Made by a program: the position numbers and the translations under genes. Source: Anaerovibrio slackiae (GTDB lineage: Bacteria; Bacillota; Negativicutes; Selenomonadales; Selenomonadaceae). Taken from it: a DNA stretch of 64,000 nt. Within the stretch, counting starts at the first letter, position 1, and every line of letters begins with the position of its first letter. This document shows, one piece after another, positions 1-64,000 of this stretch. The stretch is from assembly GCF_009695585.1 (NCBI RefSeq), contig NZ_VUNR01000003.1, positions 1 through 64,000 on the forward strand, written 5' to 3'. The notes below the pieces were generated by a model. That model did no database searches and was not told the origin of the DNA. It saw nothing but the letters and a program-made list of their open reading frames with translations.

Positions 1-183
1 AGCTGGGTAGCTGCGTCCGGAAGGGATAAACGCTGAAAGCATCTAAGCGTGAAGCCTGCCTTGAGATGAGATCTCTCACAGAGCAATCTGGTAAGACTCC
101 TTGAAGACGACAAGGTAGATAGGTTGGGAGTGGAAGCGTGGCAACATGTGAAGCGGACCAATACTAATAAGTCGAGGGCTTAA
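1..183 (+). rRNA. rrl: 23S ribosomal RNA, 3' end (partial)
   Basis: The first ~183 bases match the highly conserved 3' end of bacterial 23S rRNA, including the tract around position 20-60 (GGATAAACGCTGAAAGCATC) and the terminal part reading CGGACCAATACTAATAAGTC at about 155-174. The gene starts outside the window. A 5S gene follows about 80 bases downstream on the same strand, as expected for the end of an rrn operon. The exact 3' end is estimated. Confidence 0.95.
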
Positions 184-264
184 TTACAAACCCTAAGATG
201 ATTCGTCAGTTCAGGACTTGTTTCTGTTTAGTTTTGATTGTACATGGTACAGTCAATTGAATAA

Positions 265-381
265 TCCGGTGATGATGGCTATGTGGCTCCACCTGTTCCC
301 ATTCCGAACACAGTAGTTAAGCACATAAACGCCGAAAGTACTTGCTTGGAGACGAGCTGGGAGGATAGGAAGTTGCCGGTT
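265..381 (+). rRNA. rrf: 5S ribosomal RNA
   Basis: About 117 bases beginning TCCGGTGATGATGGC and ending AGTTGCCGGT. The core CCATTCCGAACACAG and the AAGC motif are typical of bacterial 5S rRNA, and the 5' CCGG(T)G pairs with the 3' (T)GCCGG end as helix I. It lies about 80 bases after the 23S end and is followed by an intrinsic terminator. Confidence 0.95.
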
Positions 382-390
382 AGAGCAAGA

Positions 391-419
391 GAGGTTACTG
401 CAAGGTAGCCTCTTTTTTT
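391..419 (+). terminator. Rho-independent terminator of the rRNA operon
   Basis: The stem GAGGTTAC/GGTAGCCTC closes a short loop and is followed directly by seven T residues. It sits ten bases after the 5S rRNA. Confidence 0.85.
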
Positions 420-439
420 GTTTTGTTACTTCGTGGACT

Positions 440-622
440 CTGTTCAGACATTATAAATGGACAGGTAGCGGCAGTACCCATATAAAACTCGCTCTCGCTC
501 TTAGCACAGCCTCGCGCTTCTAAGCTCCTGCATCGCTTACGCTCGCACTCGCTAAGAAGCGAGGCTGCACTCAAGGTTTTCTATGGGTACATGCCACACC
601 TGTCCTCTTCTTGTCTGAACAG
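440..622. repeat. Palindromic repeat element, family P1, copy 1 (MITE-like)
   Basis: A 183-base element bounded by perfect terminal inverted repeats CTGTTCAGAC (440-449) and GTCTGAACAG (613-622). Inside, the outer arms pair as CAGGTNGCGGCAGTACCCA against its complement near 580-605, and an inner palindrome contains GCCTCGCGCTTCTAAG against CTAAGAAGCGAGGC. Three further copies of 184-185 bases with the same termini occur at 21226, 22636 and 23114. It carries no plausible ORF of its own, so it looks like a non-autonomous mobile repeat or a large structured intergenic element. Confidence 0.8.
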
Positions 623-708
623 ATACAGCAGAATAATCAACGCTGCAAAATATACGCTACATATTACATAACATGGGGCTTGCATCTACCCGTCAATAGG
701 AGCTGATA

Positions 709-806
709 GCTGACGAAAATTGGGACTGCCAGCATTTATGCAAGGATTTCTACTAGTAAGAGCGTGGAGGCTTGCATAATTGATGGCAGTTGCAGGTTTC
801 GTCAGC
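709..806. repeat. Palindromic repeat element, family P2, copy 1
   Basis: Arms GCTGACGAAA (709-718) and TTTCGTCAGC (797-806) are perfect inverted repeats. The inner part pairs CTGCCAGCATTTATGCAAG against a near-complement around 770-795. Related sequence is found at 21502-21540 (left arm only) and 22912-23022 (whole palindrome), in each case next to a family P1 copy. No coding capacity is seen. Confidence 0.65.
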
Positions 807-911
807 TTTCCGGCTCTCCTTTTCAATTTTTTCGTATGGTTGGGGGCTATGAAGGGGGAGGCAGGTTGCTATTGCAGGATAGTAAATGTTGGCAGGGAAG
901 TGATGGGGGGA

Positions 912-1048
912 GATGGCGGTGCCAATGCAGGGCACTGAGCCGCGCCTCGGTGCTTAGCAATTCGCGAGCCGAAGGCGAAGCGAGAGCTTAGCATCCGCTA
1001 GGCGTGGATAGTAGCGCGAGCGTGCCTGCATTGGCATCGCCTCTCCCC
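912..1048. repeat. Third palindrome with a P1-like core
   Basis: The arms GGCGGTGCCAATGCAGGGCA (left, about 913-932) and its near-perfect complement (about 1028-1047) enclose a core with CTCGGTGCTTAGCAATTCGC and GCTTAGCATCCGCTAGG. That core matches, in reverse complement, the inside of the P1 copy at 22636-22820. The block therefore seems to be a P1-type core with different outer arms. Together with 440-806 it fills the otherwise gene-free 430-1160 interval. Confidence 0.6.
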
Positions 1049-1166
1049 CCATTGGAGAAATGCTTTCTCACTTATTGAAATATTATCTCCCCCCATTGGA
1101 ATACATGAATACATGCAAGTCCACAAGGTGCTGCGACTGAATTTACAGAATCTTTTCACCTGTTCT

Positions 1167-1175
1167 TGCTATAAT
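1167..1175 (+). promoter_or_regulatory. Extended -10 promoter for the RSH-like gene
   Basis: TGCTATAAT is an extended -10 (TGN plus a perfect TATAAT) placed 24 bases before the start codon. No good -35 box is visible at 17 bases spacing, which is common for extended -10 promoters. The ribosome site AAGGGGGG follows. Confidence 0.45.
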
Positions 1176-1198
1176 ATTATAAGTAAGGGGGGATATAG

Positions 1199-2071
1199 AT
1201 GGACTTACACAAGATTGCCAGGGTAACACGGCTGAACAAGCTGAGCAAGGGGCGCATGCTATTGATAGCGGCGGCTGTTACCTGGTCAACTTTGAGCTGC
1301 AGCATTGACAATTGCACGGCTGCAGCTGTTGCCAATGCAATGGCACGTGGGGAAAGTGCCTTTACCTCCACTTTGGACAAGATGCGCCTTGGCGGCATTC
1401 CATATAGGAACAGTGCCGGGCAGGTGGTAATTTCCGGCAGCATGTCAGATCGCGACTATCTGCTTACAGGCTGCGGGACTCAGGCTCAGATAGCATACGA
1501 CATTGCCAGGGCCAGCGAGCCTGCCATTACTATGGATATGCTGGAAATAGCCGATGAGCTGGGAACTTCCATGGAGGGGCTGGAATACTCAGTAAAGACT
1601 GCCAGCAGTATCAAGAGCAAGATAGAGCGCAAGACCGATACCGCCATCAGGCAGGGAAAACTGCCGAAAAGCGATGTGGAGTATGTGCAGGAGACAGGCG
1701 ATCTGATACGCTATACCCAGATTGTGCCTCATGACCGGATGGCAGCCATGACCAGTAAAACCATTGCTCTGCTTAAGGCAAAGGGGTATGTATTGGAAAA
1801 GGTAGACAACAAGTATCTCAATCCCAATGGGCGCTACAAGGCAATCCATCTTGATATTGTCAATGCTCAGGGCGTGCATTTTGAAATGCAGATTCATTCC
1901 CAGCAGACTCTGGCCGCCAACCGGGCAACCCACGCCATGTACGAGGAATGGCGCAGACCTGAAACCCCGGCGGAGCGCAAGGAGCAGCTTTATCGGGATA
2001 TCAGGAGCATCTATGCAGCTGTACCGCAGCCAAAGGGCATCATGGCAGTAAAAAACTACAGTAGAATATAG
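1199..2071 (+). CDS. Exported protein with RelA/SpoT-synthetase-like fold
   Basis: 290 residues. Start chosen by the strong AAGGGGGG site seven bases upstream. Residues 1-19 are basic and 20-33 hydrophobic, so an N-terminal signal or anchor is likely; the Cys at 34 is not in a canonical lipobox. Residues about 128-275 follow the order of the RelA/SpoT (p)ppGpp-synthetase fold: SVKTASSIKSKIERK (substrate-binding strand, basic), GDLIRYT (metal-binding Asp region), YLNPNGRYKAIHL (like the PKxxGYRSLH motif), FEMQIHS (like ExQIRT, with the catalytic Glu) and RATHAMYEEWR (like AExGxAAHW). No HD hydrolase or TGS domain is present. It stands alone between a repeat-rich region and a bidirectional terminator. 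Members of this fold include alarmone synthetases and secreted (p)ppApp toxins; export makes an effector/toxin role possible, but this is inference. Confidence 0.7.
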   Translation: MDLHKIARVTRLNKLSKGRMLLIAAAVTWSTLSCSIDNCTAAAVANAMARGESAFTSTLDKMRLGGIPYRNSAGQVVISGSMSDRDYLLTGCGTQAQIAYDIARASEPAITMDMLEIADELGTSMEGLEYSVKTASSIKSKIERKTDTAIRQGKLPKSDVEYVQETGDLIRYTQIVPHDRMAAMTSKTIALLKAKGYVLEKVDNKYLNPNGRYKAIHLDIVNAQGVHFEMQIHSQQTLAANRATHAMYEEWRRPETPAERKEQLYRDIRSIYAAVPQPKGIMAVKNYSRI

Positions 2072-2137
2072 CAGAATATAGCAGAATGACGCATTAATGT
2101 ATGAATGTATGAATTTGTGGATGTATTAATGCGATGC

Positions 2138-2183
2138 AAAAAAGTGCAGGAGCCGCCGTCTGGCGGGCTCCTGCACTTTTTTT
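2138..2183. terminator. Bidirectional intrinsic terminator
   Basis: A tract of A residues, the perfect stem GTGCAGGAGCC/GGCTCCTGCAC and a tract of seven T residues. It can end transcription from the RSH-like gene (plus) and from the tex-cobT operon (minus), which converge here. Confidence 0.9.
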
Positions 2184-2216
2184 ACAACTATAGATTTCTA
2201 AAAAATTTAGCAGGGC

Positions 2217-4412
2217 TTAATTTACCTGCTTTCCCTTGCCAGGTCCGTCATTTGCCACAGCTACCTGCGCCTCGCTGAAGGTCTTCATGTCGTTCAGCAT
2301 GTGCAGGGAAGCCAGCACCAGGCTGATACCGGCAATGGCAGTAACGCCGGATGCCTTGATACCCATCTGGTAAAGGTTAGGCTGCACCGGCAGCAGGAAC
2401 TGCTCCAGCTCAGGCAGCATGGTAACCACATAGCGTGCCACAGCCACAGTAGCCTCGTTGTCCAGCACTACCAGGGTGTGATTGTGGGCTGCTGCCAGCA
2501 TGGCACCCATGGTGGCAGAAACCAGTAGCTGCTGATTTTCCGTCAGATGGGATAAAAAGCTTGTAGTATCATAGCGCAGGCTGCCATCCTCATTCAAAAG
2601 GGCATGGGCAATAGCCTCAATATTCTCAGGCCTGCCATCAATCATGCTTACACCCAGTATGCCGTTCTTCAGGGCAAGCTTTTCGCCCTGCAGCCGTCCG
2701 TACTCAAAGGCATCCATCTGGGTGTGTCCCAGGAACAGGTGGGAGGACTGGAGGGTTACTCCCGTTGCCTGGGCAAAGCCCTGAATCAGGGATGCCTGCT
2801 CAAAGGTATAAGCCTGATTTTTATCATCGTATCCTTCCCAGTCAGCCGGGTTTGCCATGTAGTCAGGGCAGTTATAAAGCATGTGAGGCGTCAGTTCGCC
2901 GCCAGCCTTGATCCACTGCTTGATGGATTCCGGCAGGCGTTTTTCCGCCCCGGCCCTGACCTCCTGATGGCTGAGCTTGTCCAGGCCGAACAGCAGCAGT
3001 GCACGGGCTGTATCGGTATCTGGCAGTTCCTCGCCCATAATGCCGCTTAGCTGGGCTGCGATTTTTTCCAGGGCACCCAGGCTGTAGATTGGCTTTGCCA
3101 GGTTGTCCAGCCGTGACTGGCATGCCTCCATGGCTTCCTTGTCCAGCTCCGGCATGGTCTTGGTATAGTAATCAAAGGTCTTGTCCGTCAGGGTTACGGA
3201 GTCATCCGGGATGCTGTGCCAGTTCATCTTGTCCATGAAGGTCATCTTTATCTCGTCAGACTTTGTCAGGTTGGCGGTGGAAATCATGGTCTTGACCAGC
3301 AGGTCTGCCACCAGGGAGGAGCCTATGGCCTCGCCCAGCTTCAAATCCAGCTTCATAATAGGTGTCAGCCCCAGCTTGTCCAGCACATATTTGTGCCCCG
3401 GCTCGCCGCCGATGTGGGAGGCTGCCATGTAGTCCTTCACAGCCGGGCAGATGGCGGCAGCAATCAGGGCGGCTGCACCGGTGTTGAAGCCGTCCAGGAT
3501 GGTCAGCATGCCGCTGCTGGCACCGCCGATAATCAGTCCGGCAATAGCACCCAGCTCGAAGCCGCCTACCTTGGCAAGCACGTCAAAAGGATCAGAGGCA
3601 TCAGGCTGATTTACTTCCAGCATCTTTTTGACCGTGGCGATTTTCGTCTGCAGCCGCTGGTCGGAGATATTGGTGCCCCTGCCGGTAGCCAGCTCAGGGC
3701 TGATGCCGCACATAACGGCAGTGATGGCGGCGCTGGCAGTGGTGTTGGAAATGCCCATTTCCCCAGGCAGCAGGACGGTGAAATCATGCTTTGCTGCCTG
3801 GCTGGCCACAGCGATGCCTGCCATGACGGAGGCTGCCGCCTGCTCCCTGGTCATAGCCGGGCCCTTGGCGGCATTCTGGGTGCCGTAGCCCAGCTTCATG
3901 GTGCTGTCAATAGGCAGCTGGCTGGTATCCCCATTGATGCCTACATCAAATACACCCAGGGATGCCTGGGTAAAATTGGCAAAGGCATTGGCAGCCCCAC
4001 CCTTGGAAATAACGTAATTGGTTGCCATGTGCAGAGTGGTTTCCGGCGGATAAGCACTGACATTTTCCTCCGCCACGCCATGGTCGGCACAGAAAATGGC
4101 AGTCAAAGGCGTCCGCATGGTTTTCAGGGGCATGCCCACTACTGCCACATAACGCTTGGCAAGCTCCCGTAGCGCACCGATGCCGTGCTCCGGCGGCATC
4201 CATCTGTCTATGATCTGGGCGTACTCATCGGCATCCTTCTGCTTGACAGGCTTGACGGTCTTGCAGACTACTTCCTTGATGAGTCTTTCATAGCCCATTT
4301 CGCGCATTTTTGCCATGATTTCTTCCTGGGAAATGGTAAATGTCTTGTTGTTGGAATCAGTTACTTTTATGTACCCTTTGGATGCCTTGCGCAGCTTGCT
4401 CTTTTTTGACAA
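2217..4412 (-). CDS. Double CobT-like nicotinate-nucleotide:base phosphoribosyltransferase (possible ArsAB-type fusion)
   Basis: 731 residues, about twice the usual CobT length. Residues 70-380 are a complete CobT domain: FCADHGV (107-113), GEMGISNTTASAA (217-229), SHIGGEPGHK (332-341) and KLGEAIGSSL (358-367), where Glu361 matches the catalytic base. The family transfers phosphoribose to the lower-ligand base of cobamides. Residues about 430-712 look like a second, diverged copy; aligning its end (KASGVTAIAGISLVLASLHM) to the active-site strand puts Ser688 in place of the Glu, so this half is probably not catalytic alone. Sporomusa and Veillonella use a CobT-type heterodimer ArsA/ArsB for phenolic bases, and this may be a fused equivalent (inference). 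The start is probably TTG at 4412, since AAGGGG lies about 10 bases upstream and the next Met is residue 33. It follows tex on the same strand, about 105 bases away. Confidence 0.8.
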   Translation of the reverse strand: MSKKSKLRKASKGYIKVTDSNNKTFTISQEEIMAKMREMGYERLIKEVVCKTVKPVKQKDADEYAQIIDRWMPPEHGIGALRELAKRYVAVVGMPLKTMRTPLTAIFCADHGVAEENVSAYPPETTLHMATNYVISKGGAANAFANFTQASLGVFDVGINGDTSQLPIDSTMKLGYGTQNAAKGPAMTREQAAASVMAGIAVASQAAKHDFTVLLPGEMGISNTTASAAITAVMCGISPELATGRGTNISDQRLQTKIATVKKMLEVNQPDASDPFDVLAKVGGFELGAIAGLIIGGASSGMLTILDGFNTGAAALIAAAICPAVKDYMAASHIGGEPGHKYVLDKLGLTPIMKLDLKLGEAIGSSLVADLLVKTMISTANLTKSDEIKMTFMDKMNWHSIPDDSVTLTDKTFDYYTKTMPELDKEAMEACQSRLDNLAKPIYSLGALEKIAAQLSGIMGEELPDTDTARALLLFGLDKLSHQEVRAGAEKRLPESIKQWIKAGGELTPHMLYNCPDYMANPADWEGYDDKNQAYTFEQASLIQGFAQATGVTLQSSHLFLGHTQMDAFEYGRLQGEKLALKNGILGVSMIDGRPENIEAIAHALLNEDGSLRYDTTSFLSHLTENQQLLVSATMGAMLAAAHNHTLVVLDNEATVAVARYVVTMLPELEQFLLPVQPNLYQMGIKASGVTAIAGISLVLASLHMLNDMKTFSEAQVAVANDGPGKGKQVN

Positions 4413-4517
4413 TATAATCTACCCCTTTCAATGCAATGTCCTGTGCCGCATTTCACGGCAGTGCTATCTATTATTCAGCTGCCCTGCCAATCTTGCTTAG
4501 TGCAGCGGTTTTGCCTT

Positions 4518-6710
4518 TTATACAGCAGCCTCTGCGGGAACCTGTTTCAGGCTCAGCCCGATACGGCCCCTTGCCTCGTCCACGCTGATGACCATGACCG
4601 TAAGGATGTCCCCCACGGAGACCACATCCAGGGGATGTTTTACATGCCTGTGGCTCAGTTCGGAGATATGGATAAGCCCCGCCTGCTTGATGCCGATATC
4701 CACAAACACGCCGAAGTCGGTAATGTTGCGGACAGTGCCCCGCATAATGGTGCCCGGCTGGATATCGGAAAGCTTCACAATGGCTTTTCTCGTCAGCGGT
4801 GCAGGCAAATCCTCCCGGGGATCCCTGCCCGGCTTGGCAAGGGCCTCAAGGATATCTTTTACAGTCGGCACACCGGCAGAAAGCTCGGCTGCAAGCTTGT
4901 CAGGCTGCACCAGCTTCAGCTTGGCCTGCAGCAGGGCCAGCTTTGCCTTGTCGTTCAAATCCTTTGGCTGCATATCAAAACGTGCCAAAATTTTTTCCGC
5001 CAGGGGATAGGATTCCGGATGTACCGGGGTGTTATCCAGGGGCGACAGGGCACCGCTGATGCGCAGGAAGCCTGCGCACTGGGTAAAGGCGGCATTGCCA
5101 AGCCTGGCCACCTTCAGAAGTTCCCTGCGGCTTTTGAAAGCACCGTTGGCATTGCGGTAGGCAACGATATTTTTGGCTACGGTGGCGTTGATGCCTGCCA
5201 CATGCTTCAGGAGTGCCTGGGAAGCCGTGTTCAGCTCAACGCCCACATGATTGACGGCTGTTTCGATAGTCTGGTCCAGGGTATCTGCCAGCTGCTTTTG
5301 GTTTACATCGTGCTGGTACTGCCCAACGCCGATGGCCTTCGGGTCAATCTTTACCAGTTCAGCCAGAGGGTCCTGCACCCGTCGGGCAATGGAGACTGCG
5401 CCGCGGATAGTTACATCATATTCCGGCAGTTCTTCCTTGGCAAGGGCGGAAGCCGAATAAACGGAGGCGCCGGCTTCGTTGGTGATGATGTAATTTACAT
5501 TCAGGCCGTTGTCCTTGATGAGTTTTGCCGCAAATTCCTCTGTTTCCAGGGAGGCGGTACCGTTGCCGATGGAAATCAGGGTGACATTGTGCTTTTGGAT
5601 GAGGGCCAGGGCTTTTCTGGCAGCTTCTGCTGCGCCTTTCTCACCGTGGGTTATATAGAGTACGCCGTGGTCTATTACCTGGCCTGTAGCATCAATGACG
5701 GCCATCTTGCAGCCGGTGCGGTAGCCAGGGTCCAGCCCCATGACGGTATAGCCTGCCAGCGGGGCCTGCAGCAGTAGCTGCTTCAGGTTGGTGCCGAAGA
5801 TGCTGATGGCCTGTTTTTCCGCAGCCTCTGTCAGCCCGGAGCGCAGCTCACGCTCCAGGGATGGCTCGATCAGCCGTTTCCAGCTGTCGGCACAGGTTTC
5901 TTTGATGAGCTCTTTAAAAATGGAATTGCCACGCAGGTATTCCTTTTCAATCAGCCGCAGGATTTTTTCCTCGTCTGTTTCGATTTTTACCTTCAGGCAG
6001 TCCAGCCGCTCCCCCCGGTTGATGGCGAGAATGCGGTGAGGGGGCAGGGTGCGGACAGGCTCCTGGTATTCCTTGTACATGAGAAATACCCTGCCCTCCT
6101 CGGTGTTTTCCTTGTCCTCCGGCAGGCTGGCAGACAACAGGGAAGAACTTTGCATGGTGTCCCGAAGCTTCTGGCGCAGCTGTGGATTTTCCGATATCAT
6201 CTCGGCAATAATATCCATGGCTCCTGCCAGGGCGTCCCCGGCAGAATTTACTTCCAGCTCAGGGTTGATAAATTCTGCGGCGATTGCCTCCGGCGTGCCC
6301 TTGGTATCCTGCTGCAAGAGGATGCGGCTGGCCAGGGGCTCCAGGCCCTTTTCCTTCGCCTTCTGGGCCCGGGTGCGCTTTTTCTGCTTGTATGGGAGGT
6401 AAATGTCTTCCAGCTCCTGCAGCTTGGAGGTTTTTTCGATGGCGGCCTTCAGCTCATCGGTCAGCTTGCCCTGCTCGTGGATTTTGGCAATGATTTCCTC
6501 CTGTCTCTTGACGAAGTTTCGCAGGTAGGTAAGCCGTTCCTCAATAGTGCGCAGCTGCTCGTCTTCCAGCTCGCCGGTGGCTTCCTTTCTGTACCGGGCG
6601 ATAAAAGGCACGGTATTGCCATCATCCAGAAGCTGTACGGCGGCATCAACCTGTGCCCTGCGCACCTTCAGTTCCCCGGCAATTACGGAATTAATATTTT
6701 CAATCAGCAT
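4518..6710 (-). CDS. tex: Tex family S1 RNA-binding transcription accessory protein
   Basis: 730 residues, the typical Tex length. Domains in order: N-terminal helical region with DGNTVPFIARYRKE (the Tex signature), a YqgF/RNase H-like domain opened by MGLDPGYRTGCKMAVID, helix-hairpin-helix repeats (HVAGINATVAKNIVAYR, GAFKSRRELL, near VARLGNAAFTQCAGFLRI), and a C-terminal S1 domain starting GTIMRGTVRNITDFGVFVDI. Tex binds nucleic acid and affects transcription in many bacteria; its exact role is not settled. Start at 6710 chosen because AGGAG lies seven bases upstream; an ATG six bases earlier would sit right against that site. Probably cotranscribed with the CobT-like gene downstream. Confidence 0.93.
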   Translation of the reverse strand: MLIENINSVIAGELKVRRAQVDAAVQLLDDGNTVPFIARYRKEATGELEDEQLRTIEERLTYLRNFVKRQEEIIAKIHEQGKLTDELKAAIEKTSKLQELEDIYLPYKQKKRTRAQKAKEKGLEPLASRILLQQDTKGTPEAIAAEFINPELEVNSAGDALAGAMDIIAEMISENPQLRQKLRDTMQSSSLLSASLPEDKENTEEGRVFLMYKEYQEPVRTLPPHRILAINRGERLDCLKVKIETDEEKILRLIEKEYLRGNSIFKELIKETCADSWKRLIEPSLERELRSGLTEAAEKQAISIFGTNLKQLLLQAPLAGYTVMGLDPGYRTGCKMAVIDATGQVIDHGVLYITHGEKGAAEAARKALALIQKHNVTLISIGNGTASLETEEFAAKLIKDNGLNVNYIITNEAGASVYSASALAKEELPEYDVTIRGAVSIARRVQDPLAELVKIDPKAIGVGQYQHDVNQKQLADTLDQTIETAVNHVGVELNTASQALLKHVAGINATVAKNIVAYRNANGAFKSRRELLKVARLGNAAFTQCAGFLRISGALSPLDNTPVHPESYPLAEKILARFDMQPKDLNDKAKLALLQAKLKLVQPDKLAAELSAGVPTVKDILEALAKPGRDPREDLPAPLTRKAIVKLSDIQPGTIMRGTVRNITDFGVFVDIGIKQAGLIHISELSHRHVKHPLDVVSVGDILTVMVISVDEARGRIGLSLKQVPAEAAV

Positions 6711-6818
6711 ATTCATTCTCCTAAAATTATGATTTTTGTCATTATAACATAATTCAAAGCAGATTGACATAATTGCCAGCATAATGTAAAATTATTTTAT
6801 ATAGTAATTTTTCTAAAT

Positions 6819-6833
6819 GGATAATAATTATCA
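6819..6833. promoter_or_regulatory. Fur-type 7-1-7 operator
   Basis: GGATAATAATTATCA differs by one base from the 7-1-7 Fur box TGATAATNATTATCA. It lies between the divergent starts of tex and the Fur-family gene, about 38 bases before the latter's start codon. It suggests autoregulation by a Fur-type repressor; PerR boxes are very similar, so the identity of the regulator cannot be decided from the box alone. Confidence 0.6.
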
Positions 6834-6870
6834 ATGTTGTTATCCGCAGGTGTGGTGTGGAGGAGTTATT

Positions 6871-7314
6871 ATGTTAGAAATGCAGAGCGTAACCCGTATA
6901 CTTCGGGAAAATGGCTTCAAAGTGACACCCCAGCGTCTGGCAGTGTACGAGGCCTTGTCAAAGGCGTATAATCATCCCAACGCTGAGATGCTTTACAGCA
7001 TGCTGCAGCCGGACTATCCGACCATGAGCCTGGCAACTGTCTACAAGGCTATGGATATTTTTTCCGAGCTGGGGCTGGTGCAGGTGCTGAATGTGGGGGA
7101 GGACAGCTACCGCTATGATGCTGAGACGGTGAGCCATCCACATATCAGATGTGTGTCATGCAACAGGGTGGACGATGTATTTGATATAGGTGATGAATTT
7201 CTGCTGGACACTGTTTCTGCCAAGAGCGGCTACGAGCTCACCGGGCGGCAGCTGTACTTTTTCGGCAGATGCCCTGAGTGCCGCAAGAAGCTGGGGCGCA
7301 AGGACAGGCATTAA
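6871..7314 (+). CDS. Fur family metal-dependent transcriptional regulator (PerR-like)
   Basis: 147 residues, standard Fur/PerR length. Winged-helix DNA-binding part at 1-75 (NGFKVTPQRLAVYEAL, then TMSLATVYKAMDIFSELGLV), dimerisation/metal part from SHPHIRCVSCNRVDDVFD on. Two CxxC pairs (CVSC and CPEC) fit the structural zinc site. The sequence HPHIRCVSC and the general pattern resemble PerR/Fur rather than Zur. Start at 6871 chosen because GGAGGAG lies upstream with good spacing; an upstream in-frame ATG at 6817 overlaps the operator. Followed by a strong terminator, so monocistronic. Confidence 0.87.
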   Translation: MLEMQSVTRILRENGFKVTPQRLAVYEALSKAYNHPNAEMLYSMLQPDYPTMSLATVYKAMDIFSELGLVQVLNVGEDSYRYDAETVSHPHIRCVSCNRVDDVFDIGDEFLLDTVSAKSGYELTGRQLYFFGRCPECRKKLGRKDRH

Positions 7315-7347
7315 AGAGCTTTCGTAACTTAAAGCCATTGGAGAAAT

Positions 7348-7393
7348 AAAAATCGGCATGCTGTAGCTGTGTGGCTGCGGCATGCCGATTTTT
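7348..7393 (+). terminator. Intrinsic terminator after the Fur-family gene
   Basis: AAAAATCGGCATGC pairs with GCATGCCGATTTTT around an 18-base loop. The stem is long and the T-tract is part of it, so it could work in both directions. Confidence 0.8.
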
Positions 7394-7399
7394 GAGCAA

Positions 7400-7568
7400 A
7401 AAAATACCCTCAGCCAAGATGCCTGAGGGCTGAAAGGGATTGACTATAGGGATGTACTATAGGGAATACATCACCTTAACTGCTGCGGCTGAGAAATGGC
7501 GTTGGAAAAAAACAGCCGCTGCAGGTGGTAAGCTACATACTAAATATTCAAGCTGTAAACTTATCTTG
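7400..7568 (-). ncRNA. Small RNA gene, candidate 6S RNA
   Basis: A minus-strand promoter (7574-7602) leads to a ~168-base transcript that ends in a terminator, stem CCCTCAG/CTGAGGG plus seven U (7429-7398), with no ORF. The RNA 5' end, CCAAGAT (7569-7563), can pair with ATCTTGG near the 3' end (7420-7414). An apical stem CTGCAGCGGCTG/CAGCCGCAGCAG lies in the middle with one mismatch, leaving large unpaired stretches between. Length, closing helix, open middle and isolated position are what 6S RNA shows. The sequence itself is not conserved enough to identify by eye, so another regulatory RNA remains possible. It converges with the Fur-family gene. Confidence 0.5.
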
Positions 7569-7573
7569 GTATA

Positions 7574-7602
7574 AGGATAGCACAAATGGTTATACAAGTC
7601 AA
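7574..7602 (-). promoter_or_regulatory. Sigma-70-type promoter of the small RNA
   Basis: On the minus strand: -35 TTGACT (7602-7597), 17-base spacer, -10 TATCCT (7579-7574). Transcription would start near 7567. Confidence 0.65.
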
Positions 7603-7828
7603 GTGGAAATTGTATATTATTTCAAATTAATTTCACGATATTTGAATTAAAAAGTCTACTGATTACGGAAATGGTATGGTGATATGGGTATGATTTCGTA
7701 TTAATTGCAATCAAATAAAAAAATCGAAAAATGCAAGTTGTCAAATGTCTTTCTGAACAAAATTTCACAATCTCTATCAGGAGGATATGAAGCAACGGAA
7801 ATAAAGCAAAGAAAACTTGAGGGATACT

Positions 7829-7857
7829 TTGACTTTACATATATTTTCCAGTATTAT
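7829..7857 (+). promoter_or_regulatory. Sigma-70-type promoter of walJ-htrA-rlmH
   Basis: -35 TTGACT (7829-7834), exactly 17 bases, -10 TATTAT (7852-7857). It lies 41 bases before the walJ start. Nothing else recognisable is seen in the AT-rich interval 7603-7828. Confidence 0.7.
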
Positions 7858-7898
7858 TTTCTATACTGAAGTGTGATTTATAGGAGTGAGGATATTAT

Positions 7899-8660
7899 AT
7901 GCAGGTGGCTGTGTTGGCCAGTGGCAGCAAGGGAAATGCCACGTTTATTGAACTGGATGGCAAGAAGCTTTTGATAGATGCCGGCATCAGTGCCAGGCGC
8001 ATCCGGCAGGAGCTGGAGGGCATCGGCCAGAGGGTGGAGGAGCTGGACGGGGTATTCATCACCCATGAGCACGGAGACCATATCAGTGGCCTGGTGACGC
8101 TGACGAAAAAGTACGGGGTGCAGGTGTACAGCCGCCCTGAGACCTTTCGCGCCATGAGCTGCTACCGGGAACTGCCCATTGAATGCATCAACCCCATCAT
8201 TGACCGGGTGCGCCTGGACAGGGTGACGGTCAGGGCCTTTGATATTCCACACGATGCGGCCAATCCCGTAGGCTATGTGGTGCAGGGCAGCAGCCGCTGC
8301 GTTGTAGCCACGGATATGGGCTTTGTGGACAGCAGCCTGCAGGAGATGCTGGAGGGTGCCAGGGTGATGGTGCTGGAAACCAATCACGATGTGGAAATGC
8401 TGAAAAACGGCAGCTACCCCTACAGCCTGAAAAAGCGCATCCTGGGTGCCAGGGGGCACCTGTCCAACAGGGATGCGGCACTGGCAGTGGCAGGGCTCAG
8501 GCAGCGGCCAAGAAAGCTACTGCTGGCACATCTCAGCGAGTCCAACAACCGGCCGGAGCTGGCCAGGGAGACGGTGCAGGCGGTTTTCAGCCAGCAGGGC
8601 ATCAATGATGTGGAGCTGTATCTGACCGACCAGAATCAGTGTACATGCGTACAGCTTTAA
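7899..8660 (+). CDS. walJ: WalJ/YycJ-type metallo-beta-lactamase-fold hydrolase
   Basis: 253 residues. N-terminal VAVLASGSKGNATFIE is the YycJ/WalJ signature, followed by the metal-binding THEHGDHISGL motif (HxHxDH) at about residues 54-64, a second metal-site Asp/His set (VVATDMGFVD, LLAHLSESNN). The family consists of 5'-3' DNA exonuclease-like MBL proteins coupled to cell-wall/replication functions. It is followed by htrA and rlmH, the order seen at the end of Firmicutes walRKHIJ loci; the two-component genes walRK are not in this window, so here the tail of that locus stands alone with its own promoter. Confidence 0.87.
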   Translation: MQVAVLASGSKGNATFIELDGKKLLIDAGISARRIRQELEGIGQRVEELDGVFITHEHGDHISGLVTLTKKYGVQVYSRPETFRAMSCYRELPIECINPIIDRVRLDRVTVRAFDIPHDAANPVGYVVQGSSRCVVATDMGFVDSSLQEMLEGARVMVLETNHDVEMLKNGSYPYSLKKRILGARGHLSNRDAALAVAGLRQRPRKLLLAHLSESNNRPELARETVQAVFSQQGINDVELYLTDQNQCTCVQL

Positions 8661-8732
8661 TGCATGATTTTGTGCATGACTTGCTATAAGACAGAATTTT
8701 GTATTTTCGTATTTTGCAGGAGGAGAAGGATT

Positions 8733-9827
8733 ATGAATTATCGCAGGAATTTTACGCAAAAATGCCTTTCCGGCGTGGCAGGAGTGCTGGTGGCTGCAAC
8801 GGTGCTTTTGGGCGGCTGCAGCAACAGCCAGGCTGGCCAGCAGCAGGAGAGCGGCAATGGCATACCGGCTGCCGTTGCCAGCAGCGAGGTATCTGATGCA
8901 AGAAATACGCCGGTGGTGCGGGCTGCCAAGGCGGTGGGGCCTGCCGTGGTGGGCATTACCAACAAGGCGGTGGCCAGGGACTGGTTCAACAATCCTGTGC
9001 AGGTGGAGGGTGCCGGTTCCGGCGTCATCTTCCGCAAGGATGGCTATATTGTCACCAACAACCACGTTATCAGCGGTGCCAAGGAAATCATTGTTTCCCT
9101 GTCTGACGGGCGTTCCCTGTCCGGCAAGCTGGTGGGGGCTGATGAGCTGACCGACCTGGCCGTGGTCAAGGTGGATGCCAATGATTTGCCGGCGGCGGAG
9201 TTCGGCAATTCTGATGATATCATGGTAGGGGAGCCTGCCATTGCCATCGGCAATCCTATGGGGCTGGAGTTTCAGGGCAGCGTTACCAGCGGCGTCATCA
9301 GTGCCTTGAACCGTTCCCTGGAGCTGGATGACAGGGTAATCAAGGTGATTCAGACTGATGCCGCCATCAATCCGGGCAACTCCGGCGGTGCCCTGGTAAA
9401 TGCTGACGGCAAGGTCATCGGCATCAACTCAGCCAAGATTGCCCGCAGCGGCGTTGAGGGCATGGGCTTTGCCATCCCTATCAATACAGTGCGCGAAATT
9501 GTGGATGACCTGATGGATGACGGCAAGGTAACACGTCCGTATCTGGGGGTTGGCATCTTTGACAAGGAGACTGCCGGGCGGTACGGCTACATCCTGAATG
9601 TGGATAAGGGCGTGTATGTGGAGAATGTTACCGTAAACGGCCCTGCCTACAAGGCCGGCATCCGCCGGGGTGATGTGATCCTGTCCGTAGGTGACAAGGA
9701 GACCAACCGGGTAGGCGATGTGCGCAATGCTGTGCTGGCTGCCAAGGTTGGTGATACCGTCAAGGTAAAGCTGGACAGAGATGGCAGCACGGTAACTGTT
9801 GATGTGGTCATGGAGGCAGCTTCATGA
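8733..9827 (+). CDS. htrA: HtrA/DegP-type serine protease, lipoprotein, with PDZ domain
   Basis: 364 residues. Start at 8733 chosen for the GGAGGAGAAGG site upstream. The signal peptide ends in a lipobox (VLLGGC), so membrane-anchored on the outer face of the cytoplasmic membrane. Trypsin-like domain with the triad in VTNNHVISG (His), LTDLAVVKV (Asp) and NPGNSGGALV (Ser); one PDZ domain in the last ~95 residues (KGVYVENVTVNGPAYKAGIR). Degrades or refolds damaged envelope proteins. Sits between walJ and rlmH; its last codon and stop overlap the rlmH start (ATGA). Confidence 0.92.
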   Translation: MNYRRNFTQKCLSGVAGVLVAATVLLGGCSNSQAGQQQESGNGIPAAVASSEVSDARNTPVVRAAKAVGPAVVGITNKAVARDWFNNPVQVEGAGSGVIFRKDGYIVTNNHVISGAKEIIVSLSDGRSLSGKLVGADELTDLAVVKVDANDLPAAEFGNSDDIMVGEPAIAIGNPMGLEFQGSVTSGVISALNRSLELDDRVIKVIQTDAAINPGNSGGALVNADGKVIGINSAKIARSGVEGMGFAIPINTVREIVDDLMDDGKVTRPYLGVGIFDKETAGRYGYILNVDKGVYVENVTVNGPAYKAGIRRGDVILSVGDKETNRVGDVRNAVLAAKVGDTVKVKLDRDGSTVTVDVVMEAAS

Positions 9828-10303
9828 AAATAACCATTGTGGCGGCAGGGAAAATCAAGGAAAAGTACCTGACCGCCGGCATCAATGAGTTCCTGAAGCG
9901 GCTGACGCCCTTTGCCACGGTAAAAATAGTGGAAATCAATGAGGAAAAGATGAAGGACAACCCTTCGGAGGCGGAAAAGAAGCAGGTGCTGCAGCAGGAA
10001 GGCCAGCGCCTTTTGCGCCAGGTGCCGGAGGGCAGCTATCTCTTTGTGCTGGATGTGTACGGCAAGCAGGCATCTTCCGAGGAGCTGGCGGACAAAATCC
10101 GGCAGCTGGGGCTCTCCGGCAGGAGCAGCATTGCCTTTTTGATAGGCGGAGCCTTCGGGCTCTCTGAGGAAGTGCGCCAGGCGGCGGATTTCCGGCTGAG
10201 CTTTTCCCCCATGACCTTTACTCACCAGATGGTGAGGCTCCTTTTAGTGGAGCAGGTTTACCGTGCTTTCAAGATTAACCGGGGAGAAAAATACCATTGG
10301 TAG
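9824..10303 (+). CDS. rlmH: 23S rRNA (pseudouridine1915-N3) methyltransferase RlmH
   Basis: 159 residues, the usual RlmH length. SPOUT-type C-terminal knot: IAFLIGGAFGLSEEVRQAAD and LSFSPMTFTHQMVRLLLVEQ, ending YRAFKINRGEKYHW, which is the conserved RlmH tail. Methylates pseudouridine 1915 in helix 69 of 23S rRNA on assembled ribosomes. Its start overlaps the htrA stop by four bases, so translation is probably coupled. Confidence 0.96.
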   Translation: MKITIVAAGKIKEKYLTAGINEFLKRLTPFATVKIVEINEEKMKDNPSEAEKKQVLQQEGQRLLRQVPEGSYLFVLDVYGKQASSEELADKIRQLGLSGRSSIAFLIGGAFGLSEEVRQAADFRLSFSPMTFTHQMVRLLLVEQVYRAFKINRGEKYHW

Positions 10304-10348
10304 CGGATTTGCCTCGGAATTTATCCATTCCGGTACAATGAATGGCAA

Positions 10349-10406
10349 TAAAAATGGGGCTGCTGTCTCAAATCTCCCCACGGGGAAGGTCCGAGGCAGC
10401 GGCCCC
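10349..10406 (-). terminator. Intrinsic terminator of the Lrp/AsnC gene
   Basis: On the minus strand GGGGCCGCTGCCTC pairs with the AGACAGCAGCCCC region, followed by ATTTTTATT. The stem also lies 50 bases after rlmH but lacks a plus-strand T-tract right behind it, so it fits the minus-strand gene better. Confidence 0.6.
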
Positions 10407-10477
10407 ATAGCTTTATGCCGTTTTTTAGGCTTGCAGCCATAGCTTTCAGGCTGTGCAGCCTGCCACTCCGGGCAGCC

Positions 10478-10924
10478 TTATTCCAGCTCGATGGACGGCC
10501 TGTCCGTAATGGTGGACAGGACTACGATGGTCTCCGTCTTGACGATGCCATCCTGATTCTTGATGCGGGTAAGAAGCTTCTCAAGGGTCTTGGTGCTCTT
10601 GGTAATAATCTTCAGGGCATAATCATAATCCCCCGTGATGTAGAAGCACTCCTTTACATCCATCTCGCTGGCGATAAACTCGCGGAATTTGTCACCATTG
10701 CTTGGATTGTCAAAGCTGATATAAATAAATGCCATCAGGTGCTTGTCCACCAGGGCAGGATTGAGGATTGCCGTATACTGCTGCACCACGCCGGTATTTT
10801 CCAGCTTCTTCAGCCTTTCGCTGATGGCCGGCATGGACAGGGAAATCTCCTGGCTCAGCACGGAAACAGTAACGCGGGCATTTTCCTGCAATCTCTTTAA
10901 AATTCGCTTGTCTGTAGCGTCCAT
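10478..10924 (-). CDS. Lrp/AsnC family transcriptional regulator
   Basis: 148 residues. N-terminal helix-turn-helix (DKRILKRLQENARVTVSVLS, then LSMPAISERLKKLENTGVV) and a C-terminal RAM/AsnC ligand-binding domain with the conserved GDYDYALKI and a final DGIVKTETIVVLST strand. Such proteins form octamers and usually respond to amino acids. Start at 10924 chosen over 10951, because the latter directly follows a -10 box, leaving no ribosome site. Its targets cannot be told; the divergent neighbour is the PBP gene. Confidence 0.9.
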   Translation of the reverse strand: MDATDKRILKRLQENARVTVSVLSQEISLSMPAISERLKKLENTGVVQQYTAILNPALVDKHLMAFIYISFDNPSNGDKFREFIASEMDVKECFYITGDYDYALKIITKSTKTLEKLLTRIKNQDGIVKTETIVVLSTITDRPSIELE

Positions 10925-10951
10925 AAAATCATCACCGCCATTCTTAATCAT

Positions 10952-10981
10952 ATTATATCAGCTAGGTAAATAATTTGTAAA
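10952..10981 (-). promoter_or_regulatory. Promoter of the Lrp/AsnC gene
   Basis: Minus strand: -35 TTTACA (10981-10976), 18-base spacer, -10 TATAAT (10957-10952). Confidence 0.6.
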
Positions 10982-11002
10982 TCGTTTTGCTATAAAAAAT
11001 TT

Positions 11003-11030
11003 TTGCTTTTAACAAGATATAGTGTAAAAT
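11003..11030 (+). promoter_or_regulatory. Possible promoter of the PBP gene
   Basis: -35 TTGCTT (11003-11008), 16 bases, -10 TAAAAT (11025-11030), 42 bases before the PBP start codon. Spacing is one short of ideal. Confidence 0.4.
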
Positions 11031-11072
11031 GGAAGGGCAGGATATAAGTTATTATTTGGAGTGATATAATAG

Positions 11073-13046
11073 ATGAAGAAGCAACGGCACAATGTGCAGC
11101 TCAGAATCAGCTGGCTGCTGCTGATTATCTGGGGCTGCTTCGGCCTTTTGCTAGTGCGGTTTGCCTGGCTGCAGCTGGTGGATGGTGACGAGCTGGCGGA
11201 GCGGGCAATGACCATTGCGGAGGAAAACAGGGCGCGGCAGTCGCCCCGGGGCAAAATCCTGGACAGGAATGGCAGGGAGCTTGCTATCAGCCGTATGGCA
11301 AAGTCCCTGGTCATCAATCCCAGCAAGGTGAAGCCGGAGGACAGGGACAACCTTGTGGCACAGCTGTCGGAGATTCTGAAGCTGAAGCCTGAGGAAATCA
11401 GTGAGGATATAGATACCGGGGGCGTCTTTGTGTATGTCAAGAGGCGCCTGGAGGTGGATGAGGAAAATGCCATCAAGGAGCTGAAGGAGGATAACGAGTA
11501 TGAATGCCTTGAGCTCCATGACGAGGTAAAGAGATACTATCCCAACGATATGCTGGCAGCCAATGTGCTGGGCTTTATCGGCACCGATGACAAGGGCCTT
11601 GCCGGCATGGAGCAGTATGCGGATGAGCTCTTGAAGGGGGAGGCTCAGGAAGCGGACCTGATTATCGACATGCGGGGCAGGCCGATTTTTGATTCTATCT
11701 TTTCGGCGGCGCAGCAGCGCTACAAGGGGGACAATTCCAAGAGCATCACCCTGACTATTGACAGCACCATGCAGTTTATTGTAGAACAGGCACTGGACAA
11801 GGCCATGGCTGACAATAAGCCAAAGGCGGTAACGGCAGTGGTGATGGACCCGAAGACAGGTGATGTGCTTGCCATGGCTTCCCGTCCAAGCTATAATCCT
11901 AACAAGTTCTGGCAGGCAAATGCCGAGGCGTGGCGCAACAGGGCAATTTCCTCTGTTTATGAGCCTGGCTCCACCTTCAAGGCAATGGTGGCAGGCACGG
12001 CTTTGCAGGAAGGGGTAGTAGCTCCTAACATGACCTTTTATGACCCGGGGCATATCGATGTTTCGGAGAAGCGCATCCAGAACTGGAACGGTGAGAGCTT
12101 TGGCAATGTCACCTTTACGGATATTGTAAAAAATTCCATCAATACCTGCTTTGCCCAGATCGGTCTGTGGCTGGGAGGCGAAAAGCTGAACGAGTATGCT
12201 GAGAAATTCGGTTTTGGCAAGGCCACAGGTATTGAGCTGCCCGGGGAGGAGTCAGGCATCCTGTTTGCCAATCCCAAGGATATGGTAAACTCTGATGTGG
12301 CTACCATGGCCATCGGCCAGAGTATTGCCGTGACGCCTCTGCAGCTGGTAACAGCCATGTCAGCAGTGGCCAATGATGGTGTGCTGCTGAAGCCTCACAT
12401 CATCAAGCAGATTACCAATGCGGACGGCTCCGTATACAAGGAGTACGGCAGGGAGGAAGTGCGCCGGGTGATTGACTCAGCCACGGACAAGACGCTGATG
12501 GGGCTGCTGGAGCAGGTGGTTGCCACCGGCGGCGGTTCCAAGGCGGCAGTGAAGGGATACCGCATTGCCGGCAAGACCGGTACGGCACAGAAAATCAACG
12601 AGCATACCAGCGGCTACATGGAGGGGCGGTACATTGCTTCCTTCTGCGGCTTTGCCCCGGTGGAGAACCCGGAGATAGTAGTGCTGGTGGTAATCGATGA
12701 CCCATCGGCAGGGGCATTCTATGGCGGACAGATTGCAGCGCCTGTGGCAAGGGATATTTTCTCCCAGCTGCTGCGGTTCATGCACATCAGCCCTTCCAGT
12801 GATACCTTTGCGGATATGAACAAGGATAGGGAAGCAGCTGCTGCCAAGCCTGCACCTGCTGCCAGTGATGGCAAGGTCAGGATGCCTGACCTGACTGGCA
12901 TGAGCATCAGGGATGTTTCCCAGAAGCTGGCAGAGCTGGGGCTGGGCATCGATGTGCAGGGCAACGGACTGGCCAGGAGCCAGAGCATTCCGGCAGGTGC
13001 CGAAATCAAGTCCGGCCAGAGCGTGACTGTCACCTTCAGCCCGTAA
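11073..13046 (+). CDS. Class B penicillin-binding protein with C-terminal PASTA domain (FtsI/SpoVD-like)
   Basis: 657 residues. One N-terminal transmembrane segment (about 11-32), dimerisation domain with SPRGKILDRNGRELA, transpeptidase domain with SxxK in PGSTFKAM, SxN in KNSINTCF and KTG in IAGKTGTAQ, and a single PASTA repeat over the last ~65 residues (VRMPDLTGMSIRDVSQKLAE). It cross-links septal (or, in spore formers, cortex) peptidoglycan outside the membrane. The PASTA repeat and the FtsI-type layout fit SpoVD/PBP2x, but no mraZ-mraW-ftsL or mur genes are near, so which homologue it is remains open. GGAGTG precedes the start. Confidence 0.9.
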   Translation: MKKQRHNVQLRISWLLLIIWGCFGLLLVRFAWLQLVDGDELAERAMTIAEENRARQSPRGKILDRNGRELAISRMAKSLVINPSKVKPEDRDNLVAQLSEILKLKPEEISEDIDTGGVFVYVKRRLEVDEENAIKELKEDNEYECLELHDEVKRYYPNDMLAANVLGFIGTDDKGLAGMEQYADELLKGEAQEADLIIDMRGRPIFDSIFSAAQQRYKGDNSKSITLTIDSTMQFIVEQALDKAMADNKPKAVTAVVMDPKTGDVLAMASRPSYNPNKFWQANAEAWRNRAISSVYEPGSTFKAMVAGTALQEGVVAPNMTFYDPGHIDVSEKRIQNWNGESFGNVTFTDIVKNSINTCFAQIGLWLGGEKLNEYAEKFGFGKATGIELPGEESGILFANPKDMVNSDVATMAIGQSIAVTPLQLVTAMSAVANDGVLLKPHIIKQITNADGSVYKEYGREEVRRVIDSATDKTLMGLLEQVVATGGGSKAAVKGYRIAGKTGTAQKINEHTSGYMEGRYIASFCGFAPVENPEIVVLVVIDDPSAGAFYGGQIAAPVARDIFSQLLRFMHISPSSDTFADMNKDREAAAAKPAPAASDGKVRMPDLTGMSIRDVSQKLAELGLGIDVQGNGLARSQSIPAGAEIKSGQSVTVTFSP

Positions 13047-13066
13047 TTGATAGCCGATAATTGATT

Positions 13067-13096
13067 GTATGCATTAGCGTACTAATACATTTTTTA
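13067..13096 (+). terminator. Weak intrinsic terminator after the PBP gene
   Basis: A short stem around ATTAG/CTAAT is followed by TTTTTT. The stem is AT-rich and short, so termination is likely partial. Confidence 0.35.
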
Positions 13097-13117
13097 AGAT
13101 AAAAAGGAGACTTACTC

Positions 13118-13912
13118 ATGAAAGCAAAATTATTTGTTACAGATATGGATGGCACCCTCCTGAACAGCGAGCACAAGATTTCCAGGGGAAATAAGCACGC
13201 TATCAAGAGGGCTGTGGAGGCCGGGGTGGTATTTACCATTGCTACCGGCCGCATGTATGCTTCCACCCTGCCTTATGCCCAGGAGCTGGAGCTGGATGTG
13301 CCGATTATTACCTATAACGGCGCCCTCATTAAGACAGCTTCCGGCAAGGAGCTGTACGCTTCCTATCTGGAGGAGGACCTGGTGAAGGACCTGCTGGACT
13401 TTGCCAGGGAGCAGGAGCTCTACATCCATCTCTACAGCGAGGATAAGCTGTACTTCAAGGAAAATGACGAGCATGCCCAGTATTATCAGAAGATGTGCGG
13501 CGTGCCGGGCAATGCCGTAGGGGAGGATATCTACAAGTACACCTATCATGTGCCGAAGATGCTGATTATGGGCAGCACCCCGGAGGAAGCTGATGCAGCA
13601 GTGGAGCTGGTGCGCCGGAAGTTCGGCGGCCGTATTGATGCCATGAAGTCTTCTCCGACCTATGTGGAGCTGATCAAGCCCGGGGTAAACAAGGCAACAG
13701 CCATTGCCAAGCTGGCGGAGATTCTGGAAATCCCGTCTGAGCAGGTGCTGGCTATCGGCGACTCCAGCAACGATGTAAGCATGCTGACATCTGTTGCCAT
13801 CAGCGTTGCCATGGGCAATGCCAACGATGAGGCAAGGGCGGCAGCCCGTTACATGGTAACGGACAATGAGCACGATGGCGTAGCAGAGGCATTGGAGCGC
13901 TTCTGCATGTGA
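13118..13912 (+). CDS. Cof-type HAD superfamily phosphatase
   Basis: 264 residues. HAD motif I FVTDMDGTLL at residues 6-15 (nucleophile Asp9), motif II in TIATGR, motif III Lys in PGVNKATAIAKL, motif IV GDSSNDVSML. The large inserted C2 cap between motifs II and III is typical of the Cof/YidA subfamily, which dephosphorylates sugar phosphates, flavin or pyridoxal phosphate. The substrate cannot be inferred here. AAAAGGAGA precedes the start; rapZ follows 16 bases after its stop. Confidence 0.9.
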   Translation: MKAKLFVTDMDGTLLNSEHKISRGNKHAIKRAVEAGVVFTIATGRMYASTLPYAQELELDVPIITYNGALIKTASGKELYASYLEEDLVKDLLDFAREQELYIHLYSEDKLYFKENDEHAQYYQKMCGVPGNAVGEDIYKYTYHVPKMLIMGSTPEEADAAVELVRRKFGGRIDAMKSSPTYVELIKPGVNKATAIAKLAEILEIPSEQVLAIGDSSNDVSMLTSVAISVAMGNANDEARAAARYMVTDNEHDGVAEALERFCM

Positions 13913-13928
13913 TTTTCCGGAGGTTTGT

Positions 13929-14843
13929 ATGGAAAAAGAAAAAAGCAAGGAAAACTGCTGTGAGTTTATCATCGTTACTGGCATGTCCGGCAGCGGCAAG
14001 ACACAGGCCTGCCGCTATCTTGAGGACATAGGCTATTTTGTGGTGGACAACCTGCCCCCGGTGTTTATTCCAAAGTTTGCGGAGCTGTGCCAGCAGTCCG
14101 GCGGCAGCGTCAGCAAGGTGGTGCTGGTGGTGGACACCAGGAGCCGGGAGTTCTTTGATACCTTTATTCATGTGCTGGAGGACATGGACAGGGACAATCA
14201 GCAGTATGTGCTGCTCTTTATGGATGCCTCGGATGCTGCCATTATCCGCCGGTACAAGGAAACCCGCCGCCGCCATCCTATGGCACCTAGCTCCCGCATC
14301 AGCGAGGGCGTGGCCAAGGAGCGTGAGCGGCTGGTGCAGGTGCGCAACAAGGCCACCTACATCGTGGATACCTCTGAACTGAAGAAGATTGACCTGAAGG
14401 AAAAGATTCTGAAGCTCTTTGCCCCGCGGGTAGGAGAAAAGATGAATATCAATGTGATTTCCTTCGGTTTCAAGTTTGGGATGCCGTTGGATGCCGACCT
14501 GGTCTTTGATGTGCGCTTTTTGCCAAATCCTTTCTATGTGGAGTCCATGCGCCACAAGAGCGGCTCCGTGCCGGATGTGGCTGCCTATATCGACCAGTGG
14601 CCGGTGACCAGGGAATTCAAGCAGCATCTCGATAATCTGGTGAATTTCCTCATTCCTCAGTATGAGAAGGAAGGCAAGGCACAGCTGGTGATTGCGGCAG
14701 GCTGTACCGGCGGCATGCACCGCTCTGTGTTTATTGCCAACCACATCTACCAGCTTTTGAAGGACAAGGGCTGCCAGGTGAAGCTGGAGCACCGTGACCT
14801 GATGAAAAACGAGGTCTGGGAGCATGTGAGGGAAGAAGTTTAA
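13929..14843 (+). CDS. rapZ: RapZ/YvcJ family nucleotide-binding RNase adapter protein
   Basis: 304 residues. Walker A TGMSGSGKTQACRYLED, conserved VDTRSREFF, the ETRRRHPM region and the C-terminal domain with VISFGFKFG, DVRFLPNPF and AAGCTGGMHRSVF, all diagnostic of RapZ. Binds ATP/GTP; in E. coli it delivers small RNA GlmZ to RNase E, while the Firmicutes role is less clear. First gene of the conserved rapZ-glmR-whiA block. GGAGG precedes the start. Confidence 0.95.
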   Translation: MEKEKSKENCCEFIIVTGMSGSGKTQACRYLEDIGYFVVDNLPPVFIPKFAELCQQSGGSVSKVVLVVDTRSREFFDTFIHVLEDMDRDNQQYVLLFMDASDAAIIRRYKETRRRHPMAPSSRISEGVAKERERLVQVRNKATYIVDTSELKKIDLKEKILKLFAPRVGEKMNINVISFGFKFGMPLDADLVFDVRFLPNPFYVESMRHKSGSVPDVAAYIDQWPVTREFKQHLDNLVNFLIPQYEKEGKAQLVIAAGCTGGMHRSVFIANHIYQLLKDKGCQVKLEHRDLMKNEVWEHVREEV

Positions 14844-14856
14844 GGGAGTGTCATAA

Positions 14857-16146
14857 ATGCACTTGTTAAAATGGCTGTATCCCGGCATGAGGTTCAAGCG
14901 CTGGCTGCTTCTGTTTGCAGGGGGCGTAATGCTTGCCAGCCTGGGAATTGCGGTGGTTTTTAACTACAAGTATATTGATAATATTGAGGAGGCTATTTTC
15001 AAGGCTGTCTATCTGTGGTCTGGCAGCTATGATTATACCTTTACAGCCCTGGTGGGCATGCTGATGGTGCTGCTGGGCTTTGGCGTGATGCTGGTGGCGG
15101 CCCGCTTCGTGATCCGCTCGGTTATCACTGTGCTGCTGCCGGCCAATTCATCAGAAAAGCTGGTGGATTTGATTTATGAGAAGCGGAAGCTGGGCAAGGG
15201 GCCTGCCATTACGGTGGTGGGCGGCGGCCACGGCCTGTCCGTGCTGCTCCGGGGCATCAAGCAGGCTACCTCCAACGTTACGGCAGTAGTTACGGTAGCT
15301 GATGACGGCGGCTCATCCGGCAGGCTCCGGGAGGAGCTGGGCATGATTCCGCCAGGTGACCTCAGGAACTGCCTGGTGGCATTGGCGGATACGGAGCCCC
15401 TGATGGAAAAGCTTTTCCAGCACCGCTTCGAGGGTGACAGCCAGCTGTCCGGCCACAGCTTCGGCAACCTGTTCATTGCGGCTATGGCGCAGGTGACAGG
15501 GGATGTGGAGACGGCACTGAAGGAGTCCTCCAAGGTACTGGCGGTGAAGGGCAGGGTGCTGCCTGCCAGCAAGGAATTTGTGCGGCTGGATGCTATCATG
15601 GAGGATGGCTCCATAGTCTGCGGCGAGTCCAAAATTCCGGAGGCGCACAAGAAAATTCATCGTGTCAAGCTGTTCCCTGAGCATGTGGAGGCGGTGCAGT
15701 CCTCCCTGGATGCCCTGCGTGATGCGGAGGCAATCGTGCTGGGGCCGGGCAGCCTCTACACCAGCATCATGCCGAACCTTCTGGTGGAGGGCATCGGTGA
15801 TGCCCTGTGCCGCAGCAAGGCGGTGAAGATTTATATCTGCAACGTGATGACCCAGCCGGGAGAGACCGACGGCTATACTGCTTCCATGCATGTCAAGGCC
15901 ATACTGGACCATGCCGGGCGCAATGCGGTGGACTATGTGATTGTCAACTCTACCCCAGTGCCGGAGGATTTGAAGAAAAAGTATGCGGAGGCAGGGGCCT
16001 ACCCTGTTATCGTGGATGAGGATGTGCTGAAGGCACTGGGCGTGGGCGTCATCAAGGCAGACCTGATTACGGCTCATGATGCCATACACCATGACCCCAA
16101 GAAGCTGGCGGAAAGCGTCATGCAGGTGGTGTACGAAACCATGTGA
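14857..16146 (+). CDS. glmR: GlmR/YvcK family UDP-GlcNAc-binding protein, membrane-anchored
   Basis: 429 residues. Two N-terminal transmembrane segments (about 14-32 and 63-83) precede a CofD-like Rossmann domain that starts ITVVGGGHGLSVLLRGIK and contains VTVADDGGSSGRLREELG, PPGDLRNCLVAL and LGPGSLYTSIMPNLLVEG. YvcK/GlmR binds UDP-GlcNAc and steers carbon into peptidoglycan precursors during gluconeogenic growth. The membrane-anchored N-terminus is an extension relative to the B. subtilis protein and is seen in some Clostridia and Negativicutes. Lies between rapZ and whiA, as is usual. Confidence 0.93.
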   Translation: MHLLKWLYPGMRFKRWLLLFAGGVMLASLGIAVVFNYKYIDNIEEAIFKAVYLWSGSYDYTFTALVGMLMVLLGFGVMLVAARFVIRSVITVLLPANSSEKLVDLIYEKRKLGKGPAITVVGGGHGLSVLLRGIKQATSNVTAVVTVADDGGSSGRLREELGMIPPGDLRNCLVALADTEPLMEKLFQHRFEGDSQLSGHSFGNLFIAAMAQVTGDVETALKESSKVLAVKGRVLPASKEFVRLDAIMEDGSIVCGESKIPEAHKKIHRVKLFPEHVEAVQSSLDALRDAEAIVLGPGSLYTSIMPNLLVEGIGDALCRSKAVKIYICNVMTQPGETDGYTASMHVKAILDHAGRNAVDYVIVNSTPVPEDLKKKYAEAGAYPVIVDEDVLKALGVGVIKADLITAHDAIHHDPKKLAESVMQVVYETM

Positions 16147-16249
16147 TGGTATAAAACATGCTGGGCACGGGAGAGGCGGCCCCGTAAAACCGGGGCGTAG
16201 CGTATAGGAACCTGTGAGCATAAAGCGATTGCGAGGTTGTGAGTAGAAG

Positions 16250-17164
16250 ATGCCGTCATTTGCTACCGAGGTAAAAAACGAGCTTGCCCATGGGGCGGTC
16301 AGGAGAAAATGCTGCCAGAGCGCGGAGCTGGCAGCTCTTTTGCGCATGGGTGCTTCCATGACTATAGGAGCACGGATGGCTCTGGGACTGAATTTTGTCA
16401 CGGAGAATGCGGCGGTGGCACGCCGGGTACTGCAGCTGTTGAAGGCCACCGGCCAGGTTCAGCCGGAGGTTACGGTGAGCCGTTCCAAGCGGCTGAAAAA
16501 GAATAACAGCTATCTTTTGCGGGTGGCGCCCTCTCCCCATGTTCGTCCCCTGATGGAATCCCTGGGAATGCTGGGCTCCGAGGAAGGGGCTGTGGGCAGG
16601 GACAAGGGGCTTCTCAGGAAGCAGTGCTGCCGCAAGGCATATCTCCGGGGAGCATTCCTGGGAGGCGGCACGGTGAACAGGCCGGAGGCTCAGTCCCATC
16701 TGGAATTTGTGGCTGACAGCTACGCCTTTGCCCATACCATTGTCAGGATTTTGAGGAATATGGATTTTCCTGTAGGCTTTACGGACAGGAAGGGCAGCTA
16801 CCAGATTTATCTCAAGGACGGGGAGGAAATCATGGATCTATTGGCCATGCTGGGAGCGGTGAAGGCGGCAGATGAGCTGGCGGTGGCCAGAAACCTGAAA
16901 GAGGTCCGCAATCAGGTGAACCGGCTGGTGAACTGCGAGACTGCCAACCTGCAAAAGACAGTAAGCGCGGCAGTGGCACAGGCGGAATGCATCCGGCAGC
17001 TGCAGGAGTCCGGCAGGCTGGAAAAGCTTCCACCGAAGCTTCTGGCGGCAGCCAGGGCGCGAATGGACAACATGGACGCTTCTCTGGCGGAGCTGGGGGA
17101 GATGCTGGGCATCAGCCGGGCAGCAGTGAACAACCGGCTGAAAAGGCTGCAGGATTTTTTGTAA
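16250..17164 (+). CDS. whiA: DNA-binding protein WhiA
   Basis: 304 residues. N-terminal LAGLIDADG-homing-endonuclease-like part (FATEVKNELAH..., LLRMGASMTIG, AYLRGAFLGGGTVNRPE) without the catalytic acids, and a C-terminal helix-turn-helix (SLAELGEMLGISRAAVNNRL). WhiA acts in sporulation gene control in Streptomyces and in cell division/chromosome segregation in Firmicutes. Third gene of the rapZ-glmR-whiA block; the 100-base gap to glmR holds a small GC-rich hairpin (CCCCG/CGGGG near 16178). Confidence 0.95.
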   Translation: MPSFATEVKNELAHGAVRRKCCQSAELAALLRMGASMTIGARMALGLNFVTENAAVARRVLQLLKATGQVQPEVTVSRSKRLKKNNSYLLRVAPSPHVRPLMESLGMLGSEEGAVGRDKGLLRKQCCRKAYLRGAFLGGGTVNRPEAQSHLEFVADSYAFAHTIVRILRNMDFPVGFTDRKGSYQIYLKDGEEIMDLLAMLGAVKAADELAVARNLKEVRNQVNRLVNCETANLQKTVSAAVAQAECIRQLQESGRLEKLPPKLLAAARARMDNMDASLAELGEMLGISRAAVNNRLKRLQDFL

Positions 17165-17221
17165 GGCAGAGATGTTTTTAGCTGCATGTGATATGTGATT
17201 TTAGGCAAAAGAGGTAATAGC

Positions 17222-18025
17222 GTGAAAAAATATCTGAAATGGGGGCTGGGAACCCTGGCAGCAGTGCTGCTGGCTGGCTATGGCGGATTGCAGTACCTGC
17301 TGGCGCAGCCTGAGCCGGAGGGCTTTCCTATCCTTGAGTACCACATGGTGCAGGCGGAGGAGCCCAAGGATGCTTACGAGTACAATGTGCCGGTGGAGGA
17401 TTTCCAGCAGCAGCTGGATTATTTGCAGGAGCAGGGTTATACCACTATTTCCATCCGGGATTTTCTCAGGGCGAAGAAGGGCTTGCAGGAGCTGCCGGAT
17501 AAGCCTGTCATCCTGACCTTTGATGACGGCTATGAGAGCAACTATACGGAGCTTTTGCCCATTCTGGAGGCACGGGGCATGAAGGCTACTGTCTTCATGG
17601 TGGCCAACAGCATCGGCAGGGACAAATATCTTTCCTGGGAGCAGCTGAAGGACATGCAGCACCGGGGCATCGAGATTGGCAGCCATACGGCAAACCATCT
17701 GCCCCTGACGGAGATGGACATGGAGACTGCCAGAAATGAGGTCAAGCTGTCCAAGCTTCTGATGGAGTGGAACGGTGTTGACACTATTTATACCCTGTCC
17801 TATCCTAACGGCAAGTATACTACGGAGCTGAGGGATATGCTGAAGGAGGAGGAGTATCTGGCGGCAGTGACCGGGGACGCGGGGCTGAATACCCTGGACA
17901 CGGATACCTACCAGCTGCAAAGGATAAATATCCCTCATCCGTCCTTTGGGATTGAGGAATTTAAGTGGCGGCTTATAAAGGGCAGGATTTTTGCCCAGCT
18001 GGGCATAGCACAGCATAAAATTTAA
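17222..18025 (+). CDS. Polysaccharide deacetylase (NodB-like), membrane-anchored
   Basis: 267 residues from a GTG start at 17222, chosen because AAAGAGG lies just upstream; the ATG at 17195 has no ribosome site. One N-terminal membrane segment, then a NodB domain: LEYHMV, motif 1 LTFDDGYESN (Asp pair), motif 2 GSHTANHLPL (metal His pair), and a later YPNGKYT strand. Such enzymes remove acetyl groups from cell-wall or surface GlcNAc polymers outside the membrane. Substrate is not evident from context. Confidence 0.85.
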   Translation: MKKYLKWGLGTLAAVLLAGYGGLQYLLAQPEPEGFPILEYHMVQAEEPKDAYEYNVPVEDFQQQLDYLQEQGYTTISIRDFLRAKKGLQELPDKPVILTFDDGYESNYTELLPILEARGMKATVFMVANSIGRDKYLSWEQLKDMQHRGIEIGSHTANHLPLTEMDMETARNEVKLSKLLMEWNGVDTIYTLSYPNGKYTTELRDMLKEEEYLAAVTGDAGLNTLDTDTYQLQRINIPHPSFGIEEFKWRLIKGRIFAQLGIAQHKI

Positions 18026-18090
18026 GGCTGTTTAATTTTGTTTTTTGTTAAGGTTTTATGGATTATTTTACAGGAGTGTTGGGAGAGAAG

Positions 18091-19479
18091 ATGAATTTGC
18101 AGAGAAAAATTTTGTCGGCAGGTCTGGCAGCGGTAATGCTGGCAGGCGTGTCTATGGCGGAAGCGCGTCAGCATGGCGGCGTGGATGCCGGTGCTGAAGT
18201 GCATCAGCAGGTGGTTGCGGAGGCTAATGCAGAAATTGCCAATAATGCCGTTGCAGAGGCTGGCATGAAGCCTGTCCATGGCGAGGGACAGGTGACGGAG
18301 CTGGCTGTCAATATGAACGTGGACGGTCTGCATCCCAAGTACAGCAACCGGGTACCAGAGTCATGGCATCCCATGGAGGAAGTGGACTGGCAGGTAAAGA
18401 ATCAGGACAGCCCCCAGATTCTGAAGCGCTGGCCGGTGACGGTGGAGGATGGCGGCGGCACCCTGCTGTTTTCTGACAGCCCGGAGTATGTGGAGCAGGA
18501 CGGCATCCTCTACTCCGATGTGGTGACAGGTGCCGGCAGGATTTTTTATTATCACCTGAACAACACGCGGCAGAACAAGAAGATTGCTGTGGTGCTGGAG
18601 AATGAGGGCAAGTACACTGCAATCCTGAATGTGAACCGTGAGGCTCTCAGCGCACCTAGCGACAACTATTTGTGGGTAGGCAAGACCACCCAGCAGGCAT
18701 ACATGGAGAGCAAGGTCAACAGGAATGTATTTGTGTTTCCCAACCGCAAGGCGATTTTGAGCAATAAGATGACGGAAACTGTTGTCAGGCCGGGGCAGCT
18801 GGTCAACGGCATCTACGATTTTACCGCTGACGGGCCCGTAAGGCTGTCTGTCATCATGTATCCGGCAGGGGAAAATCCGATTGATTTCATGAAAAAGGCC
18901 AAGGTGCTGCCCAAGGACGAGCATCGCCTGCGGGGCACTTACAAGGGCATGAACCGCATCATCCGGGCGGAGAAGGCGTACAATCCCCAGCAGGATGGCG
19001 CAGTGTTCATACCCCTGGCGGACAATGACCGGGATGTGTACCGCTACGGCATTGATGCCACTGATGGCAGCGAAACCCAGAATTATGGCAACTATGGTAT
19101 CATGTACGAGCTGCAAGTGCCGGTGAAGGGCACCGGGGATGTGCAGTATATCCTGCAGCCGCTGGGTGGCGTCTATGCCGGTGCCATGTCCGTGCAGGAT
19201 ATGGCTGACAGGCATAGGTTTATGCTGTCTGTGCCGCAGAACCAGCTGTATTTCGGCAACGTGAGGATTGATGATTTTACCAGTCACCGCTTCCCGCCTA
19301 CGGAAGATACGGATTATATTTATTTTTCCAGCGAGCTGGCAAGCCTTGGCTCCTATGGGGCGGAGCAGAAGCTGCGCTTTGAGTTTTCACCGCCGGGGGC
19401 TTCCAATCTGCCGGTTAATTTTATTTTAATGCCGGCAACCCAGGCACAGGGGCTTGCATATAAATGGCAAAAAAGGTAA
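18091..19479 (+). CDS. Exported protein of unknown function
   Basis: 462 residues from the ATG at 18091, preceded by GGGAGAGAAG. Clear signal peptide (basic MNLQRK, hydrophobic ILSAGLAAVMLAGVSM, cleavage near AEA). The mature part has no motif I recognise; it is rich in beta-type sequence (many alternating hydrophobic and Gly/Tyr residues), suggesting a beta-sandwich or repeat fold. It contains VNRNVFVFPNRKAILSNK and a C-terminal LRFEFSPPGASNLPVNFIL strand. Thirty-odd bases after the deacetylase stop, so possibly transcribed with it; a role in the cell envelope is a guess. Confidence 0.75.
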   Translation: MNLQRKILSAGLAAVMLAGVSMAEARQHGGVDAGAEVHQQVVAEANAEIANNAVAEAGMKPVHGEGQVTELAVNMNVDGLHPKYSNRVPESWHPMEEVDWQVKNQDSPQILKRWPVTVEDGGGTLLFSDSPEYVEQDGILYSDVVTGAGRIFYYHLNNTRQNKKIAVVLENEGKYTAILNVNREALSAPSDNYLWVGKTTQQAYMESKVNRNVFVFPNRKAILSNKMTETVVRPGQLVNGIYDFTADGPVRLSVIMYPAGENPIDFMKKAKVLPKDEHRLRGTYKGMNRIIRAEKAYNPQQDGAVFIPLADNDRDVYRYGIDATDGSETQNYGNYGIMYELQVPVKGTGDVQYILQPLGGVYAGAMSVQDMADRHRFMLSVPQNQLYFGNVRIDDFTSHRFPPTEDTDYIYFSSELASLGSYGAEQKLRFEFSPPGASNLPVNFILMPATQAQGLAYKWQKR

Positions 19480-19521
19480 AATAGAGTTAGATTTTTTATT
19501 TGATGAAGGAGGTTTCTTTTT

Positions 19522-19665
19522 ATGAAACACATTCAGACTGTTAATCAGCCTTCTTTGCAGCTGACCAAGAATTCCGGCGGCTGCGGCGAGTGCCAGGCAT
19601 CCTGCCAGTCCGCTTGCAAGACTTCCTGCACTGTAGGCAACCAGGTTTGCGAGAGCAAGAAATAA
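19522..19665 (+). CDS. scfA: SCIFF ribosomal peptide precursor (six cysteines)
   Basis: 47 residues beginning MKHIQTVNQPSLQL and carrying six Cys at 21, 24, 28, 32, 36 and 43, within GGCGECQASCQSACKTSC, the diagnostic SCIFF core. The peptide receives thioether cross-links between Cys sulfur and residue carbons from the dedicated radical SAM maturase encoded next. AAGGAGG precedes the start. SCIFF is nearly universal in Clostridia and common in Negativicutes; its final function is unknown. A terminator separates it from the maturase gene. Confidence 0.95.
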   Translation: MKHIQTVNQPSLQLTKNSGGCGECQASCQSACKTSCTVGNQVCESKK

Positions 19666-19678
19666 CATTTAGAGATTG

Positions 19679-19706
19679 GGCTCCCTGCCAAAAGGGAGCC
19701 TTTTTT
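19679..19706 (+). terminator. Intrinsic terminator between SCIFF precursor and maturase
   Basis: GGCTCCCT/AGGGAGCC around a six-base loop plus six T residues. It would make the short precursor mRNA much more abundant than the readthrough message. A second inverted repeat, ACAATCAGC/GCTGATTGT (about 19717-19750), lies between it and the maturase start. Confidence 0.85.
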
Positions 19707-19784
19707 CGCGTTAGCACAATCAGCCTTGGTGTATAGCTTTTGCTGATTGTTTTATGATAATTTGCAGTTTATAGGAGAGAATGG

Positions 19785-21152
19785 ATGAACAAGGAAATGC
19801 AGAAGAAAATCCACAAGTTCGTGCAGAACGGCATGTATATCCTGCTGGATGTGAACAGCGGTGCCGTGCATGTGGTGGATAAGATGATTTATGACATGAT
19901 GGACTATTTTGACGGGGAGAACGATGCCGAGGTGCAGAAGGCCATGGACGGCATGTACCCTGCAGGTGATGTGCAGGAGGCTCTGGGAGAGCTGCATCAC
20001 CTGATGGAGATTCAGCAGCTGTTTGCCCCGGACATTGATGTGCCGCCTACCTTCAAGGCCAAGGGGCTGGTGAAGTCCCTGTGCCTGATGACGGCTCATG
20101 ACTGCAACATGCGCTGCAAATACTGCTTCGGGGATACCGGCGAGTACGGCGGTGAGCGGCAGATGATGAGCAAGGAGGTAGGCCAGGCGGCGGTGGATTA
20201 TATCATTGACCACAGCGGCCCTAGAAAGCACTGCGAGATTGATTTCTTCGGGGGCGAGCCCCTCATCAACATGCCCCTGGTAAAGCATGTGACCGAGTAT
20301 GTGAGAAAGCGGGAAAGGGAAACCGGCAAGGTCTTCAAGCTTACCCTGACTACCAATGGGCTGGCATTGAACGATGCCAATATCCAGTGGCTGAACGACA
20401 ACAACATCAGCCTGGTGCTCAGCACGGATGGCCGCCGGGAAACCCATGACAATATGCGGCCTGATGCCGGTGGCAACCCTACTTATGATAAGGTCATGGC
20501 CAACTTCCGCAAGTGCGTTGACTCAAGGAATGATGAGAATTATTACATGCGTGGCACCTATACAGCCTGCAACCTTGATTTTACCAAAGATGTGGAGGCT
20601 ATGGCAGATGCCGGCTTTGACATCCTTTCCATGGAGCCGGTGGTGCTGAAGGATTCTCCTTATGCCCTGACGGAGGATATGCTGCCGGAGATTTATGCCG
20701 AGTATGACAGGCTGACGGAGTTTTATCTCAAGCGGCACAGGGAAGGCAAGGGGTTCTTCTTCTTCCACTTCAATATGGATTTGTCCAATGGCCCGTGCGT
20801 GGCCAAGAGGCTTTCCGGCTGCGGTGCAGGCCATGAGTATTATGCGGTGGCAGCCAATGGTGATTTGTATCCTTGCCATCAGTTTGTGGGCCGTGACCGC
20901 TACAGGCTGGGGGATGTGTTCAGCGGCGTGCAGAATCAGGAACTGCCGCAGTATTTCCGCCAGTCCCATGTGCTGAACAAGCCGAAGTGCGTTGACTGCT
21001 GGGCAAGATTCTTCTGCAGCGGCGGTTGCCATGCAAATGCTGACCTCTTTAACGAGGATATCCGCATCCCGTATGATATGGGCTGCGCTATTCAGAAAAA
21101 GAGGCTGGAATGTGCATTGGCTGTGCAGGCTATTTTGGCACTTGAAAAGTAA
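19785..21152 (+). CDS. scfB: SCIFF peptide maturase, radical SAM/SPASM
   Basis: 455 residues. N-terminal RiPP-recognition-like segment (about 1-90), radical SAM cluster CNMRCKYC in MTAHDCNMRCKYCFGDTGE (CxxxCxxC), the GGEPL motif in DFFGGEPLINMPL, and a C-terminal SPASM domain with many Cys (CHQFVGRDRYRLGD, KCVDCWARFFCSGGCHANA). Forms Cys-to-Thr thioether links in the SCIFF peptide encoded 120 bases upstream. The stop codon lies inside the first bases of the inverted-repeat element that begins at 21150. Confidence 0.95.
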   Translation: MNKEMQKKIHKFVQNGMYILLDVNSGAVHVVDKMIYDMMDYFDGENDAEVQKAMDGMYPAGDVQEALGELHHLMEIQQLFAPDIDVPPTFKAKGLVKSLCLMTAHDCNMRCKYCFGDTGEYGGERQMMSKEVGQAAVDYIIDHSGPRKHCEIDFFGGEPLINMPLVKHVTEYVRKRERETGKVFKLTLTTNGLALNDANIQWLNDNNISLVLSTDGRRETHDNMRPDAGGNPTYDKVMANFRKCVDSRNDENYYMRGTYTACNLDFTKDVEAMADAGFDILSMEPVVLKDSPYALTEDMLPEIYAEYDRLTEFYLKRHREGKGFFFFHFNMDLSNGPCVAKRLSGCGAGHEYYAVAANGDLYPCHQFVGRDRYRLGDVFSGVQNQELPQYFRQSHVLNKPKCVDCWARFFCSGGCHANADLFNEDIRIPYDMGCAIQKKRLECALAVQAILALEK

Positions 21153-21540
21153 ATTTCAGTTTGTCGTAGTGGTTATTCGTTACTTTGTGCATATACTGAT
21201 GATGTAGTTTGATATTTCGTGGATTCTGTTCAGACATTATAAAGGGACAGGTAGCGGCAGTACCAATAGAAAACTCGCTCTCGCTCTTAGCACAGCCTCG
21301 CGCTTCTAAGCTCCTGCGTCGCTTACGCTCGCATTCGCTAAGAAGCGAGGCTGCACTCAAGGTTTTCTTTGGGTACATGCCGCACCTGTCCCTCTTTGTG
21401 TCTGAACAGATATGCACATAGTTATCAACTATATTCTGCTGTACGCTACCAAGGTAATCAATCTCACTTTACGAGCAAACCTGAAAAGGGGGAGCCGGGA
21501 GGCTGACGAAACTTGCTACTGCCAACCGCTGCACAACTGA
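21150..21540. repeat. Left arm of a long inverted repeat (A)
   Basis: From AAATTTCAGTTTGTCGTAGT this ~390-base block is an imperfect reverse complement of 22985-23370. It contains a P1 palindrome (21226-21409) and the left arm of a P2 palindrome (21502-21540). It begins exactly at the stop codon of the SCIFF maturase gene. The interval 21153-21543 has no other gene. Confidence 0.75.
21226..21409. repeat. Family P1 palindrome, copy 2
   Basis: 184 bases with termini CTGTTCAGAC (21226-21235) and GTCTGAACAG (21400-21409). Nearly identical to copy 1 at 440-622 through the core GCTCTCGCTCTTAGCACAGC. Confidence 0.8.
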
Positions 21541-21543
21541 AAA

Positions 21544-22494
21544 TCACACCACTCCGGCCAGCTTCCGGAAGGCTTCTTCGCTCATACCTGCTTCGTTAGC
21601 TGCATCGCGAATAGATAACAAATTCTTTTTTACTAAATTTATCAAGGTGCTTTGAGCTCCAAGGATTTTACCATGAGCCTCACCCATGGCTTTGCCACGA
21701 GCCTCGCCACGAGCTTCCCCACGAGCTTCCCCACGAGCTTCAACTCTATCCAATACATCACACATTTTGATTCCCTCCCTTGTATCTGAATCATTAGCCA
21801 GCCAATCAGAATAACGCTCATCTCTTGTCAATACAGACATCAACTTTAACATGCTGTCAACATGCTGAATTGGCTTATCTGGCGGAATATATTCCTTTCC
21901 GCTGGTGCGCTGAACGAAATAATCAGCTATTATCTGAAAATCACCCTTGTACTTTTTTACCTGTTCCGGCGTCAGTCTTGGCACATCAATGATATTCAAT
22001 TTGAAATCATTAACGAACGGCTTCAGCTTATCAGGTACATCAATCACATCATAAAGGCACAGCGGCTTCTTCCACGGCTTTTCACCAAAATACAAAACCA
22101 ATGTTATTACAGGATAACGCTTGTGGCGTATCCTGCGTTTCTTGCCAGTAGCCTCGTCTACCACTATCTTATCAAGATTCATCTCATCACGATAAGATAT
22201 GCCGTCATAGCCTATAACGCGTAATGGCATATCAAAGTCAATGGCTATCTGATTTTCAACACCTATTAGGGCAAGACGTAAGCTACAATTTGCATCCACG
22301 CAATACTTGGCAACATCACGCTCCTGCTCATGCAGCACGCCATCATCTGCCTTGTACTGCGAGAATGGCTGTGCATCTACCAGGCTGTCCGCCTTGATAT
22401 ACTCTTCGCCATCAAATAGGCTGCCATTGAATATATCCGCTACTACATCATTATGGGACGCAAAATTTTTCTGGGATATATCTTTTTCTCCCAT
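21544..22494 (-). CDS. Rpn family PD-(D/E)XK nuclease (transposase-like)
   Basis: 316 residues. Matches the Rpn/YhgA-like layout: N-terminal NDVVADIFNGSLFDG, the nuclease core with DVAKYCVDANCSLRLALIGVENQ (catalytic Asp/Glu-x-Gln pattern), a PVITLVLYFGEKPW strand typical of the family, and a C-terminal part with four or more ARGE tandem units (12-base DNA repeats) followed by a helical tail (SIRDAANEAGMSEEAFRKLA). Rpn proteins act as recombination-promoting nucleases. Start at 22494 (ATG) favoured over GTG at 22503. The gene lies between long inverted repeats (21150-21540, 22985-23370), so it may be part of a mobile unit. Confidence 0.8.
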   Translation of the reverse strand: MGEKDISQKNFASHNDVVADIFNGSLFDGEEYIKADSLVDAQPFSQYKADDGVLHEQERDVAKYCVDANCSLRLALIGVENQIAIDFDMPLRVIGYDGISYRDEMNLDKIVVDEATGKKRRIRHKRYPVITLVLYFGEKPWKKPLCLYDVIDVPDKLKPFVNDFKLNIIDVPRLTPEQVKKYKGDFQIIADYFVQRTSGKEYIPPDKPIQHVDSMLKLMSVLTRDERYSDWLANDSDTREGIKMCDVLDRVEARGEARGEARGEARGKAMGEAHGKILGAQSTLINLVKKNLLSIRDAANEAGMSEEAFRKLAGVV

Positions 22495-22635
22495 TGTACT
22501 CACCGCCTAGAATTTTTATAATAATCCCTGTTGTTATTATATCATAAGTTTGGTATTGTGTAAATTTCAGTTTATCGTCGTGAAAGTACGAGACTTCTGG
22601 AACATTAACGGATGAATTTTGTGGGTTTGTGCACT

Positions 22636-22820
22636 CTGTTCAGATTAAAAATGGGCTGAGCGGGACAGCTACCCATAGAAAACACGCTCGCGCTCCTAGT
22701 TGTACCTAGCGGATGCTAAACTCACGCTTCGTCTACGGCTCGCGTATCGTTAAGCACCGAGGTACAACAAAGGTTTTCTATGGGTACTGTCCTCACTCAT
22801 CCCTTTCTTTGTCTGAACAG
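22636..22820. repeat. Family P1 palindrome, copy 3 (divergent core)
   Basis: 185 bases; left end CTGTTCAGAT (one mismatch), right end GTCTGAACAG. The core (CCTAGCGGATGCTAAA ... GTTAAGCACCGAGG) differs from copies 1, 2 and 4 but matches in reverse the core of the palindrome at 912-1048. Confidence 0.75.
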
Positions 22821-22911
22821 ATATAAACAAAATGACAGAACCACATACATTATTTGTTACCATAGTGTCCCTACAGCTTTACGAATAAGCCTGAAATAGG
22901 GGGGCGAAGTA

Positions 22912-23022
22912 GCTGACGAAACTTGCAACTGCCAACCGCTGTATAAACGTACAGTGCAAACAACTCTGCTCATAATAGCAGGTTGCCTTGCATAGTTGTT
23001 GGCAGTATCAGGTCTCGCCAGC
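22912..23022. repeat. Family P2 palindrome, copy 3
   Basis: Left arm GCTGACGAAACTTGCAACTG CCAAC... and right arm ending GTTGGCAGTATCAGGTCTCG CCAGC pair imperfectly around an inner hairpin near 22950-22985. Same family as 709-806 and 21502-21540. Confidence 0.6.
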
Positions 23023-23113
23023 CTTCTAGCCCCCTATTTCAGGCTTGCTCGTAAAGTTAGATTGATTACCTTGGTAGCGTACAGCAGAGTATAGTTGATA
23101 ACTATGTGCATAT

Positions 23114-23298
23114 CTGTTCAGACAAAAAGAAGGACAGGTGCGGCATGTACCCAAAGAAAACCTTGAGTGCAGCCTCGCTTCTTAGCAAGTGCGAGCGTAA
23201 GCGATGCAGGAGCTTAGAAGCGCGAGGCTGTGCTAAGAGCGAGAGCGAGTTTTCTATGGGTACTGCCGCTACCTGTCCTTTTAATAATGTCTGAACAG
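23114..23298. repeat. Family P1 palindrome, copy 4 (inverted relative to copy 2)
   Basis: 185 bases with perfect CTGTTCAGAC (23114-23123) and GTCTGAACAG (23289-23298) ends. The inner sequence is the reverse complement of copy 2, consistent with the long inverted repeat. Confidence 0.8.
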
Positions 23299-23442
23299 AG
23301 TCCGCGAAGTATCAAATTACGTCAGTATATGCACGAAGTAACAAACCAGCACTACGACAAACTGAAATTTTTCACAATTCAGGAGTAGTATGGATTTAGA
23401 TGTTGAGCACATTATAGTGTGCGGCAGTTTTATGCGGCTTAT

Positions 23443-23491
23443 CTTTATACAATCTTAATATGGACAGCTGAACCTTAACACCGTCTTAAAC
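23443..23491. promoter_or_regulatory. Candidate KdpE operator region
   Basis: Two pairs of half-sites 11 bases apart, CTTTATACAATCTTAATA (23443-23460) and CCTTAACACCGTCTTAAA (23473-23490), just upstream of kdpF. OmpR-type response regulators bind direct repeats with this spacing and kdpE is encoded in the same locus. No convincing -35/-10 pair was found. Confidence 0.3.
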
Positions 23492-23533
23492 TGCTTCGTG
23501 CTAATATTGGCTTATACGAAAGGAGCGATGGAA

Positions 23534-23614
23534 ATGCTATATGTATGGTTTGCAGTTTGGGCAATTATGCTGGCCTGGCTGATAGGTATTCTGCTGAAGG
23601 GAGATGAGGGATGA
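23534..23614 (+). CDS. kdpF: KdpF-like small membrane subunit of the K+ ATPase
   Basis: 26 residues, MLYVWFAVWAIMLAWLIGIL and a short LKGDEG tail: one transmembrane helix, as for KdpF, which stabilises the KdpABC complex. AGGAG lies eight bases before this ATG; a second in-frame ATG at 23528 is too near the ribosome site. Its stop overlaps the kdpA start. Confidence 0.75.
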   Translation: MLYVWFAVWAIMLAWLIGILLKGDEG

Positions 23615-25344
23615 TGCAGGCAATGTTGCAATATGCCGGTTATCTTATTTTACTGTTGGTGCTGGCTTATCCTCTGGGAAAGTATATTGATAATGTGATG
23701 CGGGGGAGATGGGTATGGCTTTCGCCGGTTATCCGCCCTGTGGAAAGGTTTTTGTACAGGCTGACAGGTGTTAATGAACGGGAGGAAATGACCTGGAAAA
23801 AGTATCTTGGCTGTGCGCTGCTGTTTAACTTCTGCGGTTTTGCATTGTTGTTTGCCCTTCTGATGCTGCAGGGGAGATTGCCGCTAAATCCTATGGAATT
23901 GTCAGGGCTGGAATGGCCCCTGGCATTTAATACGGCAGTCAGCTTTGTGACCAATACCAACTGGCAGGCGTACAGCGGTGAGTTGCAGCTTAGCTACATC
24001 AGCCAGATGTTTGGATTGACGGTGCAGAATTTTGTTTCTGCCGGTACGGGCATGGCGGTGCTGTATGCACTTATCCGTGGCTTTGTGCGGACTTACGATG
24101 ATACCATCGGCAATTTCTGGACGGATTTAACCAAAAGCGTTGGCTATGTGCTGGTACCGCTGGCAGTGGTAGTTACCCTGCTGATTGGCTCCCAGGGGGT
24201 TGTACAGAATTTTGAGGATTATACAACCTATAACCTTAGTGAAACTGTGGTGACGGAGTATGGTACGGCAATTAGCAAGGGTGTTGTGCCGGGTGGCCCT
24301 GCTGCCAGCCAGATTGCTATCAAGCAGCTTGGTACCAATGGCGGCGGCTTCTTTGGCACTAACTCGGCTCATCCTCTGGAAAACCCGACACCTTTTTCCA
24401 ATCTGGTGGAAATGCTTTCCATTCTGCTGATACCGGCGGCACTGTGCTTTTCCTTTGGCAATGCCGTAGGCAGCAGGCGGCAGGGAGTGACGATTTTTGC
24501 TGCCATGTTTGCCCTGCTGGTGCTGGGCATGGGCATTATCGGCTTTAGCGAGCAGGCAGGTACTGCCCAGCTGGCGCAAAATGGTGCGGTGCTGCTGGAA
24601 GCCGGGGACATGCAGCCTGGCGGCAATATGGAAGGCAAGGAAACCCGCTTTGGCATTGCATCCTCTGCGGCATGGGCGGAGTTCACCACGGCAGCTTCCA
24701 ATGGCTCTGTCAACTCCATGCACGATAGCTACACGCCTATAGGCGGCCTGATTACCATGCTGAACATGCAGCTGGGCGAGGTGGTCTTTGGCGGCGTGGG
24801 CTGCGGCCTTTATGGTATGCTGTGCTTTGCCATCTTGACAGTGTTTATTGCCGGCCTGATGGTAGGCCGTACCCCGGAATTTATGGGCAAGAAAATCGAG
24901 CCCTATGAGATGAAGATGGCTGTGCTGGCCTGTCTGGCAACCCCTGTGGCTATTCTGGCCGGCAGCGGTATTGCCTCCATGCTGCCGGAGGTGGCAGAAA
25001 GCATGAATAATCACGGTGCACACGGCTTGTCGGAGCTTCTGTATGCCTATTCCTCCTGCGGCGGCAACAACGGCTCCGCCTTTGCAGGCTTCGGCGCTGA
25101 TACGGTTTTCCTGAATGTGTCCTTGGGAATTGTGATGTTGCTTGCCAGATTTTTGCCTATAGTAGCGGTGGTAGCGATTGCAGGCAGTCTGGCCGGAAAA
25201 AAGAAGCTGGCGGTGACGGAAGGCACCTTGCCTACGGATAATGTGATGTTTGCAGGGCTTTTGATAGCAATTGTGCTGCTGGTAGGAGCCCTGAGCTTCT
25301 TCCCGGCATTGTCACTGGGGCCTATAGCAGAGTTTTTGCAGTAA
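23611..25344 (+). CDS. kdpA: Potassium-transporting ATPase subunit A
   Basis: 577 residues with about ten to twelve membrane segments. Selectivity-filter segments typical of KdpA: SFVTNTNWQAYSGE, LGTNGGGFFGTNSAHPLENP and SCGGNNGSAFAGF. Forms the K+-selective channel-like subunit of the high-affinity Kdp pump in the cytoplasmic membrane. Starts inside the kdpF stop region (ATGATG, either Met possible) and leads the kdpABC-DE series. Confidence 0.97.
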   Translation: MMQAMLQYAGYLILLLVLAYPLGKYIDNVMRGRWVWLSPVIRPVERFLYRLTGVNEREEMTWKKYLGCALLFNFCGFALLFALLMLQGRLPLNPMELSGLEWPLAFNTAVSFVTNTNWQAYSGELQLSYISQMFGLTVQNFVSAGTGMAVLYALIRGFVRTYDDTIGNFWTDLTKSVGYVLVPLAVVVTLLIGSQGVVQNFEDYTTYNLSETVVTEYGTAISKGVVPGGPAASQIAIKQLGTNGGGFFGTNSAHPLENPTPFSNLVEMLSILLIPAALCFSFGNAVGSRRQGVTIFAAMFALLVLGMGIIGFSEQAGTAQLAQNGAVLLEAGDMQPGGNMEGKETRFGIASSAAWAEFTTAASNGSVNSMHDSYTPIGGLITMLNMQLGEVVFGGVGCGLYGMLCFAILTVFIAGLMVGRTPEFMGKKIEPYEMKMAVLACLATPVAILAGSGIASMLPEVAESMNNHGAHGLSELLYAYSSCGGNNGSAFAGFGADTVFLNVSLGIVMLLARFLPIVAVVAIAGSLAGKKKLAVTEGTLPTDNVMFAGLLIAIVLLVGALSFFPALSLGPIAEFLQ

Positions 25345-25428
25345 GCGATGCATAAATTAAGCTGTGGCATAAAGCTGGCAGATATGGTGTATGATACGCT
25401 GGTTTTGGCAGGGAAAGTGATGTGATTG

Positions 25429-27489
25429 ATGATGCGTAAAAATAATTCTTTGAGTAAAGAGATTTTTTCCAGTGCGGTGGCAGAGGCCTTCAAGAAGCTG
25501 TCTCCCGGCAAGCAGCTGGAAAATCCTGTTATGTTTTTGGTATATATGTCCTCGGTGCTGACAACCTTGCTTTTCGTGGCAGGTGCAACGGGGTTCTATG
25601 AGGATGCACCTGTATGGTTTTCCTTGGCCATAGCAGTTTTGCTGTGGTTTACGGTGCTGTTTGCCAATTTTGCGGAGGCAATTGCCGAGGGCAGGGGCAA
25701 GGCACAGGCGGATGCCCTGCGTTCAGCCAAGAAGGATGTGGATGCCTTTAGGCTCATTTCCCCTGATTATCAGGCGGAGGGAGAGGTAGTGGCAGCTTCC
25801 AGCCTCCGCCCCGGGGATTTTGTGCTGGTCAGGGCAGGGGAGCAGATTCCGGCTGATGGCGAGGTAGTTCAGGGGGCGGCCTCTGTGGATGAGTCGGCTG
25901 TAACCGGCGAATCAGCCCCTGTTATCAGGGAAAGCGGCGGTGACAGGAGTGCCGTTACCGGCGGTACGCAGGTATTGTCCGACTGGCTGGTGATACAGGT
26001 AACCAGTGAGCCGGGTAAGAGCTTTTTGGATAAGATGATTGCCATGGTGGAGGGGGCAGCCAGAAAGAAGACGCCTAACGAGCTGGCTTTGCAGATTTTC
26101 CTGGTGGCCCTGTCCATAATCTTTATTCTTGTAACTATGTCACTTTATAGCTACAAGTGGTTTGCTCAGAATGAGCTGAATGTGCATGAGGTGATTTCTG
26201 TTACCCAGCTGACGGCACTTTTGGTCTGCCTGGCACCTACTACCATTGGTGCGCTGCTGTCAGCTATCGGTATTGCCGGTATGAGCAGGCTCAATCAGGC
26301 CAATGTGCTGGCCATGAGCGGCCGTGCTATTGAGGCGGCAGGTGATGTGGATGTGCTGCTTTTGGACAAGACAGGCACGATTACCCTGGGCAATCGTCAG
26401 GCATCAGAGTTTATCCCTGTGGATGGTGCCACAGCAGAGGAGCTGGCAGATGCAGCCCAGCTGGCCTCCCTGGCAGATGAAACCCCTGAGGGGCGCAGCA
26501 TTGTTCAGCTGGCCAAGGAGCAGTTCGGCATCCGTGAGCGGCAGCTGGCAGAAAACGAGGTGACCTTTGTGCCTTTTGCGGCTCAGACCCGCATGAGCGG
26601 TGCTGATATTGGCACTATGCAGATTCGCAAGGGAGCGGCTGATGCCCTGCAACGGTATATAGAAGAAAAGGGCGGCGTGTTCAGCGAGGAGTGCCGCCAG
26701 GCGGTGGACAGGGTGGCAAAGGCCGGCGGTACGCCGCTGGTAGTGGCCAGGGATGCCCGTATTTTGGGCGTTATCTACCTGAAGGATATCATCAAGGACG
26801 GTGTAAAAGACAAGTTTGCTGACCTGCGCAGAATGGGTATCAAGACGATTATGATTACCGGTGATAATCCGGTGACGGCAGCAGCAATTGCAGCCGAAGC
26901 GGGAGTGGATGATTTTCTGGCGGAGGCAACGCCGGAGGCCAAGCTGGCCATGATCAGGGATTATCAGGCAAAGGGGCACATGGTAGCCATGACAGGTGAC
27001 GGTACCAATGATGCCCCGGCACTGGCACAGGCAGATGTGGCGGTTGCCATGAACACAGGCACTCAGGCCGCCAAGGAAGCAGGCAACATGGTAGATTTGG
27101 ATTCGTCCCCTACCAAGCTGATAGAGATTGTCCGCATAGGAAAGCAGCTCCTGATGACCAGGGGCAGCCTGACTACTTTTAGCATTGCCAATGACCTGGC
27201 AAAGTATTTTGCCATCGTACCTGCTTTGTTTGCAGGGCTTTACCCACAGCTTAATGCTCTGAATGTCATGGGGCTGAAAAGCCCGGAGACGGCCATTTTG
27301 TCAGCGGTGGTTTATAATGCCTTCATCATTGTGGCATTGATACCACTTGCCCTGAAAGGCGTTGCCTATCGGGAAGCCTCGGCGGCATCAATGCTGCGGC
27401 ACAATCTTTTGGTGTATGGCGCAGGCGGTATAATCGTGCCATTTGTGTGCATCAAGCTATTGGATATGCTTTTCGGATTATTTATTTGA
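25429..27489 (+). CDS. kdpB: Potassium-transporting ATPase ATP-binding subunit B
   Basis: 686 residues from ATG at 25429 (next ATG three bases on also possible). P-type ATPase motifs: TGESAPV (actuator), [13 protein letters not shown] (phosphorylation Asp), [20 protein letters not shown], and [17 protein letters not shown]. Seven membrane segments as usual for KdpB. Hydrolyses ATP to drive K+ uptake. An 84-base gap separates it from kdpA without an obvious structure. Confidence 0.97.
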
Positions 27490-27576
27490 CCGGGGTATTT
27501 TATCAGGTTATTTGTTTGATCGGCCACCTGCTGGTGAGATTTTTCAGGGGTCTGATTTTGGAAAGAAGGATTTACG

Positions 27577-28191
27577 ATGGAAGGGAAAAAGACAATTTTG
27601 CGGCAGTCAGTTGGCATGCTGCTGGCGTTTACGATTTTGCTGGGAGGCGTGTATACCCTGGCTATGACGGGGCTGACTCAGATGCTGTTTCCCAGGCAGG
27701 CTAATGGGAGCCTGATATATGCCGGGGATGGCAGCAGGATATGCGGCTCAGAATATCTGGCACAGCCCTTTGAGGCAAAAAATCATCTGTGGGGCAGGGT
27801 GATGAATGTAAGCGGTGATGCCTTGAGGGACAAGGACGGCAGCCCATTATTGTATGGAGGGCCGTCAAATCTCAGTCCTGCCGGTGAGGATTTCGGTAAA
27901 ATGATGGCGGAAAATGTTGCCAAAATCCGGGCGGCTCACCCGGAGATGAAGGATGCGCCAATTCCTGTGGATTTGGTGACTTCTTCCGGCAGCGGGCTGG
28001 ACCCGGAGATTTCTCTGGCAGCTGCTGAGTATCAGGTGCCGAGGCTGGCACGGGAAACCGGCCGCAGCCAGGCGGAAGTCCGGGAGATTATCGGCAAATG
28101 CACCTCGGGGAGGCTTCTGGGCATATTCGGTGAGCCACGGGTCAATGTGCTGAAGGTAAATCTGATGCTGGATGAACAGCTAAGTAAATAA
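27577..28191 (+). CDS. kdpC: Potassium-transporting ATPase subunit C
   Basis: 204 residues. One N-terminal membrane segment (about 8-32), then the KdpC periplasmic domain with FPRQANGSLI, GSEYLAQPF, GGPSNLSPAGEDF, and the conserved VTSSGSGLDPEISLAAAEYQ and ARETGRS. Slightly diverged: LWGRVMNVSGDAL stands where most KdpC have a YFxGRPS motif. Increases the ATP affinity of the Kdp complex. Confidence 0.94.
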   Translation: MEGKKTILRQSVGMLLAFTILLGGVYTLAMTGLTQMLFPRQANGSLIYAGDGSRICGSEYLAQPFEAKNHLWGRVMNVSGDALRDKDGSPLLYGGPSNLSPAGEDFGKMMAENVAKIRAAHPEMKDAPIPVDLVTSSGSGLDPEISLAAAEYQVPRLARETGRSQAEVREIIGKCTSGRLLGIFGEPRVNVLKVNLMLDEQLSK

Positions 28192-28290
28192 TATTTTTTG
28201 GACAGGGTGCAACATGGGGATTATTCTCATACTGCGCCCTTGCATCGTATGTAGTATAATGAGTTTATGAAAAGGCAAGGAGATGATGCT

Positions 28291-30978
28291 ATGGACAGGG
28301 GAAGGCCGGAGGATTTTTTGCAGCAGCTAAAGGCGGCGGAGCAGGCAGATGGGCAGCCGGGCAGGGGACGGCTGAAAATATTTTTTGGCTATGCGGCAGG
28401 GGTTGGCAAGACTTATGCCATGCTGGAGGCGGCTCATGAGGCGAAAAAGGCGGGGATTGATGTGGTATGCGGCTACATTGAGCCTCATCAGCGTCCTGCT
28501 ACTACTGCCTTGCTGGATGGCTTGGAAGTTCTGCCCCTGAAAAGGGGGATTTATCACGGCATTGAGCTTTCCGAGCTGGATGTGGACGGGGTGCTGGAAC
28601 GCAGGCCGCGGCTGGTGCTGGTGGATGAGCTGGCACATACCAATGCAGGCTTTTGCCGTCATCAGAAGCGGATGCAGGATATAGAGGAACTGCTGCGGGC
28701 TGGTATCAATGTCTATACATCTGTCAACGTGCAGCATATTGAGAGCCTCAATGACAAGGTGGCGGCTATTACGGGGGTAATTGTCCGGGAGCGCATTCCC
28801 GATGAGATTTTTGACCGGGCTGACCAGGTGGAGCTGGTGGACATTGAGGCGGAGGAGCTTTTGGAACGGCTGCAGGCAGGCAAGATTTACCGCAACCCGG
28901 AGCAGGCAATGCAGGGATTTTTTTTCAAGGAAAACCTGACTGCCCTCAGGGAAATAGCCCTCAGGCGCATGGCGGAAAGGGTAAGCCACAGGGAAAGCAG
29001 CCGTCAGGTGCCCATAGATGAGCATATCCTGATAGGCTTGTCATCGTCACCCACCAATGCCAATGTTATCCGCACGGCAGCCCGGCTGGCAACGGCCTTC
29101 AACGGCAGGTTTACGGCACTTTTTGTGGAGCCGCCGGGGTATGCCAATATGCTGCCGGAGGACAAGGCGAGGCTGGCGGAGAATACCCGTCTGGCCCAGT
29201 CCTTGGGGGCGAAGGTGGCAACTGCCTACGGTGAGGATGTGGCATGGCAGATTGCTGAATATGTGAAGCAGGCAAAGGTGTCAAAGGTGGTGCTGGGGCG
29301 TTCCACCACGAAGAAGCCTTTTTGGTCCAGGAGCAGGACTTTTTCTGAAAGATTGATTGAACTGGTACCCCGGCTGGATATTTACGTTATACCTGACAGT
29401 AACAGCACCGAATATGTGCCGGACAGGCACCTGAAGGGCAGGCAGGAGTTTTTCGGTCAAAGGGTGAAGGATATGGCCGTTGTGGCAGCATCCCTGCTGG
29501 CGTGTACCGGGCTGGGCATGGGGCTGCGCAGCCTGGACATGAATGTGGAATCTGTGCTGCTCCTGTACATTCTGATGTCGCTGGCACCAGCCCTGCTGAC
29601 AAGCAGCTGGGTGTACAGCCTGTTTGTCTCGGTCGGCAGTGTCCTTTTGTTTAATTTTATGTTTAGCGAGCCACTTTATACTTTTGAAGTGTACGATGCC
29701 GGTTACCCTGTGACTTTTGCGGTGCTTTTTATTGTGTCGCTTACGGTGGGCTTTTTGACGCGGAAGGTAAAGCGGCAGGCGGAGCTGGCATCACGCAAGG
29801 CATATAGCATGGAGATTTTGCTGGAAACTGCCAGCCTTTTGCAGCAGGCGGAGGATGTAGCAGGGATTTATCGCGTTACGGCAAAGCAGCTCAACCGCCT
29901 TCTTGACAAGCCGGTGCTGATTTATCCTCAGGATAATTTCCAGCCTGTATATGTGGAGGGGATAGACACTGATAATGGGGCTTGGGAGAAGCAGCGCATT
30001 TACGAGGAATTGACCGCTCGTGATGAGCAGGCGGTAGCGGCCTGGGTACTGCGCAATAACAAGCATGCCGGGGCAGGGACAGGTACCCTGCCGGGCTCCA
30101 AGTGCTTGTATCTGGCAATCCGCAGCGGCAGCAGGGTAATGGGTGTTGTAGGTGTCGGCCTTTACGATGCCCGGCTGGAAAGCTTTGAGAATAACATGCT
30201 GATTTCTATTTTGAGCAGCTGCGCCATGGCACTGGAAAAGGAGAGGCAGCGCACTAAGAGGCGCAATGTGGAAGTCAAGGCACGGCAGGAGGAACTCAGG
30301 AGCAGCCTGCTCAGGGGGATTTCTCACGACCTCAGGACGCCCCTGACTACCATTATGGGCAACGCGGAGCTTCTGCAGCAGGATGGCTTCGGGCTGGATG
30401 AGGCAAAGAAACAGGAAGTATGCCGGGATATTGCCGAGGATGCAGGCTGGCTCATCAGCATGGTGGAAAACTTGCTGGCGGTGACCAGGATACAGGGGGG
30501 CACCATGCAGATACGGCAGGAGCCGGAGGTATTGTCAGATATTGTGCAGGCGGCGATAAGCCACAGCGGCAAAAGGCTGGCCGCGCATCCAGTGAAGGTA
30601 GAGCTGGCAGACGAGTACATGATGGTAAAGGCGGATAGCAGGCTGATAATTCAGGTGCTGATGAATCTCCTGGACAATGCGGTTAAATATACACCGGCAG
30701 GTGGCGCTATACGGATTTCTGCGGTAGAAAAGGAAGACTGGGTGCAGATAGATGTAAGCGACTCAGGCCACGGGGTTGATGATAAGCTGAAGGCAACTAT
30801 TTTTGACAGTTTTGTGACAGGTAAGGCATACCGGGCGGATTCCCGCCGGGGGCTGGGCATAGGCCTGTCCCTGTGCCGGGCGATTGTGGAGGCTCACGGA
30901 GGCAGGATAGAAGTGCTAGACAATACGCCTCAGGGGGCTGTTTTCCGCTTTACCCTGCCGCTGGTGGAGCTGGGCTAG
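28291..30978 (+). CDS. kdpD: Sensor histidine kinase KdpD
   Basis: 895 residues from the ATG at 28291, chosen because AAGGAG lies eight bases upstream. N-terminal KdpD domain with Walker A FFGYAAGVGKTYAML and VDELAHTNAGFCRHQKR, a Usp domain (about 245-370, HILIGLSSSPTNANVIRTAA), four membrane segments (about 395-500), a GAF-like region, HisKA with the phosphorylated His in LLRGISHDLRTPLTTIMGNA, and HATPase with NLLDNAVKY, GHGVDDK and RRGLGIGLSL. Senses low K+/osmotic state and phosphorylates KdpE. Follows kdpC by 99 bases. Confidence 0.96.
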   Translation: MDRGRPEDFLQQLKAAEQADGQPGRGRLKIFFGYAAGVGKTYAMLEAAHEAKKAGIDVVCGYIEPHQRPATTALLDGLEVLPLKRGIYHGIELSELDVDGVLERRPRLVLVDELAHTNAGFCRHQKRMQDIEELLRAGINVYTSVNVQHIESLNDKVAAITGVIVRERIPDEIFDRADQVELVDIEAEELLERLQAGKIYRNPEQAMQGFFFKENLTALREIALRRMAERVSHRESSRQVPIDEHILIGLSSSPTNANVIRTAARLATAFNGRFTALFVEPPGYANMLPEDKARLAENTRLAQSLGAKVATAYGEDVAWQIAEYVKQAKVSKVVLGRSTTKKPFWSRSRTFSERLIELVPRLDIYVIPDSNSTEYVPDRHLKGRQEFFGQRVKDMAVVAASLLACTGLGMGLRSLDMNVESVLLLYILMSLAPALLTSSWVYSLFVSVGSVLLFNFMFSEPLYTFEVYDAGYPVTFAVLFIVSLTVGFLTRKVKRQAELASRKAYSMEILLETASLLQQAEDVAGIYRVTAKQLNRLLDKPVLIYPQDNFQPVYVEGIDTDNGAWEKQRIYEELTARDEQAVAAWVLRNNKHAGAGTGTLPGSKCLYLAIRSGSRVMGVVGVGLYDARLESFENNMLISILSSCAMALEKERQRTKRRNVEVKARQEELRSSLLRGISHDLRTPLTTIMGNAELLQQDGFGLDEAKKQEVCRDIAEDAGWLISMVENLLAVTRIQGGTMQIRQEPEVLSDIVQAAISHSGKRLAAHPVKVELADEYMMVKADSRLIIQVLMNLLDNAVKYTPAGGAIRISAVEKEDWVQIDVSDSGHGVDDKLKATIFDSFVTGKAYRADSRRGLGIGLSLCRAIVEAHGGRIEVLDNTPQGAVFRFTLPLVELG

Positions 30979-31044
30979 AAGGTATCTGATGAAATTGGCA
31001 TAGAATGGCGGTTTTTGTGATGGGTATAGAAAGGGGACATGGTG

Positions 31045-31749
31045 ATGAATAAACCGGCGATATTAATCGTGGAGGATGACAAAAGCATCCGCAATCTGAT
31101 AACGGTGACATTGGAAGCTGAGGGGTATCCGTTTTATGTGGCAGAAAATGCCAGGGAGGCAATCTTGGCATCTACCAGCAAGCAACCGGATATTGTGCTG
31201 CTGGATTTGGGATTGCCGGATATGGATGGTGTTGAGGTAATCAAGAAAATCCGCAGCTGGTCTGAGATGCCCATTATTATTGTCAGTGCCAGAAGTGATG
31301 ACAGGGACAAGGTGGAGGCGCTGGATGCCGGTGCGGATGACTACATTACCAAGCCCTTTAGCGTGGAGGAGCTTTTGGCAAGAGTACGGGCAGTGACCAG
31401 ACGGCTGAAAGCCCTGCGGAAGGCTGCAAAAGCCCCGGTGGAACCGGCAGAACGGGAACGTTATGTAGATGGGGAGCTGGAGATTGATTTTGCAGCAAAG
31501 CTTGTCAGGGTGAAGGGTGAGGAAATTCACCTGACCAATATGGAGTACAAGCTGCTGGCTGTGCTGGCGCGGAATTCAGGCAAGGTGCTGACCTATAAAT
31601 ACCTTTTGCGCCAGGTCTGGGGCAGTGCGCTGGAAAGTGATATGGCATCATTGAGGGTGTTTATGGTGTCCCTGCGGAAAAAGCTGGCAAAAAGCAGTGG
31701 CAGGCAGTATTTGCAGACTCATGTGGGCATAGGGTACAGGCTGATTTGA
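31045..31749 (+). CDS. kdpE: Response regulator KdpE
   Basis: 234 residues. OmpR family: receiver domain with acidic pocket VEDD, phospho-acceptor in VLLDLGLPDMDG, Lys in YITKPFSVEELLARV; winged-helix domain with LTNMEYKLLAVLARNSGKVL and HVGIGYRLI. Activates kdpFABC under K+ limitation. Start at 31045 chosen over 31039 because AAGGGG is eight bases upstream of the former. Confidence 0.95.
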   Translation: MNKPAILIVEDDKSIRNLITVTLEAEGYPFYVAENAREAILASTSKQPDIVLLDLGLPDMDGVEVIKKIRSWSEMPIIIVSARSDDRDKVEALDAGADDYITKPFSVEELLARVRAVTRRLKALRKAAKAPVEPAERERYVDGELEIDFAAKLVRVKGEEIHLTNMEYKLLAVLARNSGKVLTYKYLLRQVWGSALESDMASLRVFMVSLRKKLAKSSGRQYLQTHVGIGYRLI

Positions 31750-31862
31750 CCTATGTGAAAACACTGAAAGAATTTTGCAAATATTATTTCAATCGTATTC
31801 TGCTCTATTACTTACAGTTACAAATTAATTATCCTATAATTACTGGAATTTATGAATTTACA

Positions 31863-31892
31863 TTGACAATGAGGCCGAAATTACGGTATTAT
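31863..31892 (+). promoter_or_regulatory. Promoter of gap
   Basis: -35 TTGACA (31863-31868, perfect), 18-base spacer, -10 TATTAT (31887-31892). Places the start of transcription near 31899, right at a structured leader. Confidence 0.7.
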
Positions 31893-31900
31893 TATAGTAA

Positions 31901-31999
31901 TCAAAGGAGGAGCGAGGCAGGTAGCATGGAGCTCTGTCGGTGTGCCGTAGCATGCCTCATTAGCGGATGGACTCCTGTGCTCACGCTGGTCTCCTGACA
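31901..31999 (+). promoter_or_regulatory. Structured 5' leader of gap, possibly with a leader ORF
   Basis: The first ~100 transcribed bases can fold strongly: AGGAGGAGCG (31905-31914) pairs with CGCTGGTCTCCT (31987-31998) as an outer helix, with GCATG/CATGC, GAGGCA/TGCCTC (alternatives) and GCG/CGC helices inside. TTCTTTTTT follows at about 32003. A 23-codon ORF (31926-31997, MELCRCAVACLISGWTPVLT...) lies wholly within this structure. It does not match a riboswitch class I can recognise. An attenuator or mRNA-stabilising leader is possible. Confidence 0.4.
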
Positions 32000-32033
32000 A
32001 TTCTTTTTTAAGTTTATAGGGGGTATTTTTAAC

Positions 32034-33047
32034 ATGGCAGTTAAAGTAGCTATTAATGGTTTTGGTCGTATTGGTCGTTTGGCATTCCGTCAGATGTTCG
32101 ATGCCGAGGGTTACGAAGTTGTTGCAATCAACGACCTCACCAGCCCGAAGATGTTGGCTCATCTGCTGAAGTATGACTCCTCCCAGGGCAAGTACAAGTA
32201 CGCTGATGCTGTAACTGCAGGCGAGGATTCCATCACTGTAAACGGCAAGGAGATCAAGATCTATGCTTGCGCAAACGCTGCAGAGATTCCTTGGGGCAAG
32301 CACGATGTAGACGTAGTTCTCGAGTGCACCGGTTTCTACACCTCCAAGGAGAAGGCTTCTGCACATCTGACTGCAGGCGCAAAGAAGGTTGTTATCTCTG
32401 CTCCAGCAGGCAACGACCTCCCTACTATCGTTTACAACGTAAACCACACTAACCTGACTAAGGAAGACAAGGTTATCTCCGCTGCTTCCTGCACCACCAA
32501 CTGCCTGGCTCCAATGGCTAAGGCTCTGAACGATCTGGCTCCTATCAAGTCCGGTATCATGGCTACTATCCATGCTTACACTGGTGACCAGATGACTCTG
32601 GACGGCCCACAGCGCAAGGGTGACCTCCGTCGTTCCCGTGCAGCTGCTGTAAACATCGTTCCTAACTCCACTGGTGCTGCAAAGGCTATCGGCCTGGTAA
32701 TCCCAGAGCTGAAGGGCAAGTTGATCGGTGCTGCTCAGCGCGTTCCTACCCCTACCGGTTCCACCACTTTGCTCTTTGCTGTAGTAGATAAGGAAGTAAC
32801 TGTTGATGAGGTTAATGCAGCTATGAAGGCACAGGCTACTGAGTCCTTCGGCTACAACGAGGATGAGATCGTTTCCAGCGACATCATCGGCATGAAGTAC
32901 GGTTCCCTGTTCGATGCTACCCAGACTATGGTTAGCCCTATCGGCAACGGCCAGACTCAGGTTCAGGTTGTTTCCTGGTATGACAACGAGAACTCCTACA
33001 CCAGCCAGATGGTTCGCACCATTAAGTACTTCGCTGAGTTGGGCTGA
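32034..33047 (+). CDS. gap: Glyceraldehyde-3-phosphate dehydrogenase
   Basis: 337 residues. N-terminal NAD-binding [18 protein letters not shown], catalytic Cys in [24 protein letters not shown], and C-terminal [16 protein letters not shown]. Oxidises glyceraldehyde-3-phosphate to 1,3-bisphosphoglycerate in glycolysis, cytoplasmic. Codon use (GTT, GCT, CTG/CTC, GGT, AAG) is strongly biased, as in very highly expressed genes, unlike the kdp genes before it. Followed by a hairpin and pgk. Confidence 0.98.
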
Positions 33048-33086
33048 TTTTCCGAGTTCGGTAACTCAATAACTTAAAGATCCATT

Positions 33087-33143
33087 GAGGTCCGGCCTTT
33101 GGCTTTCTGGAGAGAGCCAGTTTGGGCCGGGCCTCTTCTTCTT
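33087..33143 (+). terminator. Hairpin between gap and pgk
   Basis: GAGGTCCGGCC pairs with GGCCGGGCCTC, with an inner TGGCT/AGCCA helix, then a pyrimidine-rich TTCTTCTTG. Long but without a clean T-tract: partial terminator or mRNA-stabilising structure. Confidence 0.5.
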
Positions 33144-33192
33144 GTAAAAGAAAAGGTATTCCCCATTATTTGAGCGGAGGTAAGATTTTTTC

Positions 33193-34392
33193 ATGAATAT
33201 GAACAAGAAAACCATTAAAGACGTTGATTTGAAGGGTAAAAAGGTATTCTGCCGTGTTGACTACAATGTTCCTTTCGATGAGAACATGAACATCACCAAC
33301 GATACCCGTATTCAGGCTACTGTTCCTACCGTGACCTATCTGCTGGAGCAGGGTGCTGCTGTTATTCTCGCTTGCCACATCGGCCGTCCATCTGAGGCTC
33401 GCGAGGACAAGTTCTCCACCAAGCACATTCTCAAGAGGCTTTCCGAAGTATTCAAGCAGGATGTAAAGTGGGCACCTGATTGTGTAGGTCCGGAGGCAGA
33501 GAAGGCTGCTGCTGATTTGAAGCCGGGTGAGATCCTGCTTCTTGAGAATCTCCGTTATCACAAGGAAGAAAAGAAGAATGACCCTGAGTTTGCAAAGCAG
33601 CTGGCTGCTCTGGCTGACATTGCTGTAAACGATGCTTTCGGTGTTTCTCACCGCGCTCATGCAGCCAATGTTGGCATTACCCAGTATCTGGAGTCCGTAG
33701 CAGGCTTCCTGATGGAGAAGGAGATCAACTTCATCGGCAAGACTCTGGAGGCTCCTCAGCGTCCGTTCGTTGCTATCATTGGCGGCGCGAAGGTTTCTGA
33801 CAAGATCGGCGTTATTTCCAACATGATTGACAAGGTTGATACCATCATCATCGGTGGCGGTATGGCTCATACCTTCGATGCAGCCCAGGGCCTGCCTATC
33901 GGCAAATCCCTCTGCGAGAAGGACAAGTTTGAGGAGGCATTGGCTCAGCTGGACAAGGCAAAGGAGAAGGGCGTAAAGGTTGTACTGCCTGTTGACCTGA
34001 CTATTGCTGACAAGTTCGGTGCTGATGCAAATACTCAGATTGTGGATGTGGACAAGGTTCCAGAGGATTGGGAGGCTCTCGACAGCGGTCCTAAGACCTC
34101 TGCTCTCTACAGCGAGGCTCTGGCTGGTGCCAAGACTGTTATCTGGAACGGTCCTATGGGAGTATTCGAGTTTGATGCTTTTGCAAAGGGTACTTTGGCT
34201 GTTGCCAAGGCTGTTGCCGAGGCTACCAAGAACGGTGCTACTTCTATCGTAGGTGGCGGTGACTCTATTGCAGCATTGAAGAAGACCGGCCTTGCTGATC
34301 AGATTTCCCACATTTCCACTGGCGGCGGTGCAACCCTCGAGTTCCTTGAGGGCAAGGTTCTGCCAGGCATTGCAGCAATCGCTGATAAGTAA
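33193..34392 (+). CDS. pgk: Phosphoglycerate kinase
   Basis: 399 residues. N-terminal VFCRVDYNVPFDENMNITND, GRPSEAREDKFS, ENLRYHKEEKKND, C-terminal nucleotide-binding WNGPMGVFEFDAFAKGT and GGGDSIAALKK, STGGGATLEFLEGK. Transfers phosphate from 1,3-bisphosphoglycerate to ADP. GGAGG lies 12 bases before the start, rather far; the ATG six bases on is an alternative. Second gene of the gap-pgk-tpiA-gpmI set, with the same strong codon bias. Confidence 0.98.
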   Translation: MNMNKKTIKDVDLKGKKVFCRVDYNVPFDENMNITNDTRIQATVPTVTYLLEQGAAVILACHIGRPSEAREDKFSTKHILKRLSEVFKQDVKWAPDCVGPEAEKAAADLKPGEILLLENLRYHKEEKKNDPEFAKQLAALADIAVNDAFGVSHRAHAANVGITQYLESVAGFLMEKEINFIGKTLEAPQRPFVAIIGGAKVSDKIGVISNMIDKVDTIIIGGGMAHTFDAAQGLPIGKSLCEKDKFEEALAQLDKAKEKGVKVVLPVDLTIADKFGADANTQIVDVDKVPEDWEALDSGPKTSALYSEALAGAKTVIWNGPMGVFEFDAFAKGTLAVAKAVAEATKNGATSIVGGGDSIAALKKTGLADQISHISTGGGATLEFLEGKVLPGIAAIADK

Positions 34393-34431
34393 TTTGACAT
34401 ATAAATAAAAATATAGGGGGAAAAATTAATT

Positions 34432-35184
34432 ATGGCACGTAGACCTATTATCGCTGGTAACTGGAAGATGAACAACACTATCGCAGAGGGCGTTGCCCTG
34501 ATCAAGGAGCTTGCTCCATTGGTTGCAGACGTTGAGGATGTTGACGTTGTTGCCTGCCCTACTGCAACTGCCCTGGCTGCTGTTGCCGAGGCTGCAAAGG
34601 GCACCAAAATCCATGTAGGTGCTCAGAATGTTCATTGGGAGCCAAAGGGAGCTTTCACCGGCGAGATTTCTACCGGCATGCTGAACGAAATTGGCGTAGA
34701 GTATTGCGTACTCGGTCATTCCGAGCGTCGTGATTATTTTGGTGAGACTGATGAGGGCGTAAACAAGCGTGCAAAGGCTGCTTTCGCTGCCGGCATCACT
34801 CCTATCATCTGCTGCGGTGAGTCCCTGGAGATTCGCGAGGCTGGCAACTACATCGACCATGTTGTTGCTCAGATCAACGCTGCTCTTGAGGGCTTCTCCG
34901 CTGACGAGGTTGCCAAGCTGGTTATCGCTTATGAGCCAATCTGGGCTATCGGCACCGGCAAGACCGCTACCTTTGAGCAGGCAGAGGAAGTTTGCAAGGC
35001 TATCCGCGAGGCTGTAGCTGCCAAGTTCAACCAGGAAGCTGCTGATGCAATCCGCATCCAGTATGGCGGTTCTGTAAAGCCAGCTACCATCAAGGACCTC
35101 ATGGCTCAGCCAAATGTTGATGGTGCATTGGTTGGCGGCGCTTCCCTGAAGGCTGCTGATTTCAGCGCAATCGTAAAGTTCTAA
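34432..35184 (+). CDS. tpiA: Triosephosphate isomerase
   Basis: 250 residues. RRPIIAGNWKMNNT (catalytic Lys), LGHSERRDYFGE (His), IAYEPIWAIGTGKTAT (catalytic Glu in YEPIW), and the phosphate-binding YGGSVKP and VGGASLKA. Interconverts dihydroxyacetone phosphate and glyceraldehyde-3-phosphate. 39 bases after pgk with AGGGGGG as ribosome site and no terminator between, so probably cotranscribed. Confidence 0.98.
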   Translation: MARRPIIAGNWKMNNTIAEGVALIKELAPLVADVEDVDVVACPTATALAAVAEAAKGTKIHVGAQNVHWEPKGAFTGEISTGMLNEIGVEYCVLGHSERRDYFGETDEGVNKRAKAAFAAGITPIICCGESLEIREAGNYIDHVVAQINAALEGFSADEVAKLVIAYEPIWAIGTGKTATFEQAEEVCKAIREAVAAKFNQEAADAIRIQYGGSVKPATIKDLMAQPNVDGALVGGASLKAADFSAIVKF

Positions 35185-35229
35185 TCAGTTTCTGATTTGA
35201 GTTTTCTTTTTGGTTTGTTATTTAGGCGG

Positions 35230-35253
35230 CAGGTGCCCGTCATCGGGCACCTG
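35230..35253 (+). terminator. Hairpin between tpiA and gpmI
   Basis: Perfect stem CAGGTGCCC/GGGCACCTG around six bases. T-rich sequence (GTTTTCTTTTATT) follows about 12 bases later. A partial terminator or processing site. Confidence 0.5.
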
Positions 35254-35288
35254 GCTGATTTGCGTTTTCTTTTATTGAGGTATATTTA

Positions 35289-36821
35289 ATGGCAAAGTTA
35301 AAAAATGCTCCAGTAGCATTGATTATCATGGATGGCTACGGCAACGGCAACACTGCTGACCCGAATAATGCCATTCAGATTGCGAAGACTCCTGTTATTG
35401 ATGGTCTGAAGCAGCAGTTTCCGAATACCCATATTCAGGCTTCCGGCGAGTTCGTAGGCCTGCCGGACGGTCAGATGGGCAACTCCGAGGTAGGCCATAC
35501 CAATATCGGTGCAGGCAGGATTATCTATCAGGCTCTCACCCGTATTACCAAGGCTATCAAGGACGGGGATTTCTTCGAGAACAAGGCTCTCCTGAGCGTA
35601 GCCGGTGCTGCCAAGGCAAATGGCGGTGCCCTGCATCTCATGGGCCTGGTTTCCCCTGGCGGCGTACACAGCCACAGCGAGCATCTCTACGGCCTTTTGC
35701 AGTTTGCCAAGCAGCAGGGCTTTGAAAAGGTATATGTACATGCCTTTTTGGATGGCCGTGATGTTGACCCGTCTTCTGCAGCAGAGTATGTAGCTGAGCT
35801 GCAGGCAAAGATTGACGAGATCGGCTGCGGTGCGATTGCTTCCCTGTCCGGCCGTTATTATGCAATGGACCGTGACAACCGCTGGGAGCGTGTGCAGAAG
35901 GCTTATGACGCCATTGCCAAGGGCGAGGGCGTTGCAGCAGCTGATGCTGTGGAGGCTGTGAAGGCTTCCTATGCCAACGAGGTAACTGATGAGTTCGTAG
36001 TGCCTGTAGTTGTAGGCGATTACAAGGGCATCAATGAGGGTGACGGCGTGATTTTCTTCAACTTCCGTCCTGACCGTGCCCGTGAGCTGACCCATGCCTT
36101 TACTGATACTGAGTTTGCAGGCTTCCCTCGCAAGGAGGCAAAGCTTTCCTTTGCTACCATGACCCAGTATGAGGAAGGCCTGAATGTAGAGGTGGCTTAT
36201 CCGCCGGAGACTATTGAGAATACCCTCGGCCAGGTTATTGCCCAGAACGGCATGACCCAGCTGCGCATTGCAGAGACCGAGAAGTACGCTCATGTTACCT
36301 TCTTCTTCAACGGTGGCGTGGAGGAGCCTTATGAGGGCGAGGATCGCATCCTGGTTCCATCCCCGAAGGTTGCTACCTATGACCTGCAGCCTGAGATGAG
36401 CGCCATCGAGGTAACTGACAAGGTAGTTGAGGCTATCAAGTCCGGCAAGTATGATTTCATTATCCTGAACTATGCAAATGGTGACATGGTAGGCCATACC
36501 GGTGTTATCGAGGCAGCTGTCAAGGCTGTGGAGACTGTGGATACCTGCGTAGGCAGGTTCGTGGAGGCTATCCGCGAGATGGGCGGCGATGTCTGCATCA
36601 CTGCTGACCACGGCAACGCTGACCAGATGGTGGACCCTGAAACCGGGGCACCGTTTACAGCTCATACTACCAATCCTGTTCCATTCATCGTGGTATCCGA
36701 CCGTGTAGGCTGGATTGCTTCTGATGGTGCATTGTGTGATATTGCACCGACTCTGCTGACTCTGGCAGGCATGGAAATTCCTGCTGAGATGACCGGCAAG
36801 AGCCTGGTAAAGGTTAAGTGA
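35289..36821 (+). CDS. gpmI: 2,3-bisphosphoglycerate-independent phosphoglycerate mutase
   Basis: 510 residues, the usual iPGM length. Alkaline-phosphatase-superfamily motifs: LIIMDGYG (metal Asp), GQMGNSEVGHTNIGAGR (nucleophile Ser), FLDGRDVDP, FNFRPDRARELT, NYANGDMVGHTG and TADHGNADQM. Converts 3-phosphoglycerate to 2-phosphoglycerate, needs Mn2+. Continues the glycolytic set; no enolase gene follows in this window. Confidence 0.98.
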   Translation: MAKLKNAPVALIIMDGYGNGNTADPNNAIQIAKTPVIDGLKQQFPNTHIQASGEFVGLPDGQMGNSEVGHTNIGAGRIIYQALTRITKAIKDGDFFENKALLSVAGAAKANGGALHLMGLVSPGGVHSHSEHLYGLLQFAKQQGFEKVYVHAFLDGRDVDPSSAAEYVAELQAKIDEIGCGAIASLSGRYYAMDRDNRWERVQKAYDAIAKGEGVAAADAVEAVKASYANEVTDEFVVPVVVGDYKGINEGDGVIFFNFRPDRARELTHAFTDTEFAGFPRKEAKLSFATMTQYEEGLNVEVAYPPETIENTLGQVIAQNGMTQLRIAETEKYAHVTFFFNGGVEEPYEGEDRILVPSPKVATYDLQPEMSAIEVTDKVVEAIKSGKYDFIILNYANGDMVGHTGVIEAAVKAVETVDTCVGRFVEAIREMGGDVCITADHGNADQMVDPETGAPFTAHTTNPVPFIVVSDRVGWIASDGALCDIAPTLLTLAGMEIPAEMTGKSLVKVK

Positions 36822-36863
36822 TTATCCCTGCTACGTTTTGTGCAGGGTGATAGCCGCAAGGCG

Positions 36864-36883
36864 GGCAGGGATTCTTCCCTGCC
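36864..36883 (+). terminator. Hairpin after gpmI
   Basis: GGCAGGGA/TTCCCTGCC stem without a T-tract. Weak or partial terminator before the NifU-like gene. Confidence 0.35.
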
Positions 36884-36932
36884 TGTCCTGAGGGCTGGTG
36901 TATTATAAAATTAGTGAAGAGAGGAATACGAA

Positions 36933-37628
36933 ATGATTTATTATGATAAGCATGTTGAAGACATGACTTGCATTGCAAAAGAAGTAAACCATGGTCCTGC
37001 CCCAATCCCTGAGGAGGGCAAGTGGGTTCAGTCCAAGGAGATTAAGGACATCAGCGGCCTGACTCATGGTATCGGCTGGTGCGCTCCTCAGCAGGGCGGC
37101 TGCAAGCTCACCCTGAACGTTAAGGAAGGCATCATCGAGGAAGCTCTGGTTGAGACCATCGGCTGCTCCGGCATGACTCATTCCGCTGCTATGGCTGCTG
37201 AGATTCTGCCAGGCAAGACCATTCTTGAGGCTCTGAACACTGACCTGGTTTGCGATGCCATCAACACTGCTATGCGTGAGCTGTTCCTGCAGATTGTATA
37301 CGGCCGTACCCAGACTGCATTCTCTGATGACGGCCTGCCTGTAGGCGCAGGTCTGGATGACCTGGGCAAGGGCCTCCGCAGCCAGGTTGGTACTCTGTAT
37401 TCCACCAAGCTCAAGGGTCCTCGTTACCTCGAATTGGCAGAGGGTTATGTTACTAGGATGGCTATTGACAGCGAAGACCGCGTAATCGGTTATGAAGTTG
37501 TTCAGCTGGGCAAGGCTATGGAGGCTATTAAGGCCGGCACTGATGCCAATGAGGCAATCAAGGCTAACACCTCCACCAAGGGCCGCTTCGCTGAGGCTGC
37601 TCGCTACATCGATCCTCGTAAGGAATAA
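36933..37628 (+). CDS. NifU-like iron-sulfur scaffold-family protein, partner of GGGtGRT protein
   Basis: 231 residues. The middle (IGWCAPQQGGCKLTLNVKEG, then ETIGCSGMTHSAAMAAEILP GKTILEAL and LVCDAINTAMRELF) has the pattern of the IscU/NifU N-terminal fold, with Cys at about 50, 58 and 77 in positions that could hold a metal cluster. The C-terminal ~90 residues are specific to this family. Immediately followed (31 bases) by the GGGtGRT gene, a pairing known from Clostridia and Negativicutes but without assigned function. Codon use is as strongly biased as in the glycolytic genes, so the protein should be abundant. Confidence 0.75.
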   Translation: MIYYDKHVEDMTCIAKEVNHGPAPIPEEGKWVQSKEIKDISGLTHGIGWCAPQQGGCKLTLNVKEGIIEEALVETIGCSGMTHSAAMAAEILPGKTILEALNTDLVCDAINTAMRELFLQIVYGRTQTAFSDDGLPVGAGLDDLGKGLRSQVGTLYSTKLKGPRYLELAEGYVTRMAIDSEDRVIGYEVVQLGKAMEAIKAGTDANEAIKANTSTKGRFAEAARYIDPRKE

Positions 37629-37659
37629 TTTGAGATAATAGGAAGGACTGAAATAGAAA

Positions 37660-38661
37660 ATGGCATTATTTGAAGGCTATGAGCGCCGTATTGACGGTAT
37701 CAACGAAGTTTGTAAGAAATACGACATTCCATCTATTGAGGCAGCTGCAGACATCTGCAAGGAGAAGGGCTTTGACCCTGCTGCTATCGTAACTGATCTG
37801 CAGCCAATCTGCTTCGAGAACGCAAAGTGGGCTTATACCCTGGGCGCTGCTATCGCTATCAAGAAGGGCTGCACCACTGCTGTAGAGGCTGCCAAGGCTA
37901 TCGGCGAAGGCCTGCAGGCTTTCTGCGTACCTGGTTCCGTTGCTGACCACCGCAAGGTAGGTCTTGGTCACGGCAACCTGGCTGCAATGCTGCTCTCCGA
38001 GGAGAATACCTGCTTCGCATTCCTGGCTGGCCACGAGTCCTTTGCTGCTGCTGAGGGTGCTATCGGTATCGCTCAGACTGCAAACAAGGTTCGCAAGGAG
38101 CCTCTCCGCGTAATCCTGAACGGCCTGGGCAAGGACGCTGCTCAGATTATCTCCCGTATCAACGGCTTTACCTATGTTCAGACCCAGTACAACTACAAGA
38201 CCGGCGAGGTGGAGGAGGTTAAGCGCGTAGCTTACTCCGATGGCCCTCGTGCCAAGGTAAACTGCTATGGTGCTGACTCCGTGCCAGAGGGTGTTGCTAT
38301 CATGCACAAGGAGGATGTTGGTATTTCCATTACCGGTAACTCCACCAACCCTACCCGCTTCCAGCATCCAGTAGCTGGTACCTACAAGAAGGAGCGCATC
38401 GAGCAGGGCAAGAAGTACTTCTCCGTAGCTTCCGGCGGCGGCACCGGCCGTACCCTGCATCCGGATAACATGGCTGCCGGCCCTGCTTCCTATGGTATGA
38501 CCGATACTCTCGGCCGTATGCATGGTGATGCCCAGTTCGCTGGTTCCTCCTCCGTACCTGCCCATGTAGACATGATGGGCCTCATCGGTGCCGGCAACAA
38601 CCCTATGGTTGGTATGTCCGTTGCTGTTGCAGTTGCTGTACAGGAGGCAATGGCAAAATAA
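37660..38661 (+). CDS. GGGtGRT family protein
   Basis: 333 residues. Carries the family signature SGGGTGRTLHPDNMAAGPAS near residues 262-281, and other very conserved Gly/His segments (CVPGSVADHRKVGLGHGNLA, FLAGHESFAAAEG, ITGNSTNPTRFQHP, SSSVPAHVDMMGLIGAGNNP). No enzyme family is recognised. Always paired with a NifU-like gene, so a metal or cluster-dependent enzyme or storage protein is plausible, but this is inference. Very strong codon bias. Followed by a proper terminator that closes the unit. Confidence 0.85.
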   Translation: MALFEGYERRIDGINEVCKKYDIPSIEAAADICKEKGFDPAAIVTDLQPICFENAKWAYTLGAAIAIKKGCTTAVEAAKAIGEGLQAFCVPGSVADHRKVGLGHGNLAAMLLSEENTCFAFLAGHESFAAAEGAIGIAQTANKVRKEPLRVILNGLGKDAAQIISRINGFTYVQTQYNYKTGEVEEVKRVAYSDGPRAKVNCYGADSVPEGVAIMHKEDVGISITGNSTNPTRFQHPVAGTYKKERIEQGKKYFSVASGGGTGRTLHPDNMAAGPASYGMTDTLGRMHGDAQFAGSSSVPAHVDMMGLIGAGNNPMVGMSVAVAVAVQEAMAK

Positions 38662-38708
38662 TTTAGCCCTTGGCTGAGTTATGGTCATTTGACTTGATAT
38701 GAATGAAG

Positions 38709-38743
38709 GCTGCTCCCCGGCTTTGCCGGGGGGCGGTTTTTTA
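38709..38743 (+). terminator. Intrinsic terminator after the GGGtGRT gene
   Basis: CCCCGGC/GCCGGGG (extended by GCTGCT/GGCGG partial pairing) followed by TTTTTTATTATT. Confidence 0.85.
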
Positions 38744-38859
38744 TTATTAGCTATGCAGGCTGTTTTGTAGTATAATCGGTATTAGAATGGAAGTGTTGTT
38801 GATTTAGCGTATACAATGCAGGCATGTATAAACAGTTGCAGGAAGGGCGGTGCAGCATG

Positions 38860-40545
38860 ACCAGGGCAATAGCAGTTGGCGAGCAGGATTTTGTAAAGAT
38901 ACGGGAAAACAATTATTTTTATATTGACAAAACAAGGTTTATTGCCGATTGGTGGAAAGGTGCGGACAATACCACGGCTATCATGCGGCCACGGCGTTTT
39001 GGCAAGACCTTGAATATGAGCATGATGGAGGCATTTTTTTCCTTGGACTATCAGGGCATGGGTGAGGAATTGTTTGGAGGTCTTGAGGTTTGGCAGGATG
39101 AGGATATGCGCAGGCTGCAGGGCACATACCCGGTGATTTTCATCAGCTTTGCTGTGGTCAAAGCTGATAATTATGGGGAAACTATGCAGTGGATTAAGCG
39201 GATTTTTGCTGAGGCGGCGGCCAAGTTTGAATTTTTGCTATCCAGTGAAAAGGTTTCGGAGTATAATCGCCAGGCCTTGCGCCGCATCCAGGAAGGGATG
39301 GATAATGTTACTGCCGCAGGGGTGCTTAATCTGCTGTGTACATGCCTGCAGCAGCATTATGGCAAAAAAGCGATTATTCTGCTGGATGAGTATGATACTC
39401 CTATGCATGAGGCCTTTGCCGGGGGCTATTGGTCTGAGCTGTCAGGCTTTATGCGGCATTTTTTCAATGCTACCTTCAAGACAAATCGCAATCTGGAACG
39501 TGCCCTGATGACAGGCATTACCAGGGTGGCAAAGGAATCAATTTTTTCCGATTTAAATCATCTGGTGATTGTTACCGTGCAGTCCGAGGACTATGCTGAT
39601 GCCTTTGGCTTTACGGAGCAGGAAGTGTTTGTTGCCATGGATGAGTACGGGCTGGCGGATAAGGATATTGTGAAGCAGTGGTATGACGGGTTTACTATTG
39701 GCAGACACCATGATATATATAATCCCTGGTCAATCATCAATTATCTGGACAGGAAGGGCAGGCTGGAATGTTATTGGGCAAACAGCAGCGGCAATGGTTT
39801 GGTAAGCCAGCTGCTGCAGTCCGGCTCGGTGGAATTGAAGACGCAGTTTGAGGTGCTGCTGCAGGGTGGCAGCCTTGAGGCAGAGGTGGAGGACCAGATT
39901 GTCTTTGGGGATTTAAACGGCAGCATCATTGCTGTCTGGTCACTGCTTTTAGCCAGTGGCTATCTCACCAGGGACACGGCTGAAATGCTGGAGGAAGGGC
40001 GTTTTATCTGCCAGCTGCGGATTACCAACAAAGAAACTAAAATTATGTTTGAAAGAATGGTGAGCAGGTGGTTTAGGCATAGCGAAGGTGACTATAATGG
40101 GTTTATCAGGGCACTGCTGGAGGATAATATTGATGCTATGGAAGATTATATAAATGGTGTTGCGTTGTATACCTTCAGTAGCTTTGATACAGGTGGAAAA
40201 AACAGGCGTCAAGAGCCGGAAAGATTTTATCATGGTTTTGTGCTGGGGCTGATGGTAGATTTAAAGGACAGATATGTGATTAGCTCCAATCGTGAAAGCG
40301 GCTATGGCAGGTATGATGTTATGCTGGAACCGAAAAATGCATCAGATAATGCTGTTATTATTGAATTTAAAGCGTTTAATGCGCGCAGAGAAAAATCCCT
40401 GGAGGAAACAGTTCACTCTGCCCTGCGGCAGATAGAGGACAAGCAATACGCCGCAGCTTTAGTTGCCAAGGGTATTGCCAGTGAGCGCATCAGGAAGTAT
40501 GGCTTTGCCTTTGAGGGGAAAAAGGTTTTGATTGGCAGCTGCTGA
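38860..40545 (+). CDS. AAA-ATPase with C-terminal PD-(D/E)XK nuclease domain
   Basis: 561 residues from the ATG at 38860 (AAGGGCGG upstream); an in-frame ATG 36 bases earlier lacks a site. N-terminal AAA-ATPase-like domain with VKIRENNYFYIDKTRFI, Walker A IMRPRRFGKTLNMSMM, Walker B IILLDEYDTPMHEA and a sensor MTGITRVAKESIFSDLN; C-terminal nuclease-like strand YGRYDVMLEPKN followed by AVIIEFKAFN (Asp ... Glu-x-Lys). This is the widespread AAA-ATPase_like/DUF1703 family, often present in many copies in Bacteroidetes and Firmicutes; function uncertain, possibly mobile or defence related. First gene of the accessory region. Confidence 0.85.
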   Translation, partial: TRAIAVGEQDFVKIRENNYFYIDKTRFIADWWKGADNTTAIMRPRRFGKTLNMSMMEAFFSLDYQGMGEELFGGLEVWQDEDMRRLQGTYPVIFISFAVVKADNYGETMQWIKRIFAEAAAKFEFLLSSEKVSEYNRQALRRIQEGMDNVTAAGVLNLLCTCLQQHYGKKAIILLDEYDTPMHEAFAGGYWSELSGFMRHFFNATFKTNRNLERALMTGITRVAKESIFSDLNHLVIVTVQSEDYADAFGFTEQEVFVAMDEYGLADKDIVKQWYDGFTIGRHHDIYNPWSIINYLDRKGRLECYWANSSGNGLVSQLLQSGSVELKTQFEVLLQGGSLEAEVEDQIVFGDLNGSIIAVWSLLLASGYLTRDTAEMLEEGRFICQLRITNKETKIMFERMVSRWFRHSEGDYNGFIRALLEDNIDAMEDYINGVALYTFSSFDTGGKNRRQEPERFYHGFVLGLMVDLKDRYVISSNRESGYGRYDVMLEPKNASDNAVIIEFKAFNARREKSLEETVHSALRQIEDKQYAAALVAKGIASERIRKYGFAFEGKKVLIGSC

Positions 40546-40597
40546 GCATTTTGCAGTTAGCAGGGCTAAGTGTATATTTTAGATATTCATTTTGTCT

Positions 40598-40647
40598 GCA
40601 AAAAAATAACAGCACACATTGACAAAACAGTAGTCAGTGTGTGCTGC
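40598..40647 (-). terminator. Terminator shared by Rpn-type elements (copy 1)
   Basis: Minus strand: the stem AGCACACACTGA/TCAATGTGTGCT ends in TTATTTTTTTGC. Nearly the same structure ends the second remnant at 43365-43413. Confidence 0.6.
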
Positions 40648-40663
40648 TTTACTGCACGTGAAG

Positions 40664-40906
40664 TTATTGTAATGCAAGCCTCTTAAAATCAGCCTCGGTC
40701 ATGTCAGCCTCATCAGCAGCCTCTTTTATAGATAACTTGTTCAGTTTTACCAGTTTTGTCAGTATTGATAGCCGTCCCTCGGCACGTCCTTCAGCACGTC
40801 CTTCGGCACGTCCTTCAGCACGTCCTTCAGCATGTCCCATAGCCCGTGCTTCTGCCCTGTTGCGTTCAATTATCTCGCACATTTCGTTCACCTGCACCAC
40901 CTCCAA
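40664..40906 (-). pseudogene. Rpn family remnant: C-terminal tail only
   Basis: An 80-codon ORF holding only the tail of an Rpn-like protein: EMCEIIERNRAEARAMGHAE, AEGR units (12-base tandem repeats, one unit more than in the 43432 copy), and LSILTKLVKLNKLSIKEAAD. The first five codons come from what is untranslated leader in the other copy, so a deletion has joined the leader directly to the tail. The nuclease domain is gone. The upstream ~60 bases (40908-40967) match 44157-44227. Confidence 0.75.
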
Positions 40907-40907
40907 C

Positions 40908-40967
40908 TCAACTATATTATATCACAAAACATTTGCATGAAAAGTACAAGATAATATTCAGGATTAT
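40908..40967. repeat. Upstream end shared by two Rpn remnants (copy 1)
   Basis: AACTCAACTATATTATATCA ... AAGTACAAGATAATATTCAG GATTATC is nearly identical to 44157-44227. It marks the 5' end of both remnants and probably held the promoter. The rest of the interval up to 41219 has only a 45-codon ORF of no recognisable nature (41040-41177). Confidence 0.65.
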
Positions 40968-41219
40968 CATGATTGGCTAAAAAATGTATATAGAAGATGT
41001 GTAATGCTATACTAAATTGTAACGTTAGTGGCTAATGCCATGCGTGAGAAAATCCAGATGATGATTTGGTGGCAGCATAGCGAGGAGCCGTGGAAAGTAT
41101 GGGAATATTGTGATATAATTGCGACAGGAAATATTCGTGTATGTGTGTTAGTGAGTGATGAGTTTGGATATTATTAGAGAAAACTTTGTCAATGAATTGG
41201 ATAGTGTGGTGATTTTGTT

Positions 41220-42332
41220 ATGACTATGGGAAGCGCAATAAATCCTGTTGCAAATATTCACATTAAGCATTGCAATATTGGAGCGTATAAAGGGTTACAA
41301 AATATAGAGCTAAGAGATTTGAATGTTATAAATGTGTTGACAGGCAATAATAATAGCGGGAAAACCAGTATTTTAGAGTTGCTAGAGACATTGGAAGATC
41401 CTGAGAATATATATAGATGGTACGCAGGAGTCAGATTTTGGAATGCAAGGTATAGGAGTTCACAAGTATTTGATGGGATTAGATTGCTATTTCCAATAGA
41501 CTCTCAGGAATATAAAATATTATATTCATTTATGGAAGCTAGTGGAGATGAACACTCAATAGAATTGCATGCGGATATTGAAGAAAGAAAATTTTCGTCT
41601 GAACAAATTTATCAGATAAACAAAAAATATGGCATATTTCCAGATGAGTCTGACAGTGGCTATATAATAGACGGAAAATGTATGAATCTTACATCTAGCA
41701 TAGATGGGAAACAGAATGATACAGTTACCATATATGATTTTCAGGGTGATCTTTTGAGGCGGATTGTTGAAAAAAAGATTGTATTTTTTAAAACGCTGTA
41801 TCTTTCTACTGTAGCTCATGTATCGCATAGGTTTTCCTTGTCAGATATATTAAGAGATGCTGAGATGCATCAGTCATTAGTGGATTTATTAAAAATTTTT
41901 GATGCGAACATAAAGAATATAACTATTATTAATGAGCGGCCTGTAGAGTATGGTTTTGTGTTGGATAATTGTAACGAGGCAATCCCGATATCATCTTTTG
42001 GTGATGGTATGAAAAAGACTATCATTCTGGCGGCGTATTTACTTCAAGCTAAAGATGGGATTTTGTTAGTTGATGAATTTGAGACAGCTATTCATACATC
42101 CGCAATGGATGAGGTTTTTGCCTGGATGGCGGAGGCGGCTTTGAGGTTGAATGTACAGATTTTCATGACATCTCATAGTGAGGAAGCTATCAATAAGCTA
42201 TTGCGTATCGGGTATAAGGAATATATCAATGTATATACATTGTATAAGCATGAAGGTATTAATTATGTCAGGCGATTGGCTGGCGAAGAGGCAATACATG
42301 CCACTGATACATTGAGGTTGGATTTGCGATGA
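41220..42332 (+). CDS. AAA/ABC-type ATPase of a two-gene ATPase+TOPRIM module
   Basis: 370 residues. SMC/ABC-like ATPase: Walker A LTGNNNSGKTSILELLETL (residues about 40-58), ABC-signature-like SFGDGMKKTIILAAYLL, Walker B DGILLVDEFETAIH, and a switch His in FMTSHSEEAINKLL. This is the AAA_15/AAA_21 (OLD-like) family. It overlaps the next gene by four bases (ATGA), so the two are translated together. Paired ATPase and TOPRIM proteins are the basis of OLD, Gabija and PARIS antiphage systems; here the domains are in separate genes as in PARIS. AT-rich compared with the housekeeping genes. Confidence 0.8.
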   Translation: MTMGSAINPVANIHIKHCNIGAYKGLQNIELRDLNVINVLTGNNNSGKTSILELLETLEDPENIYRWYAGVRFWNARYRSSQVFDGIRLLFPIDSQEYKILYSFMEASGDEHSIELHADIEERKFSSEQIYQINKKYGIFPDESDSGYIIDGKCMNLTSSIDGKQNDTVTIYDFQGDLLRRIVEKKIVFFKTLYLSTVAHVSHRFSLSDILRDAEMHQSLVDLLKIFDANIKNITIINERPVEYGFVLDNCNEAIPISSFGDGMKKTIILAAYLLQAKDGILLVDEFETAIHTSAMDEVFAWMAEAALRLNVQIFMTSHSEEAINKLLRIGYKEYINVYTLYKHEGINYVRRLAGEEAIHATDTLRLDLR

Positions 42333-43069
42333 TTAATAGTATCATATTGTGTGAAGGTTCTACAGACTTTGCTTTGTTGCAGTATTATATGCGCAAGGTA
42401 AATTGTTGGGAGGATACGAAAGCACAGCATAATGTAATAAAATTTGACAGTCAAAAGTCAAGGTTATTTGTTAAAGAAAATAAGCAGTTGACTATAGCAT
42501 CTATGGGAGGCTGTAGCCGGATAGAGGCGTCTGTAGGTATTGTCCTTGAACGTAATTTTAATACATCGCCTCGGCAGGAGGATGCGTATCACAATATTGT
42601 AATTTTAACTGATAGAGATGAAGCTTGCACGGAAGCGGAGATCATAGCATCGGTTGGTAGGGCACTGGACAAATATGAGGTGGAATTTACAAATCTGTGT
42701 TGCAACAGGTGGGTAGACTGTCATATGATCAGTAATATTGGTGCAAATGTGGTATTTAGAATTTTGCTATTGGTAATACCGTTTACAACTGAAGGTGCGA
42801 TTGAAACCTTTTTGTTGGAAGCCATTGCAGATAAGGATGAATATGACAAACAAATTATTAACCAAACAAATAGCTTTGTGGAGCAAATAGATGAGGAACG
42901 GCGTTACTTAAATGCGAGGCGAACAATTACCAAAGCAAAGTTTGATGTGTATTTCTCGATAAGGACACCGGTAGAGCAATTTGGTGAACGACAAAAAATA
43001 TTAATAAATGTACCTTGGGAAGACTATCCTAAAATACAACGGGATTTTAGGTTGTTGGGTGATTTGTAG
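42329..43069 (+). CDS. TOPRIM-domain protein, partner of the upstream ATPase
   Basis: 246 residues. TOPRIM pattern: catalytic Glu9 in SIILCEGSTDFALLQYY and the DxD pair Asp95/Asp97 in IVILTDRDEACTE. The C-terminal part (AKFDVYFSIRTPVEQFGERQ, then LINVPWEDYPKIQRD) resembles DUF3226-type proteins. TOPRIM proteins of this sort cut DNA or RNA, often once an ATPase partner senses infection; that role is inference from neighbours. The closest scheme is PARIS AriA/AriB, though AriB carries a DUF4435-type TOPRIM. Confidence 0.75.
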   Translation: MINSIILCEGSTDFALLQYYMRKVNCWEDTKAQHNVIKFDSQKSRLFVKENKQLTIASMGGCSRIEASVGIVLERNFNTSPRQEDAYHNIVILTDRDEACTEAEIIASVGRALDKYEVEFTNLCCNRWVDCHMISNIGANVVFRILLLVIPFTTEGAIETFLLEAIADKDEYDKQIINQTNSFVEQIDEERRYLNARRTITKAKFDVYFSIRTPVEQFGERQKILINVPWEDYPKIQRDFRLLGDL

Positions 43070-43108
43070 AAGTTGTAACAGGGGCTACGGGCTTTACGCT
43101 GTGCTGCC

Positions 43109-43357
43109 CAATTTAAAGCAGTGCACAGATAAACTGGTTTACATACCTTATTATGTATGTGGTGAGACTACATGCATAATATGTGCCGGACCCCTGGCAT
43201 TGTCAATGCGGATTATGTGATTGTGCAGGATGAGAATATCAAGGCACAGTTTGAACAGCATGATCCTGATGGCAAGCCACTGGAGGGGAAATTCCTGGCC
43301 ATTGGCTCTCCGAAGTTTGATAAGGTGCTTACATGGAGGCTACTTTCCGTTCCATGT
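43109..43357 (+). pseudogene. Fragment of a glycerophosphotransferase-like gene
   Basis: Matches 44963-45185 of the intact gene (KQCTDKLVYIPYYVCGE, then GIVNADYVIVQDENIKAQFE and KFLAIGSPKFDKVL), then jumps to the segment coding MEATFRSM (45378 onward), so about 190 bases are deleted. The reading frame is broken and both ends are missing. A duplicated, decayed piece of the gene at 44327, separated from it by an Rpn remnant. Confidence 0.8.
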
Positions 43358-43364
43358 TTTATTA

Positions 43365-43413
43365 GCAAAAAATAACAGCCCACACCGGCAATCTATTTGT
43401 CAGTGTGGGCTGT
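43365..43413 (-). terminator. Terminator shared by Rpn-type elements (copy 2)
   Basis: Minus strand: CAGCCCACAC/GTGTGGGCTG stem then TTATTTTTTGC. Counterpart of 40598-40647. Confidence 0.6.
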
Positions 43414-43431
43414 TTTGTCACATGTAGCGTA

Positions 43432-44149
43432 TTACTGCAACGCCAGCTTCGTAAAATCGGCTTCGGTCATGTCAGCCTCATCAGCAGCCTCTTTTATAGA
43501 TAACTTGTTCAGTTTTACCAGTTTTGTCAGTATTGATAGCCGTCCCTCGGCACGTCCTTCGGCACGTCCTTCGGCACGCCCTTCAGCATGTCCCATAGCC
43601 CGTGCTTCCGCCCTGTTGCGTTCAATTATCTCGCACATTTCGTTCACCCCTTCTTCGGTAGTTTTGAATATCCGTTTTCGTTCCGATGTAGCAGGAAATT
43701 CATCGTCATAATAGTTATTGTCAACTAAAACCTTCATCAGTCTGGCAACATCGGAGGCATCATCGACTTCTGCATTGATATAAATTTCCTGAGTGCCATT
43801 ATATACTGTTTGTCCGGTTTCTTTGATAATGCGTTCTACATGATAGATAGCTTTGCCTTGCTTGAAAACATCAAACTTGGAAATAAAGACAGAAATCACA
43901 TCAGGGATGTCGCGGAATTTTGCTCCTGGATCAACAATATTGGCTGTCAGTAGCGATGAATTATAACGCACCCTTCTCTGATGGTCGTCATCATCTGCTT
44001 TTTGCACTTCTATATGCACAATCTTTCCAGATGCCAGGCGGCACTTTTTCCTGACAAAAATCCAGTTTTTCTGCCATTTTGATGAAAAGTGCATCGTCTA
44101 TTGGATTAAGCTTCATAGCGTCAGCACGTATTTTTGCATTGTAGCCCAT
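43432..44149 (-). pseudogene. Rpn family nuclease, broken by deletion and frameshift
   Basis: From ATG at 44149 the frame reads MGYNAKIRADAMKLNPIDDA LFIKMAEKLDFCQEKV, the usual Rpn N-terminus, then runs off; the match resumes in another frame with KIVHIEVQKADDDDHQRRVR (nuclease core Glu-x-Gln-Lys) and continues to the AEGR repeats and helical tail, ending at 43432. The stretch between, about 70 codons containing the first catalytic residues, is missing. Same family as 21544-22494 and the remnant at 40664. Confidence 0.75.
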
Positions 44150-44156
44150 TGCACCA

Positions 44157-44227
44157 CCTCCAATTCAACTATATTATATCATAAAAACATTTGTATGAAA
44201 AGTACAAGATAATATTCAGGATTATCA
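44157..44227. repeat. Upstream end shared by two Rpn remnants (copy 2)
   Basis: Near-identical to 40908-40967, differing by a few bases and one extra A. Confidence 0.65.
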
Positions 44228-44326
44228 GGCCGTGTTTCTTATGCTTAATTTTTTCGCATGTTGTTTCGATAAAATAACTGACAACGTTTACAACAAAATG
44301 CAATGGTAGAGAGGGTGCATTCACCC

Positions 44327-46723
44327 ATGCTAAATAGACAACAGCGTGATGAGCTGGTAGCAAGCCTGCAAAGCGTAGAGGAGCTTTGGGAGACTGCTGC
44401 CGGCATTGATGCGGTACAAAACAACATAATAATAGAGATTTTACGAGTAGCGGATGATGCCTGCAAGGAGGGGTTATCCGCTACTCGTTGTGTTTTTTAT
44501 CGGGAATTATTTCAGGTGCTGATGGATATCCTGGAGCCTCAGGTGTGGCAGAATTTATCTGCAGATGAGCAGGCAGAATCCAAAAGGCTGGGATTGGAGG
44601 TCTTGAACTGCGCCATAGATGTCTTGCAGCATGAAAAAGAAATAAAAAAAGAAATAGTATTTTTGCCTTATAAGGCTTCCATGTGGGACAGCCTGGAAAG
44701 TGTCTGGCAGGCTGCCTATGCTGACAAGGAACATTGCAATGCCTATGTAGTGCCAATACCTTATGCTGACCGCAAGCCGGATATGACAGTTGCGGAATGG
44801 CACTGCGAAGCAGATATGTTTCCTGACTATGTGCCAGTGCTGGACTGGCAGGAATACACGCTGGAAAAACTGAATGCCATGCGGCCTGATGTAATATTTA
44901 TTCACAATCCTTATGATGACTGCAACAGGGTGACTTCTGTGGAGCCGCAGTATTATTCGCATAACTTGAAGCAGTGTACAGATAAGCTGGTATATATACC
45001 GTACTATGTCTGTGGAGAGATGACGTCTTCACACTTATGCCAGGCACCAGGTATTGTCAATGCGGATTATGTGATTGTGCAGGATGAGAATATCAAGGCA
45101 CAGTTTGAGCAGCATTATCCTGATGGAACGCCACCAGAGGGGAAATTTTTAGCACTGGGCTCACCAAAATTTGACAAGGTGCTTGCAAGCAAAAAAGAAG
45201 ATTTTACCTTGCCTGAGTCGTGGCAGCGCATTGTTAAAGGCAAAAAGGTTGTGCTGTACAATACAAGTCTGGGTGCTGCGCTGGATAACAGTGATATGGT
45301 GTGCAAGAAGCTGCGTTATGTGTTTGATGTTTTCAAAAACAGGCAGGATGTTGCTCTGTGGTGGCGCCCGCATCCATTGATGGAGGCTACATTCCGTTCC
45401 ATGCGCCCGGAACATTATGCTGAGTATGAGCAGATTGTGGCGGAGTATAAGCAGGCTGGCTGGGGGATATATGATGATACGTCTGAGCTACATAGGGCGA
45501 TTGCGTACAGTGATTGCTATTATGGGGATAGAAGTTCGGTTGTAGATTTGTATAAAGTTACTGGGAAATCTATTATGATAGAGTGCTATTGGCTTATAAA
45601 TAAGCATTGTAGTAGATTGCCAAACAAAAGTATAAGTTTTTTAGATGCTTTTTGGAATGATGAAAAAATATATTTTTATAATAATAATAACAGGTGTTTA
45701 AGTAGTTACAATTTTCATAATGGGCTGGAAGAGTTTTTTGCTATGCTATCATTTGATGAGAGCATTATTAGAATCATTGAGCATGATTTGCGAGTGTATT
45801 TTGTTGCTCAGAATGTTCCAGCTGTTTACGAATATAATATTTATGACAAGAAATACAGATGTTATTTACGTGATGGACATATGAGACATAATTATTATCC
45901 TGTTAAGTATGGTGATTGTATATTTTTATTTGATATGTCAGTTTCAAAAAAATCATATTGTTTTGATTTACGCACAAAACAATATTCAGAAATTGAGTTT
46001 TTACATGAAAATAAATTGATAGAATATAAAGTCCTGACAGTAAGTGATGCTTATGGTGATATGGTTGCTATTGCTTTCGATAAGGTAAATATTTTTTTAT
46101 ATAATTTACGGGAAAAAAGATGCTTTTTCAAATACAAAGTAAAAGGTGCTGAGATTTTTGCGTTATCCTTAGATGCGAGTCATGTTTGGTATACGACTTG
46201 TAACGAAGATTGTTTAGTAGATTTAGATTTATTAACTAATAATGAAAACAAAATTAATTTTGGTGGGGAAGCAAAAGAACCATATTCAAGATTATATAAT
46301 ACAAAAGATTTTTTGATATTATTGCCGAGATACAATAAGAACATTGTAGTTATAAATAAAAATAAAAATGTGGTAAGACAATATAGGATAACTGATAGTG
46401 ATAACATGCCAATGCGGTCTGCTTCTATTATGTATGGTGGAATGCTAGTTGGCAATAATTTTTATATTTATCCTTATGCGTTACCATATATGTATGTTAT
46501 TGATTTAGAAAAAGAGACTATAGAAACAAAAGAATTTTTTATAAATTATCAAGATATTAAACAAAGATGGGACATGCCTAATGCTGATAATATAGTTTAC
46601 GTAGAAGAGTATATTTCGTTCGAGCTCTTTATAGCTAATGTAAAAAATCACGAAGTGTTTAGGGCATTGAAAAGTATATGTGGTAAGAATGTTTATAGTA
46701 AGTGTGTGCAAGGAGTGTTTTAG
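44327..46723 (+). CDS. CDP-glycerol glycerophosphotransferase-like protein with unknown C-terminal half
   Basis: 798 residues from the ATG at 44327 (GAGAGGGTG upstream). Residues about 100-410 follow the glycerophosphotransferase (TagB/TagF-like) GT-B pattern: VFLPYKASMWDSLESVW, KLVYIPYYVCGE, GSPKFDKVLASKKEDF, VVLYNTSLGAAL, WWRPHPLMEATFRSM, and DTSELHRAIAYSDCYYGDRS SVVDLYKVTGKS. The last ~370 residues are AT-rich in DNA and look like a beta-propeller (recurrent blade-like strands), without a known family. The base composition changes near 45540, so the gene may be a chimera of a resident 5' part and an acquired 3' part. Likely transfers glycerol-phosphate-type groups in surface polymer synthesis. 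Confidence 0.7.
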   Translation: MLNRQQRDELVASLQSVEELWETAAGIDAVQNNIIIEILRVADDACKEGLSATRCVFYRELFQVLMDILEPQVWQNLSADEQAESKRLGLEVLNCAIDVLQHEKEIKKEIVFLPYKASMWDSLESVWQAAYADKEHCNAYVVPIPYADRKPDMTVAEWHCEADMFPDYVPVLDWQEYTLEKLNAMRPDVIFIHNPYDDCNRVTSVEPQYYSHNLKQCTDKLVYIPYYVCGEMTSSHLCQAPGIVNADYVIVQDENIKAQFEQHYPDGTPPEGKFLALGSPKFDKVLASKKEDFTLPESWQRIVKGKKVVLYNTSLGAALDNSDMVCKKLRYVFDVFKNRQDVALWWRPHPLMEATFRSMRPEHYAEYEQIVAEYKQAGWGIYDDTSELHRAIAYSDCYYGDRSSVVDLYKVTGKSIMIECYWLINKHCSRLPNKSISFLDAFWNDEKIYFYNNNNRCLSSYNFHNGLEEFFAMLSFDESIIRIIEHDLRVYFVAQNVPAVYEYNIYDKKYRCYLRDGHMRHNYYPVKYGDCIFLFDMSVSKKSYCFDLRTKQYSEIEFLHENKLIEYKVLTVSDAYGDMVAIAFDKVNIFLYNLREKRCFFKYKVKGAEIFALSLDASHVWYTTCNEDCLVDLDLLTNNENKINFGGEAKEPYSRLYNTKDFLILLPRYNKNIVVINKNKNVVRQYRITDSDNMPMRSASIMYGGMLVGNNFYIYPYALPYMYVIDLEKETIETKEFFINYQDIKQRWDMPNADNIVYVEEYISFELFIANVKNHEVFRALKSICGKNVYSKCVQGVF

Positions 46724-48829
46724 ATGATGGTAGTATATATTAACAGTTATGTGGAATTAAAAAAACAGATCTCTAAAAAGACTAAATATATAATATATGG
46801 GGCAGGAAAGATGGGGAGGCTCTTATTTAGTTTTATGCATACAAATGATATAGATAATGAGTTAACTTGTTTTTTAGAAACACAACATAGTAATGATTAT
46901 GAGTTATTTGCGAAAAAAGTATATAGTCTTGCAACAATACCTAAAGAGTATTTGGGGGGAGAATATTCGGTTATAATTGCAACATCAGAAGACAACCATG
47001 AAAGTATGCTGAATGCTATACAGAAATTTGACTTTGGGGGCATATATTGCTTAAAAAATAATTTTTTTAAGGAAATAGCTATAGAGCTAAGACGAGAAAA
47101 ATATAAATATTGGAATGATAGATTACAAAAAAATGTAGAAAGAATAACTGATACATCTAAAGAAAACGGTGTCTTATTAATTACGCCACCATATTGGGAT
47201 GTGTATGCTCCTTTCAGTGCAGTGCCGTCTTTAGTGGCTGCTATGAAGCAAAAATTTGTGGAAGTAGAACAGCTTGATTTGGGAATAGAATGTTTTCATG
47301 TGGCTATTAGAGAGTTTTGGGGAGAGATAGCACAACGTTTTATAAGTGAAAGATATTATGATATGGTTGTGTCTCAATATCATTATAATCCATATAATAC
47401 ATATGAAGATTACAAAAAAGACGTTTGGTTCTTTAGCCAAGACAGCTTTCCATTTAGAGAAATCAAACAGCGAAGTTGTGATTTTAATAAAATTCAGTTG
47501 GGGGTATTAACTGCATTTTATGATGAGATATTAAATATGGAATCATCATTTATAGATTTTGATTCGGTTAAAAGTATTATTGACGATGAAGACAACTTTC
47601 TGTGTTCAAATCTGTTTGAAACTATATTGCAGGAAAAGATATGGAAAAGGCTAACGCAAAAACGATGTTTGTATGGAATTTCTGTAACTAGTGTCGGTCA
47701 GTTTTTGCCTGCGTGCAAAATAGCAAAGTTGATCAAAAGAATTCATAAAGGTGCAAAAGTTGTTATTGGTGGAAGTTGTGTAGACGTTTTCTTGAGGAGT
47801 GATTGTTGCTGTAAAATTGATTTGCATAGGTATTTTGATTATGTAATTGTGGGTGAAGGTGAATCGGCTTTATGTAGTTTATATGATTATTCTAATAATG
47901 TGAGCAAAGGCATAGAGCTTGATATAATGGATATTCCTAATTTAGCGTTTATAGATGCGAATAACATTGTTAAGTATACAACTAGTGTTTTGGAAGATGT
48001 TGAGGGGTTGTCTGTAGCAGATTATGATGATTTAGATTTGGATATGTATGTGTCACCTAAATTAATTCTTCCATATCAGGCATCTAGGGGATGTCATTAT
48101 GGGTATTGTGCATTTTGTAATCATGATGAAAAATATAGACATAATTACAGACCTAAGACAGCTAAAAAAATAGTAGAAGATCTAGTGCTTTTGAAAAAAA
48201 AATATGGTGTTACTGATATTCAATTTGTAGATGAAGCTATACGTCCAGATCAGTTTGAGAAGATGGTATATGAAATGGCTGCTAATCTTGAATTCAAGCA
48301 TATAAATTGGATTTATTATTCTCGTGTAAGCTTGGAGTATAACAAAGATATGCTAAAAAAGGCATATGCAAATGGTTGCCGTATGGTAATGTTTGGAATA
48401 GAAACGTTTAATCAGAGATTATTGAATTTTATCAAAAAAGGTATTAACAGTGAGGCATCGAAATACTGCATAAAACTGTTTCATGAGAATAAAATAAAAG
48501 TGTATGCGTGGATGTTATGCAATTTACCATCAGAGACATTGGATGAATTATGCGATGATATAGATGAAGTGAAGAATCAAATGAAATATTTGGATGCAGT
48601 GGCTCCTGGTATTTTTAGATTGGAAAAGAATACAGATATGTATAATAATTATTCCAAGTACAATATTTTATCTATAGATAATGCATGTAAAGAAAGATTT
48701 GTCTCACATAATAATGGTGAAATCATAGATCAAGATGGCATCAAAAATTGTTTTCAAGGACGATATGTACCGTTAATAAGCAAGTACTTTTTTTCGTGCA
48801 ATAGATACGATGTTTATTTTTCCAAATGA
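46724..48829 (+). CDS. B12-binding-type radical SAM protein with N-terminal Rossmann module
   Basis: 701 residues; AAGGAG lies eight bases before the start, which abuts the previous stop. Residues about 18-120 are the cluster-wide Rossmann module (YIIYGAGKMGRLLFSFMHTN, SVIIATSEDN). About 145-400 looks like a cobalamin-binding-type domain (VLLITPPYWDVYAPF, KGAKVVIGGSCVDVF, DYVIVGEGESAL). The radical SAM core follows with QASRGCHYGYCAFCNHD: here the cluster motif is Cx4CxxC, one residue longer than the standard Cx3CxxC. QFVDEAIRPDQF and FGIETFNQRLLNFIKKG are typical of B12 radical SAM methylases. It may methylate or rearrange a sugar or lipid precursor in this cluster; substrate unknown. Confidence 0.75.
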   Translation: MMVVYINSYVELKKQISKKTKYIIYGAGKMGRLLFSFMHTNDIDNELTCFLETQHSNDYELFAKKVYSLATIPKEYLGGEYSVIIATSEDNHESMLNAIQKFDFGGIYCLKNNFFKEIAIELRREKYKYWNDRLQKNVERITDTSKENGVLLITPPYWDVYAPFSAVPSLVAAMKQKFVEVEQLDLGIECFHVAIREFWGEIAQRFISERYYDMVVSQYHYNPYNTYEDYKKDVWFFSQDSFPFREIKQRSCDFNKIQLGVLTAFYDEILNMESSFIDFDSVKSIIDDEDNFLCSNLFETILQEKIWKRLTQKRCLYGISVTSVGQFLPACKIAKLIKRIHKGAKVVIGGSCVDVFLRSDCCCKIDLHRYFDYVIVGEGESALCSLYDYSNNVSKGIELDIMDIPNLAFIDANNIVKYTTSVLEDVEGLSVADYDDLDLDMYVSPKLILPYQASRGCHYGYCAFCNHDEKYRHNYRPKTAKKIVEDLVLLKKKYGVTDIQFVDEAIRPDQFEKMVYEMAANLEFKHINWIYYSRVSLEYNKDMLKKAYANGCRMVMFGIETFNQRLLNFIKKGINSEASKYCIKLFHENKIKVYAWMLCNLPSETLDELCDDIDEVKNQMKYLDAVAPGIFRLEKNTDMYNNYSKYNILSIDNACKERFVSHNNGEIIDQDGIKNCFQGRYVPLISKYFFSCNRYDVYFSK

Positions 48830-48840
48830 GGTGTTTGGCT

Positions 48841-49947
48841 ATGGTAAAACTTACTAATAATCTGAAAGAATTATCTACTAGGGAGGGAGAATCGTTTAGT
48901 ATATATGGATATGGAAAAATGGGAAAGTATTTAGAACTATACTTGCGTGCACATAATATCGAAATTCGGAATATAATAGACACGAATCCCCAAACTAATA
49001 CTAAAACGATTGATGAGGTGATAGAGGATAAGGAACATAATTTTGTGGTACCTGTATATAATGATGAGGCAAAAAACAATATTACGGATGCACTTATTAA
49101 ACATGGGTACGGAAATATTAACGTTTTAACTAACAAATGCTTAAATCAATTAGATCAAATCACAAATAAAAAACTAAGATTTCAGACTCATTTAGTGGAG
49201 CATTGTAATTTGAAATGTAGAGGGTGTTACCATTTTTCTTCACTAGCAGAAGCAGAATTCTTGTCACTGGAAGAGTATGAGAAAGATGTTAGACGTTTGT
49301 CAGAGCTTTTTGATGGTAAAATGGAAGAAATTCTTCTGTTAGGGGGAGAGCCTTTGTTACATCCTCTATGTGAAGAGTTTTTGTATGTTACTAGGAAATA
49401 TTTTAAAGTAGGAAAATTAAAAGTTTTGTCAAATGGAACTTTGTTGTTAGGGAAGACTGAAAAATTTTTCAAAGCTTTTAACGAGTGTTCAGCCGAACTG
49501 TGGATAACAAAATATCCAATTAGTTTTGATTATGATAAGGCTGAAGAACATGCAAAGTCATATGGGGTAGATATAAAGTATTTTAATCGTGAGCCAGTAC
49601 GAACTTTGGGGCATCAGCCGTTGGATTTGGAAGGAAAACAAGATTTTAAGCAAAATTATTATAATTGCTATAGAGCAAATGAATGTGTTGATTTAAAGCA
49701 TGGGAAGTTATATTCATGCATAATACCAGCAGAGATTGCTCCGTTTGTGAAGTATTTCAAGATGGATAATCCAGTAAAGGATACAGATGGTGTTGATATC
49801 TATGCAGTAAAAGATTATGAAGATTTATTAGAGAGATTGTACATGCCTATGGAATTTTGCAGGTTTTGTAATAGGAATGATGTTGCTATATTTGGACGGA
49901 TACCATGGCAGAGAAGTATGTTTGATATAAAAGAGTGGACTTTGTAA
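48841..49947 (+). CDS. Radical SAM protein with N-terminal Rossmann module
   Basis: 368 residues from the ATG at 48841 (GAGGTG upstream). Residues about 15-105 are the shared module (FSIYGYGKMGKYLELYLRAH, then IDTNPQT). Radical SAM core from QTHLVEHCNLKCRGCYHFSS (Cx3CxxC), with LLLGGEPLLHPLCEEFL and SNGTLLLGKTEKFF. C-terminal Cys (NCYRANECVDLKHGKLYSCI, FCRFCNR) could hold an auxiliary cluster as in SPASM/twitch enzymes. Follows the first radical SAM gene by 11 bases. Function in the cluster is unknown. Confidence 0.78.
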   Translation: MVKLTNNLKELSTREGESFSIYGYGKMGKYLELYLRAHNIEIRNIIDTNPQTNTKTIDEVIEDKEHNFVVPVYNDEAKNNITDALIKHGYGNINVLTNKCLNQLDQITNKKLRFQTHLVEHCNLKCRGCYHFSSLAEAEFLSLEEYEKDVRRLSELFDGKMEEILLLGGEPLLHPLCEEFLYVTRKYFKVGKLKVLSNGTLLLGKTEKFFKAFNECSAELWITKYPISFDYDKAEEHAKSYGVDIKYFNREPVRTLGHQPLDLEGKQDFKQNYYNCYRANECVDLKHGKLYSCIIPAEIAPFVKYFKMDNPVKDTDGVDIYAVKDYEDLLERLYMPMEFCRFCNRNDVAIFGRIPWQRSMFDIKEWTL

Positions 49948-50103
49948 TTTAGGGAGTATGAAATTTGCTTCTGTATATATCATAACATATTAAGCGAGAT
50001 TATGTAGTGGCTTGAGCTGAACATGAAAAGTTTTGCTAAAGTATAGGTTAAGATATATTTTTTAATGTTAAATAATGTTTATGGTGTTTGTGGGGTGGTA
50101 GGT

Positions 50104-51582
50104 ATGATCACAAGTGTAGACTTAAAAAATTATAAATCTTTTTATGACGAACATAGCATAGAACTTAAACCTATTACAGTATTATGTGGTAGAAATAGCA
50201 GTGGAAAGTCTTCTATACTTAAAAGTTTAATGTTGTTAAAACAAGGTTGTGAGAATTCTTCCAATTATGGTGAGATGTTGTTGAATGGGAAGTATATAAA
50301 ATGTGGTTTTTTCCGTGATATTATATCTAGAAATAAAAGCGATATGTTTGCTGTTAGTTGTAAGTTTTGTATTGAGAGCCCATTACGACAAAATGAAAAT
50401 AAGTTAATCAGAAAGACAGCTAATGTGACGAGATATAAAGATTTGAATAGTATTTTCTCAACTAAAGGTATAAATGCTGATAGATATTATGTAAAATTTT
50501 TGGTAGAATTTGGCAGTTGCAAACGTAATATATTACCTAACAGTGCTCAGATATTAAAATATAAAATAGAGATTTCAGATGGTAATAAAAATTATGAAAT
50601 CTCTATTACGCGTTGTGTGGCAGGAGATTATGGTGATAAAGATTTTTCAAAGTGGGAAATAAGCACTAGAAATTTTCCAGTATTAGGGAAAGCAGAAAAT
50701 TTGCATCTAAAGGATTGTAGTGTTTATTATAATTCTATGCAAATTACTAGTATTTATGTAGCACAAGATAAAGATAATAATTTATCATCTGATAAGCTTC
50801 AAGATTTATTACCCAAAATATATACACTAAGTAAAGTTGCAGTAGGGTTATATAGTACTGTGAGATATTTAGGCCCTAGCAGACTGCAGCCATTGCGACA
50901 TTATACTGCAGACATGGATTCTTTTGATGGAGATATTAGCGGTAGTTATACACCAATTTCGTTTGTCAAAAAAATGAATAACAAATTATCTCTATATCTG
51001 CCAGATGATAGTAATAGTGTAGCCAAAAGAAAGGAAAAAATAAACCTAAATGGTGCTATAAAAAGATGGCTTAAGTATTTGGGGGGAGGGGACTTTGAAG
51101 CAGGTTACGATGATGATATTGTAAATTTATCGGTAGATAAAAGCAATATTATTGATGTTGGTTATGGTATAAGTCAAGTCTTTCCTATTTTGTTATCTGG
51201 TTTGTTACTAAAACAGGAAGAGTGCTTAGTTGTGGAGCAACCGGAAATACATCTACATCCTTCAATGCAGATGCAATTGGTTGATTTTTTTATAGCAACG
51301 ATGCGAGATAGGAAACAAATAATATTGGAAACACATAGTGATCATATAATTAATAGAATAATTAGGCGCGTGATGGAGGACGAAAGTAAGGCATTATTAG
51401 AAAATGTTTCCATATACTATGTAACTCGTGATTCTGCCAGTGGCAAATCTACTGTTGAAGATATAGAGTTAGATATGGTGAATGGAATAAAAAAGGCTCC
51501 AAGAGATTTTTTTTCACAATATGCATCGGAGGTAGACGCAATAATCACAAAAGGCTTTGCAAATATGAGGCAGGATATATAG
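50104..51582 (+). CDS. AAA ATPase, DUF3696-type, of a possible two-gene defence module
   Basis: 492 residues from ATG at 50104 (GGGGTGGTAGGT upstream). RecF/SMC-like: N-terminal ITSVDLKNYKSFYDEHSIEL, Walker A VLCGRNSSGKSSILKSLMLL, a long middle, IIDVGYGISQVFPILLSGLL, Walker B CLVVEQPEIHLHPSMQMQLV, HSDHIINRIIRRVMED, and a DUF3696-like tail. Such solitary or paired ATPases occur in defence islands. 28 bases upstream of a hypothetical gene. It interrupts the glycan cluster and is very AT-rich. Confidence 0.78.
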   Translation: MITSVDLKNYKSFYDEHSIELKPITVLCGRNSSGKSSILKSLMLLKQGCENSSNYGEMLLNGKYIKCGFFRDIISRNKSDMFAVSCKFCIESPLRQNENKLIRKTANVTRYKDLNSIFSTKGINADRYYVKFLVEFGSCKRNILPNSAQILKYKIEISDGNKNYEISITRCVAGDYGDKDFSKWEISTRNFPVLGKAENLHLKDCSVYYNSMQITSIYVAQDKDNNLSSDKLQDLLPKIYTLSKVAVGLYSTVRYLGPSRLQPLRHYTADMDSFDGDISGSYTPISFVKKMNNKLSLYLPDDSNSVAKRKEKINLNGAIKRWLKYLGGGDFEAGYDDDIVNLSVDKSNIIDVGYGISQVFPILLSGLLLKQEECLVVEQPEIHLHPSMQMQLVDFFIATMRDRKQIILETHSDHIINRIIRRVMEDESKALLENVSIYYVTRDSASGKSTVEDIELDMVNGIKKAPRDFFSQYASEVDAIITKGFANMRQDI

Positions 51583-51610
51583 CAGGCTGTTTTTTACGAG
51601 GTAGATTTTT

Positions 51611-52408
51611 ATGATATGTAAAGTGGTGTTGTTTCCAGATATATTTGAGATGGAAACAGATAAATTTGTTGCTCTTGTGAAATTTTTAAAAAGTGCTGAT
51701 GTTAAGCTTGATAAATATATTGATAAGGGACAATCCTGTGAAGACAGAAATTATTATGGAGATATTGCCAGAAAACAGTGCATTTGGGATATCATGAAAA
51801 TGATAAATACTGATAATAGCTATGAGATTAATGGTTATAGTGGGGATAAATACGAGTCATTGTGTAAGATGAAGATAAATGATTCACTAGCAGTAAAATA
51901 TATGTTATTTCTGATAGACAACAATATAGATTTTATAGTATTTTCTAAAAAATGCACTGATTATATAGACATTGCTCAAAATGTAATAAAAACGATATAT
52001 GATCCATATGTGGATTGTAGCAATCAAATATATAAAATATTATCCTCGGAGCCGTCAGATGTTTTTTATAATGCAAAATTTTGTGACAAGTTGCAGGTAT
52101 ATTTTAAGGAAACAATTTTCGGGGTTAGTACAAGAGAGAGAATGGTTGCTATTACAGAAGTTGGAGTAGAAGCAGCTACGCGGAATTATTTTTTTAAAGA
52201 TATAAATTTAACTAAAAAGAATAGTAGCAATGCTCATAAAAGAGTTATTTTTTCCAGAAATGACAGCAAACAATTTTATTTGTCTTTAGATTATGAAAGT
52301 GGTGGCTTTGAGCTATTTGATCATTCGGCAAAGCACAGGGGACAATATTCTTTTGATGGTGAGCTAGTAAAAAAACCGGCACCTAATACGCATAAGATTA
52401 TACTGTAG
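51611..52408 (+). CDS. Hypothetical protein, partner of the upstream ATPase
   Basis: 265 residues, no family recognised. GAGG precedes the start. N-terminal half is mixed alpha/beta (VVLFPDIFEMETDKFVALVK); the C-terminal ~70 residues (AHKRVIFSRNDSKQFYLSLD, then GGFELFDHSAKHRGQYSFDG) form a beta-rich unit ending in a conserved-looking PNTHKIIL. Position right behind a DUF3696 ATPase suggests it is the effector or regulator of a two-gene system. No nuclease, TIR or membrane motif is evident. The 52409-52583 interval behind it is AT-rich and empty. Confidence 0.65.
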   Translation: MICKVVLFPDIFEMETDKFVALVKFLKSADVKLDKYIDKGQSCEDRNYYGDIARKQCIWDIMKMINTDNSYEINGYSGDKYESLCKMKINDSLAVKYMLFLIDNNIDFIVFSKKCTDYIDIAQNVIKTIYDPYVDCSNQIYKILSSEPSDVFYNAKFCDKLQVYFKETIFGVSTRERMVAITEVGVEAATRNYFFKDINLTKKNSSNAHKRVIFSRNDSKQFYLSLDYESGGFELFDHSAKHRGQYSFDGELVKKPAPNTHKIIL

Positions 52409-52583
52409 GAGGATATTTTTTATAAGAAATTTTTTGAAATGTATTTTGTATTTTCTAATGGACATTTGGATGGTATTTTGCAGTGCATATTGTGGCAAAG
52501 ATTATTTTTTAGTTTTGAAACTTGATAAGGGATAAGTATATAAGGAGTTTGGATATTAACTGTAATTTAGGGAGGATTAATAT

Positions 52584-53630
52584 ATGAATAATAAAAACGT
52601 AATTATGTTTGGATTAGGGGGGGCGGAACGATATTTCGATGAAAATAAAGCTAGTCAAATTCATATTGTTGCAGTGATTGATAATGATATAAAAAAGCAT
52701 GGAACTATAAAATTAAAAAATGATGTGGTGCACGTTATTGGTGCTGAACAAATACCATACTTAAAATATGATGAGATTTTGGTGGTATCGCACAATAGAT
52801 ATAGTACGTTTGAAATTGTTAGTCAGCTATTTGAGCTGGGGGTTGATGTAAATAAAATTAAGGTTTGGACAGGCCGGAATTCAGTAGAAAAGTTTTGCTA
52901 TGTCAATAAGCATGGGAATATAGTTTATTCGGTAAGGGGGGTGTTGTTTCAAATAAAATACAAGAGCGATATTATGCTTTTGGAAGAGATTTTTATAAAA
53001 GGTGAGTATAATTTTTATATATCTAATGAGAATAGTAAGATTATAGTTTTTGACATAGGTATGAATACTGGATTTGCATCGTTGTATTTTTCACATATAA
53101 AGAATGTGCATAAAGTGTATTCATATGAACCATTTTCTGAACCATATAATAGTGCGAAGGAAAATTTTCTCCTTAATGATTGTGCAGACAAGATTATATC
53201 TAAGTGTATTGGAATAAGTGATGCTAATATTGTATGCGAAGAAAATTTTAGTTCTGACTGGATTACAGCCTCACGTACAGATGGTATAGTGAATTCTTCT
53301 ATGAAAAATGTGAGATTGGAAAAAGTTCAATTGGCAGATGTATATGAAGAATTTTATAAAATTATGCTACAAGAGGGGTTAGATAATTGCTATGTTTTAA
53401 AATGTGATTGCGAGGGAAGCGAGTATAAAATATTTTCACGATTAGCTGATATGAGGATATTGTCAAAATTTTCTGTTATTATCGCAGAAACTCATGATGG
53501 TAAACAAGATATCGTGTTGGATATATTAAAAAATGATTCATATGCATGTTTTTATGAAAGTATTAATGAATTGCAGGGGGTAGTTAGAGCTGTTAAAGTT
53601 AATGGTTATGATGCTGGAGAAGGGAAATAA
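52584..53630 (+). CDS. FkbM family methyltransferase with N-terminal Rossmann module
   Basis: 348 residues; GGAGG precedes the start. Residues 1-115 are the shared module (VIMFGLGGAERYFDENKASQ, AVIDNDIKKHG, ILVVSHNRYST). FkbM-type methyltransferase from about 150: IVFDIGMNTGFASLYFSHIK (SAM loop), VYSYEPFSEPYNSAKENFLL and VLKCDCEGSEYKIFSRLAD, with the family's typical EGSE segment. FkbM enzymes O-methylate sugars or other surface molecules. Part of the AT-rich glycan cluster. Confidence 0.8.
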   Translation: MNNKNVIMFGLGGAERYFDENKASQIHIVAVIDNDIKKHGTIKLKNDVVHVIGAEQIPYLKYDEILVVSHNRYSTFEIVSQLFELGVDVNKIKVWTGRNSVEKFCYVNKHGNIVYSVRGVLFQIKYKSDIMLLEEIFIKGEYNFYISNENSKIIVFDIGMNTGFASLYFSHIKNVHKVYSYEPFSEPYNSAKENFLLNDCADKIISKCIGISDANIVCEENFSSDWITASRTDGIVNSSMKNVRLEKVQLADVYEEFYKIMLQEGLDNCYVLKCDCEGSEYKIFSRLADMRILSKFSVIIAETHDGKQDIVLDILKNDSYACFYESINELQGVVRAVKVNGYDAGEGK

Positions 53631-53660
53631 GATTGTAATTTTTTCAAGGAGAATATAGAC

Positions 53661-54582
53661 ATGATTATTATTTATGGTGCTGGCGAATATGGAAAATAGT
53701 AAAAGCGTTTTTGAATTCATGTGACATATACGTAGATTATTTTTGTGAAACAAAATACTCTGGTGACCGCGTGATAGATGGCATCAAGGTTGTATCGTTA
53801 TGCGATCTGCCAAATATTTTGGTTGAAAAATATTTAGTGATGATTGCAATAAAAAATAAAAAAGTGAGCAAGCAGATAAAGCTTCGAGTGACAAGCATTC
53901 TTCTAGATAAAGTGTATGTAATAGAGGCAGGCGAATTTATAAACAATAATCTAATGTACATGGGGGGGGAGATATTGTTTGTTGTGTGGCAGCAATGTGG
54001 ATAATTTTTTGCCAGGCGGTATAAAGCAGGAATTATTTTCTCAACATCATATAATTGGTGGCGGATATAGAGATAATAGTATTTGTCCTCAGTGTGGTTC
54101 TGTTGATAGAAATCGGTGGTTTATGTTTGTTTTGATCAAATATACCGATATTTTCTTTGGAAAGTCACGTGTATTGCATTTTGCTCCGGAGCCAAATGTT
54201 TCGGAGAGGATTAGGTCAAATATGAATTGTGATATTATTACAGTGTAGATATACAAGCCGGGCGTGCTATGCATGTTGCTAATATTTTGGATATTCCTTA
54301 TAGGGGCGAATTTTTCGATTATGTAATTTTGAATCATGTTATGGAGCATATTTCGGATGAGGAGGCAGCGATGCAAGAAATTCAGCGTGTCTTGAAACTA
54401 GTATTAGTATTGCAGAGGCTCGGTTAAAGTATTATGGTCAGGACGATCATGTCCGCCTATATGGTCGTGACTATAAAGAACGTATGGAAAAATATGGTTG
54501 GCAGGTGGAGATATATATACCACAGGAAAGGTGCAGTCAGCAGGAGATAGATATGGATTCATTTATGATGATGTTATTATGA
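53661..54582 (+). pseudogene. SAM-dependent methyltransferase with Rossmann module, multiply frameshifted
   Basis: ATG at 53661 opens the shared module (MIIIYGAGEYGK) but stops after 12 codons; adding one A in the AAAA run restores KIVKAFLNSCDIYVDYFCET and the rest of the module. A second shift lies at a G8 run near 53962, after which YCLLCGSNVDNFLPGGI begins a zinc-finger-plus-methyltransferase region (ICPQCGSVDRNRW, VLHFAPEPNVSERIR). A third is near 54245 (restored: VDIQAGRAMHVANILDIPYR), followed by FFDYVILNHVMEHISDEEAA. The middle is then shortened before RLKYYGQDDHVRLYGRDYKE. It is decayed, or some shifts are homopolymer sequencing errors. Confidence 0.7.
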
Positions 54583-54716
54583 TTTGTGAGATGTTATGAA
54601 ATAGATGTAATTATGTATATTTTATAATGATGCGGTGTATTTTCTTAGTAGTTGTACGATAGATGTACATTAGGATGCATTTTTTATGGTACTAAATAAG
54701 GTTGTGTGGAAATGTT

Positions 54717-55817
54717 ATGGTGAATTGTGCTTTAAAGTATGAAGAAATAGTTGAAACTGTTTATATTAATTCAGTTGATGAATTTTATAAAAACATAGTT
54801 TACAATAAAGAGCTGCCACATTATATATATCGTGGGCATAGTAAATCAGATAGTTATAAATTGCAGCCAGGTTTATTACGAAATCTCCAGGACACGTCTA
54901 AAAAGAGACGGGAGTTTTATATCAATGAGTTGAGAGCTTTGATTTTGTTTTATACCGAGGCCAATAAGCATGGATTATATGTACCCAAAGTGGACTCTTT
55001 TTTTCAGCATGGACTCGCGAATCATTTTGATGTATCTTTAATGTTAAAAGATACAGAGTGGAAATGGCTTTCAGATGATTTAATTGAATTAACTTCATTA
55101 GCTCAGCATTATGGCATGAAAACTAGATTACTGGATTGGACTCAGAATATCAGGGTGGCTTTATATTTTGCTTGCTCGGATAATATAAAAAATGAAGAGG
55201 ACATGGCAATATGGTGTATTGATGCAATGTATTTAGGGGATTGGAATAACGATAGTATTACAGATATTTCCTTGGCAAATGTTTTGTCATATAAGGGTAA
55301 TGGAGATCGTGCAGAGAAATATGCATTGATTCGTGCGTTGAAAGATACAAATCTGCCTATACGATTTTTTCTGCCTCGGTACTACAAGAATGATAATATT
55401 GCTGCCCAACGAGGGGTTTTGTCTATGTGGCAATATAATCTGGCTTGTAAAGAAATATACCGAAATTCAGATAAAAGAAATGATATAGCAGAATTACCTC
55501 GTTCTGATACTATTCCTACTGATATAGAAAAGTTGCGAAATAGTATTAGTGAGCATATGGACGCGTTTTTAGAGGCTGATATAGTTCGCGATACAGAACC
55601 ATTAGATAAGTTGCTTTTAGATTATTTTGATCAATGCAAAAATAGGAGGGAAAAGATAAGAGCTCGCCAATATAAGATACTATACAAATATGTTTTAAAA
55701 AAAGATTTGAAGGATGAGTTTTTATCCCGATTAAAAGCAGATGGTTATGATGAAGCTAGTATTTTTCCAGGATATGAAAGTATTGTAAAAGTTGTAAATA
55801 ATGAATTGTCGTTGTGA
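54717..55817 (+). CDS. FRG domain-containing protein
   Basis: 366 residues from the ATG at 54717 (no strong ribosome site). FRG domain: [20 protein letters not shown] (F/Y-R-G motif) and [29 protein letters not shown], the two diagnostic segments. The domain is of unknown biochemical function and is frequent in defence islands and prophages, which is why a defence role is considered here. Ends with a four-base overlap with the frame of the next gene. Confidence 0.85.
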
Positions 55818-55837
55818 GTGTAAAGGAAAATAGTCTT

Positions 55838-57061
55838 ATGATAGGGGTTATAGGTGCAGGATATGTCGGTATGTCATTGGCTGTACTGCTGGCACGGATA
55901 TGGCCGATACGATTGATAGACATTAAAGCAGAAAAAATAAATAAGATACGGCAGGGGATATCTCCAATTGCAGATGAGGATATTGAGAGGATCATGCCGG
56001 ATTGCCTTGAGAATGTGCAGGCAGATACGGATATTGGCGTATGTGAGGATTGCGACATGGTAATTTTTGCCCTGCCGACTAATTATGACAGCGAAAAAAA
56101 TTATTTTGATACTTCTATTTTGGATGGAGCTGTAGGTGTCGTTTTAGAGATCAATCCTCAAGCCGTAATCGTTATTAAATCTACAGTGCCGGTGGGCTAT
56201 ACAGAAAAACTTCGTAGCAGATTTTGTGGTGCGAGGATAATGTTCAGCCCGGAGTTTTTGCGTGAGTCTAGAGCACTGCATGATAATCTTTATCCATCGC
56301 GCATTATTGTAGGTGCAGCTGAAGCCGACATGGAACAGGCAAGGTTTTGGGGGGAGTTATTGCGACAGGCAGCGGAAAAGCAGGAGGTTTCAGTGCTTTT
56401 TATGAGTCCTACGGAAGCCGAGGCCGTAAAGCTGTTTTCCAATACCTATCTTGCTTTGCGGGTGGCATATTTTAATGAGCTGGATTCTTACGCAGAGATT
56501 AAAGGCCTGGATAGCAGGAAAATTATTGAAGGTGTAGGCCTTGATCCGCGGATTGGCAATTTCTATAATAATCCTTCCTTTGGTTATGGTGGATACTGTT
56601 TGCCAAAGGACACCAAGCAGCTTTTGGCAAATTATGAGGATGTGCCGGAAAATCTGATTGAGGCGATTGTCAATTCCAATCGGACACGCAAAGATTTTAT
56701 TGCGGATCAGGTCTTGAAAAAAGCTGGATATTATGCCTATGGCAGTCATAATGTATATGATGGTCTTGATGAGCATGAGGTGACGATAGGAATTTATCGC
56801 CTGACAATGAAAAGTAATAGTGATAATTTCAGGCAGAGTGCGATTCAGGGAGTGATGAAGCGTATAAAGGCAAAAGGTGCCAAGGTAATTATTTATGAGC
56901 CGTTATTGCAGGATGGCAGTACCTTTTTCGGCAGTAAAGTGGTAAATGATTTATCGGAGTTTAAATGTTTGTCTGATTGCATTGTTGCCAATAGATATGA
57001 TGAGTGCTTGGAGGATGTATCTGATAAGGTTTATACGCGGGATTTGTATAAACGGGATTAA
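55838..57061 (+). CDS. ugd: UDP-glucose 6-dehydrogenase
   Basis: 407 residues from ATG at 55838 (AAAGGA upstream); a GTG eight codons earlier overlaps the FRG stop and is less likely. NAD-binding [42 protein letters not shown], and the catalytic Cys in [19 protein letters not shown]. Oxidises UDP-glucose to UDP-glucuronate for polysaccharide synthesis. The higher GC of this gene compared with neighbours suggests a different origin. Confidence 0.93.
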
Positions 57062-57162
57062 AATTTCTTAAGAAAATAGTACTAATTTGTTGATATTTTA
57101 TTAGAGATTTTTACTGTGTTTGGACAGACAATTAGATGCGATGGTAGTTGGTGGAGATAAAT

Positions 57163-58494
57163 ATGAGTGAACAGGTTACTATAATAATGCCAGTCTATAA
57201 TCCTGGCAAATATTTGTGTCCGTGCTTGGATTCACTTTTGGCACAGACGATGGAAGATTTTCGCATTATTGCGATAGATGATGGTTCTACTGATAATTCA
57301 TGGGATGTTTTACAGGAATATGCTGCACAGGATGCGAGGGTGTTGCCGCAGCAAAATCCATACAATATAGGAGCAGCCAGGACACGGAATATTGGTATCC
57401 AGCTGGCTAGGGGGGAGTATGTGGTTATCCTTGATGCTGATGATTATTTTGAGCCTGATTATTTGGAGTGTCTATGGACAGCATGTAAAGAAAATGATTT
57501 AGATATTGCTATATGTGATTTTTATCGGCGTGATGAATTAGCAGGGAAGGAAATTTTAGTTACGCCACCACATACATTTCAGTCAATAATTAATAAGCCA
57601 TTTAATTGGAAAGAAATACCACGATATATTTTTCAGTTATTTCAATTTCCTCCTTACTTAAAAATGTATAGAAGGATATTCATTAGTGAATATAGTGTTT
57701 TATTTCAAGATTTGTCTAATTCAAATGATGTTTATTTTAGTGAAATGTCTTTGATATATGCCAATCGCATTATGCATATAGCTAAGCCGTTATTGCATTA
57801 TAGATATAATACTGGACAACAAATTTCAACACCGCGTGGGAGAAATATAGAATGTTTATTGTGGGCTTTTATGAAGACTTATAATGAGTTATGTCGATTG
57901 GGTATTTATGAGGCGTTGAAAAAAGGATTTTTTTCTCATGTTGCATTTACGGTCTGTGCATGTAGTGGTTATGTATCTAGAGAAAAGGAGAGTGCGTATT
58001 TTGAACTTTGGCAGGAGCGAGGACTGCCAAGTTTAGATATGTTTAATTTAACTAGAGAATGTTTTAATTCAAGTTTTGCTTATAAAAAATGGCAAGCACT
58101 AAAAAAAGGATGCAATTTTGAAGATTTAATAACTGAAGTAGTGTTTAAAGAGGAAACGTATAGAGCTTTTTTTCATGAGAGTTCTGTACGAAATTTGGGT
58201 ATTGCCCATTGGGGATATGGAAAATTAGGAAAAGAATTTCAGGAATATGCTCAAAAATATAATTTTCAGGTGGTTGAATTTTATGATAAAGATTGTTCAA
58301 AATGGGGAGAATATAATGGCATTAGCGTAAAAAGTTTTCATGAATGCAGTCCTTTAGCTGAGATGATAGTTGTTACTAATGAAAGATTTATTGATGATGT
58401 TTTAAATCAGACGATGGGTACTTCTTTAAAAGTTTTTGATTTTACGGCATATTGCTTATATGGAGTTGGATTTGAGGAGTCTATATGTTACTAA
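57163..58494 (+). CDS. Family 2 glycosyltransferase with C-terminal Rossmann module
   Basis: 443 residues from the ATG at 57163 (GGTGGAG upstream). GT-A domain: VTIIMPVYNPGKYLCPCLDS, IAIDDGSTDNSWDVL and the metal-binding DxD in VVILDADDYFEPDYLE. After a helical region, residues about 345-440 are the shared module (GIAHWGYGKLGKEFQEYAQK, EFYDKDCSKWG, MIVVTNERFIDDV). Adds a sugar in surface glycan assembly; donor and acceptor unknown. Overlaps the next gene by ten bases. Confidence 0.87.
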   Translation: MSEQVTIIMPVYNPGKYLCPCLDSLLAQTMEDFRIIAIDDGSTDNSWDVLQEYAAQDARVLPQQNPYNIGAARTRNIGIQLARGEYVVILDADDYFEPDYLECLWTACKENDLDIAICDFYRRDELAGKEILVTPPHTFQSIINKPFNWKEIPRYIFQLFQFPPYLKMYRRIFISEYSVLFQDLSNSNDVYFSEMSLIYANRIMHIAKPLLHYRYNTGQQISTPRGRNIECLLWAFMKTYNELCRLGIYEALKKGFFSHVAFTVCACSGYVSREKESAYFELWQERGLPSLDMFNLTRECFNSSFAYKKWQALKKGCNFEDLITEVVFKEETYRAFFHESSVRNLGIAHWGYGKLGKEFQEYAQKYNFQVVEFYDKDCSKWGEYNGISVKSFHECSPLAEMIVVTNERFIDDVLNQTMGTSLKVFDFTAYCLYGVGFEESICY

Positions 58495-59744
58495 GTGTTT
58501 TAGTTCCGGTTTATAATGTAGAAAAGTATGTAGCAAGATGCATTGATTCATTGTTGAGTCAGACATATAGAGATCTTGAAATCGTCTTGGTGGATGATGG
58601 TTCAACTGATAAATCAGGATATATATGTGACGTGTATGCAAAGAGTGATACGAGGATAAAAGTTATACATAAAGACAATGGTGGCTTGGCATCAGCTCGC
58701 TGTGCAGGATTAATGGCTAGTACGGGAGAATACGTGGCTTTTGTAGATAGTGATGATTATGTAGATAGTGATATGTTTGCACAATTAGTGGAACCTATAC
58801 TAAAAGGTGATGGTGTTGATATCAGTCTTGGTGGTCACGTTATAAACAAAATGGATGGTAGTATAGTAAATATTTTTACCGATAGAACTAGTGAAATATA
58901 TTATGATTTTATAGAAGCGATGGCTGATATGTTTGAAGGAAAGAAATTCATTTGGAGTTTATGTGGAAAGGTATATAAACGTGAATTGTTTATACAAGAT
59001 GCTATAATGGCTAATTGGCCGTCATCTCATGGTGAAGATACATATGCCAACTCCATGGTGTTCCCTATGTCAAAGAAGATGATATTTCTTCCTGTGTATG
59101 GTTATCATTACTGCATGCGCAGTGATAGTATGATGAATAACTCTTTTAATGTTGGGAAATTGGTATCTATTGACATAGTAACTTCTTTAATGAAGAAATA
59201 TAGTGATAATTCTTTAAGATTATTTAATGCTCTGGGAAATTTGATGGTTAATTTGTCTATTGTATATCTAAAAGCTATGTTGAGTGAATATCCAAAATAT
59301 AAGTCATTTATTTCTAAATATCAGGTTAATTTATCTATGTGGTATGATTGTATTGAATTGGATGTTCAACAAAATTATGCAATCCCAATTGTACTGAAGA
59401 AACCATATGAATATTTAAAGTGGAAAACTAATTGGGAAAGAAAAATATTTTCGTTTTGCAATTCTAGTGGAATCCATGAAACTTACATATATGGTACGGG
59501 AGCCTATGGGCAGGCAACTTTAGATTTATTAGAAGTGATGGGGATAAAGATAGCTGGTTTTATAGAAACTAATCCAGTAAAAAAAACATATAAGAATTAT
59601 TTTGTGTATAAAGTTGATGATATTGCTATCGGATCATTTGTAATAATAGCTATGAATTATAACAATACTTTATTGGTGGAAGATATTGTAAAAGCAAAAG
59701 AAATGACTGCATTATATGTATGGCAATATTTCCTCATTGTATAG
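58485..59744 (+). CDS. Family 2 glycosyltransferase with C-terminal Rossmann module
   Basis: 419 residues. [40 protein letters not shown], and DxD in [13 protein letters not shown]. Residues about 325-415 carry the module ([42 protein letters not shown]). Start overlaps the end of the upstream glycosyltransferase, indicating tight coupling. Confidence 0.87.
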
Positions 59745-59772
59745 ATTGCTTTATTCGGAAAGGTCGATTTCA

Positions 59773-60714
59773 ATGTTGGTTGCTGAAGAAAATTTTTTGT
59801 TTTGTTGCGAAAAGAAAATAGAAGAAATTGTAACAGCGAAAGGAAAACGTGCAATTTATTTATGGGGATGTGGTCATGGAGGCAAGCTAGCAGTAGATTT
59901 TTTCAGGAAAAAAGGTGTACAGATAACAGGGTGTGTGGATCAAAAAGTTGATGATGGAATGAAGTTTTTTTGTGATATTCCGGTGCTTAGCCCAAGTTTG
60001 GTAAATAAAGATAAGCATTATATAGTAGTAACTTTATTGAAGGCGTGTCCGGATATTGTTGAATTATTGTATACCAAAGGGTTTTCTGATGATGATTTTT
60101 GTTATATCAGTGAACTAGTAAATGAAAATGATATAGTTTATCGTGGTTGTCATGTTGGCAGATATACCTATGGATATGAAACTTTGTTAAAGGAATATCC
60201 CATGGCTGTCAGTATAGGAAGATTTTGTTCTATAAATGGCACTGCACGTATTTGGAATAACCATGCTATGACATGTATAACAACGCATCCATTTTTAGAC
60301 TATCCAGGGATGTTTCCGTGGAAGAAGTATAAGCAACGTTTGAATTTTGTTGATAAATATGGCGTTTATAAAAATAATGCGGCTTATGAAGATAGTAAGC
60401 TTCGCAAAAATGAACCTGTAATTATTGGTAATGATGTATGGATTGGTGCGAATGTTATTATTTTGCCGGGAGTAAACATTGGTCATGGAGCAGTTATTGC
60501 TGCCGGGGCTGTTGTTACAAAGGATGTTGAACCTTATGCGATAGTTGGAGGGGTACCTGCAAAGCTTATAAAATATAGATTTAATGCTGAGGAGAGGCAA
60601 AAATTATTAAGTATAGCGTGGTGGAATTGGTCGCTTGATAAAATTGAGAAGAATATAGAATTGTTTTATCAGCCACAAGTATTTTTGTCTAGTCTGGGAA
60701 AATTTTTGGAGTGA
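59773..60714 (+). CDS. Left-handed beta-helix acyltransferase with N-terminal Rossmann module
   Basis: 313 residues from ATG at 59773 (GGAAAGG upstream). Residues about 25-120 are the module ([39 protein letters not shown]). The rest is a CatB/XAT-type hexapeptide-repeat acyltransferase: [74 protein letters not shown]. Probably O-acetylates a sugar of the glycan. PglD-type sugar acetyltransferases have a comparable N-terminal Rossmann plus beta-helix layout, which may explain the origin of the module. Confidence 0.85.
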
Positions 60715-60719
60715 TATGG

Positions 60720-62264
60720 ATGAAAAAAAGTATAAAAGCATTGGCAATGTATTTGCCGCAATTTCATCAAGTAAAAGAAAATGATGAATGGTGGGGATCA
60801 GGGTACACAGAGTGGACTGCTGTGAAGAATGGGGAACCCTTATATAATGGGCATGTGCAGCCTAAAAAACCTTTGGAAGGTAAATATTATAATTTGCTGG
60901 ATAAAGAAACTTTGAGATGGCAGTCCGAGTTGGCCAAAAAATATGGAATTGCTGGTTTTTGCTTTTATCATTATTGGTTTGGCAAAGATAGAAAGATATT
61001 AGAAAAGCCAGCAGAAATATTACTTGATAATAAGGATATAGATATGCCTTTTTGTTTTTGTTGGGATTCAAGTCAATGGGCACGTACATGGTCTAAAATG
61101 GGTAATGCCTGGGCTGATGCTTTTGAGCCAAAGCGTGACAAAAATGACACAAGTAATGGTGTTTTGATTGAGCAGAAATATGGTAATGAAGCCTTTTGGC
61201 GTAGGCACTTTGATTATTTACTTGAGTTTTTCAAAGATAATCGATATATAAAAGTAGACGGAAAACCAGTATTTATGTTTTACACTTCATATAAAATTCC
61301 TTGTTTTGAGCGAATGGTTTTTTATTGGAGACGATGGGCTAAGGAAGAAGGTTTTCCAGATTTATATATAATAGGCTTCTTTTCTCCTAGTCTGTGTTTA
61401 GATGCTGTGGTTACTCCTATGGCATTTAATTTGAGTGCTTTGGGGTATAATCCTTCACTGGAGTTTTTAATACAAAATACATCAGTGAGGGGATACAATT
61501 ATGATGAAGTATGGGAAGACTATTTGAATTATATTCCTTCTAGTATAAATAAAACTTTGTGGCTATGTACAGTAGATTTTGACGATACACCGCGACGTGG
61601 GAAAAATGGGCGTGTGTATATTGGTGCTTCTCCAGAAAAGTTTAAAAAATATTTCTCTCGCCTAGTTTCCAAAAGTGTTGCTGATGATAATCCATTTGTT
61701 TTTATAGATGCTTGGAATGAATGGGGAGAAGGCAAGTATTTAGAACCAGACGTTGTTCATGGGTATGGGTATTTGAAATCTGTACGTGATGTTATGTCTA
61801 AGACGGGGTCAAATGAAAAAGCAGGAACTGCTTATAACGAAAATATGCTGTTGAGATATTTGGGAAAGCTAGAGAAACAACTGCTTAGGGCTAGTATACA
61901 TCAGGATTGTCTCACCGAATGGATGTATTTAAAAATGGAAGGCAAGAGTATTGCAGATTATTTATGTAAATGTGGGTTTGAAAAGATTGCTATCTATGGA
62001 TGTGGTATATATGGCAAGATGTTATATAATGAGCTGAAAGATAGTGTTATTGATATTGCATATTTTATAGATATTCATAAGGATGGATTGAAACATACTG
62101 AAGTTGCAGATGTTTATAGTCCAGATGAAAGTTTGCCTTTGTGCGACGTTATTATCGTGTCGATTATTGGTGAATACGTGGATATTTTTAAGGTATTAAA
62201 ACAAAAAAACAATATACCAATAATATCATTATATGAAGTTGTGTATGAAGCTAAAGAGAGTTGA
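60720..62264 (+). CDS. WbsX-like (GH99-type) glycan protein with C-terminal Rossmann module
   Basis: 514 residues from ATG at 60720 (TTGGAG upstream). WbsX family: LAMYLPQFHQVKENDEWWGS, GYTEWTAVKNGEPLYNGHVQ, YGIAGFCFYHYWFGKDRKIL, FCFCWDSSQWARTW, and FVFIDAWNEWGEGKYLEPD near residue 330. Its TIM-barrel type fold is related to GH99 mannanases; in O-antigen and surface-glycan clusters it is thought to be a glycosyl-transfer or glycosidase-like enzyme. Residues about 425-510 are the shared module (KIAIYGCGIYGKMLYNELKD, AYFIDIHKDG, VIIVSIIGEYVDI). Confidence 0.87.
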   Translation: MKKSIKALAMYLPQFHQVKENDEWWGSGYTEWTAVKNGEPLYNGHVQPKKPLEGKYYNLLDKETLRWQSELAKKYGIAGFCFYHYWFGKDRKILEKPAEILLDNKDIDMPFCFCWDSSQWARTWSKMGNAWADAFEPKRDKNDTSNGVLIEQKYGNEAFWRRHFDYLLEFFKDNRYIKVDGKPVFMFYTSYKIPCFERMVFYWRRWAKEEGFPDLYIIGFFSPSLCLDAVVTPMAFNLSALGYNPSLEFLIQNTSVRGYNYDEVWEDYLNYIPSSINKTLWLCTVDFDDTPRRGKNGRVYIGASPEKFKKYFSRLVSKSVADDNPFVFIDAWNEWGEGKYLEPDVVHGYGYLKSVRDVMSKTGSNEKAGTAYNENMLLRYLGKLEKQLLRASIHQDCLTEWMYLKMEGKSIADYLCKCGFEKIAIYGCGIYGKMLYNELKDSVIDIAYFIDIHKDGLKHTEVADVYSPDESLPLCDVIIVSIIGEYVDIFKVLKQKNNIPIISLYEVVYEAKES

Positions 62265-62269
62265 TAAAA

Positions 62270-63415
62270 GTGAATTATAGTTTAGCAGGTGTTTTTTTCC
62301 CACCGATTCAAAAAATTAATCAGGGTGAAAGTATTGTTATATATGGTTATGGCAATGTAGGGCGCCAGTATATTGCAACTTTATCCGGCATGAGGATTTG
62401 TCATATTTTATTTGCAGTGGATGCTAATTATGACAAAATCGAAAAAGGTTGGCTAGGTGTAGAAGTAAAGGCACCTAAAAGTATTTTATCTGAGCCAGAA
62501 GCGCGTATTTTATTGGCTATTGGGTCAAGGACTGTTGCGAGGCAGATTATGGGGATGTTAAAAGCGTGGGGTATTGCAGAGAACCGCATAATATATGAGT
62601 ACCCTGAATTTTCGCCATTTCCAATGCCTGTTGCTGTTGAGAGAAAGGCATTGGATAATTATGCAGAAAGAGAAAGGTATTGTGATTACTTTAAGGAACT
62701 TCATAGTCTATTGATAACAAAGCAATGTGTAGATGGAGAGCTAGTGCGTGTCGGGGGCAGTAATGATGGTGGCTATGTTATGTCTGAAGCTGCTCTGAAT
62801 GGTGGTATTGCATATAGCTTTGGAATAAATGATGATGTTGCCTGGGATAGTGATATGGTAAAACGTGGTTATGATATTTATATGTATGATCACACTATAT
62901 CTGCTTTGCCGGAAGAATGTGCGCGGTTTCATTTTGATAGGAAAGGTATTTCGGCAGGCAGTATTTCTGTAGCTCCTTTATTTACCCTTGAAGATTTATT
63001 ACGGGAAAATGGGCATAGAGGTATTCAGCACATGGTTTTGAAAATGGATGTGGAAGGGGCTGAATGGGGATTTTTGCATAGTACGTCGTCAGATGTTATG
63101 CAGCAGTTTGACCAGATTGTATTTGAATTGCATGGTTTGCTGAACTTAGACAAGCAAGAGGAGATATTGGCAGCATTGAGAAAAATAAATGCAACTCACC
63201 AGCTTGTGCATATTCATGCTAACAATTACGCTAATAGTGTTTCTTGGGGAGAATTAGTTGTGTCTGATGCTATTGAGGTTTCATATATACGCAGAGGGAT
63301 ATGTAGTTTTTTTGATTGGCATCCGATATATCCTTTAACATTGGATGCACCATGTTGGAAAGAGGTATCGGAATTGGTTTTGGGAAATTGGAATGGCATA
63401 CAATGCGTGGAGTAG
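62270..63415 (+). CDS. FkbM family methyltransferase with N-terminal Rossmann module
   Basis: 381 residues from GTG at 62270 (AGAGAG upstream); a TTG nine bases earlier overlaps the previous stop. Residues about 20-115 are the module (IVIYGYGNVGRQYIATLSGM, AVDANYDKIEKG, ILLAIGSRTVARQI). From about 150, the methyltransferase: LVRVGGSNDGGYVMSEAALN, YSFGINDDVAWDSDMVKRGY and MVLKMDVEGAEWGFLHS. The last is the FkbM signature. Probably methylates a surface sugar. Confidence 0.82.
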   Translation: MNYSLAGVFFPPIQKINQGESIVIYGYGNVGRQYIATLSGMRICHILFAVDANYDKIEKGWLGVEVKAPKSILSEPEARILLAIGSRTVARQIMGMLKAWGIAENRIIYEYPEFSPFPMPVAVERKALDNYAERERYCDYFKELHSLLITKQCVDGELVRVGGSNDGGYVMSEAALNGGIAYSFGINDDVAWDSDMVKRGYDIYMYDHTISALPEECARFHFDRKGISAGSISVAPLFTLEDLLRENGHRGIQHMVLKMDVEGAEWGFLHSTSSDVMQQFDQIVFELHGLLNLDKQEEILAALRKINATHQLVHIHANNYANSVSWGELVVSDAIEVSYIRRGICSFFDWHPIYPLTLDAPCWKEVSELVLGNWNGIQCVE

Positions 63416-63426
63416 CGGAGGTTGTT

Positions 63427-64000
63427 ATGGAGAGTCCGTATAGATATTTATTTCCGTTTGAACGAATACCTTATGGTGCAAAAATTGTGATTTATGGAGC
63501 AGGGCGGTTAGGTCAGGAATATTTACAGCAGTTGCATATTACTAAATATTGTCACGTTGTTGCCATGATAGATCGCAATGCGGAGAAATATCAGGGGACA
63601 GTGATTAATGTGTATAAACCGTGCTATTTGTGTGAATTAGAATTTGATTATGTTGTAGTTGCTTTGCGAGTGAGTATTGCGTTAAATGAAGTATTACGGG
63701 TTTTGCATGCAGAAGGTGTGTCAGAAGATCGGATTGTGTATGTTTTAGAAAGAGATGTACAAAATTTTAGTTTGTTTAGAGAACAATCTGTTTCGGGAAT
63801 TTCGCCTAGAGATTTGTCATATGTACGGTTTGGAAAAAGTTGCTCACTTGCTGTAATGATGTTGGGTGGTTTGGGTGATTTAGTAGTACAAAAAAAGTTT
63901 GTTTTAGAAATTGTTAAAAAAATTCCTCAAATACATATTGATGTGTACTCTGTGGGAAAAATTTCTTTTTTAAGAGAGTTATATTTTGATTGTCAGGTTG
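63427..64000 (+). CDS. Rossmann module fused to a GT9-like domain (partial, runs off the window)
   Basis: Starts at 63427 with GGAGG upstream. 191 codons are visible. Residues about 18-115: module (KIVIYGAGRLGQEYLQQLHI, VVAMIDRNAEKYQG, DYVVVALRVSIALN). Then SLAVMMLGGLGDLVVQKKFV, whose GGLGDLV resembles the first loop of ADP-heptose-transferase-like (GT9) GT-B enzymes. The rest lies beyond the window, so the domain assignment is tentative. Confidence 0.6.
   Translation, partial: MESPYRYLFPFERIPYGAKIVIYGAGRLGQEYLQQLHITKYCHVVAMIDRNAEKYQGTVINVYKPCYLCELEFDYVVVALRVSIALNEVLRVLHAEGVSEDRIVYVLERDVQNFSLFREQSVSGISPRDLSYVRFGKSCSLAVMMLGGLGDLVVQKKFVLEIVKKIPQIHIDVYSVGKISFLRELYFDCQV

What the first reader, a model, noticed from the sequence alone, without database searches (positions are those of the whole stretch)
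46724..49947. Two adjacent radical SAM enzymes in a surface-glycan cluster
One has a B12-binding-type domain and an unusual Cx4CxxC cluster motif, the other a classical motif with C-terminal cysteines, and both have the shared Rossmann module. Radical SAM steps are rare in glycan assembly and suggest C-methylated, deoxy or otherwise rearranged sugars, or modification of a carrier peptide.
Basis: partly seen in the sequence, partly recalled or inferred. Interest (0 to 1): 0.55.

Follow-up and report, generated by a model that had tools for sequence, protein, structure and literature searches.

The report
Radical enzyme pair in glycan cluster
A gut-type bacterium carries, inside a gene cluster for building a surface sugar polymer, two neighbouring radical enzymes that probably oxidise the sugars and add a carbon branch to them, chemistry best known from antibiotic-making pathways.

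Summary
rSAM1 (46724-48829) is a cobalamin-type radical SAM enzyme: fold matches are OxsB, TsrM, CysS, TokK, MgmA. rSAM2 (48826-49947) is a twitch-type radical SAM enzyme; by far its best fold match is the spectinomycin dehydrogenase SpeY (Z 23.4), then BtrN (14.3); four auxiliary-cluster cysteines are invariant. Both carry an N-terminal Rossmann module shared by nine enzymes of this low-GC glycan cluster. TagF-like / rSAM1 / rSAM2 recurs in a second Selenomonadaceae genome. Cx4CxxC is uncommon but known: OxsB and the sugar C-methyltransferase GenD1 (PMC4340712) have it. Best reading: tailoring enzymes of a surface polymer, rSAM2 oxidising a C-OH, rSAM1 C-methylating a sugar or polyol. Substrates are unproven. 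The peptide-carrier idea has no support. The only close rSAM1 relative outside the family (Paenibacillus jilunlii, 38%) lacks the module and lies in a natural-product-like cluster. New variant of a known kind.

The parts
44303..46723 (+). TagF-like CDP-polyol phosphotransferase candidate, with a C-terminal repeat region that may be a beta-propeller
   Evidence: PF04464 matches 4 of 4 members of the family alignment, best 3.6e-7, but the window's own copy has 18.2 bits against a cut-off of 22.1; the whole-genome family search missed it. Propeller: only PF25171 E 0.029, read by eye.
46724..48829 (+). rSAM1: cobalamin-dependent-type radical SAM enzyme, 701 aa
   Evidence: Pfam; fold OxsB Z 18.5, TsrM 16.2, CysS 15.8, TokK 14.8, MgmA 14.6; orthologue in G237
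46769..47128 (+). rSAM1 N-terminal Rossmann module
   Evidence: left-out profile E 2.8e-5; absent from the P. jilunlii homologue
47621..47878 (+). rSAM1 B12-binding domain (the part matched by PF02310)
   Evidence: below cut-off; fold match
48092..48118 (+). rSAM1 cluster motif C457-x4-C462-x2-C465
   Evidence: sequence; census; OxsB alignment
48826..49947 (+). rSAM2: twitch-type radical SAM enzyme, SpeY/BtrN-like, 373 aa
   Evidence: Pfam; SpeY Z 23.4, rmsd 2.7, 248 aligned, 22% identity; BtrN Z 14.3; profile vs SpeY 1.3e-19
48880..49179 (+). rSAM2 N-terminal Rossmann module
   Evidence: left-out profile E 2.6e-7
49204..49227 (+). rSAM2 SAM-cluster motif C127-x3-C131-x2-C134
   Evidence: invariant in 8 of 8 and 14 of 14
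49666..49869 (+). rSAM2 twitch auxiliary-cluster cysteines C281, C298, C345, C348
   Evidence: invariant in 8 of 8 and 14 of 14
52584..53630 (+). FkbM-type methyltransferase with N-terminal module; a corresponding gene is beside rSAM2 in G237 and G035
   Evidence: PF05050; module E 1.2e-3
55814..57061 (+). UDP-glucose 6-dehydrogenase type; 61% identical copy in the G035 cluster
57148..58494 (+). GT2 glycosyltransferase with C-terminal module
   Evidence: PF00535; module E 1e-7
58485..59744 (+). GT2 glycosyltransferase with C-terminal module
   Evidence: PF00535; module E 3e-7
59716..60714 (+). hexapeptide acyltransferase with N-terminal module
   Evidence: PF14602/PF00132; module E 5.3e-7
60711..62264 (+). 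WbsX glycosyltransferase with C-terminal module
   Evidence: PF14307 5e-110; module E 1.8e-8
62261..63415 (+). FkbM-type methyltransferase with N-terminal module
   Evidence: PF05050; module E 3.1e-10
63316..64000 (+). glycosyltransferase (GT9-like by eye; no Pfam hit at 1e-3) with N-terminal module; runs on to about 64857 on the contig, followed by a GT2 and by IspD-, alcohol-dehydrogenase- and ribulose-phosphate-epimerase-type genes up to about 68543

Best explanation
The pair are two consecutive tailoring enzymes of a surface polymer whose cluster also encodes a TagF-like polyol-phosphate transferase and CDP-polyol-type precursor genes. rSAM2 works like SpeY and BtrN: SAM cleavage at the C127/131/134 cluster gives a 5'-deoxyadenosyl radical that takes the hydrogen from a carbon bearing a hydroxyl; the twitch cluster (C281/298/345/348) takes the second electron, leaving a ketone on a sugar, cyclitol or polyol. 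rSAM1 works like cobalamin radical SAM methyltransferases: one SAM makes the radical on a substrate carbon, a second supplies a methyl group through cobalamin, giving a C-methyl branch, as GenD1 does at C-4'' of a gentamicin sugar. The N-terminal Rossmann module that nine enzymes of the cluster share probably brings them to a common nucleotide- or lipid-linked intermediate. Shown: domain types, gene order, conservation, module sharing. Inferred: substrate, reaction, sequence of steps, role of the module.
For: Fold of rSAM2: SpeY first at Z 23.4, nine units above BtrN at 14.3; both are alcohol dehydrogenases of cyclitol-type antibiotics (SpeY as dehydrogenase from its entry title, substrates recalled); profile match to SpeY 1.3e-19; four auxiliary cysteines invariant in 14 of 14. 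Fold of rSAM1: the first 11 rows are all cobalamin radical SAM enzymes; best NCBIfam model for 3 of 3 lineage members is a C-methyltransferase family, though under its cut-off; GenD1, a cobalamin radical SAM sugar C-methyltransferase, has the same Cx4Cx2C motif (passages of PMC4340712). Context: TagF-like / rSAM1 / rSAM2 / FkbM conserved in G237, with IspD-, RPE- and alcohol-dehydrogenase-type genes at 60-75% identity in 2 of 2 other clusters, G237 and G035. Of 30 rSAM2-family rows in 26 loci, 6 of 6 with a detected module have glycan-type and module-bearing neighbours. Of the 14 closest phage-contig relatives, 8 have a next gene in the stretch held, and in 5 of these 8 it is a GT2 gene.
Against: No substrate or activity is known for any close relative. 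rSAM1 is closest by sequence in the PDB to OxsB, which is not a methyltransferase (recalled). The rSAM1 model is of moderate confidence (pLDDT 67.5; the cluster loop 446-477 under 50). The P. jilunlii homologue lies in a natural-product-like cluster. G035 has rSAM2 without rSAM1, so the two need not act together. Most distant rSAM2 relatives have no glycan-type neighbours. The TagF-like label is weak for the window's own copy.
Confidence: 0.5

Rival explanations
1. Same glycan setting, different radical chemistry: rSAM2 decarboxylates, epimerises or deaminates a sugar (like BlsE or DesII), for instance a uronic acid made through the cluster's UDP-glucose dehydrogenase; rSAM1 oxidises or contracts a ring like OxsB.
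For: OxsB is rSAM1's best PDB match by sequence and fold (Z 18.5); BlsE and DesII appear among rSAM2's fold matches (Z 11.6 and 10.6); BlsE decarboxylates cytosylglucuronic acid (abstract and passages of PMC3715490); a UDP-glucose dehydrogenase lies in the G000 and G035 clusters.
Against: SpeY scores twice as high as BlsE for rSAM2; four of the five cobalamin enzyme types matched by rSAM1 (TsrM and MgmA by entry title, CysS and TokK recalled) are methyltransferases; sequence distance to OxsB is large (E 4.9e-5).
Confidence: 0.25
2. The enzymes act on a small molecule or natural product made by part of this cluster, not on the polymer.
For: The P. jilunlii rSAM1 homologue (38% over 552 residues) lies with AMP-binding, acyl-carrier, aminotransferase, ABC-transporter and duplicate PheS/PheT genes.
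Against: That homologue lacks the Rossmann module; that genome has only weak rSAM2 hits (best E 1.8e-5); the ORFs annotated in the window cluster include no acyl-carrier, ligase or exporter gene and are full of glycosyltransferases.
Confidence: 0.12
3. Peptide or protein maturation (RiPP-like).
For: rSAM1's best NCBIfam model is a RiPP maturation radical SAM C-methyltransferase, 102.5 bits; several twitch/SPASM enzymes modify peptides.
Against: Score far under the cut-off of 281.85; true members in the same class score 500.7 and 521.2 and have Cx7CxxC; the tree sets the lineage apart (99/99); no conserved small ORF by the pair.
Confidence: 0.08

Closest known systems
SpeY (7wzv, twitch radical SAM dehydrogenase of spectinomycin biosynthesis) and BtrN (4m7t)
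   Same: Radical SAM core plus one-cluster twitch domain; the whole catalytic part of rSAM2 superposes on SpeY (Z 23.4, rmsd 2.7, 248 residues)
   Different: 22% identity; rSAM2 has an extra N-terminal Rossmann module and sits in a surface-glycan cluster; substrate unknown
Cobalamin-dependent radical SAM enzymes OxsB, TsrM, CysS, TokK, MgmA
   Same: B12-binding domain followed by radical SAM core; OxsB shares Cx4CxxC
   Different: low identity (13-20%); extra N-terminal module; no natural-product genes noticed nearby in the window
GenK/GenD1, cobalamin radical SAM sugar C-methyltransferases of gentamicin
   Same: GenD1 has the Cx4Cx2C motif (PMC4340712, passages) and acts on a sugar carbon
TIGR03975 RiPP maturation radical SAM C-methyltransferases
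   Same: best NCBIfam model for rSAM1, its G237 orthologue and the P. jilunlii homologue (102.5, 136.1, 155.9 bits)
   Different: all three under the cut-off of 281.85; members have Cx7CxxC and form another branch
Radical SAM genes in the Brachyspira hyodysenteriae plasmid rhamnose/LOS block
   Same: Radical SAM genes beside glycosyltransferase, epimerase and rfbC (PMC4267127, passages)
   Different: the types of radical SAM enzyme were not compared here

Membership tests
Radical SAM superfamily (PF04055) | profile score over curated cut-off | tested here: met
   46.1 and 38.3 bits against 29.5
Radical SAM superfamily (PF04055) | three-cysteine cluster motif | tested here: met
   rSAM2 Cx3CxxC; rSAM1 Cx4CxxC as in OxsB
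Cobalamin-dependent radical SAM enzymes | B12-binding domain N-terminal to the radical SAM core | tested here: met
   fold matches over ~146-635 to five cobalamin enzyme types; PF02310 itself 25.5 bits, under its cut-off of 32.1
Cobalamin-dependent radical SAM enzymes | binds cobalamin and transfers methyl | not testable with these tools
   needs purified enzyme
TIGR03975 RiPP maturation radical SAM C-methyltransferase | score over 281.85 bits | tested here: not met
   102.5 bits
PhpK family P-methyltransferase TIGR04479 | score over 600 bits | tested here: not met
   87.8 bits
GenK/GenD1 sugar C-methyltransferases | Cx4Cx2C motif | tested here: met
   window C457-C465; motif of GenD1 from PMC4340712
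GenK/GenD1 sugar C-methyltransferases | sequence kinship | not tested
   no GenK/GenD1 sequence was at hand and no model of that name came up
SpeY/BtrN twitch radical SAM dehydrogenases | radical SAM core plus twitch fold | tested here: met
   SpeY Z 23.4, BtrN Z 14.3
SpeY/BtrN twitch radical SAM dehydrogenases | four cysteines for one auxiliary cluster | tested here: met
   C281, C298, C345, C348 invariant in 14 of 14; that BtrN uses a like-spaced set is recalled
SpeY/BtrN twitch radical SAM dehydrogenases | oxidises a secondary alcohol | not testable with these tools
   needs an assay
TagF-like CDP-polyol phosphotransferases (PF04464), for 44303-46723 | profile score over cut-off | tested here: inconclusive
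   4 of 4 family members match, best 3.6e-7; window copy 18.2 bits against 22.1; missed in the genome search

The most novel reading that the evidence does not exclude
A dedicated radical 'oxidise and C-methylate' pair, built from antibiotic-type enzymes fitted with a cluster-wide Rossmann docking module, makes branched or keto residues in a teichoic-acid-like surface polymer of anaerobic gut bacteria; related twitch enzymes with a glycosyltransferase partner are carried by phages and may alter glycans too.
Probability: 0.3. Interest if true: 0.72.

Novelty: new variant of a known kind. Interest (0 to 1): 0.48.

Why it matters
If true, radical chemistry used in antibiotic pathways also shapes bacterial surface polymers, giving sugars that no standard NDP-sugar pathway explains. 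The shared module gives a sequence handle to find such clusters and to ask what holds their enzymes together. The SpeY-like family, which reaches from glycan clusters to phages, can be tested with one type of assay.

Tried and rejected
Carrier-peptide idea: small ORFs in the gaps beside the pair (window, G237, G035) gave no conserved candidate.

BlsE as the closest solved relative of rSAM2: first guessed from memory for 7wzv; the BlsE motif in PMC3715490 did not fit and the fold search showed 7wzv to be SpeY.

Rossmann module elsewhere: not significant in P. jilunlii (best E 0.035) nor in any of 1184 viral-locus ORFs (best 0.12); by eye the N-termini of G021, G246 and G119 rSAM2 look alike, but the profile did not find them at 1e-2. 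I first read a module into the second P. jilunlii B12 enzyme by eye (also noted so in the notebook); one search does not support it.

Promoters and terminators: 59 promoter-like sites against 48.6 +/- 6.8 in shuffles, 1 terminator-like against 3.5; no conclusion.

Literature: searches of the open-access library listed no paper, by title and abstract start, on a radical SAM enzyme of known reaction in a surface polysaccharide; (7WZV, SpeY) found nothing. Subscription papers are mostly not held. Papers seen beyond listings: passages of PMC4267127, PMC3322345, PMC3715490, PMC4340712.

The tree has 28 rows and several long branches; only the three-row lineage is relied on.

Full report
What is there. 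Two ORFs overlap by four bases (ATGA) at window 46724-48829 and 48826-49947; the first begins directly after the stop codon of the gene before it. The stretch from 44.3 kb on is low in G+C (0.342 against 0.522 for bases 1-40000; the pair 0.318), and runs as a glycan-type cluster to about 68.5 kb on the contig: TagF-like transferase, rSAM1, rSAM2, FkbM methyltransferases, UDP-glucose dehydrogenase, three GT2 enzymes, an acyltransferase, a WbsX enzyme, a GT9-like enzyme (by eye), and IspD-, alcohol-dehydrogenase- and ribulose-phosphate-epimerase-type genes. No sugar-polymer exporter was noticed among these; export genes elsewhere were not searched.

rSAM1. Residues ~150-700 are a complete cobalamin-type radical SAM enzyme and residues 1-150 an added module. 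The predicted structure (mean pLDDT 67.5) matches OxsB (Z 18.5), TsrM (16.2), CysS (15.8), TokK (14.8) and MgmA (14.6); the first 11 rows are cobalamin enzymes. By sequence the PDB gives OxsB (E 4.9e-5) and a weaker hit, 9ccb, which titles MgmA. NCBIfam's best model, TIGR03975, is far under its cut-off for the window protein (102.5 of 281.85), its G237 orthologue (136.1) and the P. jilunlii homologue (155.9). The motif Cx4CxxC is shared by these three and by the distant Neolewinella protein; other B12-type relatives sampled have x3 or x7. The window, G237 and P. jilunlii proteins form a clade with support 99/99 among 28 rows.

rSAM1 is rare. A full-length homologue was found in 1 other genome among 380 of the class (G237, 45%). 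A pattern scan of about 85,000 species gave 4 loci: that same MAG (Selenomonadaceae, water-deer rumen), P. jilunlii (38%), Neolewinella (24%) and Anammoxibacter (25%). In 398 genomes of the phylum one more, distant and isolated one appeared (29%, G531). Pattern scans can miss relatives.

rSAM2. The predicted structure has block means of pLDDT of 72-98 through the catalytic part bar one block of 65, and 35-67 through the module and its link. SpeY, the twitch radical SAM dehydrogenase of spectinomycin biosynthesis, matches at Z 23.4, rmsd 2.7, 248 residues; BtrN follows at 14.3, viperin at about 12 (Foldseek agrees). The family profile hits SpeY at 1.3e-19. C281, C298, C345 and C348, the set expected to hold one auxiliary cluster, are invariant in 8 of 8 and 14 of 14 aligned sequences. 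What SpeY and BtrN do chemically is from the entry titles and from memory; the SpeY paper was not found.

rSAM2's family is wide. 42 of 380 class genomes have a match at E 1e-15 or better. I looked at 26 loci from 25 of those 42 genomes, giving 30 rows. Of 7 rows closest to the family profile (E 1e-110 or better) 7 have at least one glycan-type neighbour within six ORFs; of the other 23 rows 5 do. The module was found in 6 of 30 rows, and 6 of 6 of these have glycan-type and module-bearing neighbours; of the 24 without it, 6 have a glycan-type neighbour. 'Glycan-type' means similar to the window cluster's own genes or to a GT2 profile built from them, so other glycan genes would be missed. The glycan link thus belongs to the close, module-bearing branch, not to the family at large. 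Four members are long fusions, with tetratricopeptide repeats (Pfam-confirmed in the one scanned, L104) and a glycosyltransferase-like stretch read by eye, ahead of the radical SAM domain.

The module. Nine proteins of the window cluster carry it, N-terminal in six and C-terminal in three; every one is recovered when left out of the profile (E 2e-12 to 1.2e-3, 434 ORFs). The cluster's UDP-glucose dehydrogenase and alcohol dehydrogenase, ordinary Rossmann proteins, were not hit at 1e-3 in the same search. No Pfam family covers it (best PglD_N in 2 of 15 members); its best solved relative is 3nkl, labelled UDP-quinovosamine 4-dehydrogenase, a 141-residue piece (2e-5). Binding of a nucleotide-linked or common lipid-linked intermediate, or docking of the enzymes on each other, are both open.

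Conserved neighbourhood. In G237 the order is TagF-like / rSAM1 / rSAM2 / FkbM, with the IspD/RPE/dehydrogenase trio at the far end; in G035 rSAM2 (46-47%) follows an FkbM gene, a second radical SAM enzyme follows it, rSAM1 is absent, and the trio is again at the end (60-75% identity over the two clusters). In the window an AAA_15 ATPase and a 265-aa gene stand between rSAM2 and the FkbM gene. So rSAM2 can work without rSAM1, while rSAM1 was seen only with rSAM2 within the family (2 of 2).

Mechanism. rSAM2 as an alcohol dehydrogenase and rSAM1 as a C-methyltransferase of a sugar or polyol is the reading that best fits fold, cysteines and context. GenD1 shows that a cobalamin radical SAM enzyme with Cx4Cx2C methylates a sugar carbon (PMC4340712, passages). 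Whether the two act on one residue, in which order, and on nucleotide-linked, lipid-linked or polymer substrate is not known.

Against it. OxsB, the nearest solved relative of rSAM1, is not a methyltransferase (recalled), and the P. jilunlii homologue sits in a cluster with AMP-binding, acyl-carrier, aminotransferase, decarboxylase and ABC-transporter genes and a PheS that has a second, 65% identical copy in the genome, which suggests a secreted inhibitor. The catalytic type therefore does not prove a glycan substrate; the cluster and the module argue for one.

Known or new. Radical SAM genes beside surface-sugar genes have been noted (Brachyspira plasmid, PMC4267127), and both enzyme types are known from antibiotics. 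New here, as far as the searches named under Tried and rejected go, are the rSAM1 lineage, the module fused to both, and the conserved pair. I rate it a new variant of a known kind.

Noticed in passing
L114:2190-3550, L115:1900-3056, L116:7986-9346, L120:7989-9386, L127:7989-9385: Metagenomic phage contigs carry a two-gene unit: a 250-aa rSAM2-like enzyme without the module, directly followed by a GT2 glycosyltransferase, in some beside a topoisomerase gene. 7 of the 8 GT2 ORFs among 1398 ORFs in 80 viral loci abut an rSAM2-like gene (loci are centred on that gene; Pfam check of four GT2s).
   Followed up: partly
L072 (Paenibacillus jilunlii), 1-20137: Natural-product-like cluster with an rSAM1 homologue, a second B12-type radical SAM enzyme, AMP-binding and carrier proteins, two ABC transporters and an extra PheS/PheT pair (second PheS in the genome 65% identical); perhaps a PheRS inhibitor with its resistance genes.
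   Followed up: partly
L104:7522-10185, L105:1192-3567, L106:985-3603, L107:8005-10368: Proteins of 787-887 aa, tetratricopeptide repeats (Pfam, L104 only) plus a glycosyltransferase-like stretch read by eye, ending in an rSAM2-type domain.
   Followed up: partly
L098:5481-9457 and L067:5528-10502: rSAM2-like genes beside a NeuA-like cytidylyltransferase (by eye) and an HMGL-like aldolase (Pfam in L098): perhaps an unusual CMP-sugar pathway.
   Followed up: no
window 50065-52408: AAA_15 ATPase and a 265-aa gene without a Pfam hit stand between rSAM2 and the FkbM gene; not at that place in G237; they look like an inserted defence-type pair.
   Followed up: no
window 41220-43069 and 54702-55817: An ATPase (by eye) plus a DUF3226/OLD-TOPRIM-like gene upstream of the cluster, and an FRG-domain gene inside it.
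   Followed up: no
L066:9107-9994 (G041): An rSAM2-like gene of 295 aa beside genes that look like prophage tail and lysis genes (by eye) in a bacterial chromosome.
   Followed up: no
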